Under the pieces are notes generated by a model, which saw nothing but the letters and a program-made list of their open reading frames with translations, was not told the origin of the DNA and did not search any database. A stretch of DNA of 64,000 nucleotides, taken from Limnomonas spitsbergensis. Taxonomy: Eukaryota; Chlorophyta; Chlorophyceae; Chlamydomonadales. The stretch lies in the NCBI GenBank assembly GCA_037349105.1, contig JAYJMM010000068.1:805001-869000 (forward strand), in the 5' to 3' direction. The position numbers were made by a program, and so were the translations under genes. Of the stretch, positions 1 through 64,000 are shown piece by piece; the first letter of the stretch is position 1; every line of letters starts with the position of its first letter.

Positions 1-2225
1 CACCCCGCCTGAGTCCCCCGCCAAGACCCACCCCGATTCGATGAATCGAATGGCATTTAGCAAAAAACATTGGAATCGAAGCTGAGCAAGTTTGCCTGTT
101 TATTCCCAAACCCCGCGAAAGTACGGCATCTTGGGCAAGTGTCCTCCCTCTCTCTGATAGCGACTGACACACTGACAGGCGGTTAGCTTGGGTGGGTGGC
201 CGGCGAGAGATGTCATCGCCACGCAACCCAATAGCTTTTCGAATACACATCGCGTGCACCCGACTTTGAATGCACTAAAACCACAATGCTTATTTGCTTC
301 TTTTATCCGGGGCCGCACTTAGAGGCAGAATCAGTGCTTTGCGATTACGCCGTTTTATGTGTAAGTAATAACGGTCAATTACGGCGTAACCCGTGATTGC
401 GCGCAAGTACGGCTTTTTAGCTTGCACGCAATTAAGAGCGAGCTGTAATCTAGACCGCAAGGCGCAAGCACGTTCTGGTGGATTTCTGGCTTTTGGGGAC
501 ATCAGTCATACATTTTCCGAGGTGGGAAGTTGCACATCGTTGTCCGTCCCCTCGTAGGGGGATATCGTGACGATCAGGACAACTTCCACGTTAAAATGTC
601 GCGATTTTTCGTCAATTGGCGGGTAGGTTCAGAGCCGAAAAAACCCATTTGCGGCCCGTCACCATGGTCTCGTCTGTGATTACGCCGCAAGCAACTTTCG
701 GTGATTGCGGTGCATTCTGGGTGTTCTTGGTAAATTGCGCGCAATTTGCACAGTCAGCGTAAACGGTAATTTCACGAACCGTAAGGAAGCCCCGCAACGC
801 GTAGCGTGCTACAGCTTTTCGAATACATATCGCCTACACCCGACGTTGGTTGTATTACAATCACATTGTTAATGCGCTTCTTTTGACCGTTTTTTGGTCA
901 TATTTTTCTTGGCACATTTTTTTCCTGTCACCGTTGAAGAAGATCCCTAAAAATAAAAACTGGGGCAGGCCGTCGTCGCGCTATAGGCTCTATTTCCTTT
1001 TTGATTGAGGTGCGAGCCATCTTCTCCTTGCCACGTCATCTTCTCTGTACCCCTTTGGAACGTAAGCTCATAATATTTCTTGGTTGTGCCTTCCTAAGGT
1101 GCTGTTCCGATTGGTATTCTGTCGGGCAACCGACACGGTTTAAGGCCCAATTTCGACCCAACGGCCGCAACCGGGTCATTCGAGGCCTTCGCGAACATAG
1201 AACTCAGCGAGTATTGAACGCTTTTAATAACACAAATATGGGAGTTCATATCGCGGCGACCTTTCTAACATTATGATAGCGAACGAACTTCGGTCGAGTG
1301 CCCCCTTCGTCCCATGGCGCGAGCGCCCCTAACGATGCTTAAGCTTAAAGAGTTGTGCGTCATATGCGCAAAACCGGTAAATTCTAATGGCCGCGTCTTT
1401 AGCCCCTCTCTGTGCCAACTCATCACGGCTCCGGCGGTCCTAGCTCCGATCCGTGCAACAGAGGCAGATGGCTGCTCCCCACTTGTTATCCACAAGCATC
1501 ATTTGCTGGTACGGCAACCGCGGAGATCTCCGTCTCCATGCCCAACAACGCAGCCATGTCAAGGCCCAACATGTGATATGATGATCGAGGATGATTATAC
1601 AGATGCTGAAGTGCCGTGCGCAGCTTGCTGCCCGCTCCTCCTCCATTGCAGCCGCAACATGAACCAAAGTCTTCACAACAGCCACGGTCCTGGCTGTACA
1701 TCCCTCTACCGGTCGTCGAGTAATCGCACCGCCAAAATTGTGGGTGATGATGTTCGTGGGCCTGCCAGCCAGCATGCATGCCACGCTGGTCTCAGGCTGT
1801 CGGGTCCTGGCTGTCTTAGAAAGAGGTCATACATCTACTCCATCTGCTGTGCCTGGACAGACAACGCAGTGATCCGTTGCATCATCACGGCATATACTTT
1901 GGCAAGAAGGCATTTGTGCCGAGAGCCAATCTTGATACTCAGCAGCTAATAGGTGTCATCGAAGATCATGGTCACAAGGCCAATAACCTGTCTCAGGGCA
2001 TGGCCCTCTAGAAGCAGCCAGCATGGCTAGTTGCAAAGATCATCCATCATGCGTGGGTGGCAGAGGGGCCATTTGCCCATGTGGTGGTGGGGCGAGAAAG
2101 GGGTCATCACCGGGGCGACGGAGGGGTGGTAGAGTGGCTGCAAATGGGGCGGTGGATGAGACTGTAGTGGAGGGGGACGGTTTGGCGTCGCTTCTCAGGC
2201 AAAATGACTTACCACTGATCAGCAA
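1..2225. other. No supportable gene
   Basis: Short open frames occur on both strands (for example 1001-1276 plus, 1314-1949 plus, 1440-1784 minus), but none shows a recognisable domain, compositional signature or homology to anything else in the window. The 1314-1949 frame is Cys/Ser/His-rich without an ordered zinc-binding pattern. The stretch is probably old repeat or intergenic DNA; the only structure seen is the direct repeat listed separately. Confidence 0.5.
233..886 (+). repeat. Degenerate direct repeat pair, about 75 bp, 580 bp apart
   Basis: The segment at 233-306 beginning agcttttcgaataca recurs in diverged form at 813-886 in the same orientation. Both continue through a cacccgac core and end in a cttcttttga/at run. 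The 500 bp between them holds no recognised gene. It may be two copies of an old noncoding repeat unit of about 580 bp. Seen by eye only. Confidence 0.5.
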
Positions 2226-2431
2226 TGTCACAGTATATTCCCGTAAATGGGACATGATAGTTGTTACCGCGGTAGCGGAATCTCCTCAGCTTCACCGCGG
2301 AGACTCCGATGCTAGATTGTAGCCCAGTGTCCACACTTTAAGGACGACCTAAGGCCGGATTCTCCGTACTTGTCAATTAGGGCGTGCCGGGGTCTTGTCA
2401 CCCCGGCACCGCCATTGGAAACTACTTCGTC

Positions 2432-3700
2432 CCTTTTGAGTAGAAAGAAAGAAAGAAAACTACGCCCCGTGGGGGGCGTGAGAGTTAAGGAAACAGCGCA
2501 GCCTAGGCCGAAGCCACATCCGCGCCGTTACCGTGAGAAAAATAAGACACATCATAATTAGTTACGGCGGCTTGCGGTTTTGATTAATTTTCCCACCGAT
2601 TTGAGCGGGTCCAGTGGGGCAGTATTCAATTCTTCGCCTGGTCTGCACGATGCTATGTAGGTATTTAATAGCTTGCACATGCATTTTCTGTGCACATTTT
2701 TTCGCATGGTAGGTGGACAAGCCCAATTGTTGCATGCTCTGAAGGGTGTGCTCGAGATAGACTGTGCCTGACGTCCCGATTAAGACGGGGACAAGCTTGA
2801 TATTGCATTGCCTATATCCACTTTGCATGAGTTTCTCAATGAGGAGGGCATGCTGGTTTTTGCAAGCTACAAGCTGGGTTTCTGGCAGGGTATCTCTGGA
2901 GTATTTGAACTCAATGACATAAATGGTGGTGTCTGCTTTGTTAGCTTTGTGTTGGACAAGCATGATGTCGGGTTGCAGCTTCTTTTTCTCCCCAGGCTCC
3001 GTATTGAGCCCTAGTAACATGTCTTTCGGGACCCTGTTGCACGACATTACAGGTGCGCCTGCCTTTTCACATTTGTGTGCTGATCCAAGGTCAGCCATGA
3101 CGAGGTCTCCCCCCATGCTGCCCTTCGAAATGGCCCTTAGCAATATCCGTCCGGTGTGGTGGTGCCGTTCAGTGTACATTTTCCCCATTTCCGGGTGTTG
3201 GCATCCCCCGGTGATATGTCCAGCACTGTCCGGATGTCCACACAGCGGGCACTTGTCTGTGTTGCTTTTGCCGTACCTGTGCGCCAGCTTGTTATTCCAT
3301 AGACAGCCATGCCTCCACTTCAGCGTGTTCTTCCGTTCGGATTGAGTGATGGCAGGATGATACATGAAGCTGTTGCTGATTGCACCATCAGCTTTGGCCT
3401 TTATCTTTTGCCAGCCCTGGAAGTACACGCCAGTCGTGTCGGACTGCCCCAGTCTGCGTCTCTCATGCATGTGAGTGTGGAGTGCCCCCCTTAGGTTTTC
3501 AAGGCTCTGGGGCATTGTATCAGTGGTGTCCTCGATAGACTTGCTGGGCCTGCTGAACAGCCAGTAACTGTTTTGGTACGAGGGTTCGGGGGAAACATTC
3601 ACCGTCATGTCACACTTTCCTTCGAGCGTTGCTGCTTTCTTTGCGACTGCGTCCACTGTTTCGTTGCGACTGCGTCCACTGTTTCGTTGCCTTTTGAGTA
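2432..3700 (-). mobile_element. 5'-truncated LINE (non-LTR retrotransposon) insertion
   Basis: The 11-bp sequence ccttttgagta stands at both 2432-2442 and 3690-3700, a target-site duplication. Read on the minus strand the insert ends in a (TTTC)n simple-repeat tail directly against the duplication (2443-2460), as expected of target-primed reverse transcription. Only about 1.25 kb is present: the 3' part of ORF2 and the 3' UTR, with endonuclease and RT regions missing. The insertion lies inside LTR copy 1 and therefore postdates it. Confidence 0.85.
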
Positions 3701-3767
3701 AGGACATACCTCTTGTGTAAAACATCACCGACCTAGCATCACGGATACTAGTCCCCGGAGCTACCAT
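2562..3767 (-). CDS. C-terminal part of LINE ORF2: CCHC zinc motif plus restriction-like endonuclease-type domain
   Basis: This is a 401-residue open frame. Residues 173-189 form the C-x2-C-x7-H-x4-C motif typical of the region after RT in non-LTR retrotransposons. Residues 266-288 read PDI... then IEFKYSRD, a PD-(D/E)xK-like signature (P266, D267, E286, K288) as in the restriction-like nuclease domains of some LINEs. The first 26 or so codons lie upstream of the target duplication and come from the LTR, so the apparent start is fortuitous. A 23-bp tandem duplication (3641-3686) sits at the truncated 5' edge. The RT domain is absent, so it cannot act alone. Assignment to a LINE is strong; nuclease activity is inferred. 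Confidence 0.75.
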   Translation of the reverse strand: MVAPGTSIRDARSVMFYTRGMSLLKRQRNSGRSRNETVDAVAKKAATLEGKCDMTVNVSPEPSYQNSYWLFSRPSKSIEDTTDTMPQSLENLRGALHTHMHERRRLGQSDTTGVYFQGWQKIKAKADGAISNSFMYHPAITQSERKNTLKWRHGCLWNNKLAHRYGKSNTDKCPLCGHPDSAGHITGGCQHPEMGKMYTERHHHTGRILLRAISKGSMGGDLVMADLGSAHKCEKAGAPVMSCNRVPKDMLLGLNTEPGEKKKLQPDIMLVQHKANKADTTIYVIEFKYSRDTLPETQLVACKNQHALLIEKLMQSGYRQCNIKLVPVLIGTSGTVYLEHTLQSMQQLGLSTYHAKKCAQKMHVQAIKYLHSIVQTRRRIEYCPTGPAQIGGKINQNRKPP

Positions 3768-4296
3768 AGTCAGTACCTACAGATTTGTCAAGACTAGCCA
3801 TGCAGATACAGGGATTGCAAAGGAGAAGAGATGAAGAGAGAGAGCAAGCGGAGACCACAGGCCGACCAAGGACTTCGCAACCCAAGGCCGCGCCCGTGCC
3901 CTCTACGCGGGAAGTGCCCCCCAGATCTTCCGGGCAGCGACTCCGGAAGCTAAGGCAAGCAACCATAGCCGAAGTCTTCATAAGCGCAACCAGTCGCAAC
4001 TTAACGTACGCACACTCGCGACCAGCGGTGCAAGACGCCGAGATTGCCCATAGGTGTCCATCATTCGTGAGGAAAAAAATCACCACGGACCCGAAGCAAC
4101 TTTTAAAGTGCTCTTCCTTAAAAGGGACGAAGTAGTTATAGCCTGATCAGCTATGTTCATCAGTTCTTGCATGAAGGTGCTTGTGTTGCGCCCGGAGCTG
4201 CGTTGTTTTTGGAGCATTAAGTGCCTTAGATTGCTTGGAAAGCACGCATCCCGAGTGATCTCATCTTATAAATACGAGGGAAAATATATAGTGACA

Positions 4297-4813
4297 GGCC
4301 CTGGAAGTGGCATTCCAGACCAGCGATGCAGAGAACCCTGAAGATCGGGCTGTGGACTTATAAACGCAGTCGACAGTGCATGTGCGCGCATACCAACGGT
4401 GGTGGTTCACCCTTGCAGTTTGAAGTTACCACAAAAGTAAAGCGGCTGACCACATGAGCCGGGTCAGAGCTTAAAGTCTCAACCAAGGGCCGTGCGTGTA
4501 GACCGAGAGGTGCCAACGCCGGTGTACATGAGCATCTGCGCAAGTGCATGTTCAAGATCCAAGAAGCATGGGATGTGAGGATAGTGCCTGAACAAGGGTG
4601 TAAAAGTTTGAGTCATAGCGGATCTACATTTCCTGTGGCCTAGTCTAGCGGGCGGCCCATTACCAAGTCGCGGCATGCGAAGGAGCAGAAGCGGTGTCAC
4701 AGACATGCGCGAGGAGATGTGAGCCAACTCAGTCAGCCGTGTCAAGTCGAATGGTGATCCAACAAGAGCGCATGATCGTGATCAGTGCGCATTGGAGGCA
4801 TAAATCGAGCTAG
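4297..4813 (+). other. Untranslated leader between LTR copy 1 and gag
   Basis: No credible frame is present. It corresponds in position to the spacer between LTR copy 3 and its own MDPDRH gag start at 24163. A primer-binding site could not be identified with confidence immediately after the LTR end. Confidence 0.4.
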
Positions 4814-5179
4814 ATGGACCCGGATCGACACCACCATCCCGAGGCAACGAGGTGCAGTGGGCGCGCGCGAGGCCTCGAGCTGGGGTTGGACCCTGACGAG
4901 GCCGAGGAGATACAAGAGGAGGCGATGTGCATTGCCATCAGCCGGGCACGGGGCGAAGACCTGACGGAGGTCTGCAGCGCAGCCCAAGAGCAGGCGGATG
5001 CGGAGGCTGACGGAACGATGTGCGTGAAGAGGACGCAGAAGGGCATCGGCCGGGGAGGACCATTGGTTCAAGAAGCATCCGAGGTGCTGGGGAAAAGCCT
5101 GGAGTACAAAAGGTGGTTGCAGCTAGGTGGAGCTACTCCCCAGCTGTTCCTGGACCAGGAGGAGGAGATTCGCGGCTAG
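4814..5179 (+). CDS. gag N-terminal fragment (MDPDRH type)
   Basis: This 121-codon frame starts MDPDRHHHPEAT. A diverged copy starting MDPDRHRQPDAV lies at 24163, again roughly 1 kb downstream of the same LTR type, so this start is probably genuine. The protein is acidic to mixed-charge and rich in Glu, Ala and Gly, with no zinc knuckle. After the stop at 5179, coding-like Gln/Glu/Arg-rich sequence continues in other frames to about 5480, implying frameshifts. The element is then cut off by the module beginning near 5540; no pol is attached. The gag role is inferred from position after the LTR. Confidence 0.5.
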   Translation: MDPDRHHHPEATRCSGRARGLELGLDPDEAEEIQEEAMCIAISRARGEDLTEVCSAAQEQADAEADGTMCVKRTQKGIGRGGPLVQEASEVLGKSLEYKRWLQLGGATPQLFLDQEEEIRG

Positions 5180-5934
5180 AAGGTGCGGAGCTGCCCAACA
5201 AGGATGGGCGCACCATGCAGCAAGACAAGCTGCTAGGACAAGCATGCACGATGCAGGAGGTGCGTCAAGAGACGGAGGGACAACCAGGCGAAGGTGGTCA
5301 GGCGACAAGACCTGGGCAGTGGTCAAGAAGGAGGTCGCGGTAAATAGAGAAGATGAGCTGGCCTGGCAAGAGGCAATGGAGATGAAGGAAGAAGCGGCTA
5401 AACTGGAGGTGACAAGACCAAACGCGCCAACGGGGCATCAAGTGCTGGCGGGGGAAGGGAGGGCAAGGCTGCCCAGATGAGTCCCGTGTGCCGACGAATA
5501 GCCCGTGTCGCGTGACTACTCAATAGACTGTGAAGGAACGGTGCGGCCCGTGAAAGGGGCATACCGGTGCACGACAGGCTGACTGGAACTGATAAACGGG
5601 TATATGCTGCTTATAACTGGCTCTTTTGGAGCTTGGCTAAGAAGGACTGCACTACTAGGGCTGTGAAGGGTGCCAGCCTTAGGGTGCTGGCTACCGATCT
5701 TCCTTCGCCCCCCAGCTGGACGCGATATACGCAGTACAGAAATGGCCGGCTGGTAAAAACGATCGGGATATTTCTTCGCCCGTGACCGTGTAGGGAAAGT
5801 TTTGCACCGCGGAAAGCGCGCAACGGCTCCTAAGGAACATGTGGCCTACTGGCCTAAAAACTGCCACTGTACATAATGTTACACAACACCTGAGCTAACG
5901 CACTGTCCGCGCTCTTAAGCTCAACACTGTCTCA

Positions 5935-6740
5935 CACCTAACATATCTTGTCCTTTGTTATTTTCAAACCAGAGAAATATAAACCAGAAACTTCCACCTG
6001 TTCCAAGCTCATACCGAAAATTGAAACCTGAAACTTGAAAACAGAGACCATAAACTTGTAACCTAAAACCTCCACAAGCTTCAAGCGTACTGATACCGAA
6101 ACTTGAACTTGAAACCACAAACCAGAAACTAGAAACCTCCACATGTTCCAAGCGTAATGATACCGAAACTTGAACCCGAAACCTGAAAACAGAAAACAGA
6201 AATCAGAAACTTGTAACCTGAAACCTCCACCTGCTCCAAGCGTACGGATACCAAAACTTGAACTTTGAAACAAGAAACCAGAAACTAGAAACCTGAACCC
6301 TGAAACCTCCACGTGCTCCAAGCGTACTGATACCGACACTTGAACTTTGAAACCAGAAACCAGAAACCAGAAACCAGAAACCAGAAATCAGAAACTAGAA
6401 ACCTGAAACCTGAAACCTCCACCTGCGCCAATCGTACTGATACCGAAACTTGAACTTTGAAACCAGAAACAAGAAACCGGAAACCTCCACATGCTCCAAG
6501 CGTAATGTTACCGAAACTTGAACTTGTAACCACGAACCATAAACTATAAACCTGAAACCTCCACCTGCTCCAAGCGCACAATTACCGAAACTTGAACTTG
6601 AAAGCATGATCCAGAAACTAGACACCTGAAACCTCCACATGCTCCAACGTCTTGATACCGAATCTTCGACACTTAAATACCTGGAACTTGAAACTCCGTC
6701 TGGTTTAGGCCTACCGAAACCAAAACCTGAAACCTGAAAC
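5935..6740 (+). repeat. GAAACC-rich minisatellite
   Basis: Irregular tandem units each contain a tgctccaagcgtactgatac-type anchor followed by gaaacttgaactt and variable runs of the heptamer gaaacca. Anchors were read at about 6082, 6149, 6237, 6319, 6429, 6497, 6571 and 6645, giving spacings of 67-110 bp. The spacing varies because the heptamer runs expand and contract. Long minus-strand frames here (for example 5938-6339) arise from the repeat and are not genes. Confidence 0.8.
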
Positions 6741-6939
6741 CAGAGTTCGTGGATCCACTAGATATAGAAACGAAAATAAACTCGGTTATTGGCCTGCTTC
6801 CTTAATCATGAAACCACTCTGCATGCCGTACGCTCAGTCAGAAGCCTTCCCTTATCCCATATATCGTCAGAAGTTTTCCCGGGACCGCTTGCGTAAACCC
6901 AGGCGCCATCCACCTAATTCCAAGCCTTCCCTCCGGCTC

Positions 6940-7150
6940 TAACTATTGTCCGCCCCTTCTGCTCCAACTATTGTCCGCCCCTCCTGCTCCAACTATTTTC
7001 CGCCCCTCATGCTCCAACTATTGTCCGCCCCTCCTGCTCCAACTATTGCCCGCCCCTCCTGATCCAAGCTATTGTCCGCCCCTCCCGATCAAGCTATTGT
7101 CCGCCCCTCCTGATCCAAGCTATTGTCCGCCCCTCTGATCCAAGCTTTGT
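6940..7150 (+). repeat. Tandem 25-bp repeat (attgtccgcccctcctgctc type)
   Basis: About seven to eight direct units of roughly 25 bp vary between a ctgctccaact and a ctgatccaagct ending. Three diverged units of the same repeat occur in the partner module at about 14360-14440. There are no unique spacers between units, so this is a minisatellite and not a CRISPR array. Confidence 0.8.
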
Positions 7151-7292
7151 TCTTTTTATGCCAGTCTCACTTGGCTTGGGTGGCTTGCCTCTGCGCCTGG
7201 TCGGGTCCAGAACGGCCACCGTGTCCTTCACCAGGGGCATGCTGGTGCCTTCCTGGGCTTGCGGGTAGGTCTGGGCGGCGTTCATTATCCTC

Positions 7293-7511
7293 TCATAGTC
7301 CGCCCAGTCTCCTCCGTACGGGACTGGCTCGCGCCACCTCTCCCCTGGTACGCAATAGTCTGCCCCTGTCCAATGGCGTCGAGGGTTGCCTCCTCCCCAG
7401 CCGCTCTCTCCCGCTGCCCCTCCCGCTGTCTCTCCTGCTGTTTTTTCCCTCCTTCCCCTCGCTGATGCTTGGCAGCTGCGGCCTAGGCGGGCGCCCCCGC
7501 TTCCTGGCCAT
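7293..7511 (-). CDS. AT-hook-bearing fragment (pol tail of element II?)
   Basis: This 72-codon frame starts MARKRGRPPRPQ. RGRP flanked by basic residues is the core of an AT-hook, a minor-groove DNA-binding motif. The rest is Arg/Gly/Ser-rich. It lies at the extreme 3' end of the minus-strand remnant. It may be the C-terminal tail of a polyprotein that in related elements follows the PHD finger. One short motif in a basic, low-complexity protein is modest evidence. Confidence 0.35.
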   Translation of the reverse strand: MARKRGRPPRPQLPSISEGKEGKNSRRDSGRGSGRERLGRRQPSTPLDRGRLLRTRGEVARASPVRRRLGGL

Positions 7512-8267
7512 TTCTCCGGTCTGAATCCCCGCTGGCTCCCTACTGGTGCCGATCTTCCTTGTCTTGGGGGACCTGTCCCTGCCTTTGGCTGGGTCCTCTT
7601 GTTATAACAAATGAAGGGCTTCCATCGGGGTCTTGTTTATGCAAGCGCGGGGTCCTCAAAAATGAAACCACGAAGTGGATGAGCACAAACCATGTAACTG
7701 TTTCAGGTCACCAAACTGCTGTTTGGTGGTGGGCCGATGGGTTTGACAATGACGGGTTTCTCTATCACCAACTCTGGCGGCAGATGGCAAGAGACGCTTG
7801 CGCTTCAAGGATCCTTTCTCCCCACCGGCTGTCCGGTCCCATGTGCGGCCTCCCTGTCATGGTGGGGGTGCTGGCTCGGGCGTGGCCTCCTATGTAGCTA
7901 TGTGCCGTGCCCTGGCGTTTCATTAACTCATGCGCCGGCCATTGTGGCTGCCCTGCCTTGTCTGTGGGCATGGGTGATTGACTAGGTCCTTGTCCTTTGG
8001 CCTGCTCCGCCTTGTGAGTGCGCTTCTCCAAACAGTATGGCCGCCACCTTCCGAACGGCGTACGCCTGGGAAATATGCATCTTCCCATTGCTGCCGCGCT
8101 TGGCGGGTGTTTTTGCTTCTGATTGCGTATATGCCCCCCTCGCACGCGTCCCGGAACTGTAGTATGCACTGTCAATCCGGTTGTCCCTTGTATGGGCAAT
8201 GCATCTCGGGGTGCGTTGGTCTTCCTTAGCTGACCTAGCCGTCTGCTAGAGGGACTGCTCTGCCCCC

Positions 8268-9324
8268 CTAGAGCTGGGCGTGCCCACCTTCTCCTGCCAA
8301 TTGCGGAACTGATGCATGAAGCTCGTTGCATCTTTTGCTGATGTCCGCCAACCCTGCCCGAAGGATCCGTAGGTTATCTTTCCTGTTTGCACTGTCTGGC
8401 GAATCTGGCTTGATCTTCCCCCGCAGTGCTTCTCTTGCGGGGTGCCTTGCGAATGGGCGCGGGAATTCCCCCGCCTTGGTTTGCTTGTATTCTGCAGTTG
8501 CAATAACAGTTTCGTCACCCTTCCCTTTTAGTGCGTCCGTGAGTATCAACATGGCCTCCTGGCTTTCGCTGGTCTTCTCCATGATCCCGATGAGCGCTTT
8601 ATTCCATGCTGCGGCTCCAAGGTGGCTACGTTGACCACATGCCTTTGTCCTGTCGACCGTTCTGTACTTTGTCCGTTTTCGTGGGGCGTTTTGTCTCTGC
8701 GGTCTCATTGCCCGTCCTGGCGCTGGTCCTGGAGCCGTTGCGTCTCTTCGTACGGCCCTTGGGGCGCCTGCCTTGCCGATCTTGGCTGCTCTGGTGGCTT
8801 GTGCCTTGCTAATGACCCCTTCCGCACTGCGGCTGGGACTGCTGGTACTCGTGGTGCTGCCTCTGCGTTTGATGGCCCGAGTTCCAGTAGGGTTGGCTAC
8901 TTGGCTTTGCCCTCCGCTGCCCGGCCTCCCCTGGCCGCGCTGGGGCTGGCCCTGTTCCTCCTGGTACGGTCGGTATCGCCCTTGGTCCCGTTGGCCCATG
9001 CCCCCGTGTGGTGGCCCTTGTCCCTCTCCACCTATCCTTCCATGGCCGCGCTGGGACTGGACCTGATCCTCATGGTATGGCCGGTTCCTTCCTTGGTATG
9101 ACAGACCTTGCCATCCTTCCCCTCGTTTCGCCTGACCGCATGGGTTGACATTGACATGTTGGTATGCGTGTCTTAGCTCTCCTTTCTGCGACTGTCTTTG
9201 TTCGCGTTGTTGTCATGGCTTCCTCTTGGGGTTCTGGTTCTTGGTTGTCGGACTCTGCCACCTTCCTTTGTGTGGCACGATTGTGTAGTCTCTCTGGAAG
9301 TGCCACCCCCCGCACGCAAAGCAT
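8268..9324 (-). pseudogene. gag C-terminal Gln/Arg-rich tail, element II
   Basis: Two frames (8268-8999 and 9070-9324) carry basic, Gln/Gly/Arg-rich sequence with DQGRYRPYQEEQGQ-type stretches. Element III has the counterpart DQGHYRPYQEDQSQ at about 19.98-20.1 kb. It follows the zinc-knuckle region of gag and probably represents an RNA-binding linker before protease. Frame changes show decay. Confidence 0.5.
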
Positions 9325-9553
9325 CCCTCCGGGTATCCTTGTCCATGGCCGACGATGTGGGCATTATGATGCTCCCATGCTTGCTTGCCTTGTAGCATGT
9401 TACATCCTCCACCATCGCTTGCGTGATCATTGGGCTGGCTCGGATCCTTTCCCACCTCTGCTGCTTCTCCACCATGAAGGTGATCTGTTGTTGATCCTCC
9501 CATTCTTCCCACCCTTCAGTGTTCTCCGCTAGGATCTCGAACTTCGCCGCCAT
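9173..9553 (-). pseudogene. gag nucleocapsid region with degenerate zinc knuckle, element II
   Basis: The start (9553) reads MAAKFEILAENTEGWEEWED, matching element III (AEKFEPLAKHTEGWEEWED at about 21.4 kb). In the overlapping frame 9213-9512 the sequence C-F-A-C-G-G-W-H-F-Q-R-D-Y (about 9285-9323) resembles a CCHC knuckle with the last Cys replaced by Tyr and one residue fewer before His. The knuckle would bind packaged RNA. The change of frame between the two parts is a frameshift. Confidence 0.55.
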
Positions 9554-10188
9554 CTGCCTCGCGAATCCTCCATTGTTTTCGCCTTCCTAGACCGCTGCCA
9601 CTCCCTTCTAACCCGTGTGGGCTTGTCGATGCCCAACCTGGCCGCCACCTCCACGCATCGGCTTACGCACTTCTTCACACTTTCTGTGATGCTGTTTTGC
9701 GGTGCATGGTGTTTGGCACTCCTTGCTGCAAGCAGCCAGTCCACCATGTCCCTTCCCTCCATCGTGGCATGGCTGTATTCCCGCCCGTGGATGGCTGTCC
9801 ATAATCCTAGGATTTGCTGTCGCCCTCCCCTCATGTCTGGGTAGTCTTCCAGCCACGTGTCTGCCTCCGCGATGAACCGGGGGCCTGTGGCGTGATCGGT
9901 GTGACTGATAGTGGCTATGGCCTCCGCGAGCGCCATTGCCAAAGATGGGTGTCATGTCCACATGATTGGCAGCTGCTTGATGAGAGCGTTTATTGACACG
10001 GGCTGCGCGCATGAGAGTGCGATCTGGAGCGCATGCATGGTCCGCCATGTAGCGTTGTGCATTGGTGTGACCACATTAGTGACTTGCCACTCGCTGATCG
10101 TCTGTACGTAGGCTTCGATGTGTGCGACGCCTCTTTGCATGGTCAGGTGTATACGCAATTTTGCCATGTATCGTGGGTATTTTTGCAA
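9529..10188 (-). pseudogene. gag capsid-like region, element II
   Basis: Frame 9952-10188 contains a HIEAYVQTISEWQVTNVVT stretch that is nearly repeated in element III (HIEACVQTINEWQVTNVVT, 21858-22106). Frame 9529-9942 continues with an Ala-rich, helix-prone segment ending in SRKAKTMEDSR. The conservation between two copies supports a real capsid domain; assignment as capsid rests on its position before the zinc knuckle. The frame shifts once. Confidence 0.55.
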
Positions 10189-10297
10189 TCCTGCTGATGA
10201 ACGCTTCTCCGATAACTTTGGAGTTGTACGTCAATGCTGCCTCCATGCTGCCTCCATGCTGATTCCCGTGTGGTCCTCCTTCCTAGACCGCTTGCCC

Positions 10298-10891
10298 TCA
10301 TCTGGTTTCTTTTCCCCTTCTCCTCCTCCGCTGGATCCTGACTCCGGGTCGCCTGAGGGGGCTGCGTCCCCCTCTTGCTGGGGTGTGGCACGTCTTACTG
10401 TCGCCCTGCTGCTTCCGGGTGCGCCTCCTGCCTCCTCGCCAACTTCTTCGCCCTCCTCCTCCTCTGAGTGGGCTTGCTGCGGTGCTGGTTTGGCACTTGC
10501 CGTTCTCCCGACCTCCCTGGCATTGCTGGCGACACCCTCTCCCGTGCCTGTGCTGACTGCTCCCTCTGGGCCTGCTCATCATGTTCCCTCTTGTCAGCGG
10601 GCTGGGGTACCGGCTGCTCCTGTCATCACGTGTCCTCGACGTGAGCTCCCTTGTCAGCCTCTGTATTTCCGCGTAAGCTGCCTTGGCGAAACGGGTCGTA
10701 ATGTTCCCGTTGGTGCTGCTTTCCTCTGGTCCCTTGATCCGGCTGAGGAGCATCAAGGGGGCGATGGTGTCGGCCTCTTCCATCTCTCGCGCCGCCTCCT
10801 GCCTGGCAATGGTCGTTGCAGTAGGTCCCGAAAGCATCCTCTTGCACTCGACTGCGGTTCTCCATGTTGGGGAGGTACTAGTGCCCTGCAA
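10298..10891 (-). pseudogene. gag region upstream of capsid, element II
   Basis: The 197-codon frame contains AREMEEADTIAPLMLLSRIKG, matched in element III by VREVEGADTIALLVYLSRVKG near 22.6 kb. It is followed by a long Arg/Gly/Ser-rich low-complexity linker. The conserved portion (about 10690-10810) is probably genuine gag; the basic linker is poorly conserved and partly out of frame. Confidence 0.5.
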
Positions 10892-10976
10892 CCTCCTGAA
10901 AGATCTTCTTGGCCGTGACTGCCCCTTTCGACTGGCCCCACCTTGCCTCTTCCGCCTTTATCGGCAATCTGCTTGC

Positions 10977-11606
10977 CTACGCGGTTCGTCCTGGGCGGGG
11001 GTGTGCACTTCCGGCCGCTCCAACCTGTGGTTGGTATGTCCAGTTGTTGACCGCCATTGATCCAGCCCGGTACACCATGTTGATGGCTGTGTCCACCATA
11101 TACCTTTGTCGGTGTTGTTGGGTGTCATGGTACGCGCGGGTTCTTCTGGCCGGCCTGTTCTCCTTGCCACATGCTTCATGTCTTGGGGCTTCTCCTGCGC
11201 CGCCACGGCCTACCTCGCTTGCCTTGTGGCTTGCCGCGGCTGTCCATCGTGCCGTTGCCTCACCAAGATCTTCTTCTCTGTCGGCCGTGGGCCCTTCGCT
11301 GGCGGCGTTGGTGGTCCACGTGATTTTCTCTTGGTTGGCATCTCCCAATGGCTTCATGGTGGCAGGTGTTGGCGTGTCGGGCTGGGCCCTGAATCCCGTT
11401 GTCGCGCATGTTTGCTTGGCATGTGCTCCCGGTGCTCTGGATGGCCCAGCTTGTGCTTGTTCCCTGCTTTTTAGGAGCTTCTGCCTAACACCCCGTCGGC
11501 CGCTCTTGCCTGCTCCTCCTGGTCTTGGCTGTATCGTGGTCCGTAGGCGGCTGTTGGTCTGACTTCTTGCAACGTTGGTATTTATGCTTGTCAAGATGCA
11601 CAACAT
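10977..11606 (-). CDS. gag N-terminal region, element II
   Basis: A 209-codon open frame is rich in Ala, Thr and Arg and ends with YMVDTAINMVYRAGSMAVNN-type sequence that leads towards the conserved gag segment downstream. No family domain is recognised. Being upstream of capsid on the same strand, it is taken as the N-terminus of gag. A shadow frame on the plus strand (10909-11562) is Leu/Cys-rich and considered spurious. Confidence 0.35.
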   Translation of the reverse strand: MLCILTSINTNVARSQTNSRLRTTIQPRPGGAGKSGRRGVRQKLLKSREQAQAGPSRAPGAHAKQTCATTGFRAQPDTPTPATMKPLGDANQEKITWTTNAASEGPTADREEDLGEATARWTAAASHKASEVGRGGAGEAPRHEACGKENRPARRTRAYHDTQQHRQRYMVDTAINMVYRAGSMAVNNWTYQPQVGAAGSAHPRPGRTA

Positions 11607-12460
11607 ACTGCACCTCGCCCGGTCACGCCCGGAGCATCATTGACTAGCCGTTTACTTTCACGAAATGTTGTATGTTTGACACGTTTCACAGGAGGTGGGA
11701 AACCGATTGGGCATCATCCGTGGATGGAATATATTATGCTTGTGTTTTTTGTACGAGCGAAATGCCATATCCAATATCAAAGCCATTTCCAAGCAAGGCA
11801 GTTTCATTGTTGAGGGTCTGTCACGCCACTGCAAATTTGCAGGAACAAGTTTTCTCTGCATTTTGCTGAGACATTTGCTTTCCACTTCCGCCCCAGAAGG
11901 GGGCACATTGCTTAGCACAAGCTAACATCAATAACAAACATATTCACTTGCTCCTTCAATGGGGCTGTGTTTTTCAAAAAGAGGGTACCCCACGGCTTCA
12001 AAATTCGTACTCTTCGAAATTAATGGCTTGGGTCCATGTGCGTGAGGAGGCAAGCACCTTATTTGAGGATGGCATGAAACCACCACGTATTGTAGGTTTA
12101 CATGCGACAATGTTAGGATGTCTATATTATGTCATGTTTCAAAATAGAAACAACCATGGGGTTCTTCGCTCGTCTTCCAGGACTCTCGCTACGCGTCTAG
12201 GCACTGAAATGTCGTACTCCGGATATCGCTCATAACACATTTGTTACCGTCGGTCGGGGTCGAAATCTTCACCTTCGACTATTCGTTCATGGCGCGCTTT
12301 GCTTCTTTCCATTAAGTCTTTTTTTCTCTAGGCACAATCTTTTTAGTGTTTCTCCAAAGGTGAGCCATGTTGAATTGTTATGAACGTGGCGACGCCGCTT
12401 GCCACAAGCCCGATGTCATAAGATGATGTTGAGCATCCCGCTGAGGAGTACTAAACGCGT
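11607..12460. other. Low-GC spacer without a recognised gene
   Basis: This is visibly more AT-rich than the flanking elements. Small plus-strand frames (11695-11925, 11948-12235) have ordinary amino-acid composition but no domain that I recognise. It could be host intergenic DNA between nested elements. Confidence 0.4.
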
Positions 12461-12985
12461 TTGGGGGAAGTGCGGGTGGCGGAAAAAACGGACGAGGCGC
12501 AAGCGCCAGCGGTCGGGGGAGTCAACCGAGATATATGGAGGGACACGGCAGCCATGAAACAACTGCAGACTGGAGTGACGGGGGGCCTATCTATGGCACA
12601 AATACCCAGAGTAGCCCGGAGGATCATCCCGTACAGACAGTGCACGATGGGACAAGGAGGGCTCGTTCGGACCATGCCAAACGAAAAAAAATACGCAGTG
12701 CCTAGGGTCGAGGACATGGCTCCCATCATCAAAGTAGCCGACGCAAAGACAAGGCATATCGGGATCTGTCACACATGCCACATGCTCATGCAACAACACC
12801 GGTGGGCGGGGATGCAAGCTGATATGCAAGCAGAGGTGGTAAGATGCGAAATATGTGACATGGTGAATAGGACGTCCTTCGGGGCCATGCACCCGAGCAT
12901 GCACTCCTCGTCGATATAGGGGCTATTATATCAGTGTGGAGTCGACATGTGCGGCCTAGGGGTCGCGACAAATACCTATTCATTT
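12461..12985 (+). pseudogene. Ty3/gypsy integrase fragment (zinc-binding domain and start of core)
   Basis: The sequence AVPRVEDMAPIIKVADA aligns with the array's VVPRPEDRLAVIREAHA. It is followed by a His/Cys zinc-binding module: RHIGICHTCHM with the final C-x2-C in CEICD. After a stop, frame-consistent sequence reads CGVDMCGLG, corresponding to the array's WGVDLCGPF and thus the first catalytic Asp. It stops abruptly near 12985. Plus orientation, opposite to elements II and III around it, marks it as a separate insertion remnant. Confidence 0.7.
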
Positions 12986-13149
12986 GACATGTCTTTACCC
13001 CATCAACTAATTATCAAATGGGCTTGGCGTGTGCCATTAAAATTGTATACCATGGATTCAAAATAGTGGTAAAGTAGAAATCGCCCCCACCCTATCCCGA
13101 GCCAGCACGGAAAGATTGAAGAACACGGGCATCATGCATATATGTCGCG

Positions 13150-14445
13150 CGACAACTCATTTTGCTGTGAAAAAACTGCGTGGCCCGTAAAAGGGGGTAC
13201 ACCGGACTGATAAAGGCTGACTGCAGCTTAAACACGAGTACACGCTACTTGATGTAACTGGGTATCCGGGACGCTGTTTGTAACTGTCTCGCTAACTGCT
13301 AGGCTAAGAAAGCAATGCACCTCTAGAAAGGGCCGGCTAGTAAAACGATCCGGGGATTTCCTTTGCCCGTGACCATGTTGAGAAGACTCTATACACTGCG
13401 AAAGGCACGCAGCGGCTCCTAAGGAACTTGCGGCCCCAATGGCTTTGAAAGTGCCGCAATATGCACATGTACACAACACTTGAGTCAAACGGCCAACGGC
13501 CGTAACCCTGAGTTCACCACTGTCGTGTGCTCCATCCTAAGGAAGGGGTCTTCTAACATATCATATCATCTGATTCTTCTTGTTCTGCAAAGAAAAATAG
13601 AAAGCAGGGTATGCCACCGTGTTGTCTTAGCGAGTGCCGAACCCTGATCCTGAATCTTGCTTCTGCATGTGAACGTATTCAAACCGGAAAAACATCCGCC
13701 TGTTCCAAGCGCACCGAAACCGAAGCTGTGAGACATGGGAACTTCCACATGCTCCAGGCATACTGATACCGAAACCGAAACCATAAACCGAAACTAAGAC
13801 TGAAACTGAGATTGAAATTGGACCTGACCCGAAACTGAACCTGAAATCGAAACTGAAGTTGAGACTGCAATCGAACCGAAACTCAAACTGAAACCGAAAC
13901 TCAAACTGAAACCGAAACTCAAACTGAAACCGAACTGAGGCCGACACTGGAGCCGAACCTGAAACTGAAACATTGGCCGAAACTGAAACTGAGACTGAAA
14001 CCGAATCTAGAGCCCCAGACTCAACCAGAATCCAGACCCCGAAGCCCTATCAGAATCCAGAGCCCAAGGCTCTACCAGAATCCAGAGCCCGAGGCTTTAT
14101 TATAATCCAAAGCCCGAAGCTCTTATCAGAATCCAGAGCCCGAAGCTCAAACATGAACAAGTATCTCGATCATCCGCATACTTCCATGCAAACATGTCAC
14201 GAATCCTGAATTCCACGTCCGTTCGCGTAACTGTACACCTGATGTTACTCTGCCTGTCCTATGCTCAGTCGGAAGCCTTCCCTTTTTCCATATTATGGTC
14301 AGAAGTTTTCTGGAACCTCTTGCATAAATCTAGGCACCATCCACCTAATCTTAAGCCCAGGTATTGTCCGCCCCTCCTGATCCAAGCTGTTCTCCGCCCC
14401 TCATGATCCATGTTATTGTCGGCCCCTCATGATCCAAGCTTCATT
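13150..14445 (-). repeat. Noncoding terminal module, copy 2
   Basis: It matches 5540-7150. The first block (13160-13510) has gtggcccgtaaaagggggta and cagcggctcctaaggaac, the middle is a diverged minisatellite, and the last block (14255-14445) has ctcagtcggaagccttccc and three gtccgcccctc units. It abuts the 3' end of minus-strand element III, as copy 1 abuts element II. LTR or 3' UTR is the best reading. Confidence 0.55.
13680..14165 (+). repeat. Diverged GAAACT / CCAGAGCCC minisatellite
   Basis: It starts with the same tccacatgctccaggcatac anchor as the minisatellite at 5935-6740, then degenerates to runs of gaaactgaaaccga. It then passes into repeats of the type tatcagaatccagagcccga with a period of roughly 28-30 bp. 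Open frames on either strand here are products of the repeat. Confidence 0.75.
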
Positions 14446-14685
14446 CCTCTGAACAAATCGAAAACGTGGTCCTCCTGCCTCCTAGCCTAATTGCTTCATT
14501 GTGCGACTTCGTCTGGAGCCCAGCTTGTCTGATTGGCTTATATGCAGAGGCTTCCCCTTTACTCGCTTGCTTCCTCGTACTTTTTCATCCGGTCTGTTGG
14601 TTGGTCCGTGTCTAGCCACTCGCTGAAATCTTGCGGGGGAAGTTGGGCGTGCCCCTCCGATGGCTGCCTCTCTCCCGGTAAGCTG

Positions 14686-14775
14686 TCATCTCGCCTCGTG
14701 TTGTTGGTTGCTCCGTGTGTCGCATATCAGCATCTCGTCCTCCTTGTCGGGGTGCCGGCATACCAGGCAATGCAT
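14686..14775 (-). pseudogene. PHD-finger remnant at integrase C-terminus, element III
   Basis: Reads MHCLVCRHPDKEDEMLICDT, that is C-x2-C-x11-C-D, the first half of a PHD finger. It aligns with MPCEVCHVPDRCDGMLLCDF of the complete finger at 26809-26943. The second half is lost before a stop. It lies downstream of the integrase tail, the same order as in element E. PHD fingers commonly read histone H3 tails; here the fold cannot form. Confidence 0.6.
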
Positions 14776-14804
14776 CTCCTTATTGGGCTTGGCTGAGGAT
14801 ACGT

Positions 14805-15740
14805 CTATATCCCCGATGAAGTCTGGCAGGTGGCAAGGCGCGCAATTGGTGGAGTTGACCGTGATGGTCTTACCGTCCGATCCCCTTCAGCAGCAATGCC
14901 CCTAGCCTTGCGATGGTCCTGACCCGCAGGATCTCCGAGCTGGCTGCGGTATCCAAGGATCGTACGCCCGAGCTTTGCTGCACATATACGAAGCCTCCCG
15001 GCTGGAACTTCCGCAAGCTTGGCACGTACCCTCCTCCCTGATGCGCGCATACCGGAGCTGTTCGCGGTGCTGGGCGACGCGGAGGTTGTTGCCCTCAATT
15101 GGGTGGGCCACTTTTATTAGCCGTGCCGCCCGCTCCGCCAGCATAAATGCCGCTGTTTTAAGGTCCGACATATCGATGTTTTGGAGGAGCATATTGGCTG
15201 TTTGACAAAATTATGGGCATTGTTCCGTACAGCATGTAGTGCGGGGACATCTTGGTCGACTGTTGGGGTTGGCTGCTACCCCAGCCCGATCCACGGCACC
15301 TCCTTGTACCACGTGGCTTTGTGGCTCCATCGACCTCGTAGCAATTCTTCAGGGCTGTCTTGAGTGCAGTGGCGCAACGCTTCGCCACGCCGTTCGCCTG
15401 CGGGTTGTTGGGCGACATGGCTTTATGGTCGACGAATGTGTCCAACAGCATGTCCTGGAATTCTCCCTATAATTCTGCTACCTTATCTGTCAGCACCTCT
15501 GCGCATCCTCCGAACCGCGACATGACATTCTGGAAGAATGCATGCGCCGTCATCTAGGAGGGGATGGGTATGAGCACGACCCACTTGGAGTAGTGCTCGA
15601 TGAAGACCATGACGTACTTATTGCTTCCGACTGTGGTGTTGGATGGTCCGCACATGTCCACTCCCCAGCGGTAGAAGAGCCCATCGACGGGGAGCGAGTG
15701 CAATTCTTCTAGCATGACGTTGAACGACGCCATGCCGACC
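14805..15740 (-). pseudogene. Ty3/gypsy integrase core and tail, element III
   Basis: From 15740 downward: FYRWGVDMCGP (first catalytic Asp), KYVMVFIEHYSKWVVLIPIPS then a stop, and EVLTDKVAEL (second Asp). Next is GEFQDMLLDTFVDHKAM and PQANGVAKRCATALK, where the array has PQADGLSERAVQTLK, so the catalytic Glu is replaced by Lys. The tail has STKMSPHYMLYG and a LRYARIREEG segment. At least two in-frame stops are present (one replacing Lys, one Gln of the array copy). Inactive remnant. Confidence 0.75.
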
Positions 15741-15743
15741 CGG

Positions 15744-15960
15744 TCACATATCTCGCATCTTCACATCTGCCTTCACACCTGCCCGCATGCCAGTCCACCA
15801 AAGGTGGTGCATGAACATGTGGCACGTGCGGTGGACGCCGAAGTGCCATGTCCTAGCATGGGCCTTCTGTATAATAGCTATCCGGTCCTCGACCCTGGGC
15901 ACCACGCACCTTTGTTCGTCTGACATGGTACGGACGCGTCCTCCTCCTCCCAGTGGGCAC
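15744..15960 (-). pseudogene. Integrase zinc-binding domain, element III
   Basis: The frame 15744-15926 contains CVVPRVEDRIAIIQKAHA followed by TWHFGVHRTCHM, matching the array's CVVPRPEDRLAVIREAHA and TGHFGSHRTAVM. The H-x3-H pair is present. The distal C-x2-C pair has decayed (VKMRDM). It leads into the core domain at 15740 after a frameshift. Confidence 0.65.
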
Positions 15961-16316
15961 CATGCATAATTGCGTATGGCGCGATCCTCTTGGCGGCCCT
16001 ACATGCTTCTCTTGCCGACAGCCCATTGGCCTATCCTTGATGCAACAAATGCATGGCCGCCGCGTCCCTTCATATGTCCCTGCTGATTTACCTGGCCGAT
16101 GAGTCCTGTGCGGCGTCCGCTTCCTCCCCGAGGTGCGTGATGTAAACCGTTGCGGGGTGCTCGACCCCGTCCTCCAGCCGCGTCTTGGGCTGGCGCTCTG
16201 GCTGATCCCAGCACATGCAAGACAAGGGTCGCATTGGTGTGTTTGTGTGGGTGTGGGTGTGGGAAGGGGGATGCCAATGTCATGGCTGTTATGATACATG
16301 CTTCCATGGCCCATCC

Positions 16317-16862
16317 TTACATGCATCTTCCTAGGGCCTGCCTTCTCTGCGCGTTTGTGCAGCCCATCCCAGCCGTGGGGCGCACTGATGACGGCGTGGT
16401 CGCAGATGACGGCGTGGTCCTTTGGTGTGGCATACTAGGCTGACACGTTCTCAATGAGTTAGGCTGGCAGGTTTTTGGGCTGTAGGCATTGGAGCTCCTC
16501 AGCAACCATACCAGCGGGTATAATGACAAATTGCGCTCTCCCTCTAGCCCATGGAGTGTGCCTCCGCGTGACAAGTCTTGGCATTCCCAACCCACGACCA
16601 TCATCCAGCGCAGGCGCCGGCCCTGACGAAGTCATTCCCGGTTATATGATATACATTACAGGGAACCGTGGTGAAGGCAGTGGCCACCGCCTCGTGTGAC
16701 AGGAGCGCTGTGTACGTGGTCATGAGGTGCAAAATGTGGGCTCATGCCATCCGGACCACCATTGGGTCGATGTCTGAGTAGATGTACTTGTGGACCTTGA
16801 TGCCTGCCTTAAACACCATCTAGAGCCCCGCCCAGAGCCATCCAAATGGTTCGAACATGAAG
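16317..16862 (-). pseudogene. Retroelement cytosine-5 DNA methyltransferase (DNMT3/DRM-like), element III
   Basis: From 16862 downward: motif I region FGWLWAGL followed by a stop, MVFKAGIKVHKYIYSDIDP (motif II with acidic residues), and a region aligning with the array's VQVHMQFLVLLPATAF. After a frameshift comes VVGWECQDLSRGG with the catalytic-loop Cys (motif IV), then LIENV (motif VI) in another frame. The array copies have the same order and the same EC in place of the usual PC. C-terminal motifs are mostly lost, though RRQALGRCM remains at 16317-16343. Placement directly upstream of integrase equals that in the array, so DNMT acquisition predates the split of these elements. Confidence 0.75.
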
Positions 16863-16879
16863 AATCAATATCTTCGCAT

Positions 16880-17310
16880 GGCTAGCTACGCGGTGGGTTT
16901 GATGCGGGACGTGTTGGTGACCCCGCTGGCCATGGGTATGTTCAATGTGTCGTTGGGGCTAGCCAAGGTCATGCCGGGGGAAATGCGTCGCAGGGCTGGG
17001 TTGACAAGTTAAGAGGCAGACCCAGCAGCACACGCCGCTCTCATGTCCAGCCACTGTGCCCTTGCCACTGCAGGAGATGCGTGCACGGGCAGCGAGGAGG
17101 TGGCAGCCAAGTACATGACGTGCTTGGGGGAGTTTGCGACCGCAAATGGAGCAGATGCGGCGCATGAGCCAGGGGGTAAGCCGGGGTCAGGACATGACAC
17201 GGCAATAGGCGATGACAGCGATAGTGACGAGGAGGGGTCGCCCCCTATTCACTCCAATGGGCCCGCGGCCGAACCCGAAAGCGGCGACGTTCCTGTTTTG
17301 ACTGAGCTTG
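16880..17310 (+). pseudogene. DNMT C-terminus and DNMT-integrase linker, inverted fragment
   Basis: On the plus strand, NVSLGLAKVMPGEMRRRAGL aligns with the array's NVALEVAKITPGEVTRRARL (DNMT C-terminus). A TAA and then CALATAGDACTGSEEVAAKY follow, aligning with VAVATAGKACSGEGEVAATY of the linker before integrase, and then an Asp/Glu-rich stretch. It points opposite to the DNMT half immediately beside it (16317-16862), so an inversion or independent insertion joined two DNMT pieces head to head near 16870. The TAA occupies nearly the same position as the DNMT stop in the array. Confidence 0.65.
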
Positions 17311-17732
17311 TCTTCGCCCTTGTTATTGATGGTGGCGCGGTTCTGGGACCGGCCTTTCCACATCTCGTGTGGCTGCGGTGGTACGCACTCAAGGCACGCC
17401 CATCTTGTTTGCAGGGCTCTCCCGTACAGCTCGATCCTTGGGACCAACTTGAACCTCTTGCACTTGTGGCACGCGGCTACGAGATGGCTGTCCACTATGC
17501 CGAACTCCGAGTCACTCATGCCCTCTCTTGCCTCTAGGGCGAGCATGACGATGGTGCATATTTTTCCTCTCCATTCCCATGGCGGGAGGGCACGCATCCT
17601 GACCTGCATTTCCCTCAACGATCCGTTGTACTCTGCCCCGGCTGCTGACTCCTCCCTTGAGTCTTGCCCACTCGTGCTCGTAGCACCGATCGTAGCCCAC
17701 GGCGCGCATGTTGACGCACCTTCCGAATCCAC
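17187..17732 (-). CDS. CW-like zinc module protein segment, element III
   Basis: This 182-codon frame contains AACHKCKRFKLVPRIELYG...TRWACLECVPP, a C-x2-C-x21-C-x2-C module with Trp just before the second pair. CW-type zinc fingers, which bind methylated H3K4, share the CxxC...WxC arrangement, but the exact spacing of the last ligand differs, so the label is tentative. It lies between the protease and DNMT regions where RT would be expected. Its low-coordinate end overlaps the plus-strand fragment, so the true boundary is near 17310. Confidence 0.4.
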   Translation of the reverse strand: MDSEGASTCAPWATIGATSTSGQDSREESAAGAEYNGSLREMQVRMRALPPWEWRGKICTIVMLALEAREGMSDSEFGIVDSHLVAACHKCKRFKLVPRIELYGRALQTRWACLECVPPQPHEMWKGRSQNRATINNKGEDKLSQNRNVAAFGFGRGPIGVNRGRPLLVTIAVIAYCRVMS

Positions 17733-18251
17733 ACCTTAACTCCAGCGCGTCCCTTCCGTTGGGTGCGTGCCTGATGTACCTGCCTTACCCGCCCCCCTGA
17801 TGCTGCTCGGTCGTTGCTTGGCTGTACCCTGTTGGGGGGGGCAGTTGTTGCTGGGCTGCCCTACTCCGGCTGTGCTCCCTGCTGGGCCTTCCTCTTATGT
17901 TAATGACGCGGCGGGAGCCTGCCCTCTGGGGTTGGGCGAGCATTTTTCCAACGCCGCCTCGAGTATGCCCATGACCACCACGCCCCGCTGGGAGGTGACG
18001 CAGTGCGCCGGTGGGGGTGGCGTGGCGGGTGCCTCCTCCCGTATGGCTGCGCATTGGTCTCAACATTCCTCCTGAGGCCCCACCGGGTCCTTCCTGGATT
18101 CTGGTTCGGGCGCTGCCCGTCCGGCAAGGAGGAAGCACGCGTGCTCCCATGAAGCGTCGCAGCGTGGAAAATGGGTGTGCTGCTCGTTGCTGGGTCCCGG
18201 TGCGGGCTCCTGCACTTTCTGCCAGGTGACTTCCTCCTCCAGCCATGCCTC
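17733..18251. other. Low-complexity Arg/Gly/Pro-rich stretch, no domain
   Basis: Overlapping minus-strand frames (17785-18336, 17900-18301) are Arg/Gly/Gln-rich with no motif. It is probably a linker within the element III polyprotein, degraded. RT motifs were looked for on both strands and not found. Confidence 0.4.
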
Positions 18252-18593
18252 TCATTCCGCGTCCGAGAGGAACCTGGTTTGTAGATGCTGGAAGCGTCCA
18301 TAAGGGCTGTCTGGTACGTGGCCAGCCGCTGTCCATGCCCTGAGTTCCTCCATCGTGATGCTATGCTGTCTTGTCGGTCCTACCACTCCGGCCTCTTGGC
18401 AATCTTGGCAGAACCATTGTGGTCCGAGGAGGAGGTATCTGTCAGAGAACTCGACTGCCCGCCCACAGCATCCGCATGCCTGGAAGGCGACGGTCTTGTT
18501 GTCCAGCCAGAACCCTGCTCGCTCCGGCAGTTGGTAGTGCCACCTGACCTCAAAGACATCCTTCGTCGCCATTTTACGCAGCATTAGCTCCAA
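18252..18593 (-). CDS. Second CxxC...CxxC zinc module, element III
   Basis: This 113-codon frame contains ACGCCGRAVEFSDRYLLLG followed by PQWFCQDCQE, a C-x2-C-x18-C-x2-C module with aromatic residues before the second pair. It resembles the module at 17.3-17.55 kb in layout, suggesting a duplicated treble-clef or CW-like fold. The flanks are ordinary mixed sequence (KDVFEVRWHYQLPERAGFWL), more gene-like than the surrounding low-complexity DNA. Function unknown; nucleic-acid or histone binding is a guess. Confidence 0.4.
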   Translation of the reverse strand: MELMLRKMATKDVFEVRWHYQLPERAGFWLDNKTVAFQACGCCGRAVEFSDRYLLLGPQWFCQDCQEAGVVGPTRQHSITMEELRAWTAAGHVPDSPYGRFQHLQTRFLSDAE

Positions 18594-18617
18594 TCCCGGC
18601 TGTGGGCAGTCGTTCGG

Positions 18618-19392
18618 TCATGGGTTAAGCGGGCTCTCTGCCGCCCTTTGCCGTACATTGCTCCAGAAGGTGGCAATTGGATCGTGGCACCATGATGTTC
18701 TCCTGCTTTCGACCTCCTTACGTACGTGCGTGCAGCAGTAGCCGACGCCTTTCATCATGGGCCGTGCGCACATGGCGACACCACACCCTTTGCTCCATGG
18801 TGGCCCTCCTGCAGGTTCTCTGCACCTCCGATTGCCTCTCGCGCCCTTTTCTGCCCCTGACTGAGTTCCATGCCGTGCTAGTAGTGAGGCTGGCAGGCTG
18901 GGGGCTCCTCTCCCTTCCTCGTGGGCCAACGCGGAGGGGCAAGCACAAGGGGTTAGGTGGTGTCTTATTCCCGACTGCTCTTGTGGGTGAAGAGTGAGGG
19001 ACCCCTTGGCCGACAATGTGCCGTCGTATTTGAAGAATCGGATGTTCCCGCATAGGTGTTCGAAGACGTCGTCCTTAGCGTCGATAACCCGGACGAGTGC
19101 TTTGTATATGATCGCATTCGGGCGGCCGTACCCATACACGATGTCGACGAGTAGAATACCTCGCAATTTAGTGCCCCCCCCCTGTTGTTCGCACAACCTC
19201 CTCGGAACGGTATATCTTTGCCCCCATGTTGACTACCTTTCTTGCGGTCTCTAGAGGGACCATGTGGCAGGTGCATGTTGTGTCCATAAGTGCTAACCGC
19301 GAGTACCATTGTGTGTTGCCAACATGGAGCCCCATGCTGCCAACATGCATGGAGCCACATGATGTCCTCCGGGCGCCCCTTGGGGTTCTCAA
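18618..19392 (-). pseudogene. Aspartic protease (retropepsin)-like segment, element III
   Basis: Frame 19168-19392 ends with SRLALMDTTCTCHMVPLETA: hydrophobic residues then D-T-T, the position of the D-T/S-G active-site triplet, with Gly replaced by Thr. Downstream, after a frameshift, frame 18618-19196 has KLRGILLVDIVYGYGRPNAI and a GNIRFFKYDGTLS stretch resembling the second half of retropepsins. It lies between gag and the pol remnants, as expected. Active-site substitution and frameshift make it inactive. No protease was identified in the array units. Confidence 0.45.
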
Positions 19393-20290
19393 AGTATTGC
19401 ATCATTGTTCCATTAATGGCTGAGATGGCCCGAGCAATCTCTGGTGCGCGAAGGTTGTGCACTCCGACCCCCATTGGTTGACTGTACTCCTCTTTTGTCG
19501 GTTCCGTTGATACATTGGCTAGTATGAGGGCAGCCTCCTGATCCCTGGCGATGTCCTTTGTCGCGCGGGGCCTTGTGGTGCTCCACTCTTCCCTTCTGGC
19601 AACGGCCATGTTGGGGACGTGTTGTATGTATACCCGACCTACCACGATAGCGCATGTCCCGGCCATACTGCTGCTGCAGGTGCCCGTCTTTGTCATCCCT
19701 CCTTTGGCCTTGCGCCCTATGTCCTTCTTCATGCGGCCTTGGGGGCGCCTGCCCGTGTCGCTCCTGGCCATTCTGGTGGCCTGTGCCTTGTTAAGGTCCC
19801 CTTTCGTACTGCCTATGCGGCTGAGGCATCTGGTGCTGATGGTGTTGCCTTTGCGTTTGTTGGCCTGAGTTACAATATGGCTGGCTTTGCCCTCCGCTGT
19901 CTGACCTCCCTTGGCCGCGCTGGTTCTGGCCTTGGTCCTCCTAGTACAGGCGGTGCCGCCCTTGATCTTGTTGACCCTGGTCCTACCGTGGTGGCCCTTG
20001 TTCGTCGCCACCCGGCCGCCCTTGGCCAAGTTGGTTCTGGCTTTGATCCTCCTGGTACGGCCGATAATGTCCTTGGTCCGACTGGCCTTGCCATCCTCCG
20101 CCGCGCCTTGCCTGGCCGCCGAGGTTGCCACTGCTCTGCTTGTCTGTGTGCCTTTGTTCGTGCTTTCGCGGCTGCCTCTGGTCGCCTGGTTGCCCTGGTG
20201 CCCACTTGGGTGTCGGGCGCTTGGGGACAGGGCTCTGCCATCTTTCCTTGTATGGCACGGTCGGGCTATCTCTCTGGAAGTGTCCCTCTT
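19393..20290 (-). pseudogene. gag nucleocapsid tail, element III
   Basis: It starts at the LTR boundary with the KEGHFQRDSP remnant of the zinc knuckle, continues through basic Gln/Gly/Arg-rich sequence (DQGHYRPYQEDQSQ) equivalent to 8.3-9.3 kb, then through NPKGRPEDIMWLHA towards protease. One frame on this strand is open for 443 codons (18965-20296), but the gag-like segments switch frame inside it. The apparent first knuckle Cys at the start is contributed by the inserted LTR. Confidence 0.5.
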
Positions 20291-21173
20291 TGTCACAGTA
20301 TATTACCATATACGTGACAGAACCGTTTGAGCCGCCATTAGCGGCCACGGAGCCTCCGCAGCTTCTCTGCGGAGTCTCCTGATTTGAACTGAGACCTAGA
20401 AACCCGCTTACGCAGGGTGATTCTGCATAATCTACCGTACTCTGTATTGGGCCTGTCGGGTCCCTGTATCCCGGCAATTGCCTAAACTAGTTACTTCGTC
20501 CCTTTCTTAAGGACAGACCTCTATTTGTAACAAGCACCGGCCGTCATCTGTGAATGAGACCTATTGCGTTCCCTTAAGTCAGTACCTGAACCTGAGTCAA
20601 GCCTATACAGCCTCCGCTGGTATAGCAGGAGATAGAATCATCATTTGAGGACCGAGACCCCTGCCGAAGAAGAAGTACGCAGTCTACGCCTCGGCCACCT
20701 CACCGCGTGACGCGCGGTAAGAGCCCCTTTACATAGCCCCGCTGGATCGCGCCCAGACGGCCAGAAGGCTTGCGCTCCCAAAGCTATTTGCTAGTCTTAC
20801 ATCATCCAGCTTCACAGCTTAACTCGCTGAGCACTCGCAGCCAGTGAGTAGTCACCGAGCCTGCCCGTAGGCGTCCTTCACTGTTGTGAGGAAAGAAGTC
20901 CGCCACGAACCCGAAGCGTATCGCGAGAGTAAAGTAGTAGGGGCGGTACCCACGAGACAGGGACACCCAGACAGGCGCTAGACGGGAAGACTCTCCTACT
21001 AGGGCTGTGCCTTTCAGTTATCGTGTTAACAGCTCTTGTATGAAGTACAAGGAGCCTGAGTGTACGGCGCTGTACCGTATTTGTGAGTAGAGGACGCCTC
21101 TCTAAGGCGTCCATCCTGACCGGAGTTCACGGTATTTACCATAGTATTGCAGTTACTTCTTTATGGTGCGACA
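20291..21173 (+). repeat. Solo LTR, 883 bp, inserted in gag of element III
   Basis: It begins TGTCACAGTATATTACCATA and ends GGTGCGACA, with TGTC/GACA inverted termini. It is flanked by the 4-bp direct repeat TCTT (20287-20290 and 21174-21177). Removing the LTR and one TCTT joins GGMFRGQ to EGHFQRDSP on the minus strand and aligns with the uninterrupted gag of element II (GCFACGGWHFQRDY). This supports both the boundaries and the duplication. The same LTR type occurs at 2226 and 22671 in the same orientation. No internal region remains, so it arose by LTR-LTR recombination. Confidence 0.85.
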
Positions 21174-22650
21174 TCTTGTCCGCGAAACATCCCGCCGGGT
21201 TGCCTTAACCCGGTCCGACAATGTGGGCATTGTGATGCTTCCAGGGGTTGCTTGCCTTGTAGCCTGTCGCCTCCTTTGCTGCCGCCTGCTGAGTCATTGG
21301 GTTGGCACGTATCCTCTCCCACCGCTGTTGGCTTTCGACCATTTAGGTGATATGCTGCTGATCCTCCCATTCCTCCCAGCCTTCGGTGTGTTTCGCCAAG
21401 GGCTCGAACTTTTCCGCCAGTTGCCTGGCGATTCTGCTTGTGAACAATGTCTTCACCTGTTTGGACCGTTGCCACTCCATGCTCACCCCAGTAGTGGGCT
21501 TATCGATGCCCATCATGGCTTCCACTCCACACATCGGCTTGCGTATGCCACTACGCTTTTATTGCTGCTGGTTTTGGGGTGCAAGGTGTTGGGCACTCCT
21601 TGCTGCAACCTACCCACCATGCCTCTTTTCTCCATCGTGGTCTAGCCGTAGTCTCGCCTGAGGACGGCTGCCCATACTCTTATGAGTTGCTCCCGGCCCC
21701 CATGCATGCCTGGGAGTCCTCCAACAACTGGTATGCTTGCGCGATAACCCGGGGTCATGTAGCGCAATCGGTGTGACTGACGGTGGCGATGGCCTCCACG
21801 AGCGCCATTATTGACGTTGGGGTGTCCTGCCCAAAGGACTGGCAGTTGCTTGATGAGTTAGTTCATCGAGACGAGGAGCGCGTAGGAGCGTGCAATCTGG
21901 AGTGACTGCATGGTCCATCCCATAGCGTTGTGCATCATCGTGACCACATTGGTGACTTGCCACTCGTTGATTGTCTGCACACAAGCCTCAATGTGTACGG
22001 CACCTCTTTGCAAGTACAGCGATGCGATGTTGCCACGGATTGTGGACATTTTTGTTATCCAGTTGCTGAATGCCTCACCAATGACCTTGGAGTTCTGCGC
22101 TAGCACGTCAGCGCATCGCCGGCTTTCATCCGGTCTCCTCCTCCCATCTCCTTCTCCGCTGGAGCCTGAGTCCGGGTCTGCCGAGTCTTTGCGCCTGCCT
22201 TCTGCTATTGCGCCTTTCCGAGGGCCTGCCGTCTTCAGGTGCGCCCCCTACCTCTTCGTCGGCCTTGCTGCCCCCCTGCTCCTCAGGTCGGGCATGTTGT
22301 TCTGCTGGCCTGGCGCTGGTCGATCTCCCAACCTCATTTGCCCGGTTGGCTGCACCGTCTCCCGTGCCCTGTACTGTCTGCTTTGGGGCTTGCTCCTCCT
22401 GCGCCATACGGCCCGCGGGCCGTCGCTCGGTTGGCTGGGGTACCGGCTGTGCCTCCTGCCACATGTCTTCGACTGACGTGAGTTCTCCCGTCACCTTTTG
22501 CCTTTTCGTGTAGGCTCTCCAAGCCTTGGAAAATCGGGTGGTGATGTTTGTGTTAATGCTGCTTTCCCTTGACCCGGCTGAGGTACACCAGGAGGGCGAT
22601 GGTGTCGGCCCCCTCCACTTCTCTTACCGCTTCCGTGACCTCCCGCCCTG
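21174..22650 (-). pseudogene. gag capsid and upstream region, element III
   Basis: From 22650 down: REVTEAVREVEGADTIALL, a basic linker, then NSKVIGEAFSNWITKMSTIR and HIEACVQTINEWQVTNVVT (21858-22106). AEKFEPLAKHTEGWEEWED (about 21400) and an ASQCPHCRTGLRQPGGMF stretch reach the LTR. All have counterparts in element II at 9.2-10.8 kb. Several frameshifts separate the blocks. Its 5' end is cut off about 20 bp from LTR copy 3. Confidence 0.6.
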
Positions 22651-22670
22651 TTAATTTGAAAAAATATAGG

Positions 22671-23400
22671 TGTCACAGTATAAACCCGTATACGTGACAG
22701 AATGGTGAAAGCCGCGGATTGCGGCAGCTGAGACTCCGTAGCTTTACCACGGAGTCTCCGAGAACCTGCATAGCCCAGCACCCACACTTTGTGGGTGAGC
22801 GGAGGCATAGTTCATACTTATCCATAGGGCGTGCCGAGGGGCCTATGCTCTCGGCAGCACCTTGCGGACTTAACTTCGTATATTTGATGTTAGACCGTCC
22901 ACTGTAATCTTGCAATACCGGCTATATCCAGGATACTAGCCCGCGGATACAAGACAGTACCTACCAGAAGAGAGGACAGGCCTGCTACGCAGGCTAGGCG
23001 GAAAGGAAGTACATGGCTACGGGAAACACGTCAGGAAGACACCTGAAGGTCGACCTAGTCAGCCTACGCAAGTTGCGGCAAGCCCTCAGATAACCTGCTG
23101 ACGAGCTAGGTGACCTGGCACGACCGCGCAAGTCGGAGATATCAGAGATAGATCTAGCTCATATCAACATAACGCGACGCGCACTCGCGGCCTGTGTAGC
23201 GATTGCTCGTGTAGAAGTGATCGATTCCACTGAGTCCGCCCACAGTGGTCCGAACTGACTAGTCGGAAGAAGTCCCACTGCGGTCTAGAAGCAACACTCA
23301 AGTGTCTAACATCAAAGATACGTAGTGAGCCTGCATGATCAGCTGTGTTCACCGAAAATCCGTGGAAGAGCTTGTCCTGAGATTAGGATTTTTGTTTTGA
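22671..23400 (+). repeat. LTR copy 3
   Basis: It begins TGTCACAGTATAAACCCGTA with an imperfect hairpin to ATACGTGACA, then a CCACGGAGTCTCCGAG block, a gtgccgaggggcc block, aggatactagcccgcggata (also in copy 1 after the LINE as ggatactagtccccgga) and gatcagctgtgttca. The 3' end is not resolved and lies somewhere near 23340-23410. It is followed by a MDPDRH gag start, so it is the 5' LTR of element E. Confidence 0.6.
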
Positions 23401-23415
23401 CCTGAAGAATCTGCC

Positions 23416-23649
23416 TTGGATAGCCTGAAAAGTGCTGAGAGCACAAGTGGCGGTTTTGTACCAGATGAGGACCTCTTAGAGCTGCAGAAATTGGTAATTT
23501 CGAAACAACCCAACAGGGGAAACTTGAGGATCTGGCTGGAATTTATACACCCAGCGGATAATTGCCTGCGTGAAAGAATCTGCAGAGTGGTGCACCCGTG
23601 GAAGAAATCTGAGACCGCAGAAGTGAGATCGCGGGCCAACGGAAGCTGA
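23416..23649 (+). CDS. Unrecognised short frame in element E leader
   Basis: This 77-codon frame starts MDSLKSAESTSGGFVPDEDL, with mixed composition and no motif that I recognise. It lies between LTR copy 3 and gag, so it may be chance coding potential in a leader or a small accessory frame. No equivalent was found after LTR copy 1. Confidence 0.2.
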   Translation: MDSLKSAESTSGGFVPDEDLLELQKLVISKQPNRGNLRIWLEFIHPADNCLRERICRVVHPWKKSETAEVRSRANGS

Positions 23650-24162
23650 GTGCCGGATTTTAAAAGTGACCAGTTGCTGTACGCAGGAAGCAAGTGAGTA
23701 GCCTGCGAGGGAATCTACAGGGCGTGCCGGAGTTGCCGAGATACGGAATTGAGGAGGCAAGAAAGGCTCCGACAACCGGGAAGGTGAGGAGTGTGCCGTT
23801 GAAGGGAGCTAAAATACGGTCTGATCTGGAAAGAGGTCCGGAAAGAATCAGCTGAGGATGAGAAGGTGCGAGCGTATTGTCCAGTAAATTTAGGAGATAG
23901 GGGCGTGAGATCTAATTCAAAAAAGATCTAAAGGTGCCTGCAGTTCCTCTCTGGGTTGTGGATCCTAACCAGGTTACAATAGGCAAGGAAGCAGAAGAAA
24001 ATTCGTTAGGCAGACGCGGTAAGATGTGCGCCAGAAAAGGAAGCGCAGGGGCAAACGGTGATCCGGCTGTGAGCAGCGGATCTGGGCAAGGGTTGAAGGC
24101 CAGGAGTTGGCAGCGTGTGGAAAGGAACCTTGGACAGGGGTATGCCTAGATCTGAAGAGGAA

Positions 24163-24659
24163 ATGGATCCGGATAGACATCGGCAGCCTGACGCAGTCTG
24201 GCGTGGCGCGCGCGTAAGGAGGTGTGAGCCCGAGGAGAAGAGTGAGGTCGCACCAGAGACATTGCTGGTGTCGGGGGGCGTGGAAGGGGCGCCGAGTAGG
24301 AATGCCACGAGTAGGAATGTGCGAGGCGGTGGATTCTAGACAGGCCAAGGGGCGTTCGTCAACAGCATGGAAGTTGCGGCTAAGCTCACAGCCGGATGGC
24401 TGAGGCCGCCTGGGGCGATGCCCAGAGAGGTGCCACACGCAAGGCCGGGAGCAGAGGCCTCGGTGCCGCCGTGGGAGTGCTCAAGGAATCAGAAGCAAGA
24501 GAACGAAGGCACCAGCGGGGAGCAGGGGCCTGGAGCAGCATGTCCGCAAGACAGCAGAAGGGGCTGAAACAGATGCTGCGCGACCACCAGGGAGCGTTCG
24601 CCTATTCCATGGCGGACATGCCGGGCTACGAGGGAGAGATATTATTTGATCAAAGATAA
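24163..24659 (+). pseudogene. gag N-terminus and pre-RT segment, element E
   Basis: It starts MDPDRHRQPDAVWRG, the counterpart of 4814. After Gly/Arg/Glu-rich sequence and a stop at 24339, a second frame (24396-24659) ends SARQQKGLKQMLRDHQGAFAY SMADMPGYEGE. This aligns with the array's TNEQQEKLEQSLRDRKGAFAY, the short helical segment just before RT in Ty3/gypsy pol. Here SMADMPGY is in one frame, whereas the array has a 4-bp duplication at this spot. Capsid and knuckle are missing between the two frames. Confidence 0.5.
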
Positions 24660-25359
24660 GTTTTATTTGTTTAAATTTAGTTTTGTGCTTGAGTATCTTA
24701 ACCAGAATTACTACTTCCTCGACTTTCTAATAAACGTCTTGAAAGACCATGCAAAATCGTATGGCGGCTAAATCTTATTTATGCCTTTGGATAAGATTCT
24801 GCCTGCAAGATTTTACGGCGGAATCTTAGTCCTTGATAAGATTACCCTGTATGGTCAATTGCTGCAAGACTGGGCTGAACATGCAAGCCTCCTTACCCCC
24901 CTCCCCTGCTTAGGGGCCCAAGCACCTGCATGATCTGCTTGGTGCCTAAAAGACCATGCAGGCCCCCAAGCAGACCATGCAGAAGGATAATCCCGAAGGC
25001 ATAAGATTTTGCATGATAGGGCCATAAGATTTTGTTTTTATATAAGATTCTCGCTAATGGTCTTATTGTGTGCAGGGCAAAATCTTTTTTCATTTTTACA
25101 TGGTTATGGAACGGCCTTGACCGATTTTTCTTTAGTCCTTGCAAATGTTTCATTTTTAAGGCCCCCCGACGCCTTTGCTTGAACGGGTTGGTACACCTTC
25201 TTTTTTGAAATCTGTATGGTCGGAACCTTTGGCTGTTCATTTTCCAAAAAAAACAAATACGATTTTGCAGATATGCACTCGCAAAAAATCTGCAGGCGAT
25301 ATTTCGGAGCATCAAGGTCCAAATAAAATTTTAACTAAAATTAGTAGTAATAATAATAT
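24639..25359. mobile_element. AT-rich insertion inside pol of element E, type unknown
   Basis: About 720 bp of AT-rich DNA separates PGYEGE (24638) from DEFTLALEDE (25366), which are adjacent in the array. The insert is bounded by ATATTATT (24639-24646) and its inverse AATAATAT (25352-25359), an 8-bp inverted pair that could be chance given the composition. It contains repeated agaccatgca and ataagatt words. The reading frame stays open from 25175 through the right junction. A small DNA transposon (MITE-like) or an intron-like insertion are both possible. Confidence 0.4.
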
Positions 25360-25365
25360 TGGTTG

Positions 25366-25786
25366 GATGGATGAGTTCACACTGGCGCTTGAGGATGAGA
25401 GGCCCCCGTCTTTCCAGAAGCCTATGGAAATGCTGTCCCCAAAGGCAGCCATATTCAAGGAAAAGTGTCAGCTCATGATCGCAGCGGGGATCATTGTGAA
25501 AGTGCCCTTGAGTGGTGTCATCAAGTTTGCGGCCAATTCAGTGGTAGCGGCCAAAAAGGATGCAAGAACAGGGGAGTGGTCGGATCACAGGAGTGCGCAT
25601 GACATGCGTAGGTTGAACCGATGGGAACCGGACAGGGGAGGAATGCTGATCCGGATTATGCCAGACGGCATAAGGTGTGTAGTACCCATGCCTGAGGACA
25701 AGGCTGCGGTGATCGAAATGGCGCATGTCAGTACGGGTCATTTTGGGAGCCATCGCACGGCCTTCATCGTTATGCAGCAGCACTAG
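25366..25786 (+). pseudogene. RT N-terminal edge fused in frame to integrase zinc domain
   Basis: DEFTLALEDERPPSFQKP to KFAANSVVAAKKDARTGEW and AHDMRRLN correspond to the start of the array RT. The very next residues, RWEPDRGGMLIRIMPDG, correspond to the array integrase (LWEPERGGVLMRLMPDG). About 2.8 kb, covering the RT palm, RNase H and DNMT interval of the array, is missing without loss of frame. The fused product runs through the zinc-binding H-x3-H (GHFGSH) and stops at TAG where the array has Trp. Confidence 0.7.
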
Positions 25787-26580
25787 TGTAAGGGGCTGCG
25801 AGAGGCAGTTAAGAAGGCGGTCCAGAAATGCATGGTGTGTGACAGGGCTAGGGGCGCTACATGCAACCAGTCGCAGCCAGTATTGCACCCGTCGCCCATT
25901 GAGGGCTTGTTTTTCCAATGGGGAGTGGACCTGTGTGGCCCATTCAAGACTACACCAAGGGGGAAATTTTTTGCTACGGTGTGTGTAGAGCACTACTATA
26001 AGTGGGCAGAATTGAATCCCATCCCAAGCAAGGCGTCGGACGTTACGGCGCTGGCATTCTTCCAGAATATCATTGCTATGTTCGGGGGGTGTGAACAGGT
26101 GGTCTTCGACCAAGGTACGGAGTTCCATGGGGAGTTCCAAGACATGTTGCTTGACTGTTTCACCAACCACCGCACCACCACCCCGGGGCACCCGCAGGCA
26201 GACGGATTGTCCGAGAGGTCGGTGCAGATGTTCAAGTCAGGACTCCGCAAGTGCTGCGAGAAGGGTGCCATAGACACGTACTGGGACAAGATGGTGCCGT
26301 GGATAGCGCTGGGCTTCAGGTGCTCGCCACAGGAGTCCACGCGCATGTCGCCCTATGAGGTGCTCTAAGGCCAGAAAGTGGTCTTTCCGTCTAAGGTGGG
26401 TGCAGACCTGTGGGGAACGGCAGAGGTGGCCTCTGAGGAAGAATCTGCGGACCTGTTCCTAGCCAGGTTGGTTAGGATCAAGGAGGCACTCCCCGTCGCG
26501 GGAGAACATCTGAAGATTGCGCAGCTCAGAGATAAGCTGCGGTACGCTAAGATCAGGGGGGTGGCTATGTGCCCAGGATA
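25787..26580 (+). pseudogene. Ty3/gypsy integrase core and C-terminal region, element E
   Basis: Continues from the TAG: C-x2-C of the zinc domain (CMVCD), core FFQWGVDLCGPFKTTP (first Asp) and VVFDQGTEFHGEFQDMLLD (second Asp), then PQADGLSERSVQMFK (Glu). All three catalytic residues are present with D,D35E spacing. It continues CCEKGAIDTYWDKMVPWIAL and RMSPYEVL, then TAA where a Tyr is usual, then KLRYAKIRG-type sequence. This C-terminal portion is missing from the array, where homology ends at the equivalent of YWDK. Two nonsense codons make it inactive. Confidence 0.75.
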
Positions 26581-26679
26581 AGGAGGTTCGCTGAGGGGGA
26601 CTACGTTTACGTATGATATGCCTCAGAGAAACGCAGTCTGGACCCCAAGGCCAGGCCAGAGATCATATAGGGCAAGCAC

Positions 26680-27099
26680 ATGGGCGTGCTGGGCACGCTG
26701 GTATTGGAGGGGTCGGACGGGGTCACGGTCACAGAGAACGAGGTGAACTGTGCGCCGTGCCATTTGCCCAATTTGGAGGGAGATTTCAGGCCCAAGGCTA
26801 GCATGCCGTGCGAAGTGTGCCACGTGCCAGATCGCTGTGACGGCATGCTCCTGTGTGATTTCTGCAACACAGGGTGGCACATAAACTGCTTGACACCGGC
26901 ACTCACGGAGGTGCCCCAGGGGGACTGGGCGTGCCCACGCTGCCAGTCCATGCTGCCCCAGCCAGGAGCGGGGGAGCAGAATGCAGCAGGGGAGGAGTCG
27001 AAGGCGGCCGGCCCTAGCGCCGCAGGGCATGAGGCCGTGGGAAAGGGGGCTGAGTGGCGAGGACCGAGAGCTGACCATGCTGGACAGGCAGGAGGTTGA
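26680..27099 (+). CDS. PHD-finger segment at the pol C-terminus, element E
   Basis: This 139-codon frame has a complete C4HC3 PHD finger at residues 44-88 (26809-26943): C44, C47, C59, C62, H67, C70, C85, C88, with the usual Trp (DWACPRC) two residues before the last pair. Upstream residues include another C-x2-C (NCAPCHLPN) also present in element III. PHD fingers typically bind histone H3 tails according to lysine methylation. At the end of an integrase it could guide integration to particular chromatin, as chromodomains do in chromoviruses. That role is inference; the fold assignment is strong. Confidence 0.85.
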   Translation: MGVLGTLVLEGSDGVTVTENEVNCAPCHLPNLEGDFRPKASMPCEVCHVPDRCDGMLLCDFCNTGWHINCLTPALTEVPQGDWACPRCQSMLPQPGAGEQNAAGEESKAAGPSAAGHEAVGKGAEWRGPRADHAGQAGG

Positions 27100-27361
27100 G
27101 GTGCTGTCCACCAACCCAGCAACCATGCAGATGGACCGAGGTATTGCTAGGCCCAGGGCGGACGGCAGCTTCGACATCTCGTTCACTACTGGTCGGGGAG
27201 AGGTGGTCACGGCCAGGCAGGTCCAGCGGAGGGCCACGGCATGTGGGGTTGCAGCGGCAATGAAACAGAAGGAGGCCGCAGCCATAAAAAAAGCGGCAGC
27301 GGCAACCAGGATGGCGGCTGCAGAGGCAGCATTGGCAAGGGTGAAGACTGCATGCGCATAA
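26981..27361 (+). pseudogene. Ala/Lys-rich tail after PHD, element E
   Basis: In a different frame from the PHD segment, residues read GSFDISFTTGRGEVVTARQVQ, then an Ala/Lys-rich stretch (KKAAAATRMAAAEAALARV) likely to be helical. It ends at TAA, 27361. It probably is the end of pol after a frameshift. No motif assignable. Confidence 0.35.
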
Positions 27362-27644
27362 TTGCCGCGAGCATCGCGGGATCGGGCGGCCAGTATGTGA
27401 CAGAACCCATGTCTTACCTAGTGGAAAGACTCCGAGTAGTACGTCTGGGAGGAACACCTTTGGGCCGGGAAAGGGGAGCCCGAGTACATAGCAGGCAATG
27501 GGCCGGTGGCTGGCCGCCACAGCATCCTTGTAGGCAGTATATGATTGTTTAAGAACATCTGGATAAGAGGACAGCATGCTACGGGAGTCAGCCTTAATGT
27601 GAAGTACTTTGTAGATTATCGATGTTAGGCACTGAGAAGGCCAG

Positions 27645-28556
27645 ATGGGCCTAGGTGCTGCTGCATGTCGAGAATGGCCATTATGGCAGACGACACCCTT
27701 TCAAAGCTGGGTCATTGGTGGGTGGGTATTTATAACGACTGAAAAATTTATATTAAACGTTGTGCAACATGTGATTTCACAAAATGCCTTGAATGGTAAT
27801 CAGAAGGTATTAAATCCGTTGCCTATAAACGGCATCATGTACAGGTGGCATCTGGGTCTCACGAGACGCTGCAACCGCACAGTACGAGGAAACAAATGTG
27901 TACTGATCGCCATTGAAAGCTACTCCAAGTGGATCGAGGTATTTCCGATGAAGGACAAATCATCGGCAGAGGTGGGGTGTCATTCTTGCATGGGATATTG
28001 GGGGGATTCGGTGCTTGTGTAGAAATCGTAACCAAAGGGGTGGAGAATTTCAATCAGAAATGGATGAGTTATTAACTCGCGCTTTAATAGATCATTGCGT
28101 AACTAGTTCTTACCACCTTTCGGCTAATGGACTTGTTGAGATAATGGTTTAAACAGTTAAAGCCTTGACCCGATACGTTTGTGAAACCAGTGATAAAGAT
28201 AACTGGGATCTATATCTCCCTTACATTGCTTTGGGATATCGTGTGACTAAAAACGCTAGCAGCACAAAAATAGTTCATATCAACTATATCAACTATTTTG
28301 TTGTGAACCGGTCGTTCCTCCAAGTGCAGTTGAGCGGCTGCCTCTTTCATTAGATTAAAATTGCTTTGACCCAGAAACGGCGGCTGAGTTATTACTCAAA
28401 ATGACCCAACTTTAAAAACATAATTGTGCTATGGTTGTACAGAATCTTCTGGAGCTCAACAAAGAGATACCTTACGATACGCTAAGTTCAGATATGGAGC
28501 ATACTTACCTAGATTGGTTGGTAATTCCATTGGGCAATTTGTTGACGTTAGAAATC
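27645..28556 (+). pseudogene. Separate, AT-richer Ty3/gypsy integrase remnant
   Basis: Fragments in several frames are recognisable: HVENGHYGRR and RCATCDFTKC (zinc-binding domain), NGIMYRWHLGL and GNKCVLIAIESYSKWIEVFP (core, with catalytic Asp replaced by Gly). Then come YHLSANGLVEIMV (around the catalytic Glu), WDLYLPYIALGYRVTKNAS, and a tail RDTLRYAKFRYGAYLPR. Sequence and base composition differ from the other elements, so this is another gypsy family. Numerous stops and frameshifts. Confidence 0.65.
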
Positions 28557-28760
28557 TAACCCTCAACCACACCTGAACCCTCTAGCGCACCTTAACCCTG
28601 AATACCACCCGAACCCTCAATCCGACCTGAACCATCCACACATCTTAAACCCCCACCCCACCTAAACCCTCCACCCTACCTTAACCCTCCATCCCACAAT
28701 GAACATCACCCCACCTGAACTACCTGAACCCCCCACACATCCTAGTCCCCCACCACATAT
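28557..28760 (+). repeat. Degenerate CCCT-rich low-complexity tract
   Basis: Short imperfect units of the form cacctgaaccct / ccaccttaaccctc recur for about 200 bp. There is a superficial likeness to CCCTAAA telomere repeats, but the unit length and sequence vary too much to call it telomeric. Confidence 0.6.
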
Positions 28761-28883
28761 GCTACATTCTGTAGCTCGACCCATAGTTATAAGGGCACAT
28801 GACGTACATGGCGGGTCATATGTATCGTAAAAACGAGAGCGGTACGTGAGGCAGCCTCTCCAAATCACCCCCTCGTCCTCAAC

Positions 28884-29784
28884 GTGTATGCCGGCATCTG
28901 CAAGTGGGGAATCAGCAAGCTTCACTTTGTGGCAGGCACCAGCAGCCATACGACCACTTTCAAGAACAAGAAGGACCAGGTGGCCAGGAATATCACCACA
29001 GAGGAGTATGAGGAGGTCGTGAAGGCGACATTCCTGCCTGAGGGACAACGCCTCTTCACCCGGCACGACATTGCTACATGGTACCTTCAGCAGGACAACG
29101 ACCCTACCCACAGAATAGCCATACATGTGGTGAAGAGGTATCACACCTTTGGTTGAAATCTTTCATCCAGATCACCACCTCTGCATCCCCGGGCTTGCCT
29201 AAAAAGGCGGCGGCGGCAGGCCCTGCACTATCATCTCCGCGGCCAGCGACCCACTTCACACCCACACTTCCTCCACACTCCTCCGCACCTGTAGTTGAAA
29301 TCGCCCATCCAGATGACGACCTCGGCATCCCGTATTCCCGGGCCTGCCTCTGAGGGCGGTGGCGGCATGCCCTGCATCATCGTCCCCGTGGCCAGCGAAC
29401 TGCAGCTGCTGCTGCCGTGAGCGCTGACTTCGGCGCTGAAGCTGTTAGTCCGGAAGAAAGCGTCGTTGTAGGGGTCGTCCAATAAGGTATCCTCGCTCGC
29501 TGTGGGGAGGGAAATATATAACATGCACGTAGCGTGGCAGCAGCGTGGGCCTCCTCCAGAAATGGCCTCCCAACAGCCCGGACTTGAGTCCGATCGAGAA
29601 CTTTTGGGAATACATACAGGCCAAGATGGACGCTCAGGGCTGCAGAACTATCCAGGAGTTTAAGGTATCCCTGATCAAGGAGGTAGCAGCAGTACTTAAG
29701 GGATACTTCTCTAAGCTGGTGGGCAGCATGCCCAAAAGGATCGTTGCATGCATCCGCAAGAAGAGCGACAAGACAAAATATTGA
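28884..29784 (+). pseudogene. Tc1/mariner transposase, interrupted
   Basis: The first half reads GICKWGISKLHFVAG... to TWYLQQDNDPTHR, with the second catalytic Asp of the DDE triad in QDNDPTH. The second half (from 29545) reads LLQKWPPNSPDLSPIENFWEY, the hallmark of Tc1 enzymes with the third acidic residue, then a C-terminal helical part ending KKSDKTKY at TGA. The N-terminal DNA-binding domain and first Asp are missing, and about 390 bp of foreign sequence lies between the halves. It would catalyse cut-and-paste transposition if complete; it is not. Confidence 0.8.
29152..29524 (-). pseudogene. Captured fragment resembling an inositol polyphosphate 5-phosphatase exon
   Basis: On the minus strand the frame 29231-29524 contains VVIWMGDFNYR at residues 69-79, matching the WxGDxNYR signature of type II inositol 5-phosphatases. 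Directly after the Arg the DNA reads AG|GTGCGG, a plausible splice donor, so genomic rather than cDNA capture is likely. A second, diverged copy (VVIWMKDFNQR) lies 142 bp away at 29152-29260, with Gly and Tyr of the signature lost. The fragment sits within the transposase, antisense to it. Confidence 0.5.
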
Positions 29785-29840
29785 AAATTCTTGCCACCCG
29801 CCGCTACAACAAAGGGCGGGTCATATGTATCGTAAAAACG

Positions 29841-30732
29841 TGGACAGGCCCAGCAGCGCAGGGAGGTTAGGTCATGACTTGATATCAGTTACACATTGAC
29901 TGTGCTCCAACCTGATTGCTAGCCGTGCACTAATTCTGTTAGGCACCAACTGTCCCTTGAGATAATGAAACGCAAACACAATTTGGGAGTCCACTTGACA
30001 GAATCACCAACTCCAATAAATTTATGTGTTTAAATAACTTGGCCATGCCGAGGGGCCTGCCTCTAAGTTTTTGAGGATCGTATATTGCCATGCTGGCCTC
30101 CATAGCTGAAGTATTACCTGATGTAAAGCCTAGGGTTGTGGCTCTGAAACCACCCGTGCTGTTTTTTCCATTCTCTCGCAAAACCAGTCCTCGGCAGATC
30201 TGGCTGGCTCAGATCAGATAAGAAGGGGGGCCTGGAATAAAGGACATGAACATCAAGATCTGTGAATAAAGAGTGGATACCTCACTTAAGGCATTCTGGA
30301 ACTCAGCGGCAGTGATATGTGAGCTTGCATGGCTGAGGGGCTGAATGTGGCAAGGGGCATGGCTTCCTGACAAGCCACCTTTGCCCCAAGTTTGCAGCCT
30401 CTGAAGTGGGGAATGGTGCAAAAATTGGGTGGGCAGTCTTAATGACCTAATCTCTGACTCTCTGAATCACCAGGCATCATAGCAATCAGACAGGTATGAA
30501 GTGAATTCCAATCCATCAAAGACAGCCCTGATGTGGGCCACATGGAAAGCCATATCTGCATGTTGGATTGGCCAAATGACCCAGGGAAGGTGGCAATGCG
30601 TCCGTCTATGCCCAACCTACACCCACTGAATGTTCTACCTTATCCGGGTTTTGGCCACTTTTCAGGCTCAGCCGCCGCAAGTTTGGTACCCAACGGGGCA
30701 GTTTTTGGCATCCAACTGCCATTCGGATTCAA
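29841..30732. other. No recognisable gene
   Basis: Composition is moderate GC without repeats. Short minus-strand frames (29939-30181, 30209-30421) and one plus-strand frame (30533-30736) show no domain. It could be host intergenic DNA flanking the array. Confidence 0.45.
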
Positions 30733-31023
30733 ATGATACCCCAACAGGCCTCAATAAACCGTGTATGGCAAGCTGATTACAGCCATTGCGTGGAGGCAGC
30801 TGAGAAGCACGCCTTGTCCATGGTCAGAGGAGCAGAACCAGCAGCGTGGTCCATCATGCTGATGGCCTTGAATATGACCCTCACGCCTGGGCAGCTGTCT
30901 GCGGCCGTGAAATACATCGAGACAGTGGACGAGTTTTGGGCACCCCTAGAGCGCACTGACTGCCCCGCGCAGCCCTACGGGCCTTGCACGCCGGACGAGG
31001 GGGGCGCCCATGTGGGTAGATGA
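30733..31023 (+). CDS. Unrecognised frame at the start of U0
   Basis: This 96-codon frame (MIPQQASINRVWQADYSHCV) has Ala/Met/Trp-containing helical-looking sequence, then PLERTDCPAQPYGPC. No known domain. The same coding sense appears to continue in the next frame from 31010 (MWVDEAELALSPFSEGRLES), implying a frameshift. Being absent from U1-U4 it is either the original N-terminus of this element or flanking host sequence. Confidence 0.3.
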   Translation: MIPQQASINRVWQADYSHCVEAAEKHALSMVRGAEPAAWSIMLMALNMTLTPGQLSAAVKYIETVDEFWAPLERTDCPAQPYGPCTPDEGGAHVGR

Positions 31024-31080
31024 GGCAGAGCTAGCCCTCTCACCCTTTTCAGAGGGCCGGCTCGAGAGCTGCGTGGAACA

Positions 31081-31905
31081 GTGGGTGCATGCGGAGAGAG
31101 CAGCCTACTACGACGAGAGGTTGTCAGCCCTGACCTCCCGCTGGTCCGCGCCCCATCGGCCACGGTCCGCCTGTGGTGGCAGAGCCACCATGAAGTGGTA
31201 CGCACTGCTCAACCCTGGTTCAGCGGAAGCGATCCGGAAGCCTACCAGAGGGAGCTGACCGAGCTGCTGGACCAGGGTATCCTGGACCGCCAGGGGAGGC
31301 CGCGGGGAAGATGGGGAGCCTGCAGGGAATTCGCCAACCCCGCCAGCCCCGAATCGGATAAGCCGCACGAAATGCTGTTCGGCTCCGAAGAACTCACATT
31401 CTTCACCTCGGTGCGGGGGGAAGATTTTGAGGTGGAATGGCCCGAGTCAGACGACGAGGAGGACCCACTGGAGGGACTGCCGCCGCTGCTGGACGATACA
31501 GAGTCTGAAGGAGACCCAATCGCCGCAGCAGAGCAGCCAGGGCCGCCACCAGAGGCCGCCGGGGCGATCGAGCTGCCCTATGAGGGTGCAGCAGCACAGC
31601 GGGACAACCAGCAGGGGCGCTGCCCGGTGGAGAGTACCGGCGTGGAGCAGCCAGCACCCGCAAGGACCCCAAGGGACGGCGCACCCCCAGAGCCCAGCAC
31701 GGGCGAGGAGCTCAGCGAGGGCGGCAGCGAGGACAGCTACCCGGGCCATGGAGGACCCAGCTCGCCTCACCTGACGCAGGCAAAGGAACCCACGAGCGAG
31801 CCAGGAGATCTCAGCGAGGAGCATTGGGCCGACCGGCTGAGACGCTTCGTGGCCAGACGCGACAACAAAAGGAAGGAAGGAGCATCGAGAGAAGGTCACA
31901 AATAG
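31081..31905 (+). CDS. Acidic low-complexity protein region, U0
   Basis: This 274-codon frame has an ordinary part around residues 30-75 (SDPEAYQRELTELLDQGILD) and a long acidic, Pro/Glu/Gly-rich part (VEWPESDDEEDPLEGLPPLL), ending with a basic cluster (RRFVARRDNKRKEG). It resembles disordered linkers in retroelement gag proteins or chromatin proteins. No domain recognised; not present in other units. Confidence 0.35.
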   Translation: MGACGESSLLRREVVSPDLPLVRAPSATVRLWWQSHHEVVRTAQPWFSGSDPEAYQRELTELLDQGILDRQGRPRGRWGACREFANPASPESDKPHEMLFGSEELTFFTSVRGEDFEVEWPESDDEEDPLEGLPPLLDDTESEGDPIAAAEQPGPPPEAAGAIELPYEGAAAQRDNQQGRCPVESTGVEQPAPARTPRDGAPPEPSTGEELSEGGSEDSYPGHGGPSSPHLTQAKEPTSEPGDLSEEHWADRLRRFVARRDNKRKEGASREGHK

Positions 31906-32334
31906 AATGCCGGAACCTGGCATAGCATCATCGAGGACAGCATGCAGTACAGGCTGAGCGTGGTCCCGGAGCCCGACCCCGACCCCAACATGCACAAGCA
32001 CAACCAGGCAGCAAGGGACATGTGACAAGCCTTCCAGAACAGGCTGCATGCCCACAGAAGAGGAAAGCGCGCCCCTGATGTGGCCCAGCCGCAGGCAGCA
32101 GGACTGGCAGAGCAGATGAAAGGAGCAGGCGCAGAGGCGCTGCCAGGCCCACGGCAGGCATGCACGGGAGCAGCCGAAAGGTCAAGTATCCTGCAGGGGC
32201 GCGCCTCAAGCCAGCGGCCTGAACCAAGTGCGAGGCAGGGAGCAAGCAGCAACGGACAGAACAGCGAAGGGACCAGCGCAACTCAAGGTCAGTCCTGCAG
32301 CAGCACAGGCAAAAGTGATGGGGGCGACAGGTGA

Positions 32335-33156
32335 TGCGCGGGGTGTGACAAAAGCCGCAACGGCGAGCCAGTCAGCCATTGCGGCATCTGCGGAGCACCA
32401 TGGCATGATCTGTGCATGAAAACCCCCCGAACGGGAGAGGCCAGAGTCTGTCGGTTCTGCATGGAACCCTCGACCGTACTGCAGAGATACTTGTGTTGCG
32501 GGATGGACATCCGCTGGACCAAGAAGCCCGGCCAGAAGTGCTGCCGATGCCACACCTCAGCCTGCAAGACTTGCGCGAACAGGCCAGACTTCGGGGGGGG
32601 GGGGCGCAGAGGGGTGTGGTGCAGCGACACAGTGCCCCCGGCATGGGGCCACGGCTCTGCCACCGGTGAGCCATGCATGCGATGCGGCATGGTGGGGCAC
32701 GACTTCCACACATGTCCCGCACCTGAAAAGAGGGCAAGCCGGTGTGCCATCTGCTGTCAGCTGGGACACCGGGCCGAGGCATGCCCTGCGCAAGACCAGC
32801 CGCTGGGCAGCATCAGGAGGAAACAGCTGGCAGAGGACACCCATAATGAAGTCCAGTGGTGGTGCACCGCGCAGGAGGCACTTCCCAACGAGAGGGAGGT
32901 GGTGCTAACTGCTAAGGGCAGTCCGAGGCAAGGCAAAGGCCACCAGAGTACGACAGGCCGTCGAGGCACGCAAAGCAGAGGAGGACTGCTGGGCCCGGAA
33001 GGGAGCCCACCGCCCCTTACCATGCAGAGAATGGTTCAGGGAGGCCGGTGGCAGCAGCAGTGTGAGACGCGCGCCCGCCAGCCAGGAGGACGCGCAGAGG
33101 ACAAAGAAGGACAACACACGGCGGGCCACAACAGGGCAGAGCCATACCCCAGATAG
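32335..33156 (+). CDS. PHD finger, Cys-rich module and two CCHC zinc knuckles, U0
   Basis: The frame is open from just after a TGA at 32332. It begins CAGCDKSRNGEPVSHCGIC, followed by GAPWHDLC and, after eleven residues, CRFC: a C4HC3 PHD finger (32335-32463). A second Cys-rich cluster (CCG...CCRC...CKTC) follows. Then come two canonical C-x2-C-x4-H-x4-C knuckles, CMRCGMVGHDFHTC and CAICCQLGHRAEAC, typical of gag nucleocapsid. The combination of a chromatin-reader fold with RNA-binding knuckles is unusual. U1-U4 retain only the second knuckle after the recombination point at about 32707. Confidence 0.7.
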   Translation, partial: CAGCDKSRNGEPVSHCGICGAPWHDLCMKTPRTGEARVCRFCMEPSTVLQRYLCCGMDIRWTKKPGQKCCRCHTSACKTCANRPDFGGGGRRGVWCSDTVPPAWGHGSATGEPCMRCGMVGHDFHTCPAPEKRASRCAICCQLGHRAEACPAQDQPLGSIRRKQLAEDTHNEVQWWCTAQEALPNEREVVLTAKGSPRQGKGHQSTTGRRGTQSRGGLLGPEGSPPPLTMQRMVQGGRWQQQCETRARQPGGRAEDKEGQHTAGHNRAEPYPR

Positions 33157-33493
33157 AGAGGGCCGGGCCGGTTCAGCAGGAACTGTTAGGGCCCGTGTCA
33201 GCAGCAATGTGAGGCGCGATCCCGCCAGCAAGGAGGATGTGCAGAGGACGGAAGAGGACAGCACACCGCAGGCCGCAACAGGGGAGCGCCAGACCCCAGA
33301 AGGAGACGGCGAGGACGGAGCAGCCGAGACTGCTAGGACTAGGGCAGCGGAAGCAAGGAGAGCGCGAAACGCCAGGCAGCGCTCGCGCTGGGGCCGCAGG
33401 GGGACGGCAGAAAAGGGGCGCAACGGCAGGGACAGCGCGGGGTGCCCAGAGCCACCCACTAGGATCAGCCAGGTGGAACTGGAGATCTCGTAG
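33062..33493 (+). CDS. Arg/Ala/Glu-rich linker frame, U0
   Basis: A 143-codon low-complexity, strongly charged frame contains repeated phrases (RRAPASQEDAQRTKKD, RRDPASKEDVQRTEED), indicating an internal duplication of roughly 57-60 codons. It corresponds to 47860-48570 in U2. It probably is a disordered linker between gag and pol; no domain. Confidence 0.35.
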   Translation: MRRAPASQEDAQRTKKDNTRRATTGQSHTPDREGRAGSAGTVRARVSSNVRRDPASKEDVQRTEEDSTPQAATGERQTPEGDGEDGAAETARTRAAEARRARNARQRSRWGRRGTAEKGRNGRDSAGCPEPPTRISQVELEIS

Positions 33494-33597
33494 CACGCAG
33501 AGGCCGCCGGGCAGAGCCAGCTGCCCGTCCCGCCACTATCGCCTGTAGGGCCACAACCTGGCCCCAGGCGGCAGCCCTCTTTCAAAAGCCTCATCTC

Positions 33598-33913
33598 TTG
33601 CACGGCATTCAGAGGGATCCTCGCGGGCCTGTTTCAATTGGCCCTGGTGTGGCTGCTCATATCCTGCCTCCCAGGGGCCCACGCGAGTGGGCGAGGGGTA
33701 CGAGGAAGAGGCTTCACTGCGGGGCAGGGGGCGTTCGTGAGCAACAGGGGGGTAGCGGCAAATCTAGAACCTGGATGGCTGCGCCCACCCGTGCACATGC
33801 TCGCAGGCAGCACCAGCCGCCAGCACGGCAGTTGGGACCAAAGCAACGCCAGCGCCGGGCCGCCAGTAGCGGATGGCGAGCCGCTGTCAGGAGGAGTTAT
33901 CGACATGTTCTAG
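33598..33913 (+). CDS. Hydrophobic segment before RT, U0
   Basis: Residues LAGLFQLALVWLLISCLPGA form a hydrophobic stretch of about 20 residues that could span a membrane or act as a signal anchor, followed by Gly/Ser/Ala-rich sequence. U0 has TAG after GGVIDMF where other units have CAG. A membrane segment is unexpected between gag and RT in Ty3/gypsy elements; it may just be a structural helix. Confidence 0.35.
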
Positions 33914-33956
33914 CCCGGGGGAGTGGTGGAAGCCCCTTTAGAGTAAATCAACACAA

Positions 33957-35060
33957 ATGAAAGGTGGCTGCTTGGAAAGCACCCCGATTTCACCAACGAG
34001 CAGCAGGAGAAGCTGGAGCAGAGCCTACGGGATCGCAAAGGCGCGTTCGCTTACTCCATGGATGGAGGACTTGCCGGGCTACTGCGGGGCGCAGGGTGAG
34101 CTCACTTGGGCTCTAGAGGACGAGGACAGTTCATGCTTTCAGAAGGCCAGGGACATGCCGCCCCCTAAAGCTGCCATCTTTAAGGATACGTGCCAACCCA
34201 TGATTGAGGCAGGGATCATTGTCAGAGTACCTCAGGGGGGTCCCATCAAGTTTGCAGCCAACTCTGTAGTGGCAGCAAAGAAGTGTGCTGAGACGGGCCA
34301 GTGGTCAGACCACCGAATCACGCATGACATGAGATGGCTGAACCTCCGCACGGCCAAGCATGAGTTTGCCATCCCCAGGATGGAGACCATTTTTCAGCAC
34401 ATGGGCACGGCTAAGGTGTTTAGCAAAGTGGATCTGAGGTCAGGGTTCATGCAGATCCCGATCAAACCAGAGGACCAGCCTAAGACTGTTTTCTGGATGG
34501 GCCCGGAGCTGTGGATGTATACCAAGTTGAACTTCGGGCTGCGCAATGGGCGTCCCTTCTTCCAGCGTATGATGGAAGAAGAGATTGCCAGGGCAGGACT
34601 GAGCTCCTTTGTGTTGCATTCATTGACGACATGCTAGTGTACAACGACACGCCTGCAGAGCACATCAGGCATGTAGAGCTCATGCTAGACATGCTCCATA
34701 AGGTGGGGCTGAGAGAGCATCCAGACAAGTCCATATTCTGGTGTGCAGCGGTCGAGTGCTTAGGCCACAATGTGTACGCACGCAGCCAAGAAAGCAGCTG
34801 TCATGGCACTGCCTGAGCCAGCATCGGTCAAAAACATCCAGGAGGTTATGGGGTTTTTGAACTTCTACCGGTGTTACATCCCATATTTCTCTAAGAAGGC
34901 AGCATGCATCAATGCCCTGCTGTTCAAGGGGGTACCCTTTGTGTGGGGCCCTGAGCAGTCCCAGGCCTTTCAGCTGATCAAAACTGAAATGTGTGAGGGC
35001 GGCAGGGTCCTGCGCAGGCCAGACTACAACGGGATGGGGCCGGGCGGCCGAGGGCCACCG
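33957..35060 (+). pseudogene. Ty3/gypsy reverse transcriptase, U0
   Basis: Contains motif A (KVDLRSGFMQIPIKP, catalytic Asp), motif B (NFGLRNGRPFFQRMM), motif C (FIDDMLVYND at 34619-34648, the two catalytic Asp) and the thumb (VMGFLNFYRCYIPYFSKKA). It is broken by a 4-bp ATGG duplication before the domain, by a missing base just before FIDD (the upstream frame ends FVLHSLTTC then TAG at 34635-34637), and by a net 17-bp deletion near 34766 that U1 shares. The order RT, RNase H, integrase defines it as Ty3/gypsy. Inactive as it stands. Confidence 0.85.
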
Positions 35061-35432
35061 CGACCGTTCCTGCTGTACACCGACTTCTCTAAACAGGGAA
35101 TAGGAGTGGTGATGGGGCAGTGTGACGACAGCGGGAGGTAATACATGGTAGCCTGCACCTCACGATCCCTGAACAAAAGCGAGAAGAAATACTCGTCATT
35201 CCAAGGAGAAATGCTAACCGCAATATATGCCGCCCGTACATACCGCCACATGCTGTTTGGGTGCAAGGTGCACCTGATCACGGACCACGAGCCCCTCACT
35301 TACCTCATGGATAACCAGGCCCTGGTAGGACAGCACGCTTGATGGGCGCTCATGCTCCAGTAGCTCGACGTTACCATCGTCCACCGGCCAGGGGCATGCC
35401 ACCAGAATGCAGATATCCCGTCTAGGTCGCCC
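35061..35432 (+). pseudogene. RNase H domain, U0
   Basis: FLLYTDFSKQGIGVVMGQ (first Asp at 35082) is followed by TAA (shared by all units), then VACTSRSLNKSEKKYSSFQG EMLTAIYA (Glu) and HLITDHEPLTYLMDN (Asp). These are the standard gypsy RNase H residues. Further stops: TGA after GQHA (CGA in U2/U3) and TAG after LMLQ (shared). The end, VTIVHRPGACHQNADIPS, is the usual RNase H exit. It would remove template RNA during reverse transcription. Confidence 0.8.
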
Positions 35433-35795
35433 ATCCAGTCCACCGACGACCGCACAGGGGCACGGCTGGATGAAGCCTCCCGTGCGCCTAAGGGACCGGG
35501 TGGGGCCGCCAGCGGATTGCAAGTAGCTATGCTAACTGGGCTGAGCAGGGTGAACCAGTGGCCCGCGGACCATGTGTTGTGCCTAGCACATGAGGACAGA
35601 AGGGGGATGCAAAGACTGCGAACCGCTGAGGCAGCATGTTTAGTGGCCCCGTGCGGCCAAGCTATCTCCAGCGCAATGAATGAGGATGATGAGCAAGTAC
35701 AGCCAGCAAGCTCGGCAGAAAGGGCTTTCAATAGCAGGGCCAGGGCGAGGTCAATCATCAGCGATGAGCTGACAACCTGCCCCGCTCAACCCCGG

Positions 35796-36821
35796 CCCAT
35801 CTTTTCCTTCGGAGGTATGTGCTCGGGACTCGAGATGGTGCTCAGGGCAGGAATCCCGGGCATACAGTACCTGTACGCAGCCACCAATGCTACAGTGCGG
35901 GAGATTGCATGGGGCCGGTTAGTACAGGTGCACATGCAGTTCTTGGTGCTGCTCCCCGCGACTGCCTTTCAGGGGGCATTCAGGACGTTGCCCTAGGATG
36001 TGTACGCCATTACTACCCAGCACTTCATAGAGGTAGGGGCCCAAGAGGGTCGCCATTGGTTTATGGTGGCAGGCTGGGAATGCCACGACCTCTCGGCAGC
36101 GGGCAAGGGCAAGAGGCTAGAGGGGGACATGAGCAAGTCCTTCTAACGGTTGATCAAGTTGCTAGGCACTTTGCAAATCCTGCAACAGGCCAGACCGCCT
36201 GCATACCTGATTGAGTATGTCGCCATGCAGTTGAACCAGAGGAGTGAGAAGGCCAGTATAGATGCGTTCAGTGATGTGTGCAGAATCCTGGGCAGACCAG
36301 CACTGTTTGATGCGGCACAGGTGGGCTCATATGCTCACCGCACGCGCAACTATTGGGGCAATTTGGCACCAGCCGCAGACATTGAGCATGTTATCCAGGA
36401 ATCACAGAGGCCACACGATGGGATAGTGGACGACATCCTGGACGAGGGTAGCATGGCCCAGGTTGTGATTTGCCCAGATAACGGCGGGTACCGCATCAAT
36501 GTGTCAGGGCAGCCAAGGAGGGCGTTGCCTTGCCTCATGGCCACACCATCATCATACGCCTTCAAGAACGGGCAGATCGGGCTGGGGTTCAGGCCCATGG
36601 GGGATCTGCAGGAGCCCAACGCCAATGAAAGGGAGAGGGCCGTGGGGTATGCTGTAGGGTCCACACTACCCCGCCCAGACTTTCCTGAGGGCGATAGGAG
36701 GGCAGCTTTAGGCAGGTGCATGGACGCTAGGGCCCTAGAGGCCCGGCTCAACGTGGCACTCGAGGTGGCCAAAATCACCCCAGGAGAAGTGACTCGCAGG
36801 GCCCGCTTACCCGGCCCATAG
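35796..36821 (+). pseudogene. Retroelement DNA cytosine-5 methyltransferase, U0
   Basis: Motif I IFSFGGMCSGLE (35796-35831) is in frame with the preceding coding sequence (35517 onward), unlike in U1-U3, because U0 has one A fewer at about 35774. It is interrupted by TAG after FRTLP (CAG elsewhere) and TAA after MSKSF (TAC in U2/U3). Motif IV AGWECHDLS, motif VI LIEYVAMQ (Tyr replacing the Asn of ENV), motif VIII HRTRNYWGNL and motif IX/X GYAVGST and ALGRCMDA follow. ENV to EYV would be damaging. Confidence 0.8.
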
Positions 36822-36882
36822 TCCACAGTCCACACACGTCGCCGTTGCCACCGCAAGCAAAGCATGCTCAGGCGAAGGGGAG

Positions 36883-37899
36883 GTGGCAGCGACGTACCGG
36901 CAATGCCTGGGAGAGTCTGCAGCGGCCGACTGGGCGGATGCCGCTCAGGAACCAGGTGGGCAGCCAGGGTCGTTAGTCGAGCCCGCAGACTCCAACGACG
37001 AAGATGCGGGGGAGGATGCGAACCCACCCGGGTGTTCAGCGGGACCAGCAGCCCAGGTGGATGTGTGGATGGACAAGCCAGTATTGCAGTATCTCCGCCA
37101 GAAAGTGCATGCCCCAGGGGCTGAGCCAGGGGAGCAAACCAGGGTGCAACGTAGGGCAGCACCGTTCCTGTGGGAGCCTGAGAGAGGTGGAGTGCTGATG
37201 CGGCTCATGCCAGATGGGAGACGATGCGTCGTACCCAGACCCGAGGACAGGCTAGCTGTCATCAGGGAAGCGCATGCTAGCACTGGCCATTTTGGCAGCC
37301 ACCGCACGGCCGTCATGGTCATGCAGCAGCACTGGTGGCGGGGACTCAGGGCAGCAGTCAGGAAGGTAGTTCAGGAATGCGGAGTGTGCGACAGGGCCAG
37401 GGCGTCCACATTCAACCATACGCAGCCCAACATGCACCCCATACCGATCGAGGGTTTATTTTTTCGATGGAGGGTGGACCTTTGCGGGCCTTTTACAACC
37501 ACACCTAGGGGCAACCGGTATGGCATGGTGTGTGTGGAGCACTACTCCAAGTGGGTTGAGTTGATCCCTATCTACAGCAAGGCGTCAGATGTGACGGCCT
37601 TGGCGTTCTTCCAAAACGTGATCGCACGGTTTGGGGGGTGTGCAGAGGTGGTCACCGACCATGGAACTGAGTTCCAGGGGGAGTTCCAGGACATGTTACT
37701 GGATTGCTTCATTGACCACCGCACCACCACCGCCAGCCACCCCCAGACAGACGGGCTGTCCGAAAGGGCCGTCCAGACCCTCAAGACTGAATTGCGCAAG
37801 TGCTGCGGGGACAGGAGCGACGGTGACTCGTGGGACAACAAGGAAAACAGCAACCATGAAGGCCAGGTGGACCACATTGCGGAATTCCTGCGGGCCTAG
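36883..37899 (+). CDS. Ty3/gypsy integrase, U0 (C-terminally replaced)
   Basis: A 338-codon open frame comprises an acidic linker (DSNDEDAGEDANPPG) and a zinc domain (H and H in GHFGSH, C-x2-C in CGVCD). The catalytic core has VDLCGP, VTDHGTEF and LSERAVQ, giving D,D35E spacing. Just before the first Asp it has Arg where U2 has Gly (RWRVDLCG), and Tyr replaces Pro in IPIYSK. Homology to complete integrases ends at about residue 318; the last residues belong to the following gag segment. TAG at 37897 is CAG in the other units. Confidence 0.8.
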   Translation: MAATYRQCLGESAAADWADAAQEPGGQPGSLVEPADSNDEDAGEDANPPGCSAGPAAQVDVWMDKPVLQYLRQKVHAPGAEPGEQTRVQRRAAPFLWEPERGGVLMRLMPDGRRCVVPRPEDRLAVIREAHASTGHFGSHRTAVMVMQQHWWRGLRAAVRKVVQECGVCDRARASTFNHTQPNMHPIPIEGLFFRWRVDLCGPFTTTPRGNRYGMVCVEHYSKWVELIPIYSKASDVTALAFFQNVIARFGGCAEVVTDHGTEFQGEFQDMLLDCFIDHRTTTASHPQTDGLSERAVQTLKTELRKCCGDRSDGDSWDNKENSNHEGQVDHIAEFLRA

Positions 37900-38433
37900 G
37901 CGGCCCGGGCAGAGGGCATGGCGGAAAGAAGGAGCCACTGACCAGGCCAAGGAAGGCGAGTCCTGCAGGAAATCGAGCCGGAAAGCAGTACCGTGAGAGA
38001 CGTCCCACATGGACAGGCAAGCAGGGAGGACGAGCTGTCAATTTCCGCGGCAAGGGAGTACACCGGCGGAACGCAGCCAAGCAGGCCCAGAAGTAACCAG
38101 CCCGGAGGACAAGCGGGATCAGGAGGAGAAATGGGACACCAAGAGCCAGATCAGAAGCGCTCAGTAGTAGGCAGCCGCCCCGGAAGTATGGCAAGCGAGC
38201 GGCTTTCTAGGGGCGGGCAGTCCCAGAGAAACGCAGACCGCAGAGACAGCCGGGGCTAGCGAAGACGGAGCCCAGCCAGGGGCGGAGGCGGCGGGTCAGG
38301 CTCTGACCCCAGCCAGTCGGACTATGAAGACACAGAGGGGAGCGGCCCGGGCTCCAGCAGGGAATCCATGAGGCAGAAAAGGGAGAGGATCGCCCTGGAG
38401 CAGGCGGAGATGCACTTGCACTTGCAGAAGTAG

Positions 38434-39186
38434 ATGATCCTGCAGCTGGCTGGGGGGACCAGGTTTTCCAAGATCCCAACCATCCAAGGCAACGTGCCGG
38501 TGCTGGATATGACCCAGCCTGGGTCGGTCGCTGCCAGGCAGCACTGCCAAGCCTGCATCTCCTGGGGCTCGCATAACCGGCTGGCATTATCCGACAAGCC
38601 GCCAGCGCTTGCAGTGGTAGCCGGGGAGATTGCATGGTCCTACCAATCCCTCTCAGGCATGGCCCTGTTGGTGCGGTCCATGATCAACATGTGGAACGAC
38701 AAGCCAGCCAGCATGGAGCCGCTGGTGGTCGCCATGAGATCAGCGCCTCATGGCTATAGGGTCACCCGGGAGGTCGAGAGGATCAAAAGGGCGTGGTCAC
38801 CCCCGGAAGCAGGACCGCCGTGCAAGGTGTCCTTGCTTACCCTGTGGATCAGGGTGGTGAAGAAGGAGGTGGACAAGCCAACCTCAGACGAGAGAGCGGC
38901 AGTCTCCTGCCTCAAGCTGGGAGTCAGGACCACCCTGGACCCTGGGGTCGAGCCGGAAGAGACAGTGGAGGCGTTTGCCAACAGGGTCCTGTCCACGGCA
39001 GAGCTGCTGCAGATCTCCAGGGATGCCGTTGACCACTTCGACAGACGGCAATCGGTGGCGCACATGTTCTATGAGGGGCTGCCTGGGGCAGTCAGGGCCA
39101 CGCTAAGCGCGTTTGTTATCACTTTGCCAGACTACCTGAGCATGACGGATGAGGAGCAAGTTGCAGTGCTAACGCGGCAGGTGTAG
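38434..39186 (+). CDS. gag capsid region, U1
   Basis: A 250-codon frame (MILQLAGGTRFSKIPTIQG) has a helix-rich pattern with VVKKEVDKPTSDERAAVSCL, ETVEAFANRVLSTAELLQ and HMFYEGLPGAVRATL, the last resembling the F..GL...l segment found near the end of gypsy capsids. The same frame continues upstream (SRESMRQKRERIALEQAEM) and downstream through TAG (38431-38433), TAG (39184-39186) and TAA (39208-39210). Those stops are present in all four gag copies. The capsid would form the particle shell. Confidence 0.65.
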   Translation: MILQLAGGTRFSKIPTIQGNVPVLDMTQPGSVAARQHCQACISWGSHNRLALSDKPPALAVVAGEIAWSYQSLSGMALLVRSMINMWNDKPASMEPLVVAMRSAPHGYRVTREVERIKRAWSPPEAGPPCKVSLLTLWIRVVKKEVDKPTSDERAAVSCLKLGVRTTLDPGVEPEETVEAFANRVLSTAELLQISRDAVDHFDRRQSVAHMFYEGLPGAVRATLSAFVITLPDYLSMTDEEQVAVLTRQV

Positions 39187-39210
39187 CTATGGGAACGGTT
39201 CGCCTTGTAA

Positions 39211-39969
39211 ATGGGGGGCCTGACCGCCATGGACTCCAGTCAAGGGCCAGGAGAGCAACAGCAGAGGAGCCAGGGGGAGCCGCATGCGGGGCGTGGCAGA
39301 AGGGATAGGCCCGGCCAGTGGGAGGCCATGCTGAGGCTGGACGGGCCAGGAGCCGCCACCGGACAGAACGGCACCCAGCCCGCCCGACAGGAAGGAAGAG
39401 CCAAGGGAGTCACATGGGCGGAACAAGCAGCCGCTCTGACCACCAGCACCCATGGAACTGGGGGCGCTCCCAAGGCGTGCTTCCAATGTGGCAACATGGA
39501 CAACCTGGCAAGGGAGTGCATGACGCCCAGGGCCAGGGATGAGCGCCGCTCAGCACCCCTGGCCACGGACATCGCCACAGGCCAGGCCAGGCCGCCGCAT
39601 CAGACGTACCCGCTGCCGCCGAAGCCGCAAGGACAGACAGCAGGCAGACCATATGACAAGAACCAAGGCATCAGGCAATGCCCAAGACAGCAGCAGGGAC
39701 AGGCGGGGCATGGCCAACAAGCGGCCCACATGTCCCACCTCACCGGCCCTTCAGAAATAGCGAAACCAGAAGGGTGGCACCAGACGGTTGCTGAAATGCT
39801 GAGCGAGTCGGTGGCATTGATGACGCAGGTTGGGTTGGCATCCAGGCCAGAGGCATACAAGCAGGCAGCGCACAACGCCAGACCCCTGTCCTTCAGACCC
39901 TCGTCTAACAGTGAAGAGGAACCCGAATCACCTGTTATTGAACACGCTCCACACATGTCCCGCACCTGA
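39211..39969 (+). CDS. gag nucleocapsid region with altered knuckle, U1
   Basis: A 252-codon Gln/Gly/Arg-rich frame contains CFQCGNMDNLAREC at residues 90-103: C-x2-C-x4-N-x4-C, a zinc knuckle with His replaced by Asn, in all units. It ends with an acidic SNSEEEPESPVIEHAPH stretch at the recombination point with U0-type sequence (ccacacatgtcccgcacctg), then TGA. Confidence 0.6.
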   Translation: MGGLTAMDSSQGPGEQQQRSQGEPHAGRGRRDRPGQWEAMLRLDGPGAATGQNGTQPARQEGRAKGVTWAEQAAALTTSTHGTGGAPKACFQCGNMDNLARECMTPRARDERRSAPLATDIATGQARPPHQTYPLPPKPQGQTAGRPYDKNQGIRQCPRQQQGQAGHGQQAAHMSHLTGPSEIAKPEGWHQTVAEMLSESVALMTQVGLASRPEAYKQAAHNARPLSFRPSSNSEEEPESPVIEHAPHMSRT

Positions 39970-40366
39970 AAAGAGGGCAAGCCGGTGTGCCATCTGCTGT
40001 CAGCTGGGACACCGGGCCGAGGCATGCCCTGCGCAAGACCAGCCGCTGGGCAGCATCAGGAGGAAACAGCTGGCAGAGGACACCCATAATGAAGTCCAGT
40101 GGTGGTGCACCGCGCAGGAGGCACTTCCCAGCGAGAGGGAGGTGGTGCTAACTGCTAAGGGCAGTCCGAGGCAAGGCAAAGGCCACCAGAGTACGACAGG
40201 CCATCGAGGCACGCAGAGCAGAGGAGGACCGCTGGGCCCGGAAGGGAGCCCACCGACCCTTACCATGCAGAGAATGGTTCAGGGAGGTGAGGCGCCACCC
40301 CTTGCAACCGTCCATGCACGCCGACCAGCGCGCCCAAATTTTGTCATTAGGGGCAGCCCTGATTAA
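39830..40366 (+). CDS. Second zinc knuckle and linker, U1
   Basis: In the next frame after the nucleocapsid region, CAICCQLGHRAEAC (residues 53-66) is a canonical C-x2-C-x4-H-x4-C knuckle identical to the second knuckle of U0, followed by QDQPLGSIRRKQLAEDTHNE. The genuine coding part begins around residue 40, so a frameshift lies at the chimeric junction near 39950. The tail (RRPARPNFVIRG) is missing from U0 because of its 230-bp deletion. Confidence 0.55.
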   Translation: MGWHPGQRHTSRQRTTPDPCPSDPRLTVKRNPNHLLLNTLHTCPAPEKRASRCAICCQLGHRAEACPAQDQPLGSIRRKQLAEDTHNEVQWWCTAQEALPSEREVVLTAKGSPRQGKGHQSTTGHRGTQSRGGPLGPEGSPPTLTMQRMVQGGEAPPLATVHARRPARPNFVIRGSPD

Positions 40367-40922
40367 GGCCAACGAAGAAGGCGTGTGGCCAGACACTCGC
40401 AGGCCAATGGATACCTGGCCAGTAGAGTGGCGGCTGACGTAATTGACCTGCCTTTGGGACTACCAGGACATCCAGCGGACAATGCTCCAGCATAACCAAC
40501 AGGGCAGACACCCACATAGGGAGGCCGGTGGCAGCAGCAGTGTGAGACGCGACGAATAAGGACAGCACACGGCGGGCCACAACAGGGGAGAGCCAGACCC
40601 CAGATAGAGAGGGCTGGGCCGGTTCAGCAGGAACTGCTAGGGCCCGTGACAGCAGCAATGTGAGGCGCGATCCCGCCAGCAAGGAGGATGTGCAGAGGAC
40701 GGAAGAGGACAGCACACCGCAGATCGCAACAGGGAGCGCCAGACCCCAGAAGGAGACGGCGAGGACGGAGCAGCCGAGACTGCTAGGACCAGGGCAGCGG
40801 GAGCAAGGAGAGCGCGAAACGCCAGGCAGCGCTCGCGCCGGGGCCGCAGGGGAGCGGCAGAAAAGGGGCGCAACGGCAGGGACACCGCGGGGTGCCCAGA
40901 GCCACCCACCAAGATCAGCCAA

Positions 40923-41396
40923 GTGGAACTGGAGATCTCGTGGCACGCAGAGGCCGCCGGGCAGAGCCAGCTGCCCGTCCCGCCACTATCGCCTGTAGGG
41001 CCACAACCTGGCCCCAGGCGGCAGCCCTCTTTCAAAAGCCTCATCTCTTGCACGGCATTCAGAGGGATCCTCGCGGGCCTGTTTCAATTGGCCCTGGTGT
41101 GGCTGCTCATATCCTGCCTCATAGGGGCCCACGCGAGTGGGCGAGGGGTACGAGGAGGAGGCTTCACTGCGGGGCAGGGGGCGTTCGTGAGCAGCAGGGG
41201 GGTAGCGGCAAATCTAGAACCTGGATGGCTGCGCCCACCCGTGGACATGCCCGCAGGCAGCACCAGCCGCCAGCACGGCAGTTGGGACCAAAGCAACGCC
41301 AGCGCCGGGCCGCCAGTAGCGGATGGCGAGCCGCTGTCAGGAGGAGTTATCGACATGTTCCAGCCCGGGGGAGTGGTGGAAGCCCCTTTAGAGTAA
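40923..41396 (+). CDS. Hydrophobic segment and pre-RT linker, U1
   Basis: This 157-codon frame has a hydrophobic stretch ILAGLFQLALVWLLISCLIG at about residues 50-69, then Gly/Ser/Ala-rich sequence ending GGVVEAPLE and TAA. The pre-RT helix (HPDFTNEQQEKLEQSLRDRK) follows in the same frame after the TAA, which is shared by all units. Possible membrane anchor; no protease motif seen here. Confidence 0.4.
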   Translation: MELEISWHAEAAGQSQLPVPPLSPVGPQPGPRRQPSFKSLISCTAFRGILAGLFQLALVWLLISCLIGAHASGRGVRGGGFTAGQGAFVSSRGVAANLEPGWLRPPVDMPAGSTSRQHGSWDQSNASAGPPVADGEPLSGGVIDMFQPGGVVEAPLE

Positions 41397-41406
41397 ATCA
41401 ACACAA

Positions 41407-42453
41407 ATGAAAGGTGGCTGCTTGGAAAGCACCCCGATTTCACCAACGAGCAGCAGGAGAAGCTGGAGCAGAGCCTACGGGATCGCAAAGGCGCGTTCGC
41501 TTACTCCATGGATGGAGGACTTGCCGGGCTACTGCGGGGCGCATGGTGAGTTCACTTTAACTCTAGAGGACGAGCACAGGACGTGCCAACCTATGATTGA
41601 GGCAGGGATCATTGTCAGAGTACCTCAGGGGGGTCCCATCAAGTTTGCAGCCAACTCTGTGGTGGCAGCAAAGAAGTGTGCTGAGACGGGCCAGTGGTCA
41701 GACCACCGAATCGCGCATGACATGAGATGGCTGAACCTCCGCACGGCCAAGCAGGAGTTTGCCATCCCCAGGATGGAGACCATTTTTCAGAACATGGGCA
41801 CGGCTAAGGTGTTTAGCAAAGTGGATCTGAGGTCAGGGTTCATGCAGATCCCGATCAAACCAGAGGACCAGTCTAAGACTGCTTTCTGGATGGGCCCGGA
41901 GCTGTGGATGTATACCAAGTTGAACTTCGGGCTGCGCAATGGGCGTCCCTTCTTCCAGCGTATGATGGAAGAAGAGATTGCCAGTGCAGGACTGAGCCCC
42001 TTTGTGTTGCATTCATTGACGACATGCTAGTGTAAAACGACACGCCTGCAGAGCACATCAGGCATGTAGAGCTCATGCTAGACATGCTCCATAAGGTGGG
42101 GCTGAGAGAGCATCCTGACAAGTCCATGTTCTGGTGTGCAACGGTCGAGTGCTTAGGCCACAATGTGTACGCACGCAGCCAAGAAAGCAGCTGTCATGGC
42201 ACTGCCTGAGCCAGCATCGGTCAAAAACATCCAGGAGGTTATGGGGTTTTTGAACTTCTACCGGTGTTACATCCCATATTTCTCTAAGAAGGCAGCATGC
42301 ATCAATGCCCTGCTGTTCAAGGGGGTACCCTTTGTGTGGGGCCCTGAGCAGTCCCAGGCCTTTCAGCTGATCAAAACTGAAATGTGTGAGGGCGACAGGG
42401 TCCTGCGCAGGCCAGACTACAACGGGATGGGGCCGGGCGGCCGAGGGCCACCG
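41407..42453 (+). pseudogene. Ty3/gypsy reverse transcriptase, U1
   Basis: As U0, with motifs A, B, C and thumb. In addition a 57-bp in-frame loss removes the SSCFQKARDMPPPKAAIF stretch near the start (41570-41590). The shared ATGG duplication, the missing base before FIDD, and the 17-bp deletion after CLGHNV are present; TAC of LVYND has become TAA (LV then stop). Non-functional. Confidence 0.8.
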
Positions 42454-42825
42454 CGACCGTTCCTGCTGTACACCGACTTCTCTAAACAGGGAATAGGAGC
42501 GGTGATGGGGCAGTGTGACGACAGCGGGAGGTAATACATGGTAGCCTGCACCTCACGATCCCTGAACAAAAGCGAGAATAAATACTCGTCATTCCAAGGA
42601 GAAATGCTAGCCGCAATATATGCCGCCCGTACATACCGCCACATGCTGTTTGGGTGCAAGGTGCACCTGATCACGGACCACGAGCCCCTCACTTACCTCA
42701 TGGATAACCAGGCCCTGGTAGGACAGCACGCTTGATGGGCGCTCATGCTCCAGTAGCTCGACGTTACCATCGTCCACCGGCCAGGGGCATGCCACCAGAA
42801 TGCAGATATCCCATATAGGTCGCCC
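42454..42825 (+). pseudogene. RNase H domain, U1
   Basis: FLLYTDFSKQGIGAVMGQ, shared TAA, SFQGEMLAAIYAARTYRHML, LITDHEPLTYLMDN, then TGA at GQHA as in U0, and the shared TAG after LMLQ. All three acidic residues are recognisable. Followed by a linker (42910-43359) of about 100 codons, Ala/Arg-rich, leading to DNMT. Confidence 0.75.
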
Positions 42826-43189
42826 ATCCAGTCCACCGACGACCGCACAGGGGCACGGCTGGATGAAGCCTCCTGTGCGCCTAAGGGACCGGGTGGGGCC
42901 GCCAGCGGATTGCAAGTAGCTATGCTAACTGGGCTGAGCAGGGTGAACCAGTGGCCCGCGGACCATGTGTTGTGCCTAGCACATGAGGACAGAAGGGGGA
43001 TGCAAAGACTGCGAACCGCTGAGGCAGCATGTTTAGTGGCCCCGTGCGGCCAAGCTATCTCCAGCGCAATGAATGAGGATGATGAGCAAGTACAGCCAGC
43101 AAGCTCGGCAGAAAGGGCTTTCAATAGCAGGGCCAGGGCGAGGTCAATCATCAGCGATGAGCTGACAAACCTGCCCCGCTCAACCCCGG

Positions 43190-44215
43190 CCCATCTTTTC
43201 CTTCGGAGGTATGTGCTCGGGACTCGAGATGGTGCTCAGGGCAGGAATCCCGGGCATACAGTACCTGTACGCAGCCACCAATGCTACAGTGCGGGAGATT
43301 GCACGGGGCCGGTTAGTACAGGTGCACATGCAGTTCTTGGTGCTGCTCCCCGCGACTGACTTTCAGGGGGCATTCAGGACGTTGCCCCAGGATGTGTACG
43401 CCATTACTACCCAGCACTTCATAGAGGTAGGGGCCCAAGAGGGTCGCCATTGGTTTATGGTGGCAGGCTGGGAATGCCACGACCTCTCGGCAGCGGGCAA
43501 GGGCAAGAGGCTAGAGGGGGACATGAGCAAGTCCTTCTAACTGTTGATCAAGTTGCTAGGCACTTTGCAAATCCTGCAACAGGCCAGACCGCCTGCATAC
43601 CTGATTGAGAATGTCGCCATGCAGTTGAACCAGAGGAGTGAGAAGGCCAGTATACATGCGTTCAGTGATGTGTGCAGAATCCTGGGCAGACGAGCACTGT
43701 TTGATGCGGCACAGGTGGGCTCATATGCTCACCGCACGCGCAACTATTGGGGCAATTTGGCACCAGCCGCAGACATTGAGCATGTTATCCAGGAATCACA
43801 GAGGCCACACGATGGGATAGTGGACGACATCCTGGACGAGGGTAGCAGGGCCCAGGTTGTGATTTGCCCAGATAACGGCGGGTACCGCATCAATGTGTCA
43901 GGGCAGCCAAGGAGGGCGTTGCCTTGCCTCATGGCCACACCATCATCATACGCCTTCAAGAACGGGCAGATCGGGCTGGGGTTCAGGCCCATGGGGGATC
44001 TGCAGGAGCCCAACGCCAATGAAAGGGAGAGGGCCGTGGGGTATGCTGTAGGGTCCACACTACCCCGCCCAGACTTTCCTGAGGGCGATAGGAGGGCAGC
44101 TTTAGGCAGGTGCATGGACGCTTGGGCCCTAGAGGCCAGGGGGAACGTGGCACTCGAAGTGGCCAAAATCACCCCAGGAGAAGTGACTCGCAGGGCCCGC
44201 TTACCCGGCCCATAA
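43190..44215 (+). pseudogene. Retroelement DNA cytosine-5 methyltransferase, U1
   Basis: Motifs I (FSFGGMCSGLE), IV (AGWECHDLS), VI (LIENV intact), VIII (HRTRNYWGNL) and IX/X are present. One nonsense codon, TAA after MSKSF at 43538-43540, replaces the TAC of U2/U3 and is shared with U0. Near the C-terminus ARGNVALE replaces AQLNVALE. The linker upstream is in another frame. Without the TAA it would be as complete as U2. Confidence 0.8.
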
Positions 44216-44473
44216 TGTGACCCCGCTATCGGAATGGCCCTGAAGTCCACACACGTCGCCGTTGCCACCGCAGGCAAAGCATGCGCAGGCGAAGGGGAGG
44301 TGGCATCGACGTACCGGCAATGCCTGGGAGAGTCTGCAGCGGCCGACTGGGCGGATGCCGCTCAGGAACCAGGTGGGCAGCCAGGGTCGTGAGTCGAGCC
44401 CGCAGACTCCAACGACGAAGATGCGGGGGAGGATGCGAACCCACCCGGGTGTGCAGCGGGACCAGCAGCCCAG

Positions 44474-45358
44474 GTGGATGTGTGGATGGACAAGCCAGTA
44501 TTGCAGTATCTCCGCCAGAAAGTGCATGCCCCAGGGGCTGAGCCAGGGGAGCAAACCAGGGTGCAGCGTAGGGCAGCACCGTTCCTGTGGGAGCCTGAGA
44601 GAGGTGGAGTGCTGATGCGACTCATGCCAGATGAGAGACGATGCGTCGTACCCAGACCCGAGGACAGACTAGCTGTCATCAGGGAAGCGCATGCTAGCAC
44701 TGGCCATTTTGGCAGCCACCGCACGGCCGTCATGGTCATGCAGCAGCACTGGTGGCGGGGACTCAGGGCAGCAGTCAGGAAGGTAGTTCAGGAATGCGGA
44801 GTGTGCGACAGGGCCAGGGCGTCCACATTCAACCATACGCAGCCCAACATGCACCCCATACCGATCGAGGGTTTATTTTTTCGATGGAGGGTGGACCTTT
44901 GCGGGCCTTTCACAACCACACCTAGGGGCAACCGGTATGGCATGGTGTGTGTGGAGCACTACTCCAAGTGGGTTGAGTTGATCCCTATCCCCAGCAAGGC
45001 GTCAGATGTGACGGCCTTGGCGTTCTTCCAAAACGTGATCGCACGGTTTGGGGGGTGTGCAGAGGTGGTCCCCGACCAGGGAACTGAGTTCCAGGGGGAG
45101 TTCCAGGACATGTTACTGGATTGCTTCATTGACCACCGCACCACCACCGCCAGCCACCCCCAGGCAGACGGGCTGTCCGAAAGGGCCGTCCAGACCATCA
45201 AGACTGAATTGCGCAATTGCTGCGGGGACAGGAGCGACGGTGACTCGTGGGACAACAAGGAAAACAGCAACCATGAAGGCCAGGTGGACCACATTGCGGA
45301 ATTCCTGCGGGCCCAGGCGGCCCGGGCAGAGGGCATGGCGGAAAGAAGGAGCCACTGA
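44474..45358 (+). CDS. Ty3/gypsy integrase, U1
   Basis: A 294-codon frame contains the zinc domain (GHFGSH, CGVCD), first Asp in VDLCGP, second in VPDQGTEF (Pro in place of Thr just before Asp), and Glu in LSERAVQ. The frame upstream is closed by TGA after GQPGS, shared with U2/U3 but TTA in U0. The C-terminal 40 codons are gag-derived sequence of the next unit (EFLRAQAARAEG), ending in TGA. The integrase C-terminal domain is absent. Confidence 0.75.
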   Translation: MDVWMDKPVLQYLRQKVHAPGAEPGEQTRVQRRAAPFLWEPERGGVLMRLMPDERRCVVPRPEDRLAVIREAHASTGHFGSHRTAVMVMQQHWWRGLRAAVRKVVQECGVCDRARASTFNHTQPNMHPIPIEGLFFRWRVDLCGPFTTTPRGNRYGMVCVEHYSKWVELIPIPSKASDVTALAFFQNVIARFGGCAEVVPDQGTEFQGEFQDMLLDCFIDHRTTTASHPQADGLSERAVQTIKTELRNCCGDRSDGDSWDNKENSNHEGQVDHIAEFLRAQAARAEGMAERRSH

Positions 45359-45850
45359 CCAGGCCAAGGAAGGCGAGTCCTGCAGGAAATCGAGCCGGCA
45401 AGAAGTACCGTGAGAGACGTCCCACATGGACAGGCAAGCAGGGAGGACGAGCTGTCAATTTCCGCGGCAAGGGAGTACACCGGCGGAACGCAGCCAAGCA
45501 GGCCCAGCAGTAACCAGCCCGGAGGACAAGCGGGATCAGGAGGAGAAATGGGACACCAAGAGCCAGCTCAGCAGCGCTCAGAAGTAGGCAGCCGCCCCGG
45601 AAGTATGGCAAGCGAGCGGCTTTCTAGGGGCGGGCAGTCCCAGAGAAACGCAGACCGCAGAGACAGCCGGGGCTAGCGAAGCCGGAGCCCAGCCAGGGGC
45701 GGAGGCGGCGGGTCAGGCTCTGACCCCAGCCAGTCGGACTATGAAGACACAGAGGGGAGCGGCCCGGGCTCCAGCAGGGAATCCATGAGGCAGAAAAGGG
45801 AGAGGATCGCCCTGGAGCAGGCGGAGATGCACTTGCACTTGCAGAAGTAG

Positions 45851-46603
45851 ATGATCCTGCAGCTGGCTGGGGGGACCAGGTTTTCCAAGATCCCAACCAT
45901 CCAAGGCAACGTGCCGGTGCTGGATATGACCCAGCCTGGGTCGGTCGCTGCCAGGCAGCACTGCCAAGCCTGCATCTCCTGGGGCTCGCATAACCGGCTG
46001 GCATTATCCGACAAGCCGCCAGCGCTTGCAGTGGTAGCCGGGGAGATTGCATGGTCCTACCAATCCCTCTCAGGCATGGCCCTGTTGGTGCGGTCCATGA
46101 TCAACATGTGGAACGACAAGCCAGCCAGCATGGAGCCGCTGGTGGTCGCCATAAGATCAGCGCCTCATGGCTATAGGGTCACCCGGGAGGTCGAGAGGAT
46201 CAAAAGGGCGTGGTCACCCCCGGAAGCAGGACCGCCGTGCAAGGTGTCCTTGCTTACCCTGTGGACCAGGGTGGTGAAGAAGGAGGTGGACAAGCCAACC
46301 TCAGACGAGAGAGCGGCAGTCTCCTGCCTCAAGCTGGGAGTCAGGACCACCCTGGACCCTGGGGTCAAGCCGGAAGAGACAGTGGAGGCGTTTGCCAACA
46401 GGGTCCTGTCCACGGCAGAGCTGCTGCAGATCTCCAGGGATGCCGTTGACCACTTCGACAGACGGCACTCGGTGGCGCACATGTTCTATGAGGGGCTGCC
46501 TGGGGCAGTCAGGGCCACGCTAAGCGCGTTTGTTATCACTTTGCCAGACTACCTGAGCATGACGGATGAGGAGCAAGTTGCAGTGCTAACGCGGCAGGTG
46601 TAG
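45851..46603 (+). CDS. gag capsid region, U2
   Basis: A 250-codon frame differing from U1 at a handful of residues (for example KPEET for EPEET, RRHSV for RRQSV, LWTRVV for LWIRVV). Preceded in frame by 45410-45676 (Gly/Arg/Ser-rich gag N-terminus) through TAG codons at 45674-45676 and 45848-45850. Substitutions are mostly conservative, consistent with recent duplication. Confidence 0.65.
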   Translation: MILQLAGGTRFSKIPTIQGNVPVLDMTQPGSVAARQHCQACISWGSHNRLALSDKPPALAVVAGEIAWSYQSLSGMALLVRSMINMWNDKPASMEPLVVAIRSAPHGYRVTREVERIKRAWSPPEAGPPCKVSLLTLWTRVVKKEVDKPTSDERAAVSCLKLGVRTTLDPGVKPEETVEAFANRVLSTAELLQISRDAVDHFDRRHSVAHMFYEGLPGAVRATLSAFVITLPDYLSMTDEEQVAVLTRQV

Positions 46604-46627
46604 CTATGGGAACGGTTCGCCTTGTAA

Positions 46628-47386
46628 ATGGGGGACCTGACCGCCATGGACTCCAGTCAAGGGCCAGGAGAGCAACAGCAGAGGAGCCAGGGGGAGACGC
46701 ATGCGGGGCGTGGCAGAAGGGATAGGCCCGGTCAGTGGGAGGCCATGCTGAGGCTGGACGGGCCAGGAGCCGCCACCGGACAGAACGGCACCCAGCCCGC
46801 CCGACAGGAAGGAAGAGCCAAGGGAGTCACATGGGCGGAACAAGCAGCCGCTCTGACCACCAGCACCCATGGAACTGGGGGCGCTCCTAAGGCGTGCTTC
46901 CAATGTGGCAACATGGACAACCTGGCAAGGGAGTGCATGACGCCCAGGGCCAGGGATGAGCGCCGCTCAGCACCTCTGGCCACGGACATCGCCACAGGCC
47001 AGGCCAGGCCGCCGCATCAGACGTACCCGCTGCCGCCGAAGCCGCAAGGACAGACAGCAGGCAGACCATATGACAAGAACCAAGGCATCAGGCAATTCCC
47101 AAGACAGCAGCAGGGACAGGCGGGGCATGGCCAACAAGCGGCCCACATGTCCCACCTCACCGGCCCTTCAGAAATAGCGAAACCAGAAGGGTGGCACCAG
47201 AAGGTTGCTGAAATGCTGAGCGAGTCGGTGGCATTGATGACGCAGGTTGGGTTGGCATCCAGGCCAGAGGCATACAAGCAGGCAGCGCACAACGCCAGAC
47301 CCCGGTCCTTCAGACCCTCGTCTAACAGTGAAGAGGAACCCGAATCACCTGTTATTGAACACGCTCCACACATGTCCCGCACCTGA
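46628..47386 (+). CDS. gag nucleocapsid region, U2
   Basis: 252 codons, with the His-to-Asn knuckle CFQCGNMDNLAREC at residues 90-103 and the acidic end SNSEEEPES. In frame with the capsid region through TAG 46601-46603 and TAA 46625-46627, 24 bp apart. The pair VxLWERFALx (x marks the stops) would read as continuous gag if both were sense codons. Confidence 0.6.
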   Translation: MGDLTAMDSSQGPGEQQQRSQGETHAGRGRRDRPGQWEAMLRLDGPGAATGQNGTQPARQEGRAKGVTWAEQAAALTTSTHGTGGAPKACFQCGNMDNLARECMTPRARDERRSAPLATDIATGQARPPHQTYPLPPKPQGQTAGRPYDKNQGIRQFPRQQQGQAGHGQQAAHMSHLTGPSEIAKPEGWHQKVAEMLSESVALMTQVGLASRPEAYKQAAHNARPRSFRPSSNSEEEPESPVIEHAPHMSRT

Positions 47387-47783
47387 AAAGAGGGCAAGCC
47401 GGTGTGCCATCTGCTGTCAGCTGGGACACCGGGCCGAGGCATGCCCTGCGCAAGACCAGCCGCTGGGCAGCATCAGGAGGAAACAGCTGGCAGAGGACAC
47501 CCATAATGAAGTCCAGTGGTGGTGCACCGCGCAGGAGGCACTTCCCAGCGAGAGGGAGGTGGTGCTAACTGCTAAGGGCAGTCCGAGGCAAGGCAAAGGC
47601 CACCAGAGTACGACAGGCCATCGAGGCACGCAGAGCAGAGGAGGACCGCTGGGCCCGGAAGGGAGCCCACCGACCCTTACCATGCAGAGAATGGTTCAGG
47701 GAGGTGAGGCGCCACCCCTTGCAACCGTCCATGCACGCCGACCAGCGCGCCCAAATTTTGTCATTAGGGGCAGCCCTGATTAA
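47247..47783 (+). CDS. Second zinc knuckle and linker, U2
   Basis: Canonical CAICCQLGHRAEAC at residues 53-66, frame-shifted relative to the nucleocapsid frame at the chimeric junction near 47367. It ends VIRGSPD at TAA; the same frame then continues NGYLASRVAADVIDLPLGL before decaying. Confidence 0.55.
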   Translation: MGWHPGQRHTSRQRTTPDPGPSDPRLTVKRNPNHLLLNTLHTCPAPEKRASRCAICCQLGHRAEACPAQDQPLGSIRRKQLAEDTHNEVQWWCTAQEALPSEREVVLTAKGSPRQGKGHQSTTGHRGTQSRGGPLGPEGSPPTLTMQRMVQGGEAPPLATVHARRPARPNFVIRGSPD

Positions 47784-47859
47784 GGCCAACGAAGAAGGCG
47801 TGTGGCCAGACACTCGCAGGCCAATGGATACCTGGCCAGTAGAGTGGCGGCTGACGTAA

Positions 47860-48570
47860 TTGACCTGCCTTTGGGACTACCAGGACATCCAGCGGACAAT
47901 GCTCCAGCATAACCAACAGGGCAGACACCCACATAGGGAGGCCGGTGGCAGCAGCAGTGTAAGACGCGCGCCCGCCAGCCAGGAGGAAGCGCATAGGACG
48001 AATAAGGACAGCACACGGCGAGCCACAACAGGGGAGAGCCAGACCCCAGATAGAGAGGGCTGGGCCGGTTCAGCAGGAACTGCTAGGGCCCGTGACAGCA
48101 GCAATGTGAGGCGCGATCCCGCCAGCAAGGAGGATGTGCAGAGGACGGAAGAGGACAGCACACCGCAGATCGCAACAGGGAGCGCCAGACCCCAGAAGGA
48201 GACGGCGAGGACGGAGCAGCCGAGACTGCTAGGACCAGGGCAGCGGGAGCAAGGAGAGCGCGAAACGCCAGGCAGCGCTCGCGCCGGGACCGCAGGGGGG
48301 CGGCAGAAAAGGGGCGCAACGGCAGGGACAGCGCGGGGTTCCCAGAGCCAACCACCAGGATCAGCCAGGGGGAACTGGAGATCTCGTGGCACGCAGAGGC
48401 CGCCGGGCAGAGCCAGCTGCCCGTCCCGCCACTATCGCCTGCAGGGCCACAACCTGGCCCCAGGCGGCAGCCCTCTTTCAAAAGCCTCATCTCTTGCACG
48501 GCATTCAGAGGGATCCTCGCGGGCCTGTTTCAATTGGCCCTGGTGTGGCTGCTCATATCCTGCCTCCTAG
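47860..48570 (+). CDS. Arg/Gln/Glu-rich linker, U2
   Basis: A 236-codon charged low-complexity frame with the internally duplicated phrases RRAPASQEEAHRTNKD and RRDPASKEDVQRTEED. It is open through to the region overlapping the hydrophobic segment. Probably a disordered gag-pol linker. U1 lacks about 40 bp of it. Confidence 0.35.
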   Translation: MTCLWDYQDIQRTMLQHNQQGRHPHREAGGSSSVRRAPASQEEAHRTNKDSTRRATTGESQTPDREGWAGSAGTARARDSSNVRRDPASKEDVQRTEEDSTPQIATGSARPQKETARTEQPRLLGPGQREQGERETPGSARAGTAGGRQKRGATAGTARGSQSQPPGSARGNWRSRGTQRPPGRASCPSRHYRLQGHNLAPGGSPLSKASSLARHSEGSSRACFNWPWCGCSYPAS

Positions 48571-48842
48571 GGGCCCACGCGAGTGGGCGAGGGGTACGAG
48601 GAGGAGGCTTCACTGCGGGGCAGGGGGCGTTCGTGAGCAGCAGGGGGGTAGCGGCAAATCTAGAACCTGGATGGCTGCGCCCACCCGTGGACATGCCCGC
48701 AGGCAGCACCAGCCGCCAGCACGGCAGTTGGGACCAAAGCAACGCCAGCGCCGGGCCGCCAGTAGCGGATGGCGAGCCGCTGTCAGGAGGAGTTATCGAC
48801 ATGTTCCAGCCCGGGGGAGTGGTGGAAGCCCCTTTAGAGTAA
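48386..48842 (+). CDS. Hydrophobic segment and pre-RT linker, U2
   Basis: The frame from 48534 encodes LVWLLISCLLGAHASGRGV following LAGLFQLA upstream in frame. This gives a hydrophobic run of about 20 residues, then a Gly/Ser-rich region with two possible glycosylation-like NAS/WDQSNAS contexts. It ends GGVVEAPLE at the shared TAA (48840-48842). Confidence 0.35.
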
Positions 48843-48852
48843 ATCAACACAA

Positions 48853-49968
48853 ATGAAAGGTGGCTGCTTGGAAAGCACCCCGATTTCACCAACGAGCAGC
48901 AGGAGAAGCTGGAGCAGAGCCTACGGGATCGCAAAGGCGCGTTCGCTTACTCCATGGATGGAGGACTTGCCGGGCTACTGCGGGGCACAGGGTGAGTTCA
49001 CTTTGGCTTTAGAGGACGAGGACAGTTCATGCTTTCAGAAGGCCAGGGACATGCCGCCCCCTAAAGCTGCCATCTTTAAGGATACGTGCCAACCCATGAT
49101 TGAGGCAGGGATCATTGTCAGAGTACCTCAGGGGGGTCCCATCAAGTTTGCAGCCAACTCTGTGGTGGCAGCAAAGAAGTGTGCTTAGAAGGGCCAGTGG
49201 TCAGACCACCGAATCGCGCATGACATGAGATGGCTGAACCTCCGCACGGCCAAGCAGGAGTTTGCCATCCCCAGGATGGAGACCATTTTTCAGAACATGG
49301 ACACGGCTAAGGTGTTTAGCAAAGTGGATCTGAGGTCAGGGTTCATGCAGATCCCGATCAAACCAGAGGACCAGTCTAAGACTGCTTTCTGGATGGGCCC
49401 GGAGCTGTGGATGTATACCAAGTTGAACTTCGGGCTGCGCAATGGGCGTCCCTTCTTCCAGCGTATGATGGAAGAAGAGATTGCCATGGCAGGCCTGAGC
49501 TCCTTTGTGTTGCATTCATTGACGACATGCTAGTGTACAACGACACGCCTGCAGAGCACATCAGGCATGTAGAGCTCATGCTAGACATGCTCCATAAGGT
49601 GGGGCTGAGAGAGCATCCAGACAAGTCCATGTTCTGGTGTGCAACGGTCGAGTGCTTAGGCCACAATGTGTCGGCCCAAGGGATCACGCCGCACGCAGCC
49701 AAGATAGCAGCTGTCATGGCACTGCCTGAGCCAGCATCGGTCAAAAACATCCAGGAGGTTATGGGGTTTTTGAACTTCTACCGGTGTTACATCCCATATT
49801 TCTCTAAGAAGGCAGCATGCATCAATGCCCTGCTGGTCAAGGGGGTACCCTTTGTGTGGGGCCCTGAGCAGTCCCAGGCCTTTCTGCTGATCAAAACTGA
49901 AATGTGTGAGGGCGGCAGGGTCCTGCGCAGGCCAGACTACAACGGGGCCGGGCGGCCAAGGGCCACCG
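48853..49968 (+). pseudogene. Ty3/gypsy reverse transcriptase, U2
   Basis: Motif A VDLRSGF (Asp codon 49327-49329), motif B FGLRNGRPFFQ, motif C FIDDMLVYND, then CLGHNVSAQGITPHAAK, the ancestral form without the 17-bp deletion of U0/U1. Thumb VMGFLNFYRCYIPYFSKKA follows. Lesions: shared ATGG duplication, TAG at 49186-49188 (KKCA then stop; Glu elsewhere), shared missing base before FIDD, and a 5-bp loss near 49945 before RNase H. Four lesions make it dead. Confidence 0.8.
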
Positions 49969-50345
49969 CGACCGTTCATGCTGTACACCGACTTATGTAA
50001 ACAGGGAATAGGAGCGGTGCTGGGGCAGTGTGATGACAGCGGGAGGTAATACATGGTAGCCTGCACCTCACGATCCCTGAACAAAAGCGAGAAGACATAC
50101 TCGTCATTCCAAGGAGAAATGCTAGCCGCAATATATGCCGCCCGTACATACCGCCACATGCTGTTTGGGTGCAAGGTGCACCTGATCACGGACCACGAGC
50201 CCCTCACTTACCTCATGGATAACCAGGCCCTGGTAGGACAGCACGCCCGATGGGCGCTCATGCTCCAGTAGCTCGACGTTACCATCGTCCACCGGCCAGG
50301 AGCATGCCACCAGAATGCAGATATCCCGTCTACGTCGCCCATCCA
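49969..50345 (+). pseudogene. RNase H domain and linker to DNMT, U2
   Basis: MLYTDLCKQGIGAVLGQ (Asp codon 49990-49992), shared TAA, SFQGEMLAAIYAARTYRHML (Glu), LITDHEPLTYLMDN (Asp), QHARWALMLQ with Arg retained where U0/U1 have TGA, then the shared TAG and VTIVHRPGACHQNADIPS. A linker of about 90 codons (50425-50700) follows, containing VVRLAHEGRRGVQRLRTAEA, and shifts frame before DNMT. Confidence 0.75.
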
Positions 50346-50704
50346 GTCCACCGACGACCGCACAGGGGCACGGCTGGATGAAGCCTCCCCTGCGCCTAAG
50401 GGACCGGGTGGGGCCGCCAGCGGATTGCAAGTAGCTATGCTAACTGGGCTGAGCAGGGTGAAACAGTGGCACGCGGACCAGGTGGTGCGCCTAGCACATG
50501 AGGGCAGAAGGGGGGTGCAAAGACTGCGAACCGCTGAGGCAGCATGTTTAGTGGCCCCGTGCGGCCAAGCTATCTCCAGCGCAATGAATGAGGATGATGA
50601 GCAAGTACAGCCAGCAAGCTCGGCAGAAAGGGCTTTCAATAGCAGGGCCAGGGCGAGGTCAATCATCAGCGATGTGCTGACAAACCTGCCCCGCTCAACC
50701 CCGG

Positions 50705-51730
50705 CCCATCTTTTCCTTCGGAGGTATGTGCTCGGGACTCGAGATGGTGCTCAGGGCAGGAATCCCGGGCATACAGTACCTGTACGCAGCCACCAATGCT
50801 ACAGTGCGGGAGATTGCAGGGGGCCGGTTAGTACAGGTGCACATGCAGTTCCTGGTGCTACTCCCCGCGACTGCCTTTGAGGGGGCATTCAGGACGTTGC
50901 CCCAGGATGTGTACGCCATTACTACCCAGCACTTCATAGAGGTAGGGGCCCAAGAGGGTCGCCATTGGTTTATGGTGGCAGGTTGGGAATGCCACGACCT
51001 CTCGGCAGCGGGCAAGGGCAAGAGGCTTGAGGGGGACATAAGCAAGTCCTTCTACCCGCTGATCAAGTTGCTAGGCACTTTGCAAATCCTGCAACAGGCC
51101 AGACCGCCTGCATACCTGATTGAGAATGTCGCCATGCAGTTGAACCAGAGGAGTGAGAAGGCCAGTATACATGCGTTCAGTGATGTGTGCAGAATCCTGG
51201 GCAGACGAGCACTGTTTGATGCGGCACAGGTGGGCTCATATGCTCACCGCACGCGCAACTATTGGGGCAATTTGGCACCAGCCGCAGACATTGAGCATGT
51301 TATCCAGGAATCACAGAGGCCACACGATGGGATAGTGGACGACATCCTGGACGAGGGTAGCAGGGCCCAGGTTGTGATTTGCCCAGATAACGGCGGGTGC
51401 CGCATCAATGTGGCAGGGCAGCCAAGGAGGGCGCTGCCTTGCCTCATGGCCACACCATCATCATACGCCTTCAAGAACGGGCAGATCGGGCTGGGGTTCA
51501 GGCCCATGGGGGATCTGCAGGAGCCCAACGCCAATGAAAGGGAGAGGGCCGTGGGGTATGCTGTAGGGTCCACACTACCCCGCCCAGACTTTCCTGAGGG
51601 CGATAGGAGGGCAGCTTTAGGCAGGTGCATGGACGCTTGGGCCCTAGAGGCCCAGCTCAACGTGGCACTCGAGGTGGCCAAAATCACCCCAGGAGAAGTG
51701 ACTCGCAGGGCCCGCTTACCCGGCCCATAA
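50705..51730 (+). CDS. Retroelement DNA cytosine-5 methyltransferase, intact frame, U2
   Basis: 334 codons from Met 50726, with the motif I start PIFSFGG just upstream in frame (50705). Motif I: FSFGGMCSGLE (SAM binding). Motif IV: AGWECHDLSAAGKGKRLEG, catalytic Cys89, with Glu in place of the usual Pro. Motif VI: LIENV (Glu133). Motif VIII: AHRTRNYWGNL (173-183), very like the DNMT3 AHRARYFWGNL. Motif IX/X: GYAVGST and ALGRCMDAWALE (277-308). Motif order is canonical, not permuted. Motif II reads YLYAATNAT and lacks the acidic residue seen in element III (YSDID), so SAM binding may be weak. It would transfer methyl groups to cytosine in DNA, presumably retroelement cDNA or the locus. Family assignment strong; activity unproven. 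Confidence 0.85.
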   Translation, partial: PIFSFGGMCSGLEMVLRAGIPGIQYLYAATNATVREIAGGRLVQVHMQFLVLLPATAFEGAFRTLPQDVYAITTQHFIEVGAQEGRHWFMVAGWECHDLSAAGKGKRLEGDISKSFYPLIKLLGTLQILQQARPPAYLIENVAMQLNQRSEKASIHAFSDVCRILGRRALFDAAQVGSYAHRTRNYWGNLAPAADIEHVIQESQRPHDGIVDDILDEGSRAQVVICPDNGGCRINVAGQPRRALPCLMATPSSYAFKNGQIGLGFRPMGDLQEPNANERERAVGYAVGSTLPRPDFPEGDRRAALGRCMDAWALEAQLNVALEVAKITPGEVTRRARLPGP

Positions 51731-51988
51731 TGTGACCCCGCTATCGAAATGGCCCTGAAGTCCACACACGTCGCCGTTGCCACCGCAGGCAAAGCATGCT
51801 CAGGCGAAGGGGAGGTGGCAGCGACGTACCGGCAATGCCTGGGAGAGTCTGCAGCGGCCGACTGGGCGGATGCCGCTCAGGAACCAGGTGGGCAGCCAGG
51901 GTCGTGAGTCGAGCCCGCAGACTCCAACGACGAAGATGCGGGGGAGGTTGCGAACCCACCCGGGTGTGCAGCGGGACCAGCAGCCCAG

Positions 51989-52873
51989 GTGGATGTGTGG
52001 ATGGACAAGCCAGTATTGCAGTATCTCCGCCAGAAAGTGCATGCCCCAGGGGCTGAGCCAGGGGAGCAAACCAGGGTGCAGCGTAGGGCAGCACCGTTCC
52101 TGTGGGAGCCTGAGAGAGGTGGAGTGCTGATGCGGCTCATGCTAGATGGGAGACGATGCGTCGTACCCAGACCCGAGGACAGGCTAGCTGTCATCAGGGA
52201 AGCGCATGCTAGCACTGACCATTTTGGCAGCCACCGCACGGCCTTCATGGTCATGCGGCAGCACTGGTGGCGGGGACTCAGGGCAGCAGTCAGGATGGTA
52301 GTTCAGGAATGCGGAGTGTGCGACAGGGCCAGGGCGTCCACATTTAACCATACGCAGCCCAACATGCACCCCATACCGATCGAGGGTTTATTTTTCCGAT
52401 GGGGGGTGGACCTTTGCGGGCCTTTCACAACCACACCTAGGGGCAACCGGTATGTCATGGTGTGTGTCGAGCACTACTCCAAGTGGGTTGAGTTGATCCC
52501 TATCCCCAGCAAGGCGTCAGATGTGACGGCCTTGGCGTTCTTCCAAAACGTGATCGCACGGTTTGGGGGGTGTGCAGAGGTGGTCACCGATCAGGGAACT
52601 GAGTTCCAGGGGGAGTTCCAGGACATGTTACTGGATTGCTTCATTGACCACCGCACCACCACCGCCAGCCACCCCCAGGCAGACGGGCTGTCCGAAAGGG
52701 CCGTCCAGACCCTCAAGACTGAATTGCGCAAGTGCTGCGGGGACAGGATCGACGGTGACTCGTGGGACAACAAGGAAAACAGCAACCAGGAAGGCCAGGT
52801 GGACCACATTGCGGAATTCCTGCGGGCCCAGGCGGCCCGGGCAGAGGGCATGGCGGAAAGAAGGAGCCACTGA
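51989..52873 (+). CDS. Ty3/gypsy integrase, U2
   Basis: 294 codons. Zinc domain H78, H82, C108, C111. Catalytic core D141 (VDLCGP), D201 (VTDQGTEF), E236 (LSERAVQ), a D,D35E arrangement. Gly is retained before D141 (RWGVDLCG), unlike U0/U1. Homology to complete integrases ends at residue 260 (SWDN); the rest belongs to the next unit's gag segment. The C-terminal DNA-binding part, and any PHD, is missing. It would join cDNA ends to target DNA if complete. Confidence 0.8.
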   Translation: MDVWMDKPVLQYLRQKVHAPGAEPGEQTRVQRRAAPFLWEPERGGVLMRLMLDGRRCVVPRPEDRLAVIREAHASTDHFGSHRTAFMVMRQHWWRGLRAAVRMVVQECGVCDRARASTFNHTQPNMHPIPIEGLFFRWGVDLCGPFTTTPRGNRYVMVCVEHYSKWVELIPIPSKASDVTALAFFQNVIARFGGCAEVVTDQGTEFQGEFQDMLLDCFIDHRTTTASHPQADGLSERAVQTLKTELRKCCGDRIDGDSWDNKENSNQEGQVDHIAEFLRAQAARAEGMAERRSH

Positions 52874-53365
52874 CCAGGCCAAGGAAGGCGAGTCCTGCAG
52901 GAAATCGAGCCGGAAAGAAGTACCGTGAGAGACGTCCCACATGGACAGGCAAGCAGGGAGGACGAGCTGTCAATTTCCGCGGCAAGGGAGTACACCGGCG
53001 GAACGCAGCCAAGCAGGCCCAGCAGTAACCAGCCCGGAGGACAAGCGGGATCAGGAGGAGAAATGGGACACCAAGAGCCAGCTCAGCAGCGCTCAGAAGG
53101 AGGCAGCCGCCCCGGAAGTATGGCAAGCGAGCGGCTTTCTAGGGGCGGGCAGTCCCAGAGAAACGCAGACCGCAGAGACAGCCGGGGCTAGCGAAGCCGG
53201 AGCCCAGCCAGGGGCGGAGGCGGCGGGTCAGGCTCTGACCCCAGCCAGTCGGACTATGAAGACACAGAGGGGAGCGGCCCGGGCTCCAGCAGGGAATCCA
53301 TGAGGCAGAAAAGGGAGAGGATCGCCCTGGAGCAGGCGGAGATGCACTTGCACTTGCAGAAGTAG

Positions 53366-54118
53366 ATGATCCTGCAGCTGGCTGGGGGGACCAGGTTTTC
53401 CAAGATCCCAACCATCCAAGGCAACGTGCCGGTGCTGGATATGACCCAGCCTGGGTCGGTCGCTGCCAGGCAGCACTGCCAAGCCTGCATCTCCTGGGGC
53501 TCGCATAACCGGCTGGCATTATCCGACAAGCCGCCAGCGCTTGCAGTGGTAGCCGGGGAGATTGCATGGTCCTACCAATCCCTCTCAGGCATGGCCCTGT
53601 TGGTGCGGTCCATGATCAACATGTGGAACGACAAGCCAGCCAGCATGGAGCCGCTGGTGGTCGCCATAAGATCAGCGCCTCATGGCTATAGGGTCACCCG
53701 GGAGGTCGAGAGGATCAAAAGGGCGTGGTCACCCCCGGAAGCAGGACCGCCGTGCAAGGTGTCCTTGCTTACCCTGTGGACCAGGGTGGTGAAGAAGGAG
53801 GTGGACAAGCCAACCTCAGACGAGAGAGCGGCAGTCTCCTGCCTCAAGCTGGGAGTCAGGACCACCCTGGACCCTGGGGTCAAGCCGGAAGAGACAGTGG
53901 AGGCGTTTGCCAACAGGGTCCTGTCCACGGCAGAGCTGCTGCAGATCTCCAGGGATGCCGTTGACCACTTCGACAGACGGCACTCGGTGGCGCACATGTT
54001 CTATGAGGGGCTGCCTGGGGCAGTCAGGGCCACGCTAAGCGCGTTTGTTATCACTTTGCCAGACTACCTGAGCATGACGGATGAGGAGCAAGTTGCAGTG
54101 CTAACGCGGCAGGTGTAG
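53366..54118 (+). CDS. gag capsid region, U3
   Basis: Protein identical to U2 over 250 codons, flanked by the same TAG codons. The preceding N-terminal gag frame (52925-53191) and the continuation SRESMRQKRERIALEQAEM are likewise unchanged apart from single bases. Confidence 0.65.
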   Translation: MILQLAGGTRFSKIPTIQGNVPVLDMTQPGSVAARQHCQACISWGSHNRLALSDKPPALAVVAGEIAWSYQSLSGMALLVRSMINMWNDKPASMEPLVVAIRSAPHGYRVTREVERIKRAWSPPEAGPPCKVSLLTLWTRVVKKEVDKPTSDERAAVSCLKLGVRTTLDPGVKPEETVEAFANRVLSTAELLQISRDAVDHFDRRHSVAHMFYEGLPGAVRATLSAFVITLPDYLSMTDEEQVAVLTRQV

Positions 54119-54142
54119 CTATGGGAACGGTTCGCCTTGTAA

Positions 54143-54901
54143 ATGGGGGACCTGACCGCCATGGACTCCAGTCAAGGGCCAGGAGAGCAACAGCAGAGGA
54201 GCCAGGGGGAGACGCATGCGGGGCGTGGCAGAAGGGATAGGCCCGGTCAGTGGGAGGCCATGCTGAGGCTGGACGGGCCAGGAGCCGCCACCGGACAGAA
54301 CGGCACCCAGCCCGCCCGACAGGAAGGAAGAGCCAAGGGAGTCACATGGGCGGAACAAGCAGCCGCTCTGACCACCAGCACCCATGGAACTGGGGGCGCT
54401 CCTAAGGCGTGCTTCCAATGTGGCAACATGGACAACCTGGCAAGGGAGTGCATGACGCCCAGGGCCAGGGATGAGCGCCGCTCAGCACCTCTGGCCACGG
54501 ACATCGCCACAGGCCAGGCCAGGCCGCCGCATCAGACGTACCCGCTGCCGCCGAAGCCGCAAGGACAGACAGCAGGCAGACCATATGACAAGAACCAAGG
54601 CATCAGGCAATTCCCAAGACAGCAGCAGGGACAGGCGGGGCATGGCCAACAAGCGGCCCACATGTCCCACCTCACCGGCCCTTCAGAAATAGCGAAACCA
54701 GAAGGGTGGCACCAGAAGGTTGCTGAAATGCTGAGCGAGTCGGTGGCATTGATGACGCAGGTTGGGTTGGCATCCAGGCCAGAGGCATACAAGCAGGCAG
54801 CGCACAACGCCAGACCCCGGCCCTTCAGACCCTCGTCTAACAGTGAAGAGGAACCCGAATCACCTGTTATTGAACACGCTCCACACATGTCCCGCACCTG
54901 A
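54143..54901 (+). CDS. gag nucleocapsid region, U3
   Basis: 252 codons with the Asn-substituted knuckle. One residue differs from U2 and U4: Pro instead of Ser in NARPRPFRPSS. U2 and U4 agree against U3 here, so this change is private to U3. Confidence 0.6.
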   Translation: MGDLTAMDSSQGPGEQQQRSQGETHAGRGRRDRPGQWEAMLRLDGPGAATGQNGTQPARQEGRAKGVTWAEQAAALTTSTHGTGGAPKACFQCGNMDNLARECMTPRARDERRSAPLATDIATGQARPPHQTYPLPPKPQGQTAGRPYDKNQGIRQFPRQQQGQAGHGQQAAHMSHLTGPSEIAKPEGWHQKVAEMLSESVALMTQVGLASRPEAYKQAAHNARPRPFRPSSNSEEEPESPVIEHAPHMSRT

Positions 54902-55298
54902 AAAGAGGGCAAGCCGGTGTGCCATCTGCTGTCAGCTGGGACACCGGGCCGAGGCATGCCCTGCGCAAGACCAGCCGCTGGGCAGCATCAGGAGGAAACA
55001 GCTGGCAGAGGACACCCATAATGAAGTCCAGTGGTGGTGCACCGCGCAGGAGGCACTTCCCAGCGAGAGGGAGGTGGTGCTAACTGCTAAGGGCAGTCCG
55101 AGGCAAGGCAAAGGCCACCAGAGTACGACAGGCCATCGAGGCACGCAGAGCAGAGGAGGACCGCTGGGCCCGGAAGGGAGCCCACCGACCCTTACCATGC
55201 AGAGAATGGTTCAGGGAGGTGAGGCGCCACCCCTTGCAACCGTCCATGCACGCCGACCAGCGCGCCCAAATTTTGTCATTAGGGGCAGCCCTGATTAA
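54762..55298 (+). CDS. Second zinc knuckle and linker, U3
   Basis: Canonical CAICCQLGHRAEAC knuckle, identical to U2. The same frameshift as U1, U2 and U4 lies at the chimeric gag/knuckle junction. Confidence 0.55.
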   Translation: MGWHPGQRHTSRQRTTPDPGPSDPRLTVKRNPNHLLLNTLHTCPAPEKRASRCAICCQLGHRAEACPAQDQPLGSIRRKQLAEDTHNEVQWWCTAQEALPSEREVVLTAKGSPRQGKGHQSTTGHRGTQSRGGPLGPEGSPPTLTMQRMVQGGEAPPLATVHARRPARPNFVIRGSPD

Positions 55299-55374
55299 GG
55301 CCAACGAAGAAGGCGTGTGGCCAGACACTCGCAGGCCAATGGATACCTGGCCAGTAGAGTGGCGGCTGACGTAA

Positions 55375-56085
55375 TTGACCTGCCTTTGGGACTACCAGGA
55401 CATCCAGCGGACAATGCTCCAGCATAACCAACAGGGCAGACACCCACATAGGGAGGCCGGTGGCAGCAGCAGTGTAAGACGCGCGCCCGCCAGCCAGGAG
55501 GACGCGCATAGGACGAATAAGGACAGCACACGGCGAGCCACAACAGGGGAGAGCCAGACCCCAGATAGAGAGGGCTGGGCCGGTTCAGCAGGAACTGCTA
55601 GGGCCCGTGACAGCAGCAATGTGAGGCGCGATCCCGCCAGCAAGGAGGATGTGCAGAGGACGGAAGAGGACAGCACACCGCAGATCGCAACAGGGAGCGC
55701 CAGACCCCAGAAGGAGACGGCGAGGACGGAGCAGCCGAGACTGCTAGGACCAGGGCAGCGGGAGCAAGGAGAGCGCGAAACGCCAGGCAGCGCTCGCGCC
55801 GGGGCCGCAGGGGGGCGGCAGAAAAGGGGCGCAACGGCAGGGACAGCGCGGGGTTCCCAGAGCCAACCACCAGGATCAGCCAGGGGGAACTGGAGATCTC
55901 GTGGCACGCAGAGGCCGCCGGGCAGAGCCAGCTGCCCGTCCCGCCACTATCGCCTGCAGGGCCACAACCTGGCCCCAGGCGGCAGCCCTCTTTCAAAAGC
56001 CTCATCTCTTGCACGGCATTCAGAGGGATCCTCGCGGGCCTGTTTCAATTGGCCCTGGTGTGGCTGCTCATATCCTGCCTCCTAG
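55375..56085 (+). CDS. Arg/Gln/Glu-rich linker, U3
   Basis: 236 codons as U2 with two residue changes (SQEDAH for SQEEAH, SARAGAAGG for SARAGTAGG). Low complexity, no domain. Confidence 0.35.
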   Translation: MTCLWDYQDIQRTMLQHNQQGRHPHREAGGSSSVRRAPASQEDAHRTNKDSTRRATTGESQTPDREGWAGSAGTARARDSSNVRRDPASKEDVQRTEEDSTPQIATGSARPQKETARTEQPRLLGPGQREQGERETPGSARAGAAGGRQKRGATAGTARGSQSQPPGSARGNWRSRGTQRPPGRASCPSRHYRLQGHNLAPGGSPLSKASSLARHSEGSSRACFNWPWCGCSYPAS

Positions 56086-56357
56086 GGGCCCACGCGAGTG
56101 GGCGAGGGGTACGAGGAGGAGGCTTCACTGCGGGGCAGGGGGCGTTCGTGAGCAGCAGGGGGGTAGCGGCAAATCTAGAACCTGGATGGCTGCGCCCACC
56201 CGTGGACATGCCCGCAGGCAGCACCAGCCGCCAGCACGGCAGTTGGGACCAAAGCAACGCCAGCGCCGGGCCGCCAGTAGCGGATGGCGAGCCGCTGTCA
56301 GGAGGAGTTATCGACATGTTCCAGCCCGGGGGAGTGGTGGAAGCCCCTTTAGAGTAA
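55901..56357 (+). CDS. Hydrophobic segment and pre-RT linker, U3
   Basis: Same as U2: LAGLFQLALVWLLISCLLGA followed by Gly/Ser-rich sequence and the shared TAA. Confidence 0.35.
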
Positions 56358-56367
56358 ATCAACACAA

Positions 56368-57483
56368 ATGAAAGGTGGCTGCTTGGAAAGCACCCCGATT
56401 TCACCAACGAGCAGCAGGAGAAGCTGGAGCAGAGCCTACGGGATCGCAAAGGCGCGTTCGCTTACTCCATGGATGGAGGACTTGCCGGGCTACTGCGGGG
56501 CGCAGGGTGAGTTCACTTTGGCTTTAGAGGACGAGGACAGTTCATGCTTTCAGAAGGCCAGGGACATGCCGCCCCCTAAAGCTGCCATCTTTAAGGATAC
56601 GTGCCAACCCATGATTGAGGCAGGGATCATTGTCAGAGTACCTCAGGGGGGTCCCATCAAGTTTGCAGCCAACTCTGTGGTGGCAGCAAAGAAGTGTGCT
56701 TAGAAGGGCCAGTGGTCAGACCACCGAATCGCGCATGACATGAGATGGCTGAACCTCCGCACGGCCAAGCAGGAGTTTGCCATCCCCAGGATGGAGACCA
56801 TTTTTCAGAACATGGACACGGCTAAGGTGTTTAGCAAAGTGGATCTGAGGTCAGGGTTCATGCAGATCCCGATCAAACCAGAGGACCAGTCTAAGACTGC
56901 TTTCTGGATGGGCCCGGAGCTGTGGATGTATACCAAGTTGAACTTCGGGCTGCGCAATGGGCGTCCCTTCTTCCAGCGTATGATGGAAGAAGAGATTGCC
57001 ATGGCAGGCCTGAGCTCCTTTGTGTTGCATTCATTGACGACATGCTAGTGTACAACGACACGCCTGCAGAGCACATCAGGCATGTAGAGCTCATGCTAGA
57101 CATGCTCCATAAGGTGGGGCTGAGAGAGCATCCAGACAAGTCCATGTTCTGGTGTGCAACGGTCGAGTGCTTAGGCCACAATGTGTCGGCCCAAGGGATC
57201 ACGCCGCACGCAGCCAAGATAGCAGCTGTCATGGCACTGCCTGAGCCAGCATCGGTCAAAAACATCCAGGAGGTTATGGGGTTTTTGAACTTCTACCGGT
57301 GTTACATCCCATATTTCTCTAAGAAGGCAGCATGCATCAATGCCCTGCTGGTCAAGGGGGTACCCTTTGTGTGGGGCCCTGAGCAGTCCCAGGCCTTTCT
57401 GCTGATCAAAACTGAAATGTGTGAGGGCGGCAGGGTCCTGCGCAGGCCAGACTACAACGGGGCCGGGCGGCCAAGGGCCACCG
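56368..57483 (+). pseudogene. Ty3/gypsy reverse transcriptase, U3
   Basis: Motifs and lesions as in U2: ATGG duplication, TAG at 56701-56703, missing base before FIDD (frame ends FVLHSLTTC at 57046-57048), and the 5-bp loss before RNase H. The leader reads GCAQG like U0, where U2 has the single-base change to GTQG. Confidence 0.8.
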
Positions 57484-57860
57484 CGACCGTTCATGCTGTA
57501 CACCGACTTATGTAAACAGGGAATAGGAGCGGTGCTGGGGCAGTGTGATGACAGCGGGAGGTAATACATGGTAGCCTGCACCTCACGATCCCTGAACAAA
57601 AGCGAGAAGACATACTCGTCATTCCAAGGAGAAATGCTAGCCGCAATATATGCCGCCCGTACATACCGCCACATGCTGTTTGGGTGCAAGGTGCACCTGA
57701 TCACGGACCACGAGCCCCTCACTTACCTCATGGATAACCAGGCCCTGGTAGGACAGCACGCCCGATGGGCGCTCATGCTCCAGTAGCTCGACGTTACCAT
57801 CGTCCACCGGCCAGGAGCATGCCACCAGAATGCAGATATCCCGTCTACGTCGCCCATCCA
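57484..57860 (+). pseudogene. RNase H domain and linker to DNMT, U3
   Basis: Identical to U2 in all recognisable residues (YTDLCKQG, GEMLAAIYA, TDHEPLTYL) with the shared TAA and TAG. The linker to DNMT (57940-58215) is the same. Confidence 0.75.
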
Positions 57861-58219
57861 GTCCACCGACGACCGCACAGGGGCACGGCTGGATGAAGCC
57901 TCCCCTGCGCCTAAGGGACCGGGTGGGGCCGCCAGCGGATTGCAAGTAGCTATGCTAACTGGGCTGAGCAGGGTGAAACAGTGGCACGCGGACCAGGTGG
58001 TGCGCCTAGCACATGAGGGCAGAAGGGGGGTGCAAAGACTGCGAACCGCTGAGGCAGCATGTTTAGTGGCCCCGTGCGGCCAAGCTATCTCCAGCGCAAT
58101 GAATGAGGATGATGAGCAAGTACAGCCAGCAAGCTCGGCAGAAAGGGCTTTCAATAGCAGGGCCAGGGCGAGGTCAATCATCAGCGATGTGCTGACAAAC
58201 CTGCCCCGCTCAACCCCGG

Positions 58220-59245
58220 CCCATCTTTTCCTTCGGAGGTATGTGCTCGGGACTCGAGATGGTGCTCAGGGCAGGAATCCCGGGCATACAGTACCTGTAC
58301 GCAGCCACCAATGCTACAGTGCGGGAGATTGCAGGGGGCCGGTTAGTACAGGTGCACATGCAGTTCCTGGTGCTACTCCCCGCGACTGCCTTTGAGGGGG
58401 CATTCAGGACGTTGCCCCAGGATGTGTACGCCATTACTACCCAGCACTTCATAGAGGTAGGGGCCCAAGAGGGTCGCCATTGGTTTATGGTGGCAGGTTG
58501 GGAATGCCACGACCTCTCGGCAGCGGGCAAGGGCAAGAGGCTTGAGGGGGACATAAGCAAGTCCTTCTACCCGCTGATCAAGTTGCTAGGCACTTTGCAA
58601 ATCCTGCAACAGGCCAGACCGCCTGCATACCTGATTGAGAATGTCGCCATGCAGTTGAACCAGAGGAGTGAGAAGGCCAGTATACATGCGTTCAGTGATG
58701 TGTGCAGAATCCTGGGCAGACGAGCACTGTTTGATGCGGCACAGGTGGGCTCATATGCTCACCGCACGCGCAACTATTGGGGCAATTTGGCACCAGCCGC
58801 AGACATTGAGCATGTTATCCAGGAATCACAGAGGCCACACGATGGGATAGTGGACGACATCCTGGACGAGGGTAGCAGGGCCCAGGTTGTGATTTGCCCA
58901 GATAACGGCGGGTGCCGCATCAATGTGGCAGGGCAGCCAAGGAGGGCGCTGCCTTGCCTCATGGCCACACCATCATCATACGCCTTCAAGAACGGGCAGA
59001 TCGGGCTGGGGTTCAGGCCCATGGGGGATCTGCAGGATCCCAACGCCAATGAAAGGGAGAGGGCCGTGGGGTATGCTGTAGGGTCCACACTACCCCGCCC
59101 AGACTTTCCTGAGGGCGATAGGAGGGCAGCTTTAGGCAGGTGCATGGACGCTTGGGCCCTAGAGGCCCAGCTCAACGTGGCACTCGAGGTGGCCAAAATC
59201 ACCCCAGGAGAAGTGACTCGCAGGGCCCGCTTACCCGGCCCATAA
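58220..59245 (+). CDS. Retroelement DNA cytosine-5 methyltransferase, intact frame, U3
   Basis: 334 codons from Met 58241, one residue different from U2 (GDLQDPNAN for GDLQEPNAN, outside the motifs). Motif I (in-frame from 58220), Cys in GWECHDLS, ENV, HRTRNYWGNL and the C-terminal ALGRCMDAW are all retained, motif II acidic residue absent. Two adjacent units with a fully open DNMT contrast with their broken gag, RT and RNase H. Confidence 0.85.
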   Translation, partial: PIFSFGGMCSGLEMVLRAGIPGIQYLYAATNATVREIAGGRLVQVHMQFLVLLPATAFEGAFRTLPQDVYAITTQHFIEVGAQEGRHWFMVAGWECHDLSAAGKGKRLEGDISKSFYPLIKLLGTLQILQQARPPAYLIENVAMQLNQRSEKASIHAFSDVCRILGRRALFDAAQVGSYAHRTRNYWGNLAPAADIEHVIQESQRPHDGIVDDILDEGSRAQVVICPDNGGCRINVAGQPRRALPCLMATPSSYAFKNGQIGLGFRPMGDLQDPNANERERAVGYAVGSTLPRPDFPEGDRRAALGRCMDAWALEAQLNVALEVAKITPGEVTRRARLPGP

Positions 59246-59503
59246 TGTGACCCCGCTATCGAAATGGCCCTGAAGTCCACACACGTCGCCGTTGCCACCG
59301 CAGGCAAAGCATGCTCAGGCGAAGGGGAGGTGGCAGCGACGTACCGGCAATGCCTGGGAGAGTCTGCAGCGGCCGACTGGGCGGATGCCGCTCAGGAACC
59401 AGGTGGGCAGCCAGGGTCGTGAGTCGAGCCCGCAGACTCCAACGACGAAGATGCGGGGGAGGTTGCGAACCCACCCGGGTGTGCAGCGGGACCAGCAGCC
59501 CAG

Positions 59504-60388
59504 GTGGATGTGTGGATGGACAAGCCAGTATTGCAGTATCTCCGCCAGAAAGTGCATGCCCCAGGGGCTGAGCCAGGGGAGCAAACCAGGGTGCAGCGTA
59601 GGGCAGCACCGTTCCTGTGGGAGCCTGAGAGAGGTGGAGTGCTGATGCGGCTCATGCTAGATGGGAGACGATGCGTCGTACCCAGACCCGAGGACAGGCT
59701 AGCTGTCATCAGGGAAGCGCATGCTAGCACTGGCCATTTTGGCAGCCACCGCACGGCCTTCATGGTCATGCGGCAGCACTGGTGGCGGGGACTCAGGGCA
59801 GCAGTCAGGATGGTAGTTCAGGAATGCGGAGTGTGCGACAGGGCCAGGGCGTCCACATTTAACCATACGCAGCCCAACATGCACCCCATACCGATCGAGG
59901 GTTTATTTTTCCGATGGGGGGTGGACCTTTGCGGGCCTTTCACAACCACACCTAGGGGCAACCGGTATGTCATGGTGTGTGTCGAGCACTACTCCAAGTG
60001 GGTTGAGTTGATCCCTATCCCCAGCAAGGCGTCAGATGTGACGGCCTTGGCGTTCTTCCAAAACGTGATCGCACGGTTTGGGGGGTGTGCAGAGGTGGTC
60101 ACCGATCAGGGAACTGAGTTCCAGGGGGAGTTCCAGGACATGTTACTGGATTGCTTCATTGACCACCGCACCACCACCGCCAGCCACCCCCAGGCAGACG
60201 GGCTGTCCGAAAGGGCCGTCCAGACCCTCAAGACTGAATTGCGCAAGTGCTGCGGGGACAGGATCGACGGTGACTCGTGGGACAACAAGGAAAACAGCAA
60301 CCAGGAAGGCCAGGTGGACCACATTGCGGAATTCCTGCGGGCCCAGGCGGCCCGGGCAGAGGGCATGGCGGAAAGAAGGAGCCACTGA
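59504..60388 (+). CDS. Ty3/gypsy integrase, U3
   Basis: 294 codons; differs from U2 at residue 77 (Gly for Asp: STGHFGSH), restoring the residue found in U0 and U1, so U2 carries the derived change. Zinc ligands and D,D35E are present; truncated after SWDN as in all units. Confidence 0.8.
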   Translation: MDVWMDKPVLQYLRQKVHAPGAEPGEQTRVQRRAAPFLWEPERGGVLMRLMLDGRRCVVPRPEDRLAVIREAHASTGHFGSHRTAFMVMRQHWWRGLRAAVRMVVQECGVCDRARASTFNHTQPNMHPIPIEGLFFRWGVDLCGPFTTTPRGNRYVMVCVEHYSKWVELIPIPSKASDVTALAFFQNVIARFGGCAEVVTDQGTEFQGEFQDMLLDCFIDHRTTTASHPQADGLSERAVQTLKTELRKCCGDRIDGDSWDNKENSNQEGQVDHIAEFLRAQAARAEGMAERRSH

Positions 60389-60880
60389 CCAGGCCAAGGA
60401 AGGCGAGTCCTGCAGGAAATCGAGCCGGAAAGAAGTACCGTGAGAGACGTCCCACATGGACAGGCAAGCAGGGAGGACGAGCTGTCAATTTCCGCGGCAA
60501 GGGAGTACACCGGCGGAACGCAGCCAAGCAGGCCCAGCAGTAACCAGCCCGGAGGACAAGCGGGATCAGGAGGAGAAATGGGACACCAAGAGCCAGCTCA
60601 GCAGCGCTCAGAAGGAGGCAGCCGCCCCGGAAGTATGGCAAGCGAGCGGCTTTCTAGGGGCGGGCAGTCCCAGAGAAACGCAGACCGCAGAGACAGCCGG
60701 GGCTAGCGAAGCCGGAGCCCAGCCAGGGGCGGAGGCGGCGGGTCAGGCTCTGACCCCAGCCAGTCGGACTATGAAGACACAGAGGGGAGCGGCCCGGGCT
60801 CCAGCAGGGAATCCATGAGGCAGAAAAGGGAGAGGATCGCCCTGGAGCAGGCGGAGATGCACTTGCCCTTGCAGAAGTAG

Positions 60881-61633
60881 ATGATCCTGCAGCTGGCTGG
60901 GGGGACCAGGTTTTCCAAGATCCCAACCATCCAAGGCAACGTGCCGGTGCTGGATATGACCCAGCCTGGGTCGGTCGCTGCCAGGCAGCACTGCCAAGCC
61001 TGCATCTCCTGGGGCTCGCATAACCGGCTGGCATTATCCGACAAGCCGCCAGCGCTTGCAGTGGTAGCCGGGGAGATTGCATGGTCCTACCAATCCCTCT
61101 CAGGCATGGCCCTGTTGGTGCGGTCCATGATCAACATGTGGAACGACAAGCCAGCCAGCATGGAGCCGCTGGTGGTCGCCATAAGATCAGCGCCTCATGG
61201 CTATAGGGTCACCCGGGAGGTCGAGAGGATCAAAAGGGCGTGGTCACCCCCGGAAGCAGGACCGCCGTGCAAGGTGTCCTTGCTTACCCTGTGGACCAGG
61301 GTGGTGAAGAAGGAGGTGGACAAGCCAACCTCAGACGAGAGAGCGGCAGTCTCCTGCCTCAAGCTGGGAGTCAGGACCACCCTGGACCCTGGGGTCAAGC
61401 CGGAAGAGACAGTGGAGGCGTTTGCCAACAGGGTCCTGTCCACGGCAGAGCTGCTGCAGATCTCCAGGGATGCCGTTGACCACTTCGACAGACGGCACTC
61501 GGTGGCGCACATGTTCTATGAGGGGCTGCCTGGGGCAGTCAGGGCCACGCTAAGCGCGTTTGTTATCACTTTGCCAGACTACCTGAGCATGACGGATGAG
61601 GAGCAAGTTGCAGTGCTAACGCGGCAGGTGTAG
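60881..61633 (+). CDS. gag capsid region, U4
   Basis: 250 codons identical in protein to U2/U3, with TAG at both ends as in the other units. Upstream gag N-terminal frame at 60440-60706. Confidence 0.65.
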   Translation: MILQLAGGTRFSKIPTIQGNVPVLDMTQPGSVAARQHCQACISWGSHNRLALSDKPPALAVVAGEIAWSYQSLSGMALLVRSMINMWNDKPASMEPLVVAIRSAPHGYRVTREVERIKRAWSPPEAGPPCKVSLLTLWTRVVKKEVDKPTSDERAAVSCLKLGVRTTLDPGVKPEETVEAFANRVLSTAELLQISRDAVDHFDRRHSVAHMFYEGLPGAVRATLSAFVITLPDYLSMTDEEQVAVLTRQV

Positions 61634-61657
61634 CTATGGGAACGGTTCGCCTTGTAA

Positions 61658-62416
61658 ATGGGGGACCTGACCGCCATGGACTCCAGTCAAGGGCCAGGAG
61701 AGCAACAGCAGAGGAGCCAGGGGGAGACGCATGCGGGGCGTGGCAGAAGGGATAGGCCCGGTCAGTGGGAGGCCATGCTGAGGCTGGACGGGCCAGGAGC
61801 CGCCACCGGACAGAACGGCACCCAGCCCGCCCGACAGGAAGGAAGAGCCAAGGGAGTCACATGGGCGGAACAAGCAGCCGCTCTGACCACCAGCACCCAT
61901 GGAACTGGGGGCGCTCCTAAGGCGTGCTTCCAATGTGGCAACATGGACAACCTGGCAAGGGAGTGCATGACGCCCAGGGCCAGGGATGAGCGCCGCTCAG
62001 CACCTCTGGCCACGGACATCGCCACAGGCCAGGCCAGGCCGCCGCATCAGACGTACCCGCTGCCGCCGAAGCCGCAAGGACAGACAGCAGGCAGACCATA
62101 TGACAAGAACCAAGGCATCAGGCAATTCCCAAGACAGCAGCAGGGACAGGCGGGGCATGGCCAACAAGCGGCCCACATGTCCCACCTCACCGGCCCTTCA
62201 GAAATAGCGAAACCAGAAGGGTGGCACCAGAAGGTTGCTGAAATGCTGAGCGAGTCGGTGGCATTGATGACGCAGGTTGGGTTGGCATCCAGGCCAGAGG
62301 CATACAAGCAGGCAGCGCACAACGCCAGACCCCGGTCCTTCAGACCCTCGTCTAACAGTGAAGAGGAACCCGAATCACCTGTTATTGAACACGCTCCACA
62401 CATGTCCCGCACCTGA
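61658..62416 (+). CDS. gag nucleocapsid region, U4
   Basis: 252 codons identical to U2 (Ser at the U3-variant position), with the Asn-substituted knuckle and acidic C-terminal stretch before the frameshifted second knuckle. Confidence 0.6.
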   Translation: MGDLTAMDSSQGPGEQQQRSQGETHAGRGRRDRPGQWEAMLRLDGPGAATGQNGTQPARQEGRAKGVTWAEQAAALTTSTHGTGGAPKACFQCGNMDNLARECMTPRARDERRSAPLATDIATGQARPPHQTYPLPPKPQGQTAGRPYDKNQGIRQFPRQQQGQAGHGQQAAHMSHLTGPSEIAKPEGWHQKVAEMLSESVALMTQVGLASRPEAYKQAAHNARPRSFRPSSNSEEEPESPVIEHAPHMSRT

Positions 62417-62813
62417 AAAGAGGGCAAGCCGGTGTGCCATCTGCTGTCAGCTGGGACACCGGGCCGAGGCATGCCCTGCGCAAGACCAGCCGCTGGGCAG
62501 CATCAGGAGGAAACAGCTGGCAGAGGACACCCATAATGAAGTCCAGTGGTGGTGCACCGCGCAGGAGGCACTTCCCAGCGAGAGGGAGGTGGTGCTAACT
62601 GCTAAGGGCAGTCCGAGGCAAGGCAAAGGCCACCAGAGTACGACAGGCCATCGAGGCACGCAGAGCAGAGGAGGACCGCTGGGCCCGGAAGGGAGCCCAC
62701 CGACCCTTACCATGCAGAGAATGGTTCAGGGAGGTGAGGCGCCACCCCTTGCAACCGTCCATGCACGCCGACCAGCGCGCCCAAATTTTGTCATTAGGGG
62801 CAGCCCTGATTAA
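62277..62813 (+). CDS. Second zinc knuckle and linker, U4
   Basis: Canonical CCHC knuckle as in the other units, ending at TAA after VIRGSPD. Confidence 0.55.
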   Translation: MGWHPGQRHTSRQRTTPDPGPSDPRLTVKRNPNHLLLNTLHTCPAPEKRASRCAICCQLGHRAEACPAQDQPLGSIRRKQLAEDTHNEVQWWCTAQEALPSEREVVLTAKGSPRQGKGHQSTTGHRGTQSRGGPLGPEGSPPTLTMQRMVQGGEAPPLATVHARRPARPNFVIRGSPD

Positions 62814-62889
62814 GGCCAACGAAGAAGGCGTGTGGCCAGACACTCGCAGGCCAATGGATACCTGGCCAGTAGAGTGGCGGCTGACGTAA

Positions 62890-63600
62890 TTGACCTGCCT
62901 TTGGGACTACCAGGACATCCAGCGGACAATGCTCCAGCATAACCAACAGGGCAGACACCCACATAGGGAGGCCGGTGGCAGCAGCAGTGTAAGACGCGCG
63001 CCCGCCAGCCAGGAGGACGCGCATAGGACGAATAAGGACAGCACACGGCGAGCCACAACAGGGGAGAGCCAGACCCCAGATAGAGAGGGCTGGGCCGGTT
63101 CAGCAGGAACTGCTAGGGCCCGTGACAGCAGCAATGTGAGGCGCGATCCCGCCAGCAAGGAGGATGTGCAGAGGACGGAAGAGGACAGCACACCGCAGAT
63201 CGCAACAGGGAGCGCCAGACCCCAGAAGGAGACGGCGAGGACGGAGCAGCCGAGACTGCTAGGACCAGGGCAGCGGGAGCAAGGAGAGCGCGAAACGCCA
63301 GGCAGCGCTCGCGCCGGGGCCGCAGGGGGGCGGCAGAAAAGGGGCGCAACGGCAGGGACAGCGCGGGGTTCCCAGAGCCAACCACCAGGATCAGCCAGGG
63401 GGAACTGGAGATCTCGTGGCACGCAGAGGCCGCCGGGCAGAGCCAGCTGCCCGTCCCGCCACTATCGCCTGCAGGGCCACAACCTGGCCCCAGGCGGCAG
63501 CCCTCTTTCAAAAGCCTCATCTCTTGCACGGCATTCAGAGGGATCCTCGCGGGCCTGTTTCAATTGGCCCTGGTGTGGCTGCTCATATCCTGCCTCCTAG
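62890..63600 (+). CDS. Arg/Gln/Glu-rich linker, U4
   Basis: 236 codons, same as U3 (SQEDAH and SARAGAAGG variants). No domain. Confidence 0.35.
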   Translation: MTCLWDYQDIQRTMLQHNQQGRHPHREAGGSSSVRRAPASQEDAHRTNKDSTRRATTGESQTPDREGWAGSAGTARARDSSNVRRDPASKEDVQRTEEDSTPQIATGSARPQKETARTEQPRLLGPGQREQGERETPGSARAGAAGGRQKRGATAGTARGSQSQPPGSARGNWRSRGTQRPPGRASCPSRHYRLQGHNLAPGGSPLSKASSLARHSEGSSRACFNWPWCGCSYPAS

Positions 63601-63872
63601 GGGCCCACGCGAGTGGGCGAGGGGTACGAGGAGGAGGCTTCACTGCGGGGCAGGGGGCGTTCGTGAGCAGCAGGGGGGTAGCGGCAAATCTAGAACCTGG
63701 ATGGCTGCGCCCACCCGTGGACATGCCCGCAGGCAGCACCAGCCGCCAGCACGGCAGTTGGGACCAAAGCAACGCCAGCGCCGGGCCGCCAGTAGCGGAT
63801 GGCGAGCCGCTGTCAGGAGGAGTTATCGACATGTTCCAGCCCGGGGGAGTGGTGGAAGCCCCTTTAGAGTAA
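63416..63872 (+). CDS. Hydrophobic segment and pre-RT linker, U4
   Basis: LAGLFQLALVWLLISCLLGA followed by the Gly/Ser-rich linker and shared TAA at 63870-63872. RT would begin directly after but lies outside the window except for the first pre-RT codons. Confidence 0.35.
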
Positions 63873-64000
63873 ATCAACACAAATGAAAGGTGGCTGCTTG
63901 GAAAGCACCCCGATTTCACCAACGAGCAGCAGGAGAAGCTGGAGCAGAGCCTACGGGATCGCAAAGGCGCGTTCGCTTACTCCATGGATGGAGGACTTGC

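Follow-up and report, generated by a model that had tools for sequence, protein, structure and literature searches.

The cytosine-5 DNA methyltransferase (DNMT) domain encoded at positions 50681 to 51730 of the window, the window being the whole 64,000-nucleotide stretch of Limnomonas spitsbergensis DNA analyzed here, is very probably a segment of a decayed Ty3/gypsy element that is present as a tandem array together with scattered broken copies. The lineage of this element has the domain order reverse transcriptase (RT), RNase H (RH), DNMT3-like methyltransferase, integrase (INT) and PHD finger. The arrangement of the DNA, the domain order and the breaks were observed directly, while homology suggests what the methyltransferase would have done.

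Identity of the methyltransferase domain

The domain lies in an open frame of the third array unit (U3), where the C5-methyltransferase motifs I, IV, VI, VIII and IX/X follow one another in the canonical, unrearranged order, as originally predicted. The relevant features are as follows.

50681..51730, + strand: DNMT3-like cytosine-5 methyltransferase domain of U3, a stop-to-stop ORF of 349 aa in frame 2
50789..50791, + strand: motif II position (residue 37, right after the predicted strand 30-36), Ala here and Asp in 125/126 relatives
50984..51013, + strand: motif IV, WECHDLSAAG, with the catalytic Cys at 50990-50992 (Cys in 132/132 relatives)
51122..51130, + strand: motif VI, ENV (E and N in 132/132 relatives)
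51242..51274, + strand: motif VIII, AHRTRNYWGNL, DNMT3-like

A family HMM of 133 relatives matched the ORF with an E value of 9.3e-116 and matched none of 200 shuffled sequences. Against 992 six-frame pieces of the window, the same HMM returned at E<=1 only the DNMT pieces of units U1 to U4 and of a second copy, E2. The Pfam profile proposed at the outset as a check was less decisive; PF00145 (DNA_methylase) scored 17.2 bits, under its 22-bit cut-off, and is weak alone. A protein search with the window DNMT gave 12 proteins at E<=1e-3 (best 3e-65) with identities of at most 46%. When PDB sequences were searched by phmmer with the U3 DNMT, 29 distinct matches were obtained at E<=1, all of them DNMT3, and a profile of 10 relatives placed DNMT3A (1.7e-15) ahead of M.HhaI (4e-6) and DRM2 (8e-5) among the sequences of solved structures. 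The AlphaFold model of the U3 DNMT (18 sequences) had a pLDDT of 86.6, and its comparison with the PDB ranked DNMT3A first, with the best 50 matches listed all of DNMT3 type. Among solved structures DNMT3 thus ranked ahead of DRM, HhaI and the rest.

Animal DNMT3A and DNMT3B are the best matches in both sequence and fold, and their motif order is likewise unrearranged. The predicted likeness of motif VIII to DNMT3 is evident from the DNMT3A sequence AHRARYFWGNL. In motif IV the animal DNMT3 enzymes have PCN in contrast to the ECH of the window DNMT, and most of the aligned relatives have ECQ. The animal proteins differ further in being enzymes of the host that carry PWWP and ADD domains (PMC12344493). 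The first in-frame ATG of the ORF, at 50726, falls within motif I; the ORF is therefore not an obvious stand-alone gene.

Motif II, a point absent from the original prediction, departs from this conservation. Its acidic residue, which in these enzymes binds SAM, is replaced by Ala in all four complete units, and a Glu that precedes motif I in 119/125 relatives is also missing from the array DNMT. Of 69 positions at which 85% or more of the relatives are conserved, U3 matches the family at 58 and misses 11, three of which it lacks. Its agreement at covered conserved positions (0.88) compares with a median of 0.96 for 126 well-covered relatives, one of which is lower (0.87) and one equal; this value is at the low end of the relatives' range and not outside it, and the count alone is no proof of decay. 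Judged by sequence and modelled fold, 50681-51730 is a DNMT3-type C5 cytosine methyltransferase domain by descent. The loss in motif II leaves that descent standing and makes the predicted enzyme activity doubtful.

Tandem array and its pol context

The domain is repeated in a head-to-tail array that continues to the end of the window.

32698..39942, + strand: U1, DNMT homologue at about 35773-36821 with two stops and an altered ENV
39943..47359, + strand: U2, DNMT homologue at 43166-44215 with one stop
47360..54874, + strand: U3, holding the DNMT ORF 50681-51730
54875..62389, + strand: U4, 99.91% identical to U3, DNMT ORF 58196-59245 open
62390..64000, + strand: start of U5

U3 and U4 differ at 7 of 7515 bases, whereas U1 and U2 are 1.4-2% divergent from each other and from U3/U4 and carry private indels and stops. 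The expectation that the methyltransferase motifs occur in every complete unit accordingly held for the DNA and failed for the reading frame. Only U3 and U4 keep motifs I, IV, VI, VIII and X in an open 349-aa frame, so that the frame is open in two of four complete units; stops interrupt it in U1 and U2, and the ENV motif of U1 is altered.

Around the DNMT of U3 the following parts of an element were recognized.

48795..49940, + strand: pol start and reverse transcriptase region, broken across frames 3-1-3, with stops inside
49969..50403, + strand: RNase H region in frame 1, where all four units share stops at 50047 and 50269
51992..52771, + strand: integrase zinc-binding and core domains, in the frame of the DNMT with two stops between
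53366..54901, + strand: two gag-like ORFs with a zinc-knuckle-like pattern after the truncated integrase (gag call by eye, no Pfam match)

The RNase H match (PF17917, E 6e-20, within 50050-50271) lies upstream of the DNMT, and the integrase zinc domain (PF17921, E 1e-10) and integrase core (PF00665, E 7e-12) lie downstream. RT and RNase H followed by an H2C2 and rve integrase identify a Ty3/gypsy element, and the predicted location of the DNMT, between RNase H and integrase in the pol region of such an element, was confirmed. What did not hold was its residence in a single pol reading frame. The pol frames of U3 run 3-1-3-1-2, that is with four frame changes; RT, RNase H and DNMT-integrase are in different frames, and stops at 48840, 50047, 50269 and 51728 (U3 coordinates) are common to all four units, with extra stops in some. 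No array unit has an open Pol frame. A DNMT inside the Pol frame is found in the predicted proteins of the relatives, and in the window it is visible through collinearity only. A non-standard genetic code was rejected as the source of the stops, since in-frame stops of all three kinds are present and the reading frame also changes. The shared frame breaks could in part be an assembly error common to all units.

Matches to the family stop at the integrase core, and neither an integrase C-terminus nor a PHD finger was matched in the array units. A search for an LTR-like direct repeat pair within the unit found none, the only pair being a 147-bp minisatellite, and primer-binding-site patterns were at chance level (6 found, 5.0 expected). 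We read the missing LTRs and primer site as losses in the array copies. The window yielded no tRNA and no Rfam match at gathering level. The 147-bp period duplication lies at 47940-48236, and at the equivalent place in other units, between the gag-like part and RT; gaps at it are part of why the unit lengths differ. The left edge of the array at 32698 sits within an open frame (32335-33156, + strand) with two zinc-knuckle-like motifs recognized by eye. A blastn comparison of this upstream flank with the units' own gag-like part showed no match, so that U1 may adjoin either a different element or the original 5' part.

A fossil amplified in tandem is the best reading of the array, and amplification of a dead fragment best explains the tandem setting. 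An internal fragment running from the gag-like part to the integrase core, already broken, would have given rise to the head-to-tail units of ~7.5 kb, with unit duplication probably occurring through unequal exchange.

Other copies in the window

Further remnants were found outside the array.

14698..16882, - strand: E2, a second DNMT-Gypsy copy, order DNMT-integrase-PHD, with many stops and frame changes
24301..27009, + strand: E4, a related copy in which a partial RT is joined to integrase and PHD, a deletion having removed RNase H and DNMT
12494..13042, + strand: integrase fragment with a relationship to this same family
27698..28502, + strand: integrase fragment with a relationship to this same family

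The acidic residues of motifs I and II, lost from the array, are still present in E2, and both E2 and E4 retain traces of the integrase C-terminus and PHD. E4 was considered as a DNMT-less sister lineage and rejected as such, its join running from mid-RT to mid-integrase. That one stretch holds fossils of two or more copies, decayed in different ways, suggests a long residence in the genome; these fossils add no working copy.

Several other observations were made in the same stretch. Positions 16944-17273 resemble the DNMT-integrase linker of the array. A 404-aa ORF at 2562-3776 (- strand) shows a weak PDDEXK_9 match (E 5e-4, under the cut-off) together with a knuckle-like Cys/His pattern, and resembles the tail of an ORF from a non-LTR retrotransposon. 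Minisatellites with periods of 6 to 110 bp occupy 6066-6666, 6929-7143, 13762-14148 and 28558-28720. The segments 8745-10225 and 19726-22094 match each other at 73-75% and gave no blastn match to the array.

Sequence change among the units and the state of the array

Each site that varies among the four units was counted once, and the changes were compared with neutral expectation. In the DNMT 21/29 changes were nonsynonymous or stop (p 0.66), in RT-RNase H 38/49 (p 1.0) and in the integrase 16/24 (p 0.22); the between-unit changes look neutral. One sign against neutrality comes from the DNMT of the U2-U3 pair alone (10.5:8.5, pN/pS 0.39, binomial p 0.03 to 0.10 by rounding), which could be a hint of constraint. 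C>T or G>A changes at CpG made up 5/32 of those private to U1 and 1/13 of those private to U2, against a CpG share of 18% of C+G sites, so that among these private changes there is no excess of CpG transitions since the duplications. The CpG observed/expected ratio of the array was 0.60, lower than that of three further stretches of the window (0.70, 0.77 and 0.80).

These values bear on whether the array DNMT might have been kept or domesticated, as an element-derived methyltransferase that acts on either the host genome or the array. The lower CpG ratio and the U2-U3 value would agree with such a role, as would the open frame of U3/U4 with its motifs and the confidently predicted DNMT3 fold. 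We nevertheless consider domestication very unlikely; no in-frame ATG stands ahead of motif I, the motif II acid is lost, the DNMT is out of frame with RT-RNase H, U1 and U2 are stopped, the four units together look neutral and the CpG transitions do not exceed the CpG share. The array and its breaks might alternatively be assembly artefacts, a poor long-read assembly having piled up copies of a single working element and introduced the indels. The near identity of U3 and U4 would fit such stacking. Against it stand the 1.4-2% divergence of U1 and U2 from U3, their private indels and stops, the failure to find an integrase C-terminus or PHD in the units, and the different decay of the window's other copies; we consider an artefact of this kind highly improbable. 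With a decayed, amplified element as the preferred reading, activity in the window's own copies has most likely been lost and we hold out very little prospect of it. Residual activity in U3/U4 is still conceivable because the DNMT ORF is open and the predicted model confident. The original suggestion that the element methylates its own DNA or its neighbourhood is accordingly not borne out for these copies, which are broken and show no excess of CpG transitions private to U1 or U2.

Relatives and their fixed domain order

The DNMT-integrase frame, read through, retrieved 6 proteins, and the DNMT part of relative P0014 retrieved 213 proteins at E<=1e-3. With the 120 listed of these 213, two of which were already known, a total of 124 relatives (P0014 to P0137) was examined, domains being mapped by the best phmmer match for each. 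The order RT-RNase H-DNMT-integrase-PHD was kept in 124/124 of these predicted proteins for the domains present, and all five domains were found in 81. The architectures were distributed as follows.

RT-RH-DNMT-INT-PHD: 81
DNMT-INT-PHD: 16
RT-RH-DNMT: 8
DNMT-INT: 6
RT-RH-DNMT-INT: 6
RH-DNMT-INT-PHD: 4
RH-DNMT-INT: 2
RH-DNMT: 1

Many relatives are incomplete at one end, as short contigs would be expected to give. The searches that brought in these 124 all started from the DNMT or the DNMT-integrase frame, and the set is no measure of the share of Gypsy elements that carry a DNMT. The same order in every relative examined indicates that the placement of the DNMT in pol is no accident.

Two relatives, P0039 and P0041 (QJQ45_005505 and QJQ45_005506), come from the chlorophyte Haematococcus lacustris; they have the domain order of the window element and, in contrast to it, are not visibly broken at the protein level. 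P0041, 2120 aa long, unites RT, RNase H, DNMT, INT and PHD in one predicted protein, and its RT-RNase H part matches Ty3 Gag-Pol with an E value of 6.5e-77. Many relatives come from metagenomes. P0077 is a EukProt entry with a transcript-like name, P0061 is labelled as a bacterial MAG and is probably a misbinned contig, and P0010, from the zygnematophyte Closterium sp. NIES-53 and found with the window DNMT itself, is at most a candidate for membership of such an element. In P0014 a Tudor-like domain follows the PHD. The two PHD fingers tested, those of P0015 and P0041, match fingers of CHD4, MLL3, KDM5, BAZ2, PHF21A, UHRF1 and AIRE among others. Several of these read unmodified H3K4 and others do not; a role of the PHD as a reader of unmodified H3K4 may be taken as a lead only.

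Comparison with known elements

A Dnmt3 in a Gypsy Pol is, as such, known. KnitGypsy-Dnmt3 of Klebsormidium nitens, an LTR Gypsy-type element with a Dnmt3-type DNMT in its Pol ORF, was published in 2018 (PMC5890265), which removes part of the novelty originally suggested for the placement in pol. It resembles the window element in its Gypsy type, in the Dnmt3-type DNMT in Pol and in that its DNMT belongs to a divergent, intronless clade. The accessible part of that text gives no domain order and no PHD, and the comparison made here is one of descriptions. It also describes DIRS-like repeats and DNMTs under purifying selection, whereas the window copies are broken and their LTRs were not found. 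No named Klebsormidium sequence was among the matches listed (120 of 213). Expressed in yeast, KnitGypsy-Dnmt3 was inactive, a result that its authors deem inconclusive (PMC5890265). A 2025 paper (PMC12344493) calls the streptophyte elements Copia, against Gypsy in PMC5890265.

SymbioDIRS-Dnmt3 of Symbiodinium, which methylates CG in yeast (PMC5890265), resembles the window element in carrying a Dnmt3 in retrotransposon Pol and differs in class, being a DIRS element with a tyrosine recombinase, in contrast to the rve-type integrase of the window element and the Ty3-type RT of P0041. DAM- or DCM-encoding Ty3/Gypsy and DIRS retrotransposons in green algae are mentioned in passing, with the elements unnamed, in the accessible part of a 2019 paper (PMC6338049). 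An Ectocarpus paper was set aside as a precedent, the methylase that it describes being of another type. A search by title and start of abstract, with subscription papers, bioRxiv and supplements mostly outside its reach, found no published description of an RT-RNase H-DNMT-INT-PHD lineage in chlorophytes. What looks new is the breadth of the lineage in a chlorophyte and in metagenomes, its measured fixed position and the joining of a DNMT3-type writer to a PHD finger.

Origin and role of the methyltransferase

Capture of the methyltransferase from a virus or bacterium, in place of descent from a eukaryotic DNMT3, would be compatible with the fold, as viral and phage DNMTs share it (45 matches at E<=0.001) with weak sequence similarity. 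Viral and bacterial collections returned only distant DNMTs (12 and 4 loci), and in the library of solved structures, which holds few viral enzymes, roughly nine orders of magnitude separate DNMT3 from the weaker HhaI-type matches; we regard such a capture as improbable. A 54-row tree placed U3/U4 on their own long branch within the family. This tree was midpoint-rooted, its sole DNMT3 row was a partial sequence on a long branch, and the program flagged long branches that meet; since its rooting and rows cannot decide the source of the family or separate a viral or bacterial source from DNMT3, it was dropped as support for a DNMT3 origin. A different question is whether the DNMT of working relatives serves as an antiviral or host-benefit module outside the retrotransposition cycle, a speculation that has been published for transposon methylases (PMC6338049). 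The fixed place in Pol between RNase H and integrase points instead to a role in the cDNA or integration complex, and we consider a module of this kind unlikely.

For a DNMT3-derived domain within Pol, homology suggests a sequence of events in the relatives. Made within Pol and carried with RT and integrase, the DNMT would methylate cytosines, probably in a CG context, either on the cDNA of its own element or at the site of insertion. The PHD finger at the C-terminus might help to position the integration complex. On these grounds it appears quite possible that live relatives methylate themselves or their targets, with our judgment leaning slightly against it. More broadly, and only tentatively, the relatives may represent a large Ty3/gypsy lineage with an epigenetic module in Pol that pairs a DNMT3-type writer, placed between RNase H and integrase, with a C-terminal PHD, in parallel to and independent of animal DNMT3-ADD. 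Under this broader reading, the conservation of catalytic residues across about half-identical relatives would make methylation of the element itself or of its target site part of the life cycle.

Cytosine methylation is normally a weapon of the host against transposons. A common transposon lineage with its own methyltransferase beside the integrase, usually together with a histone-reader-type finger, would reverse that picture, and Haematococcus lacustris, an alga that holds such polyproteins, makes the reversed picture testable.
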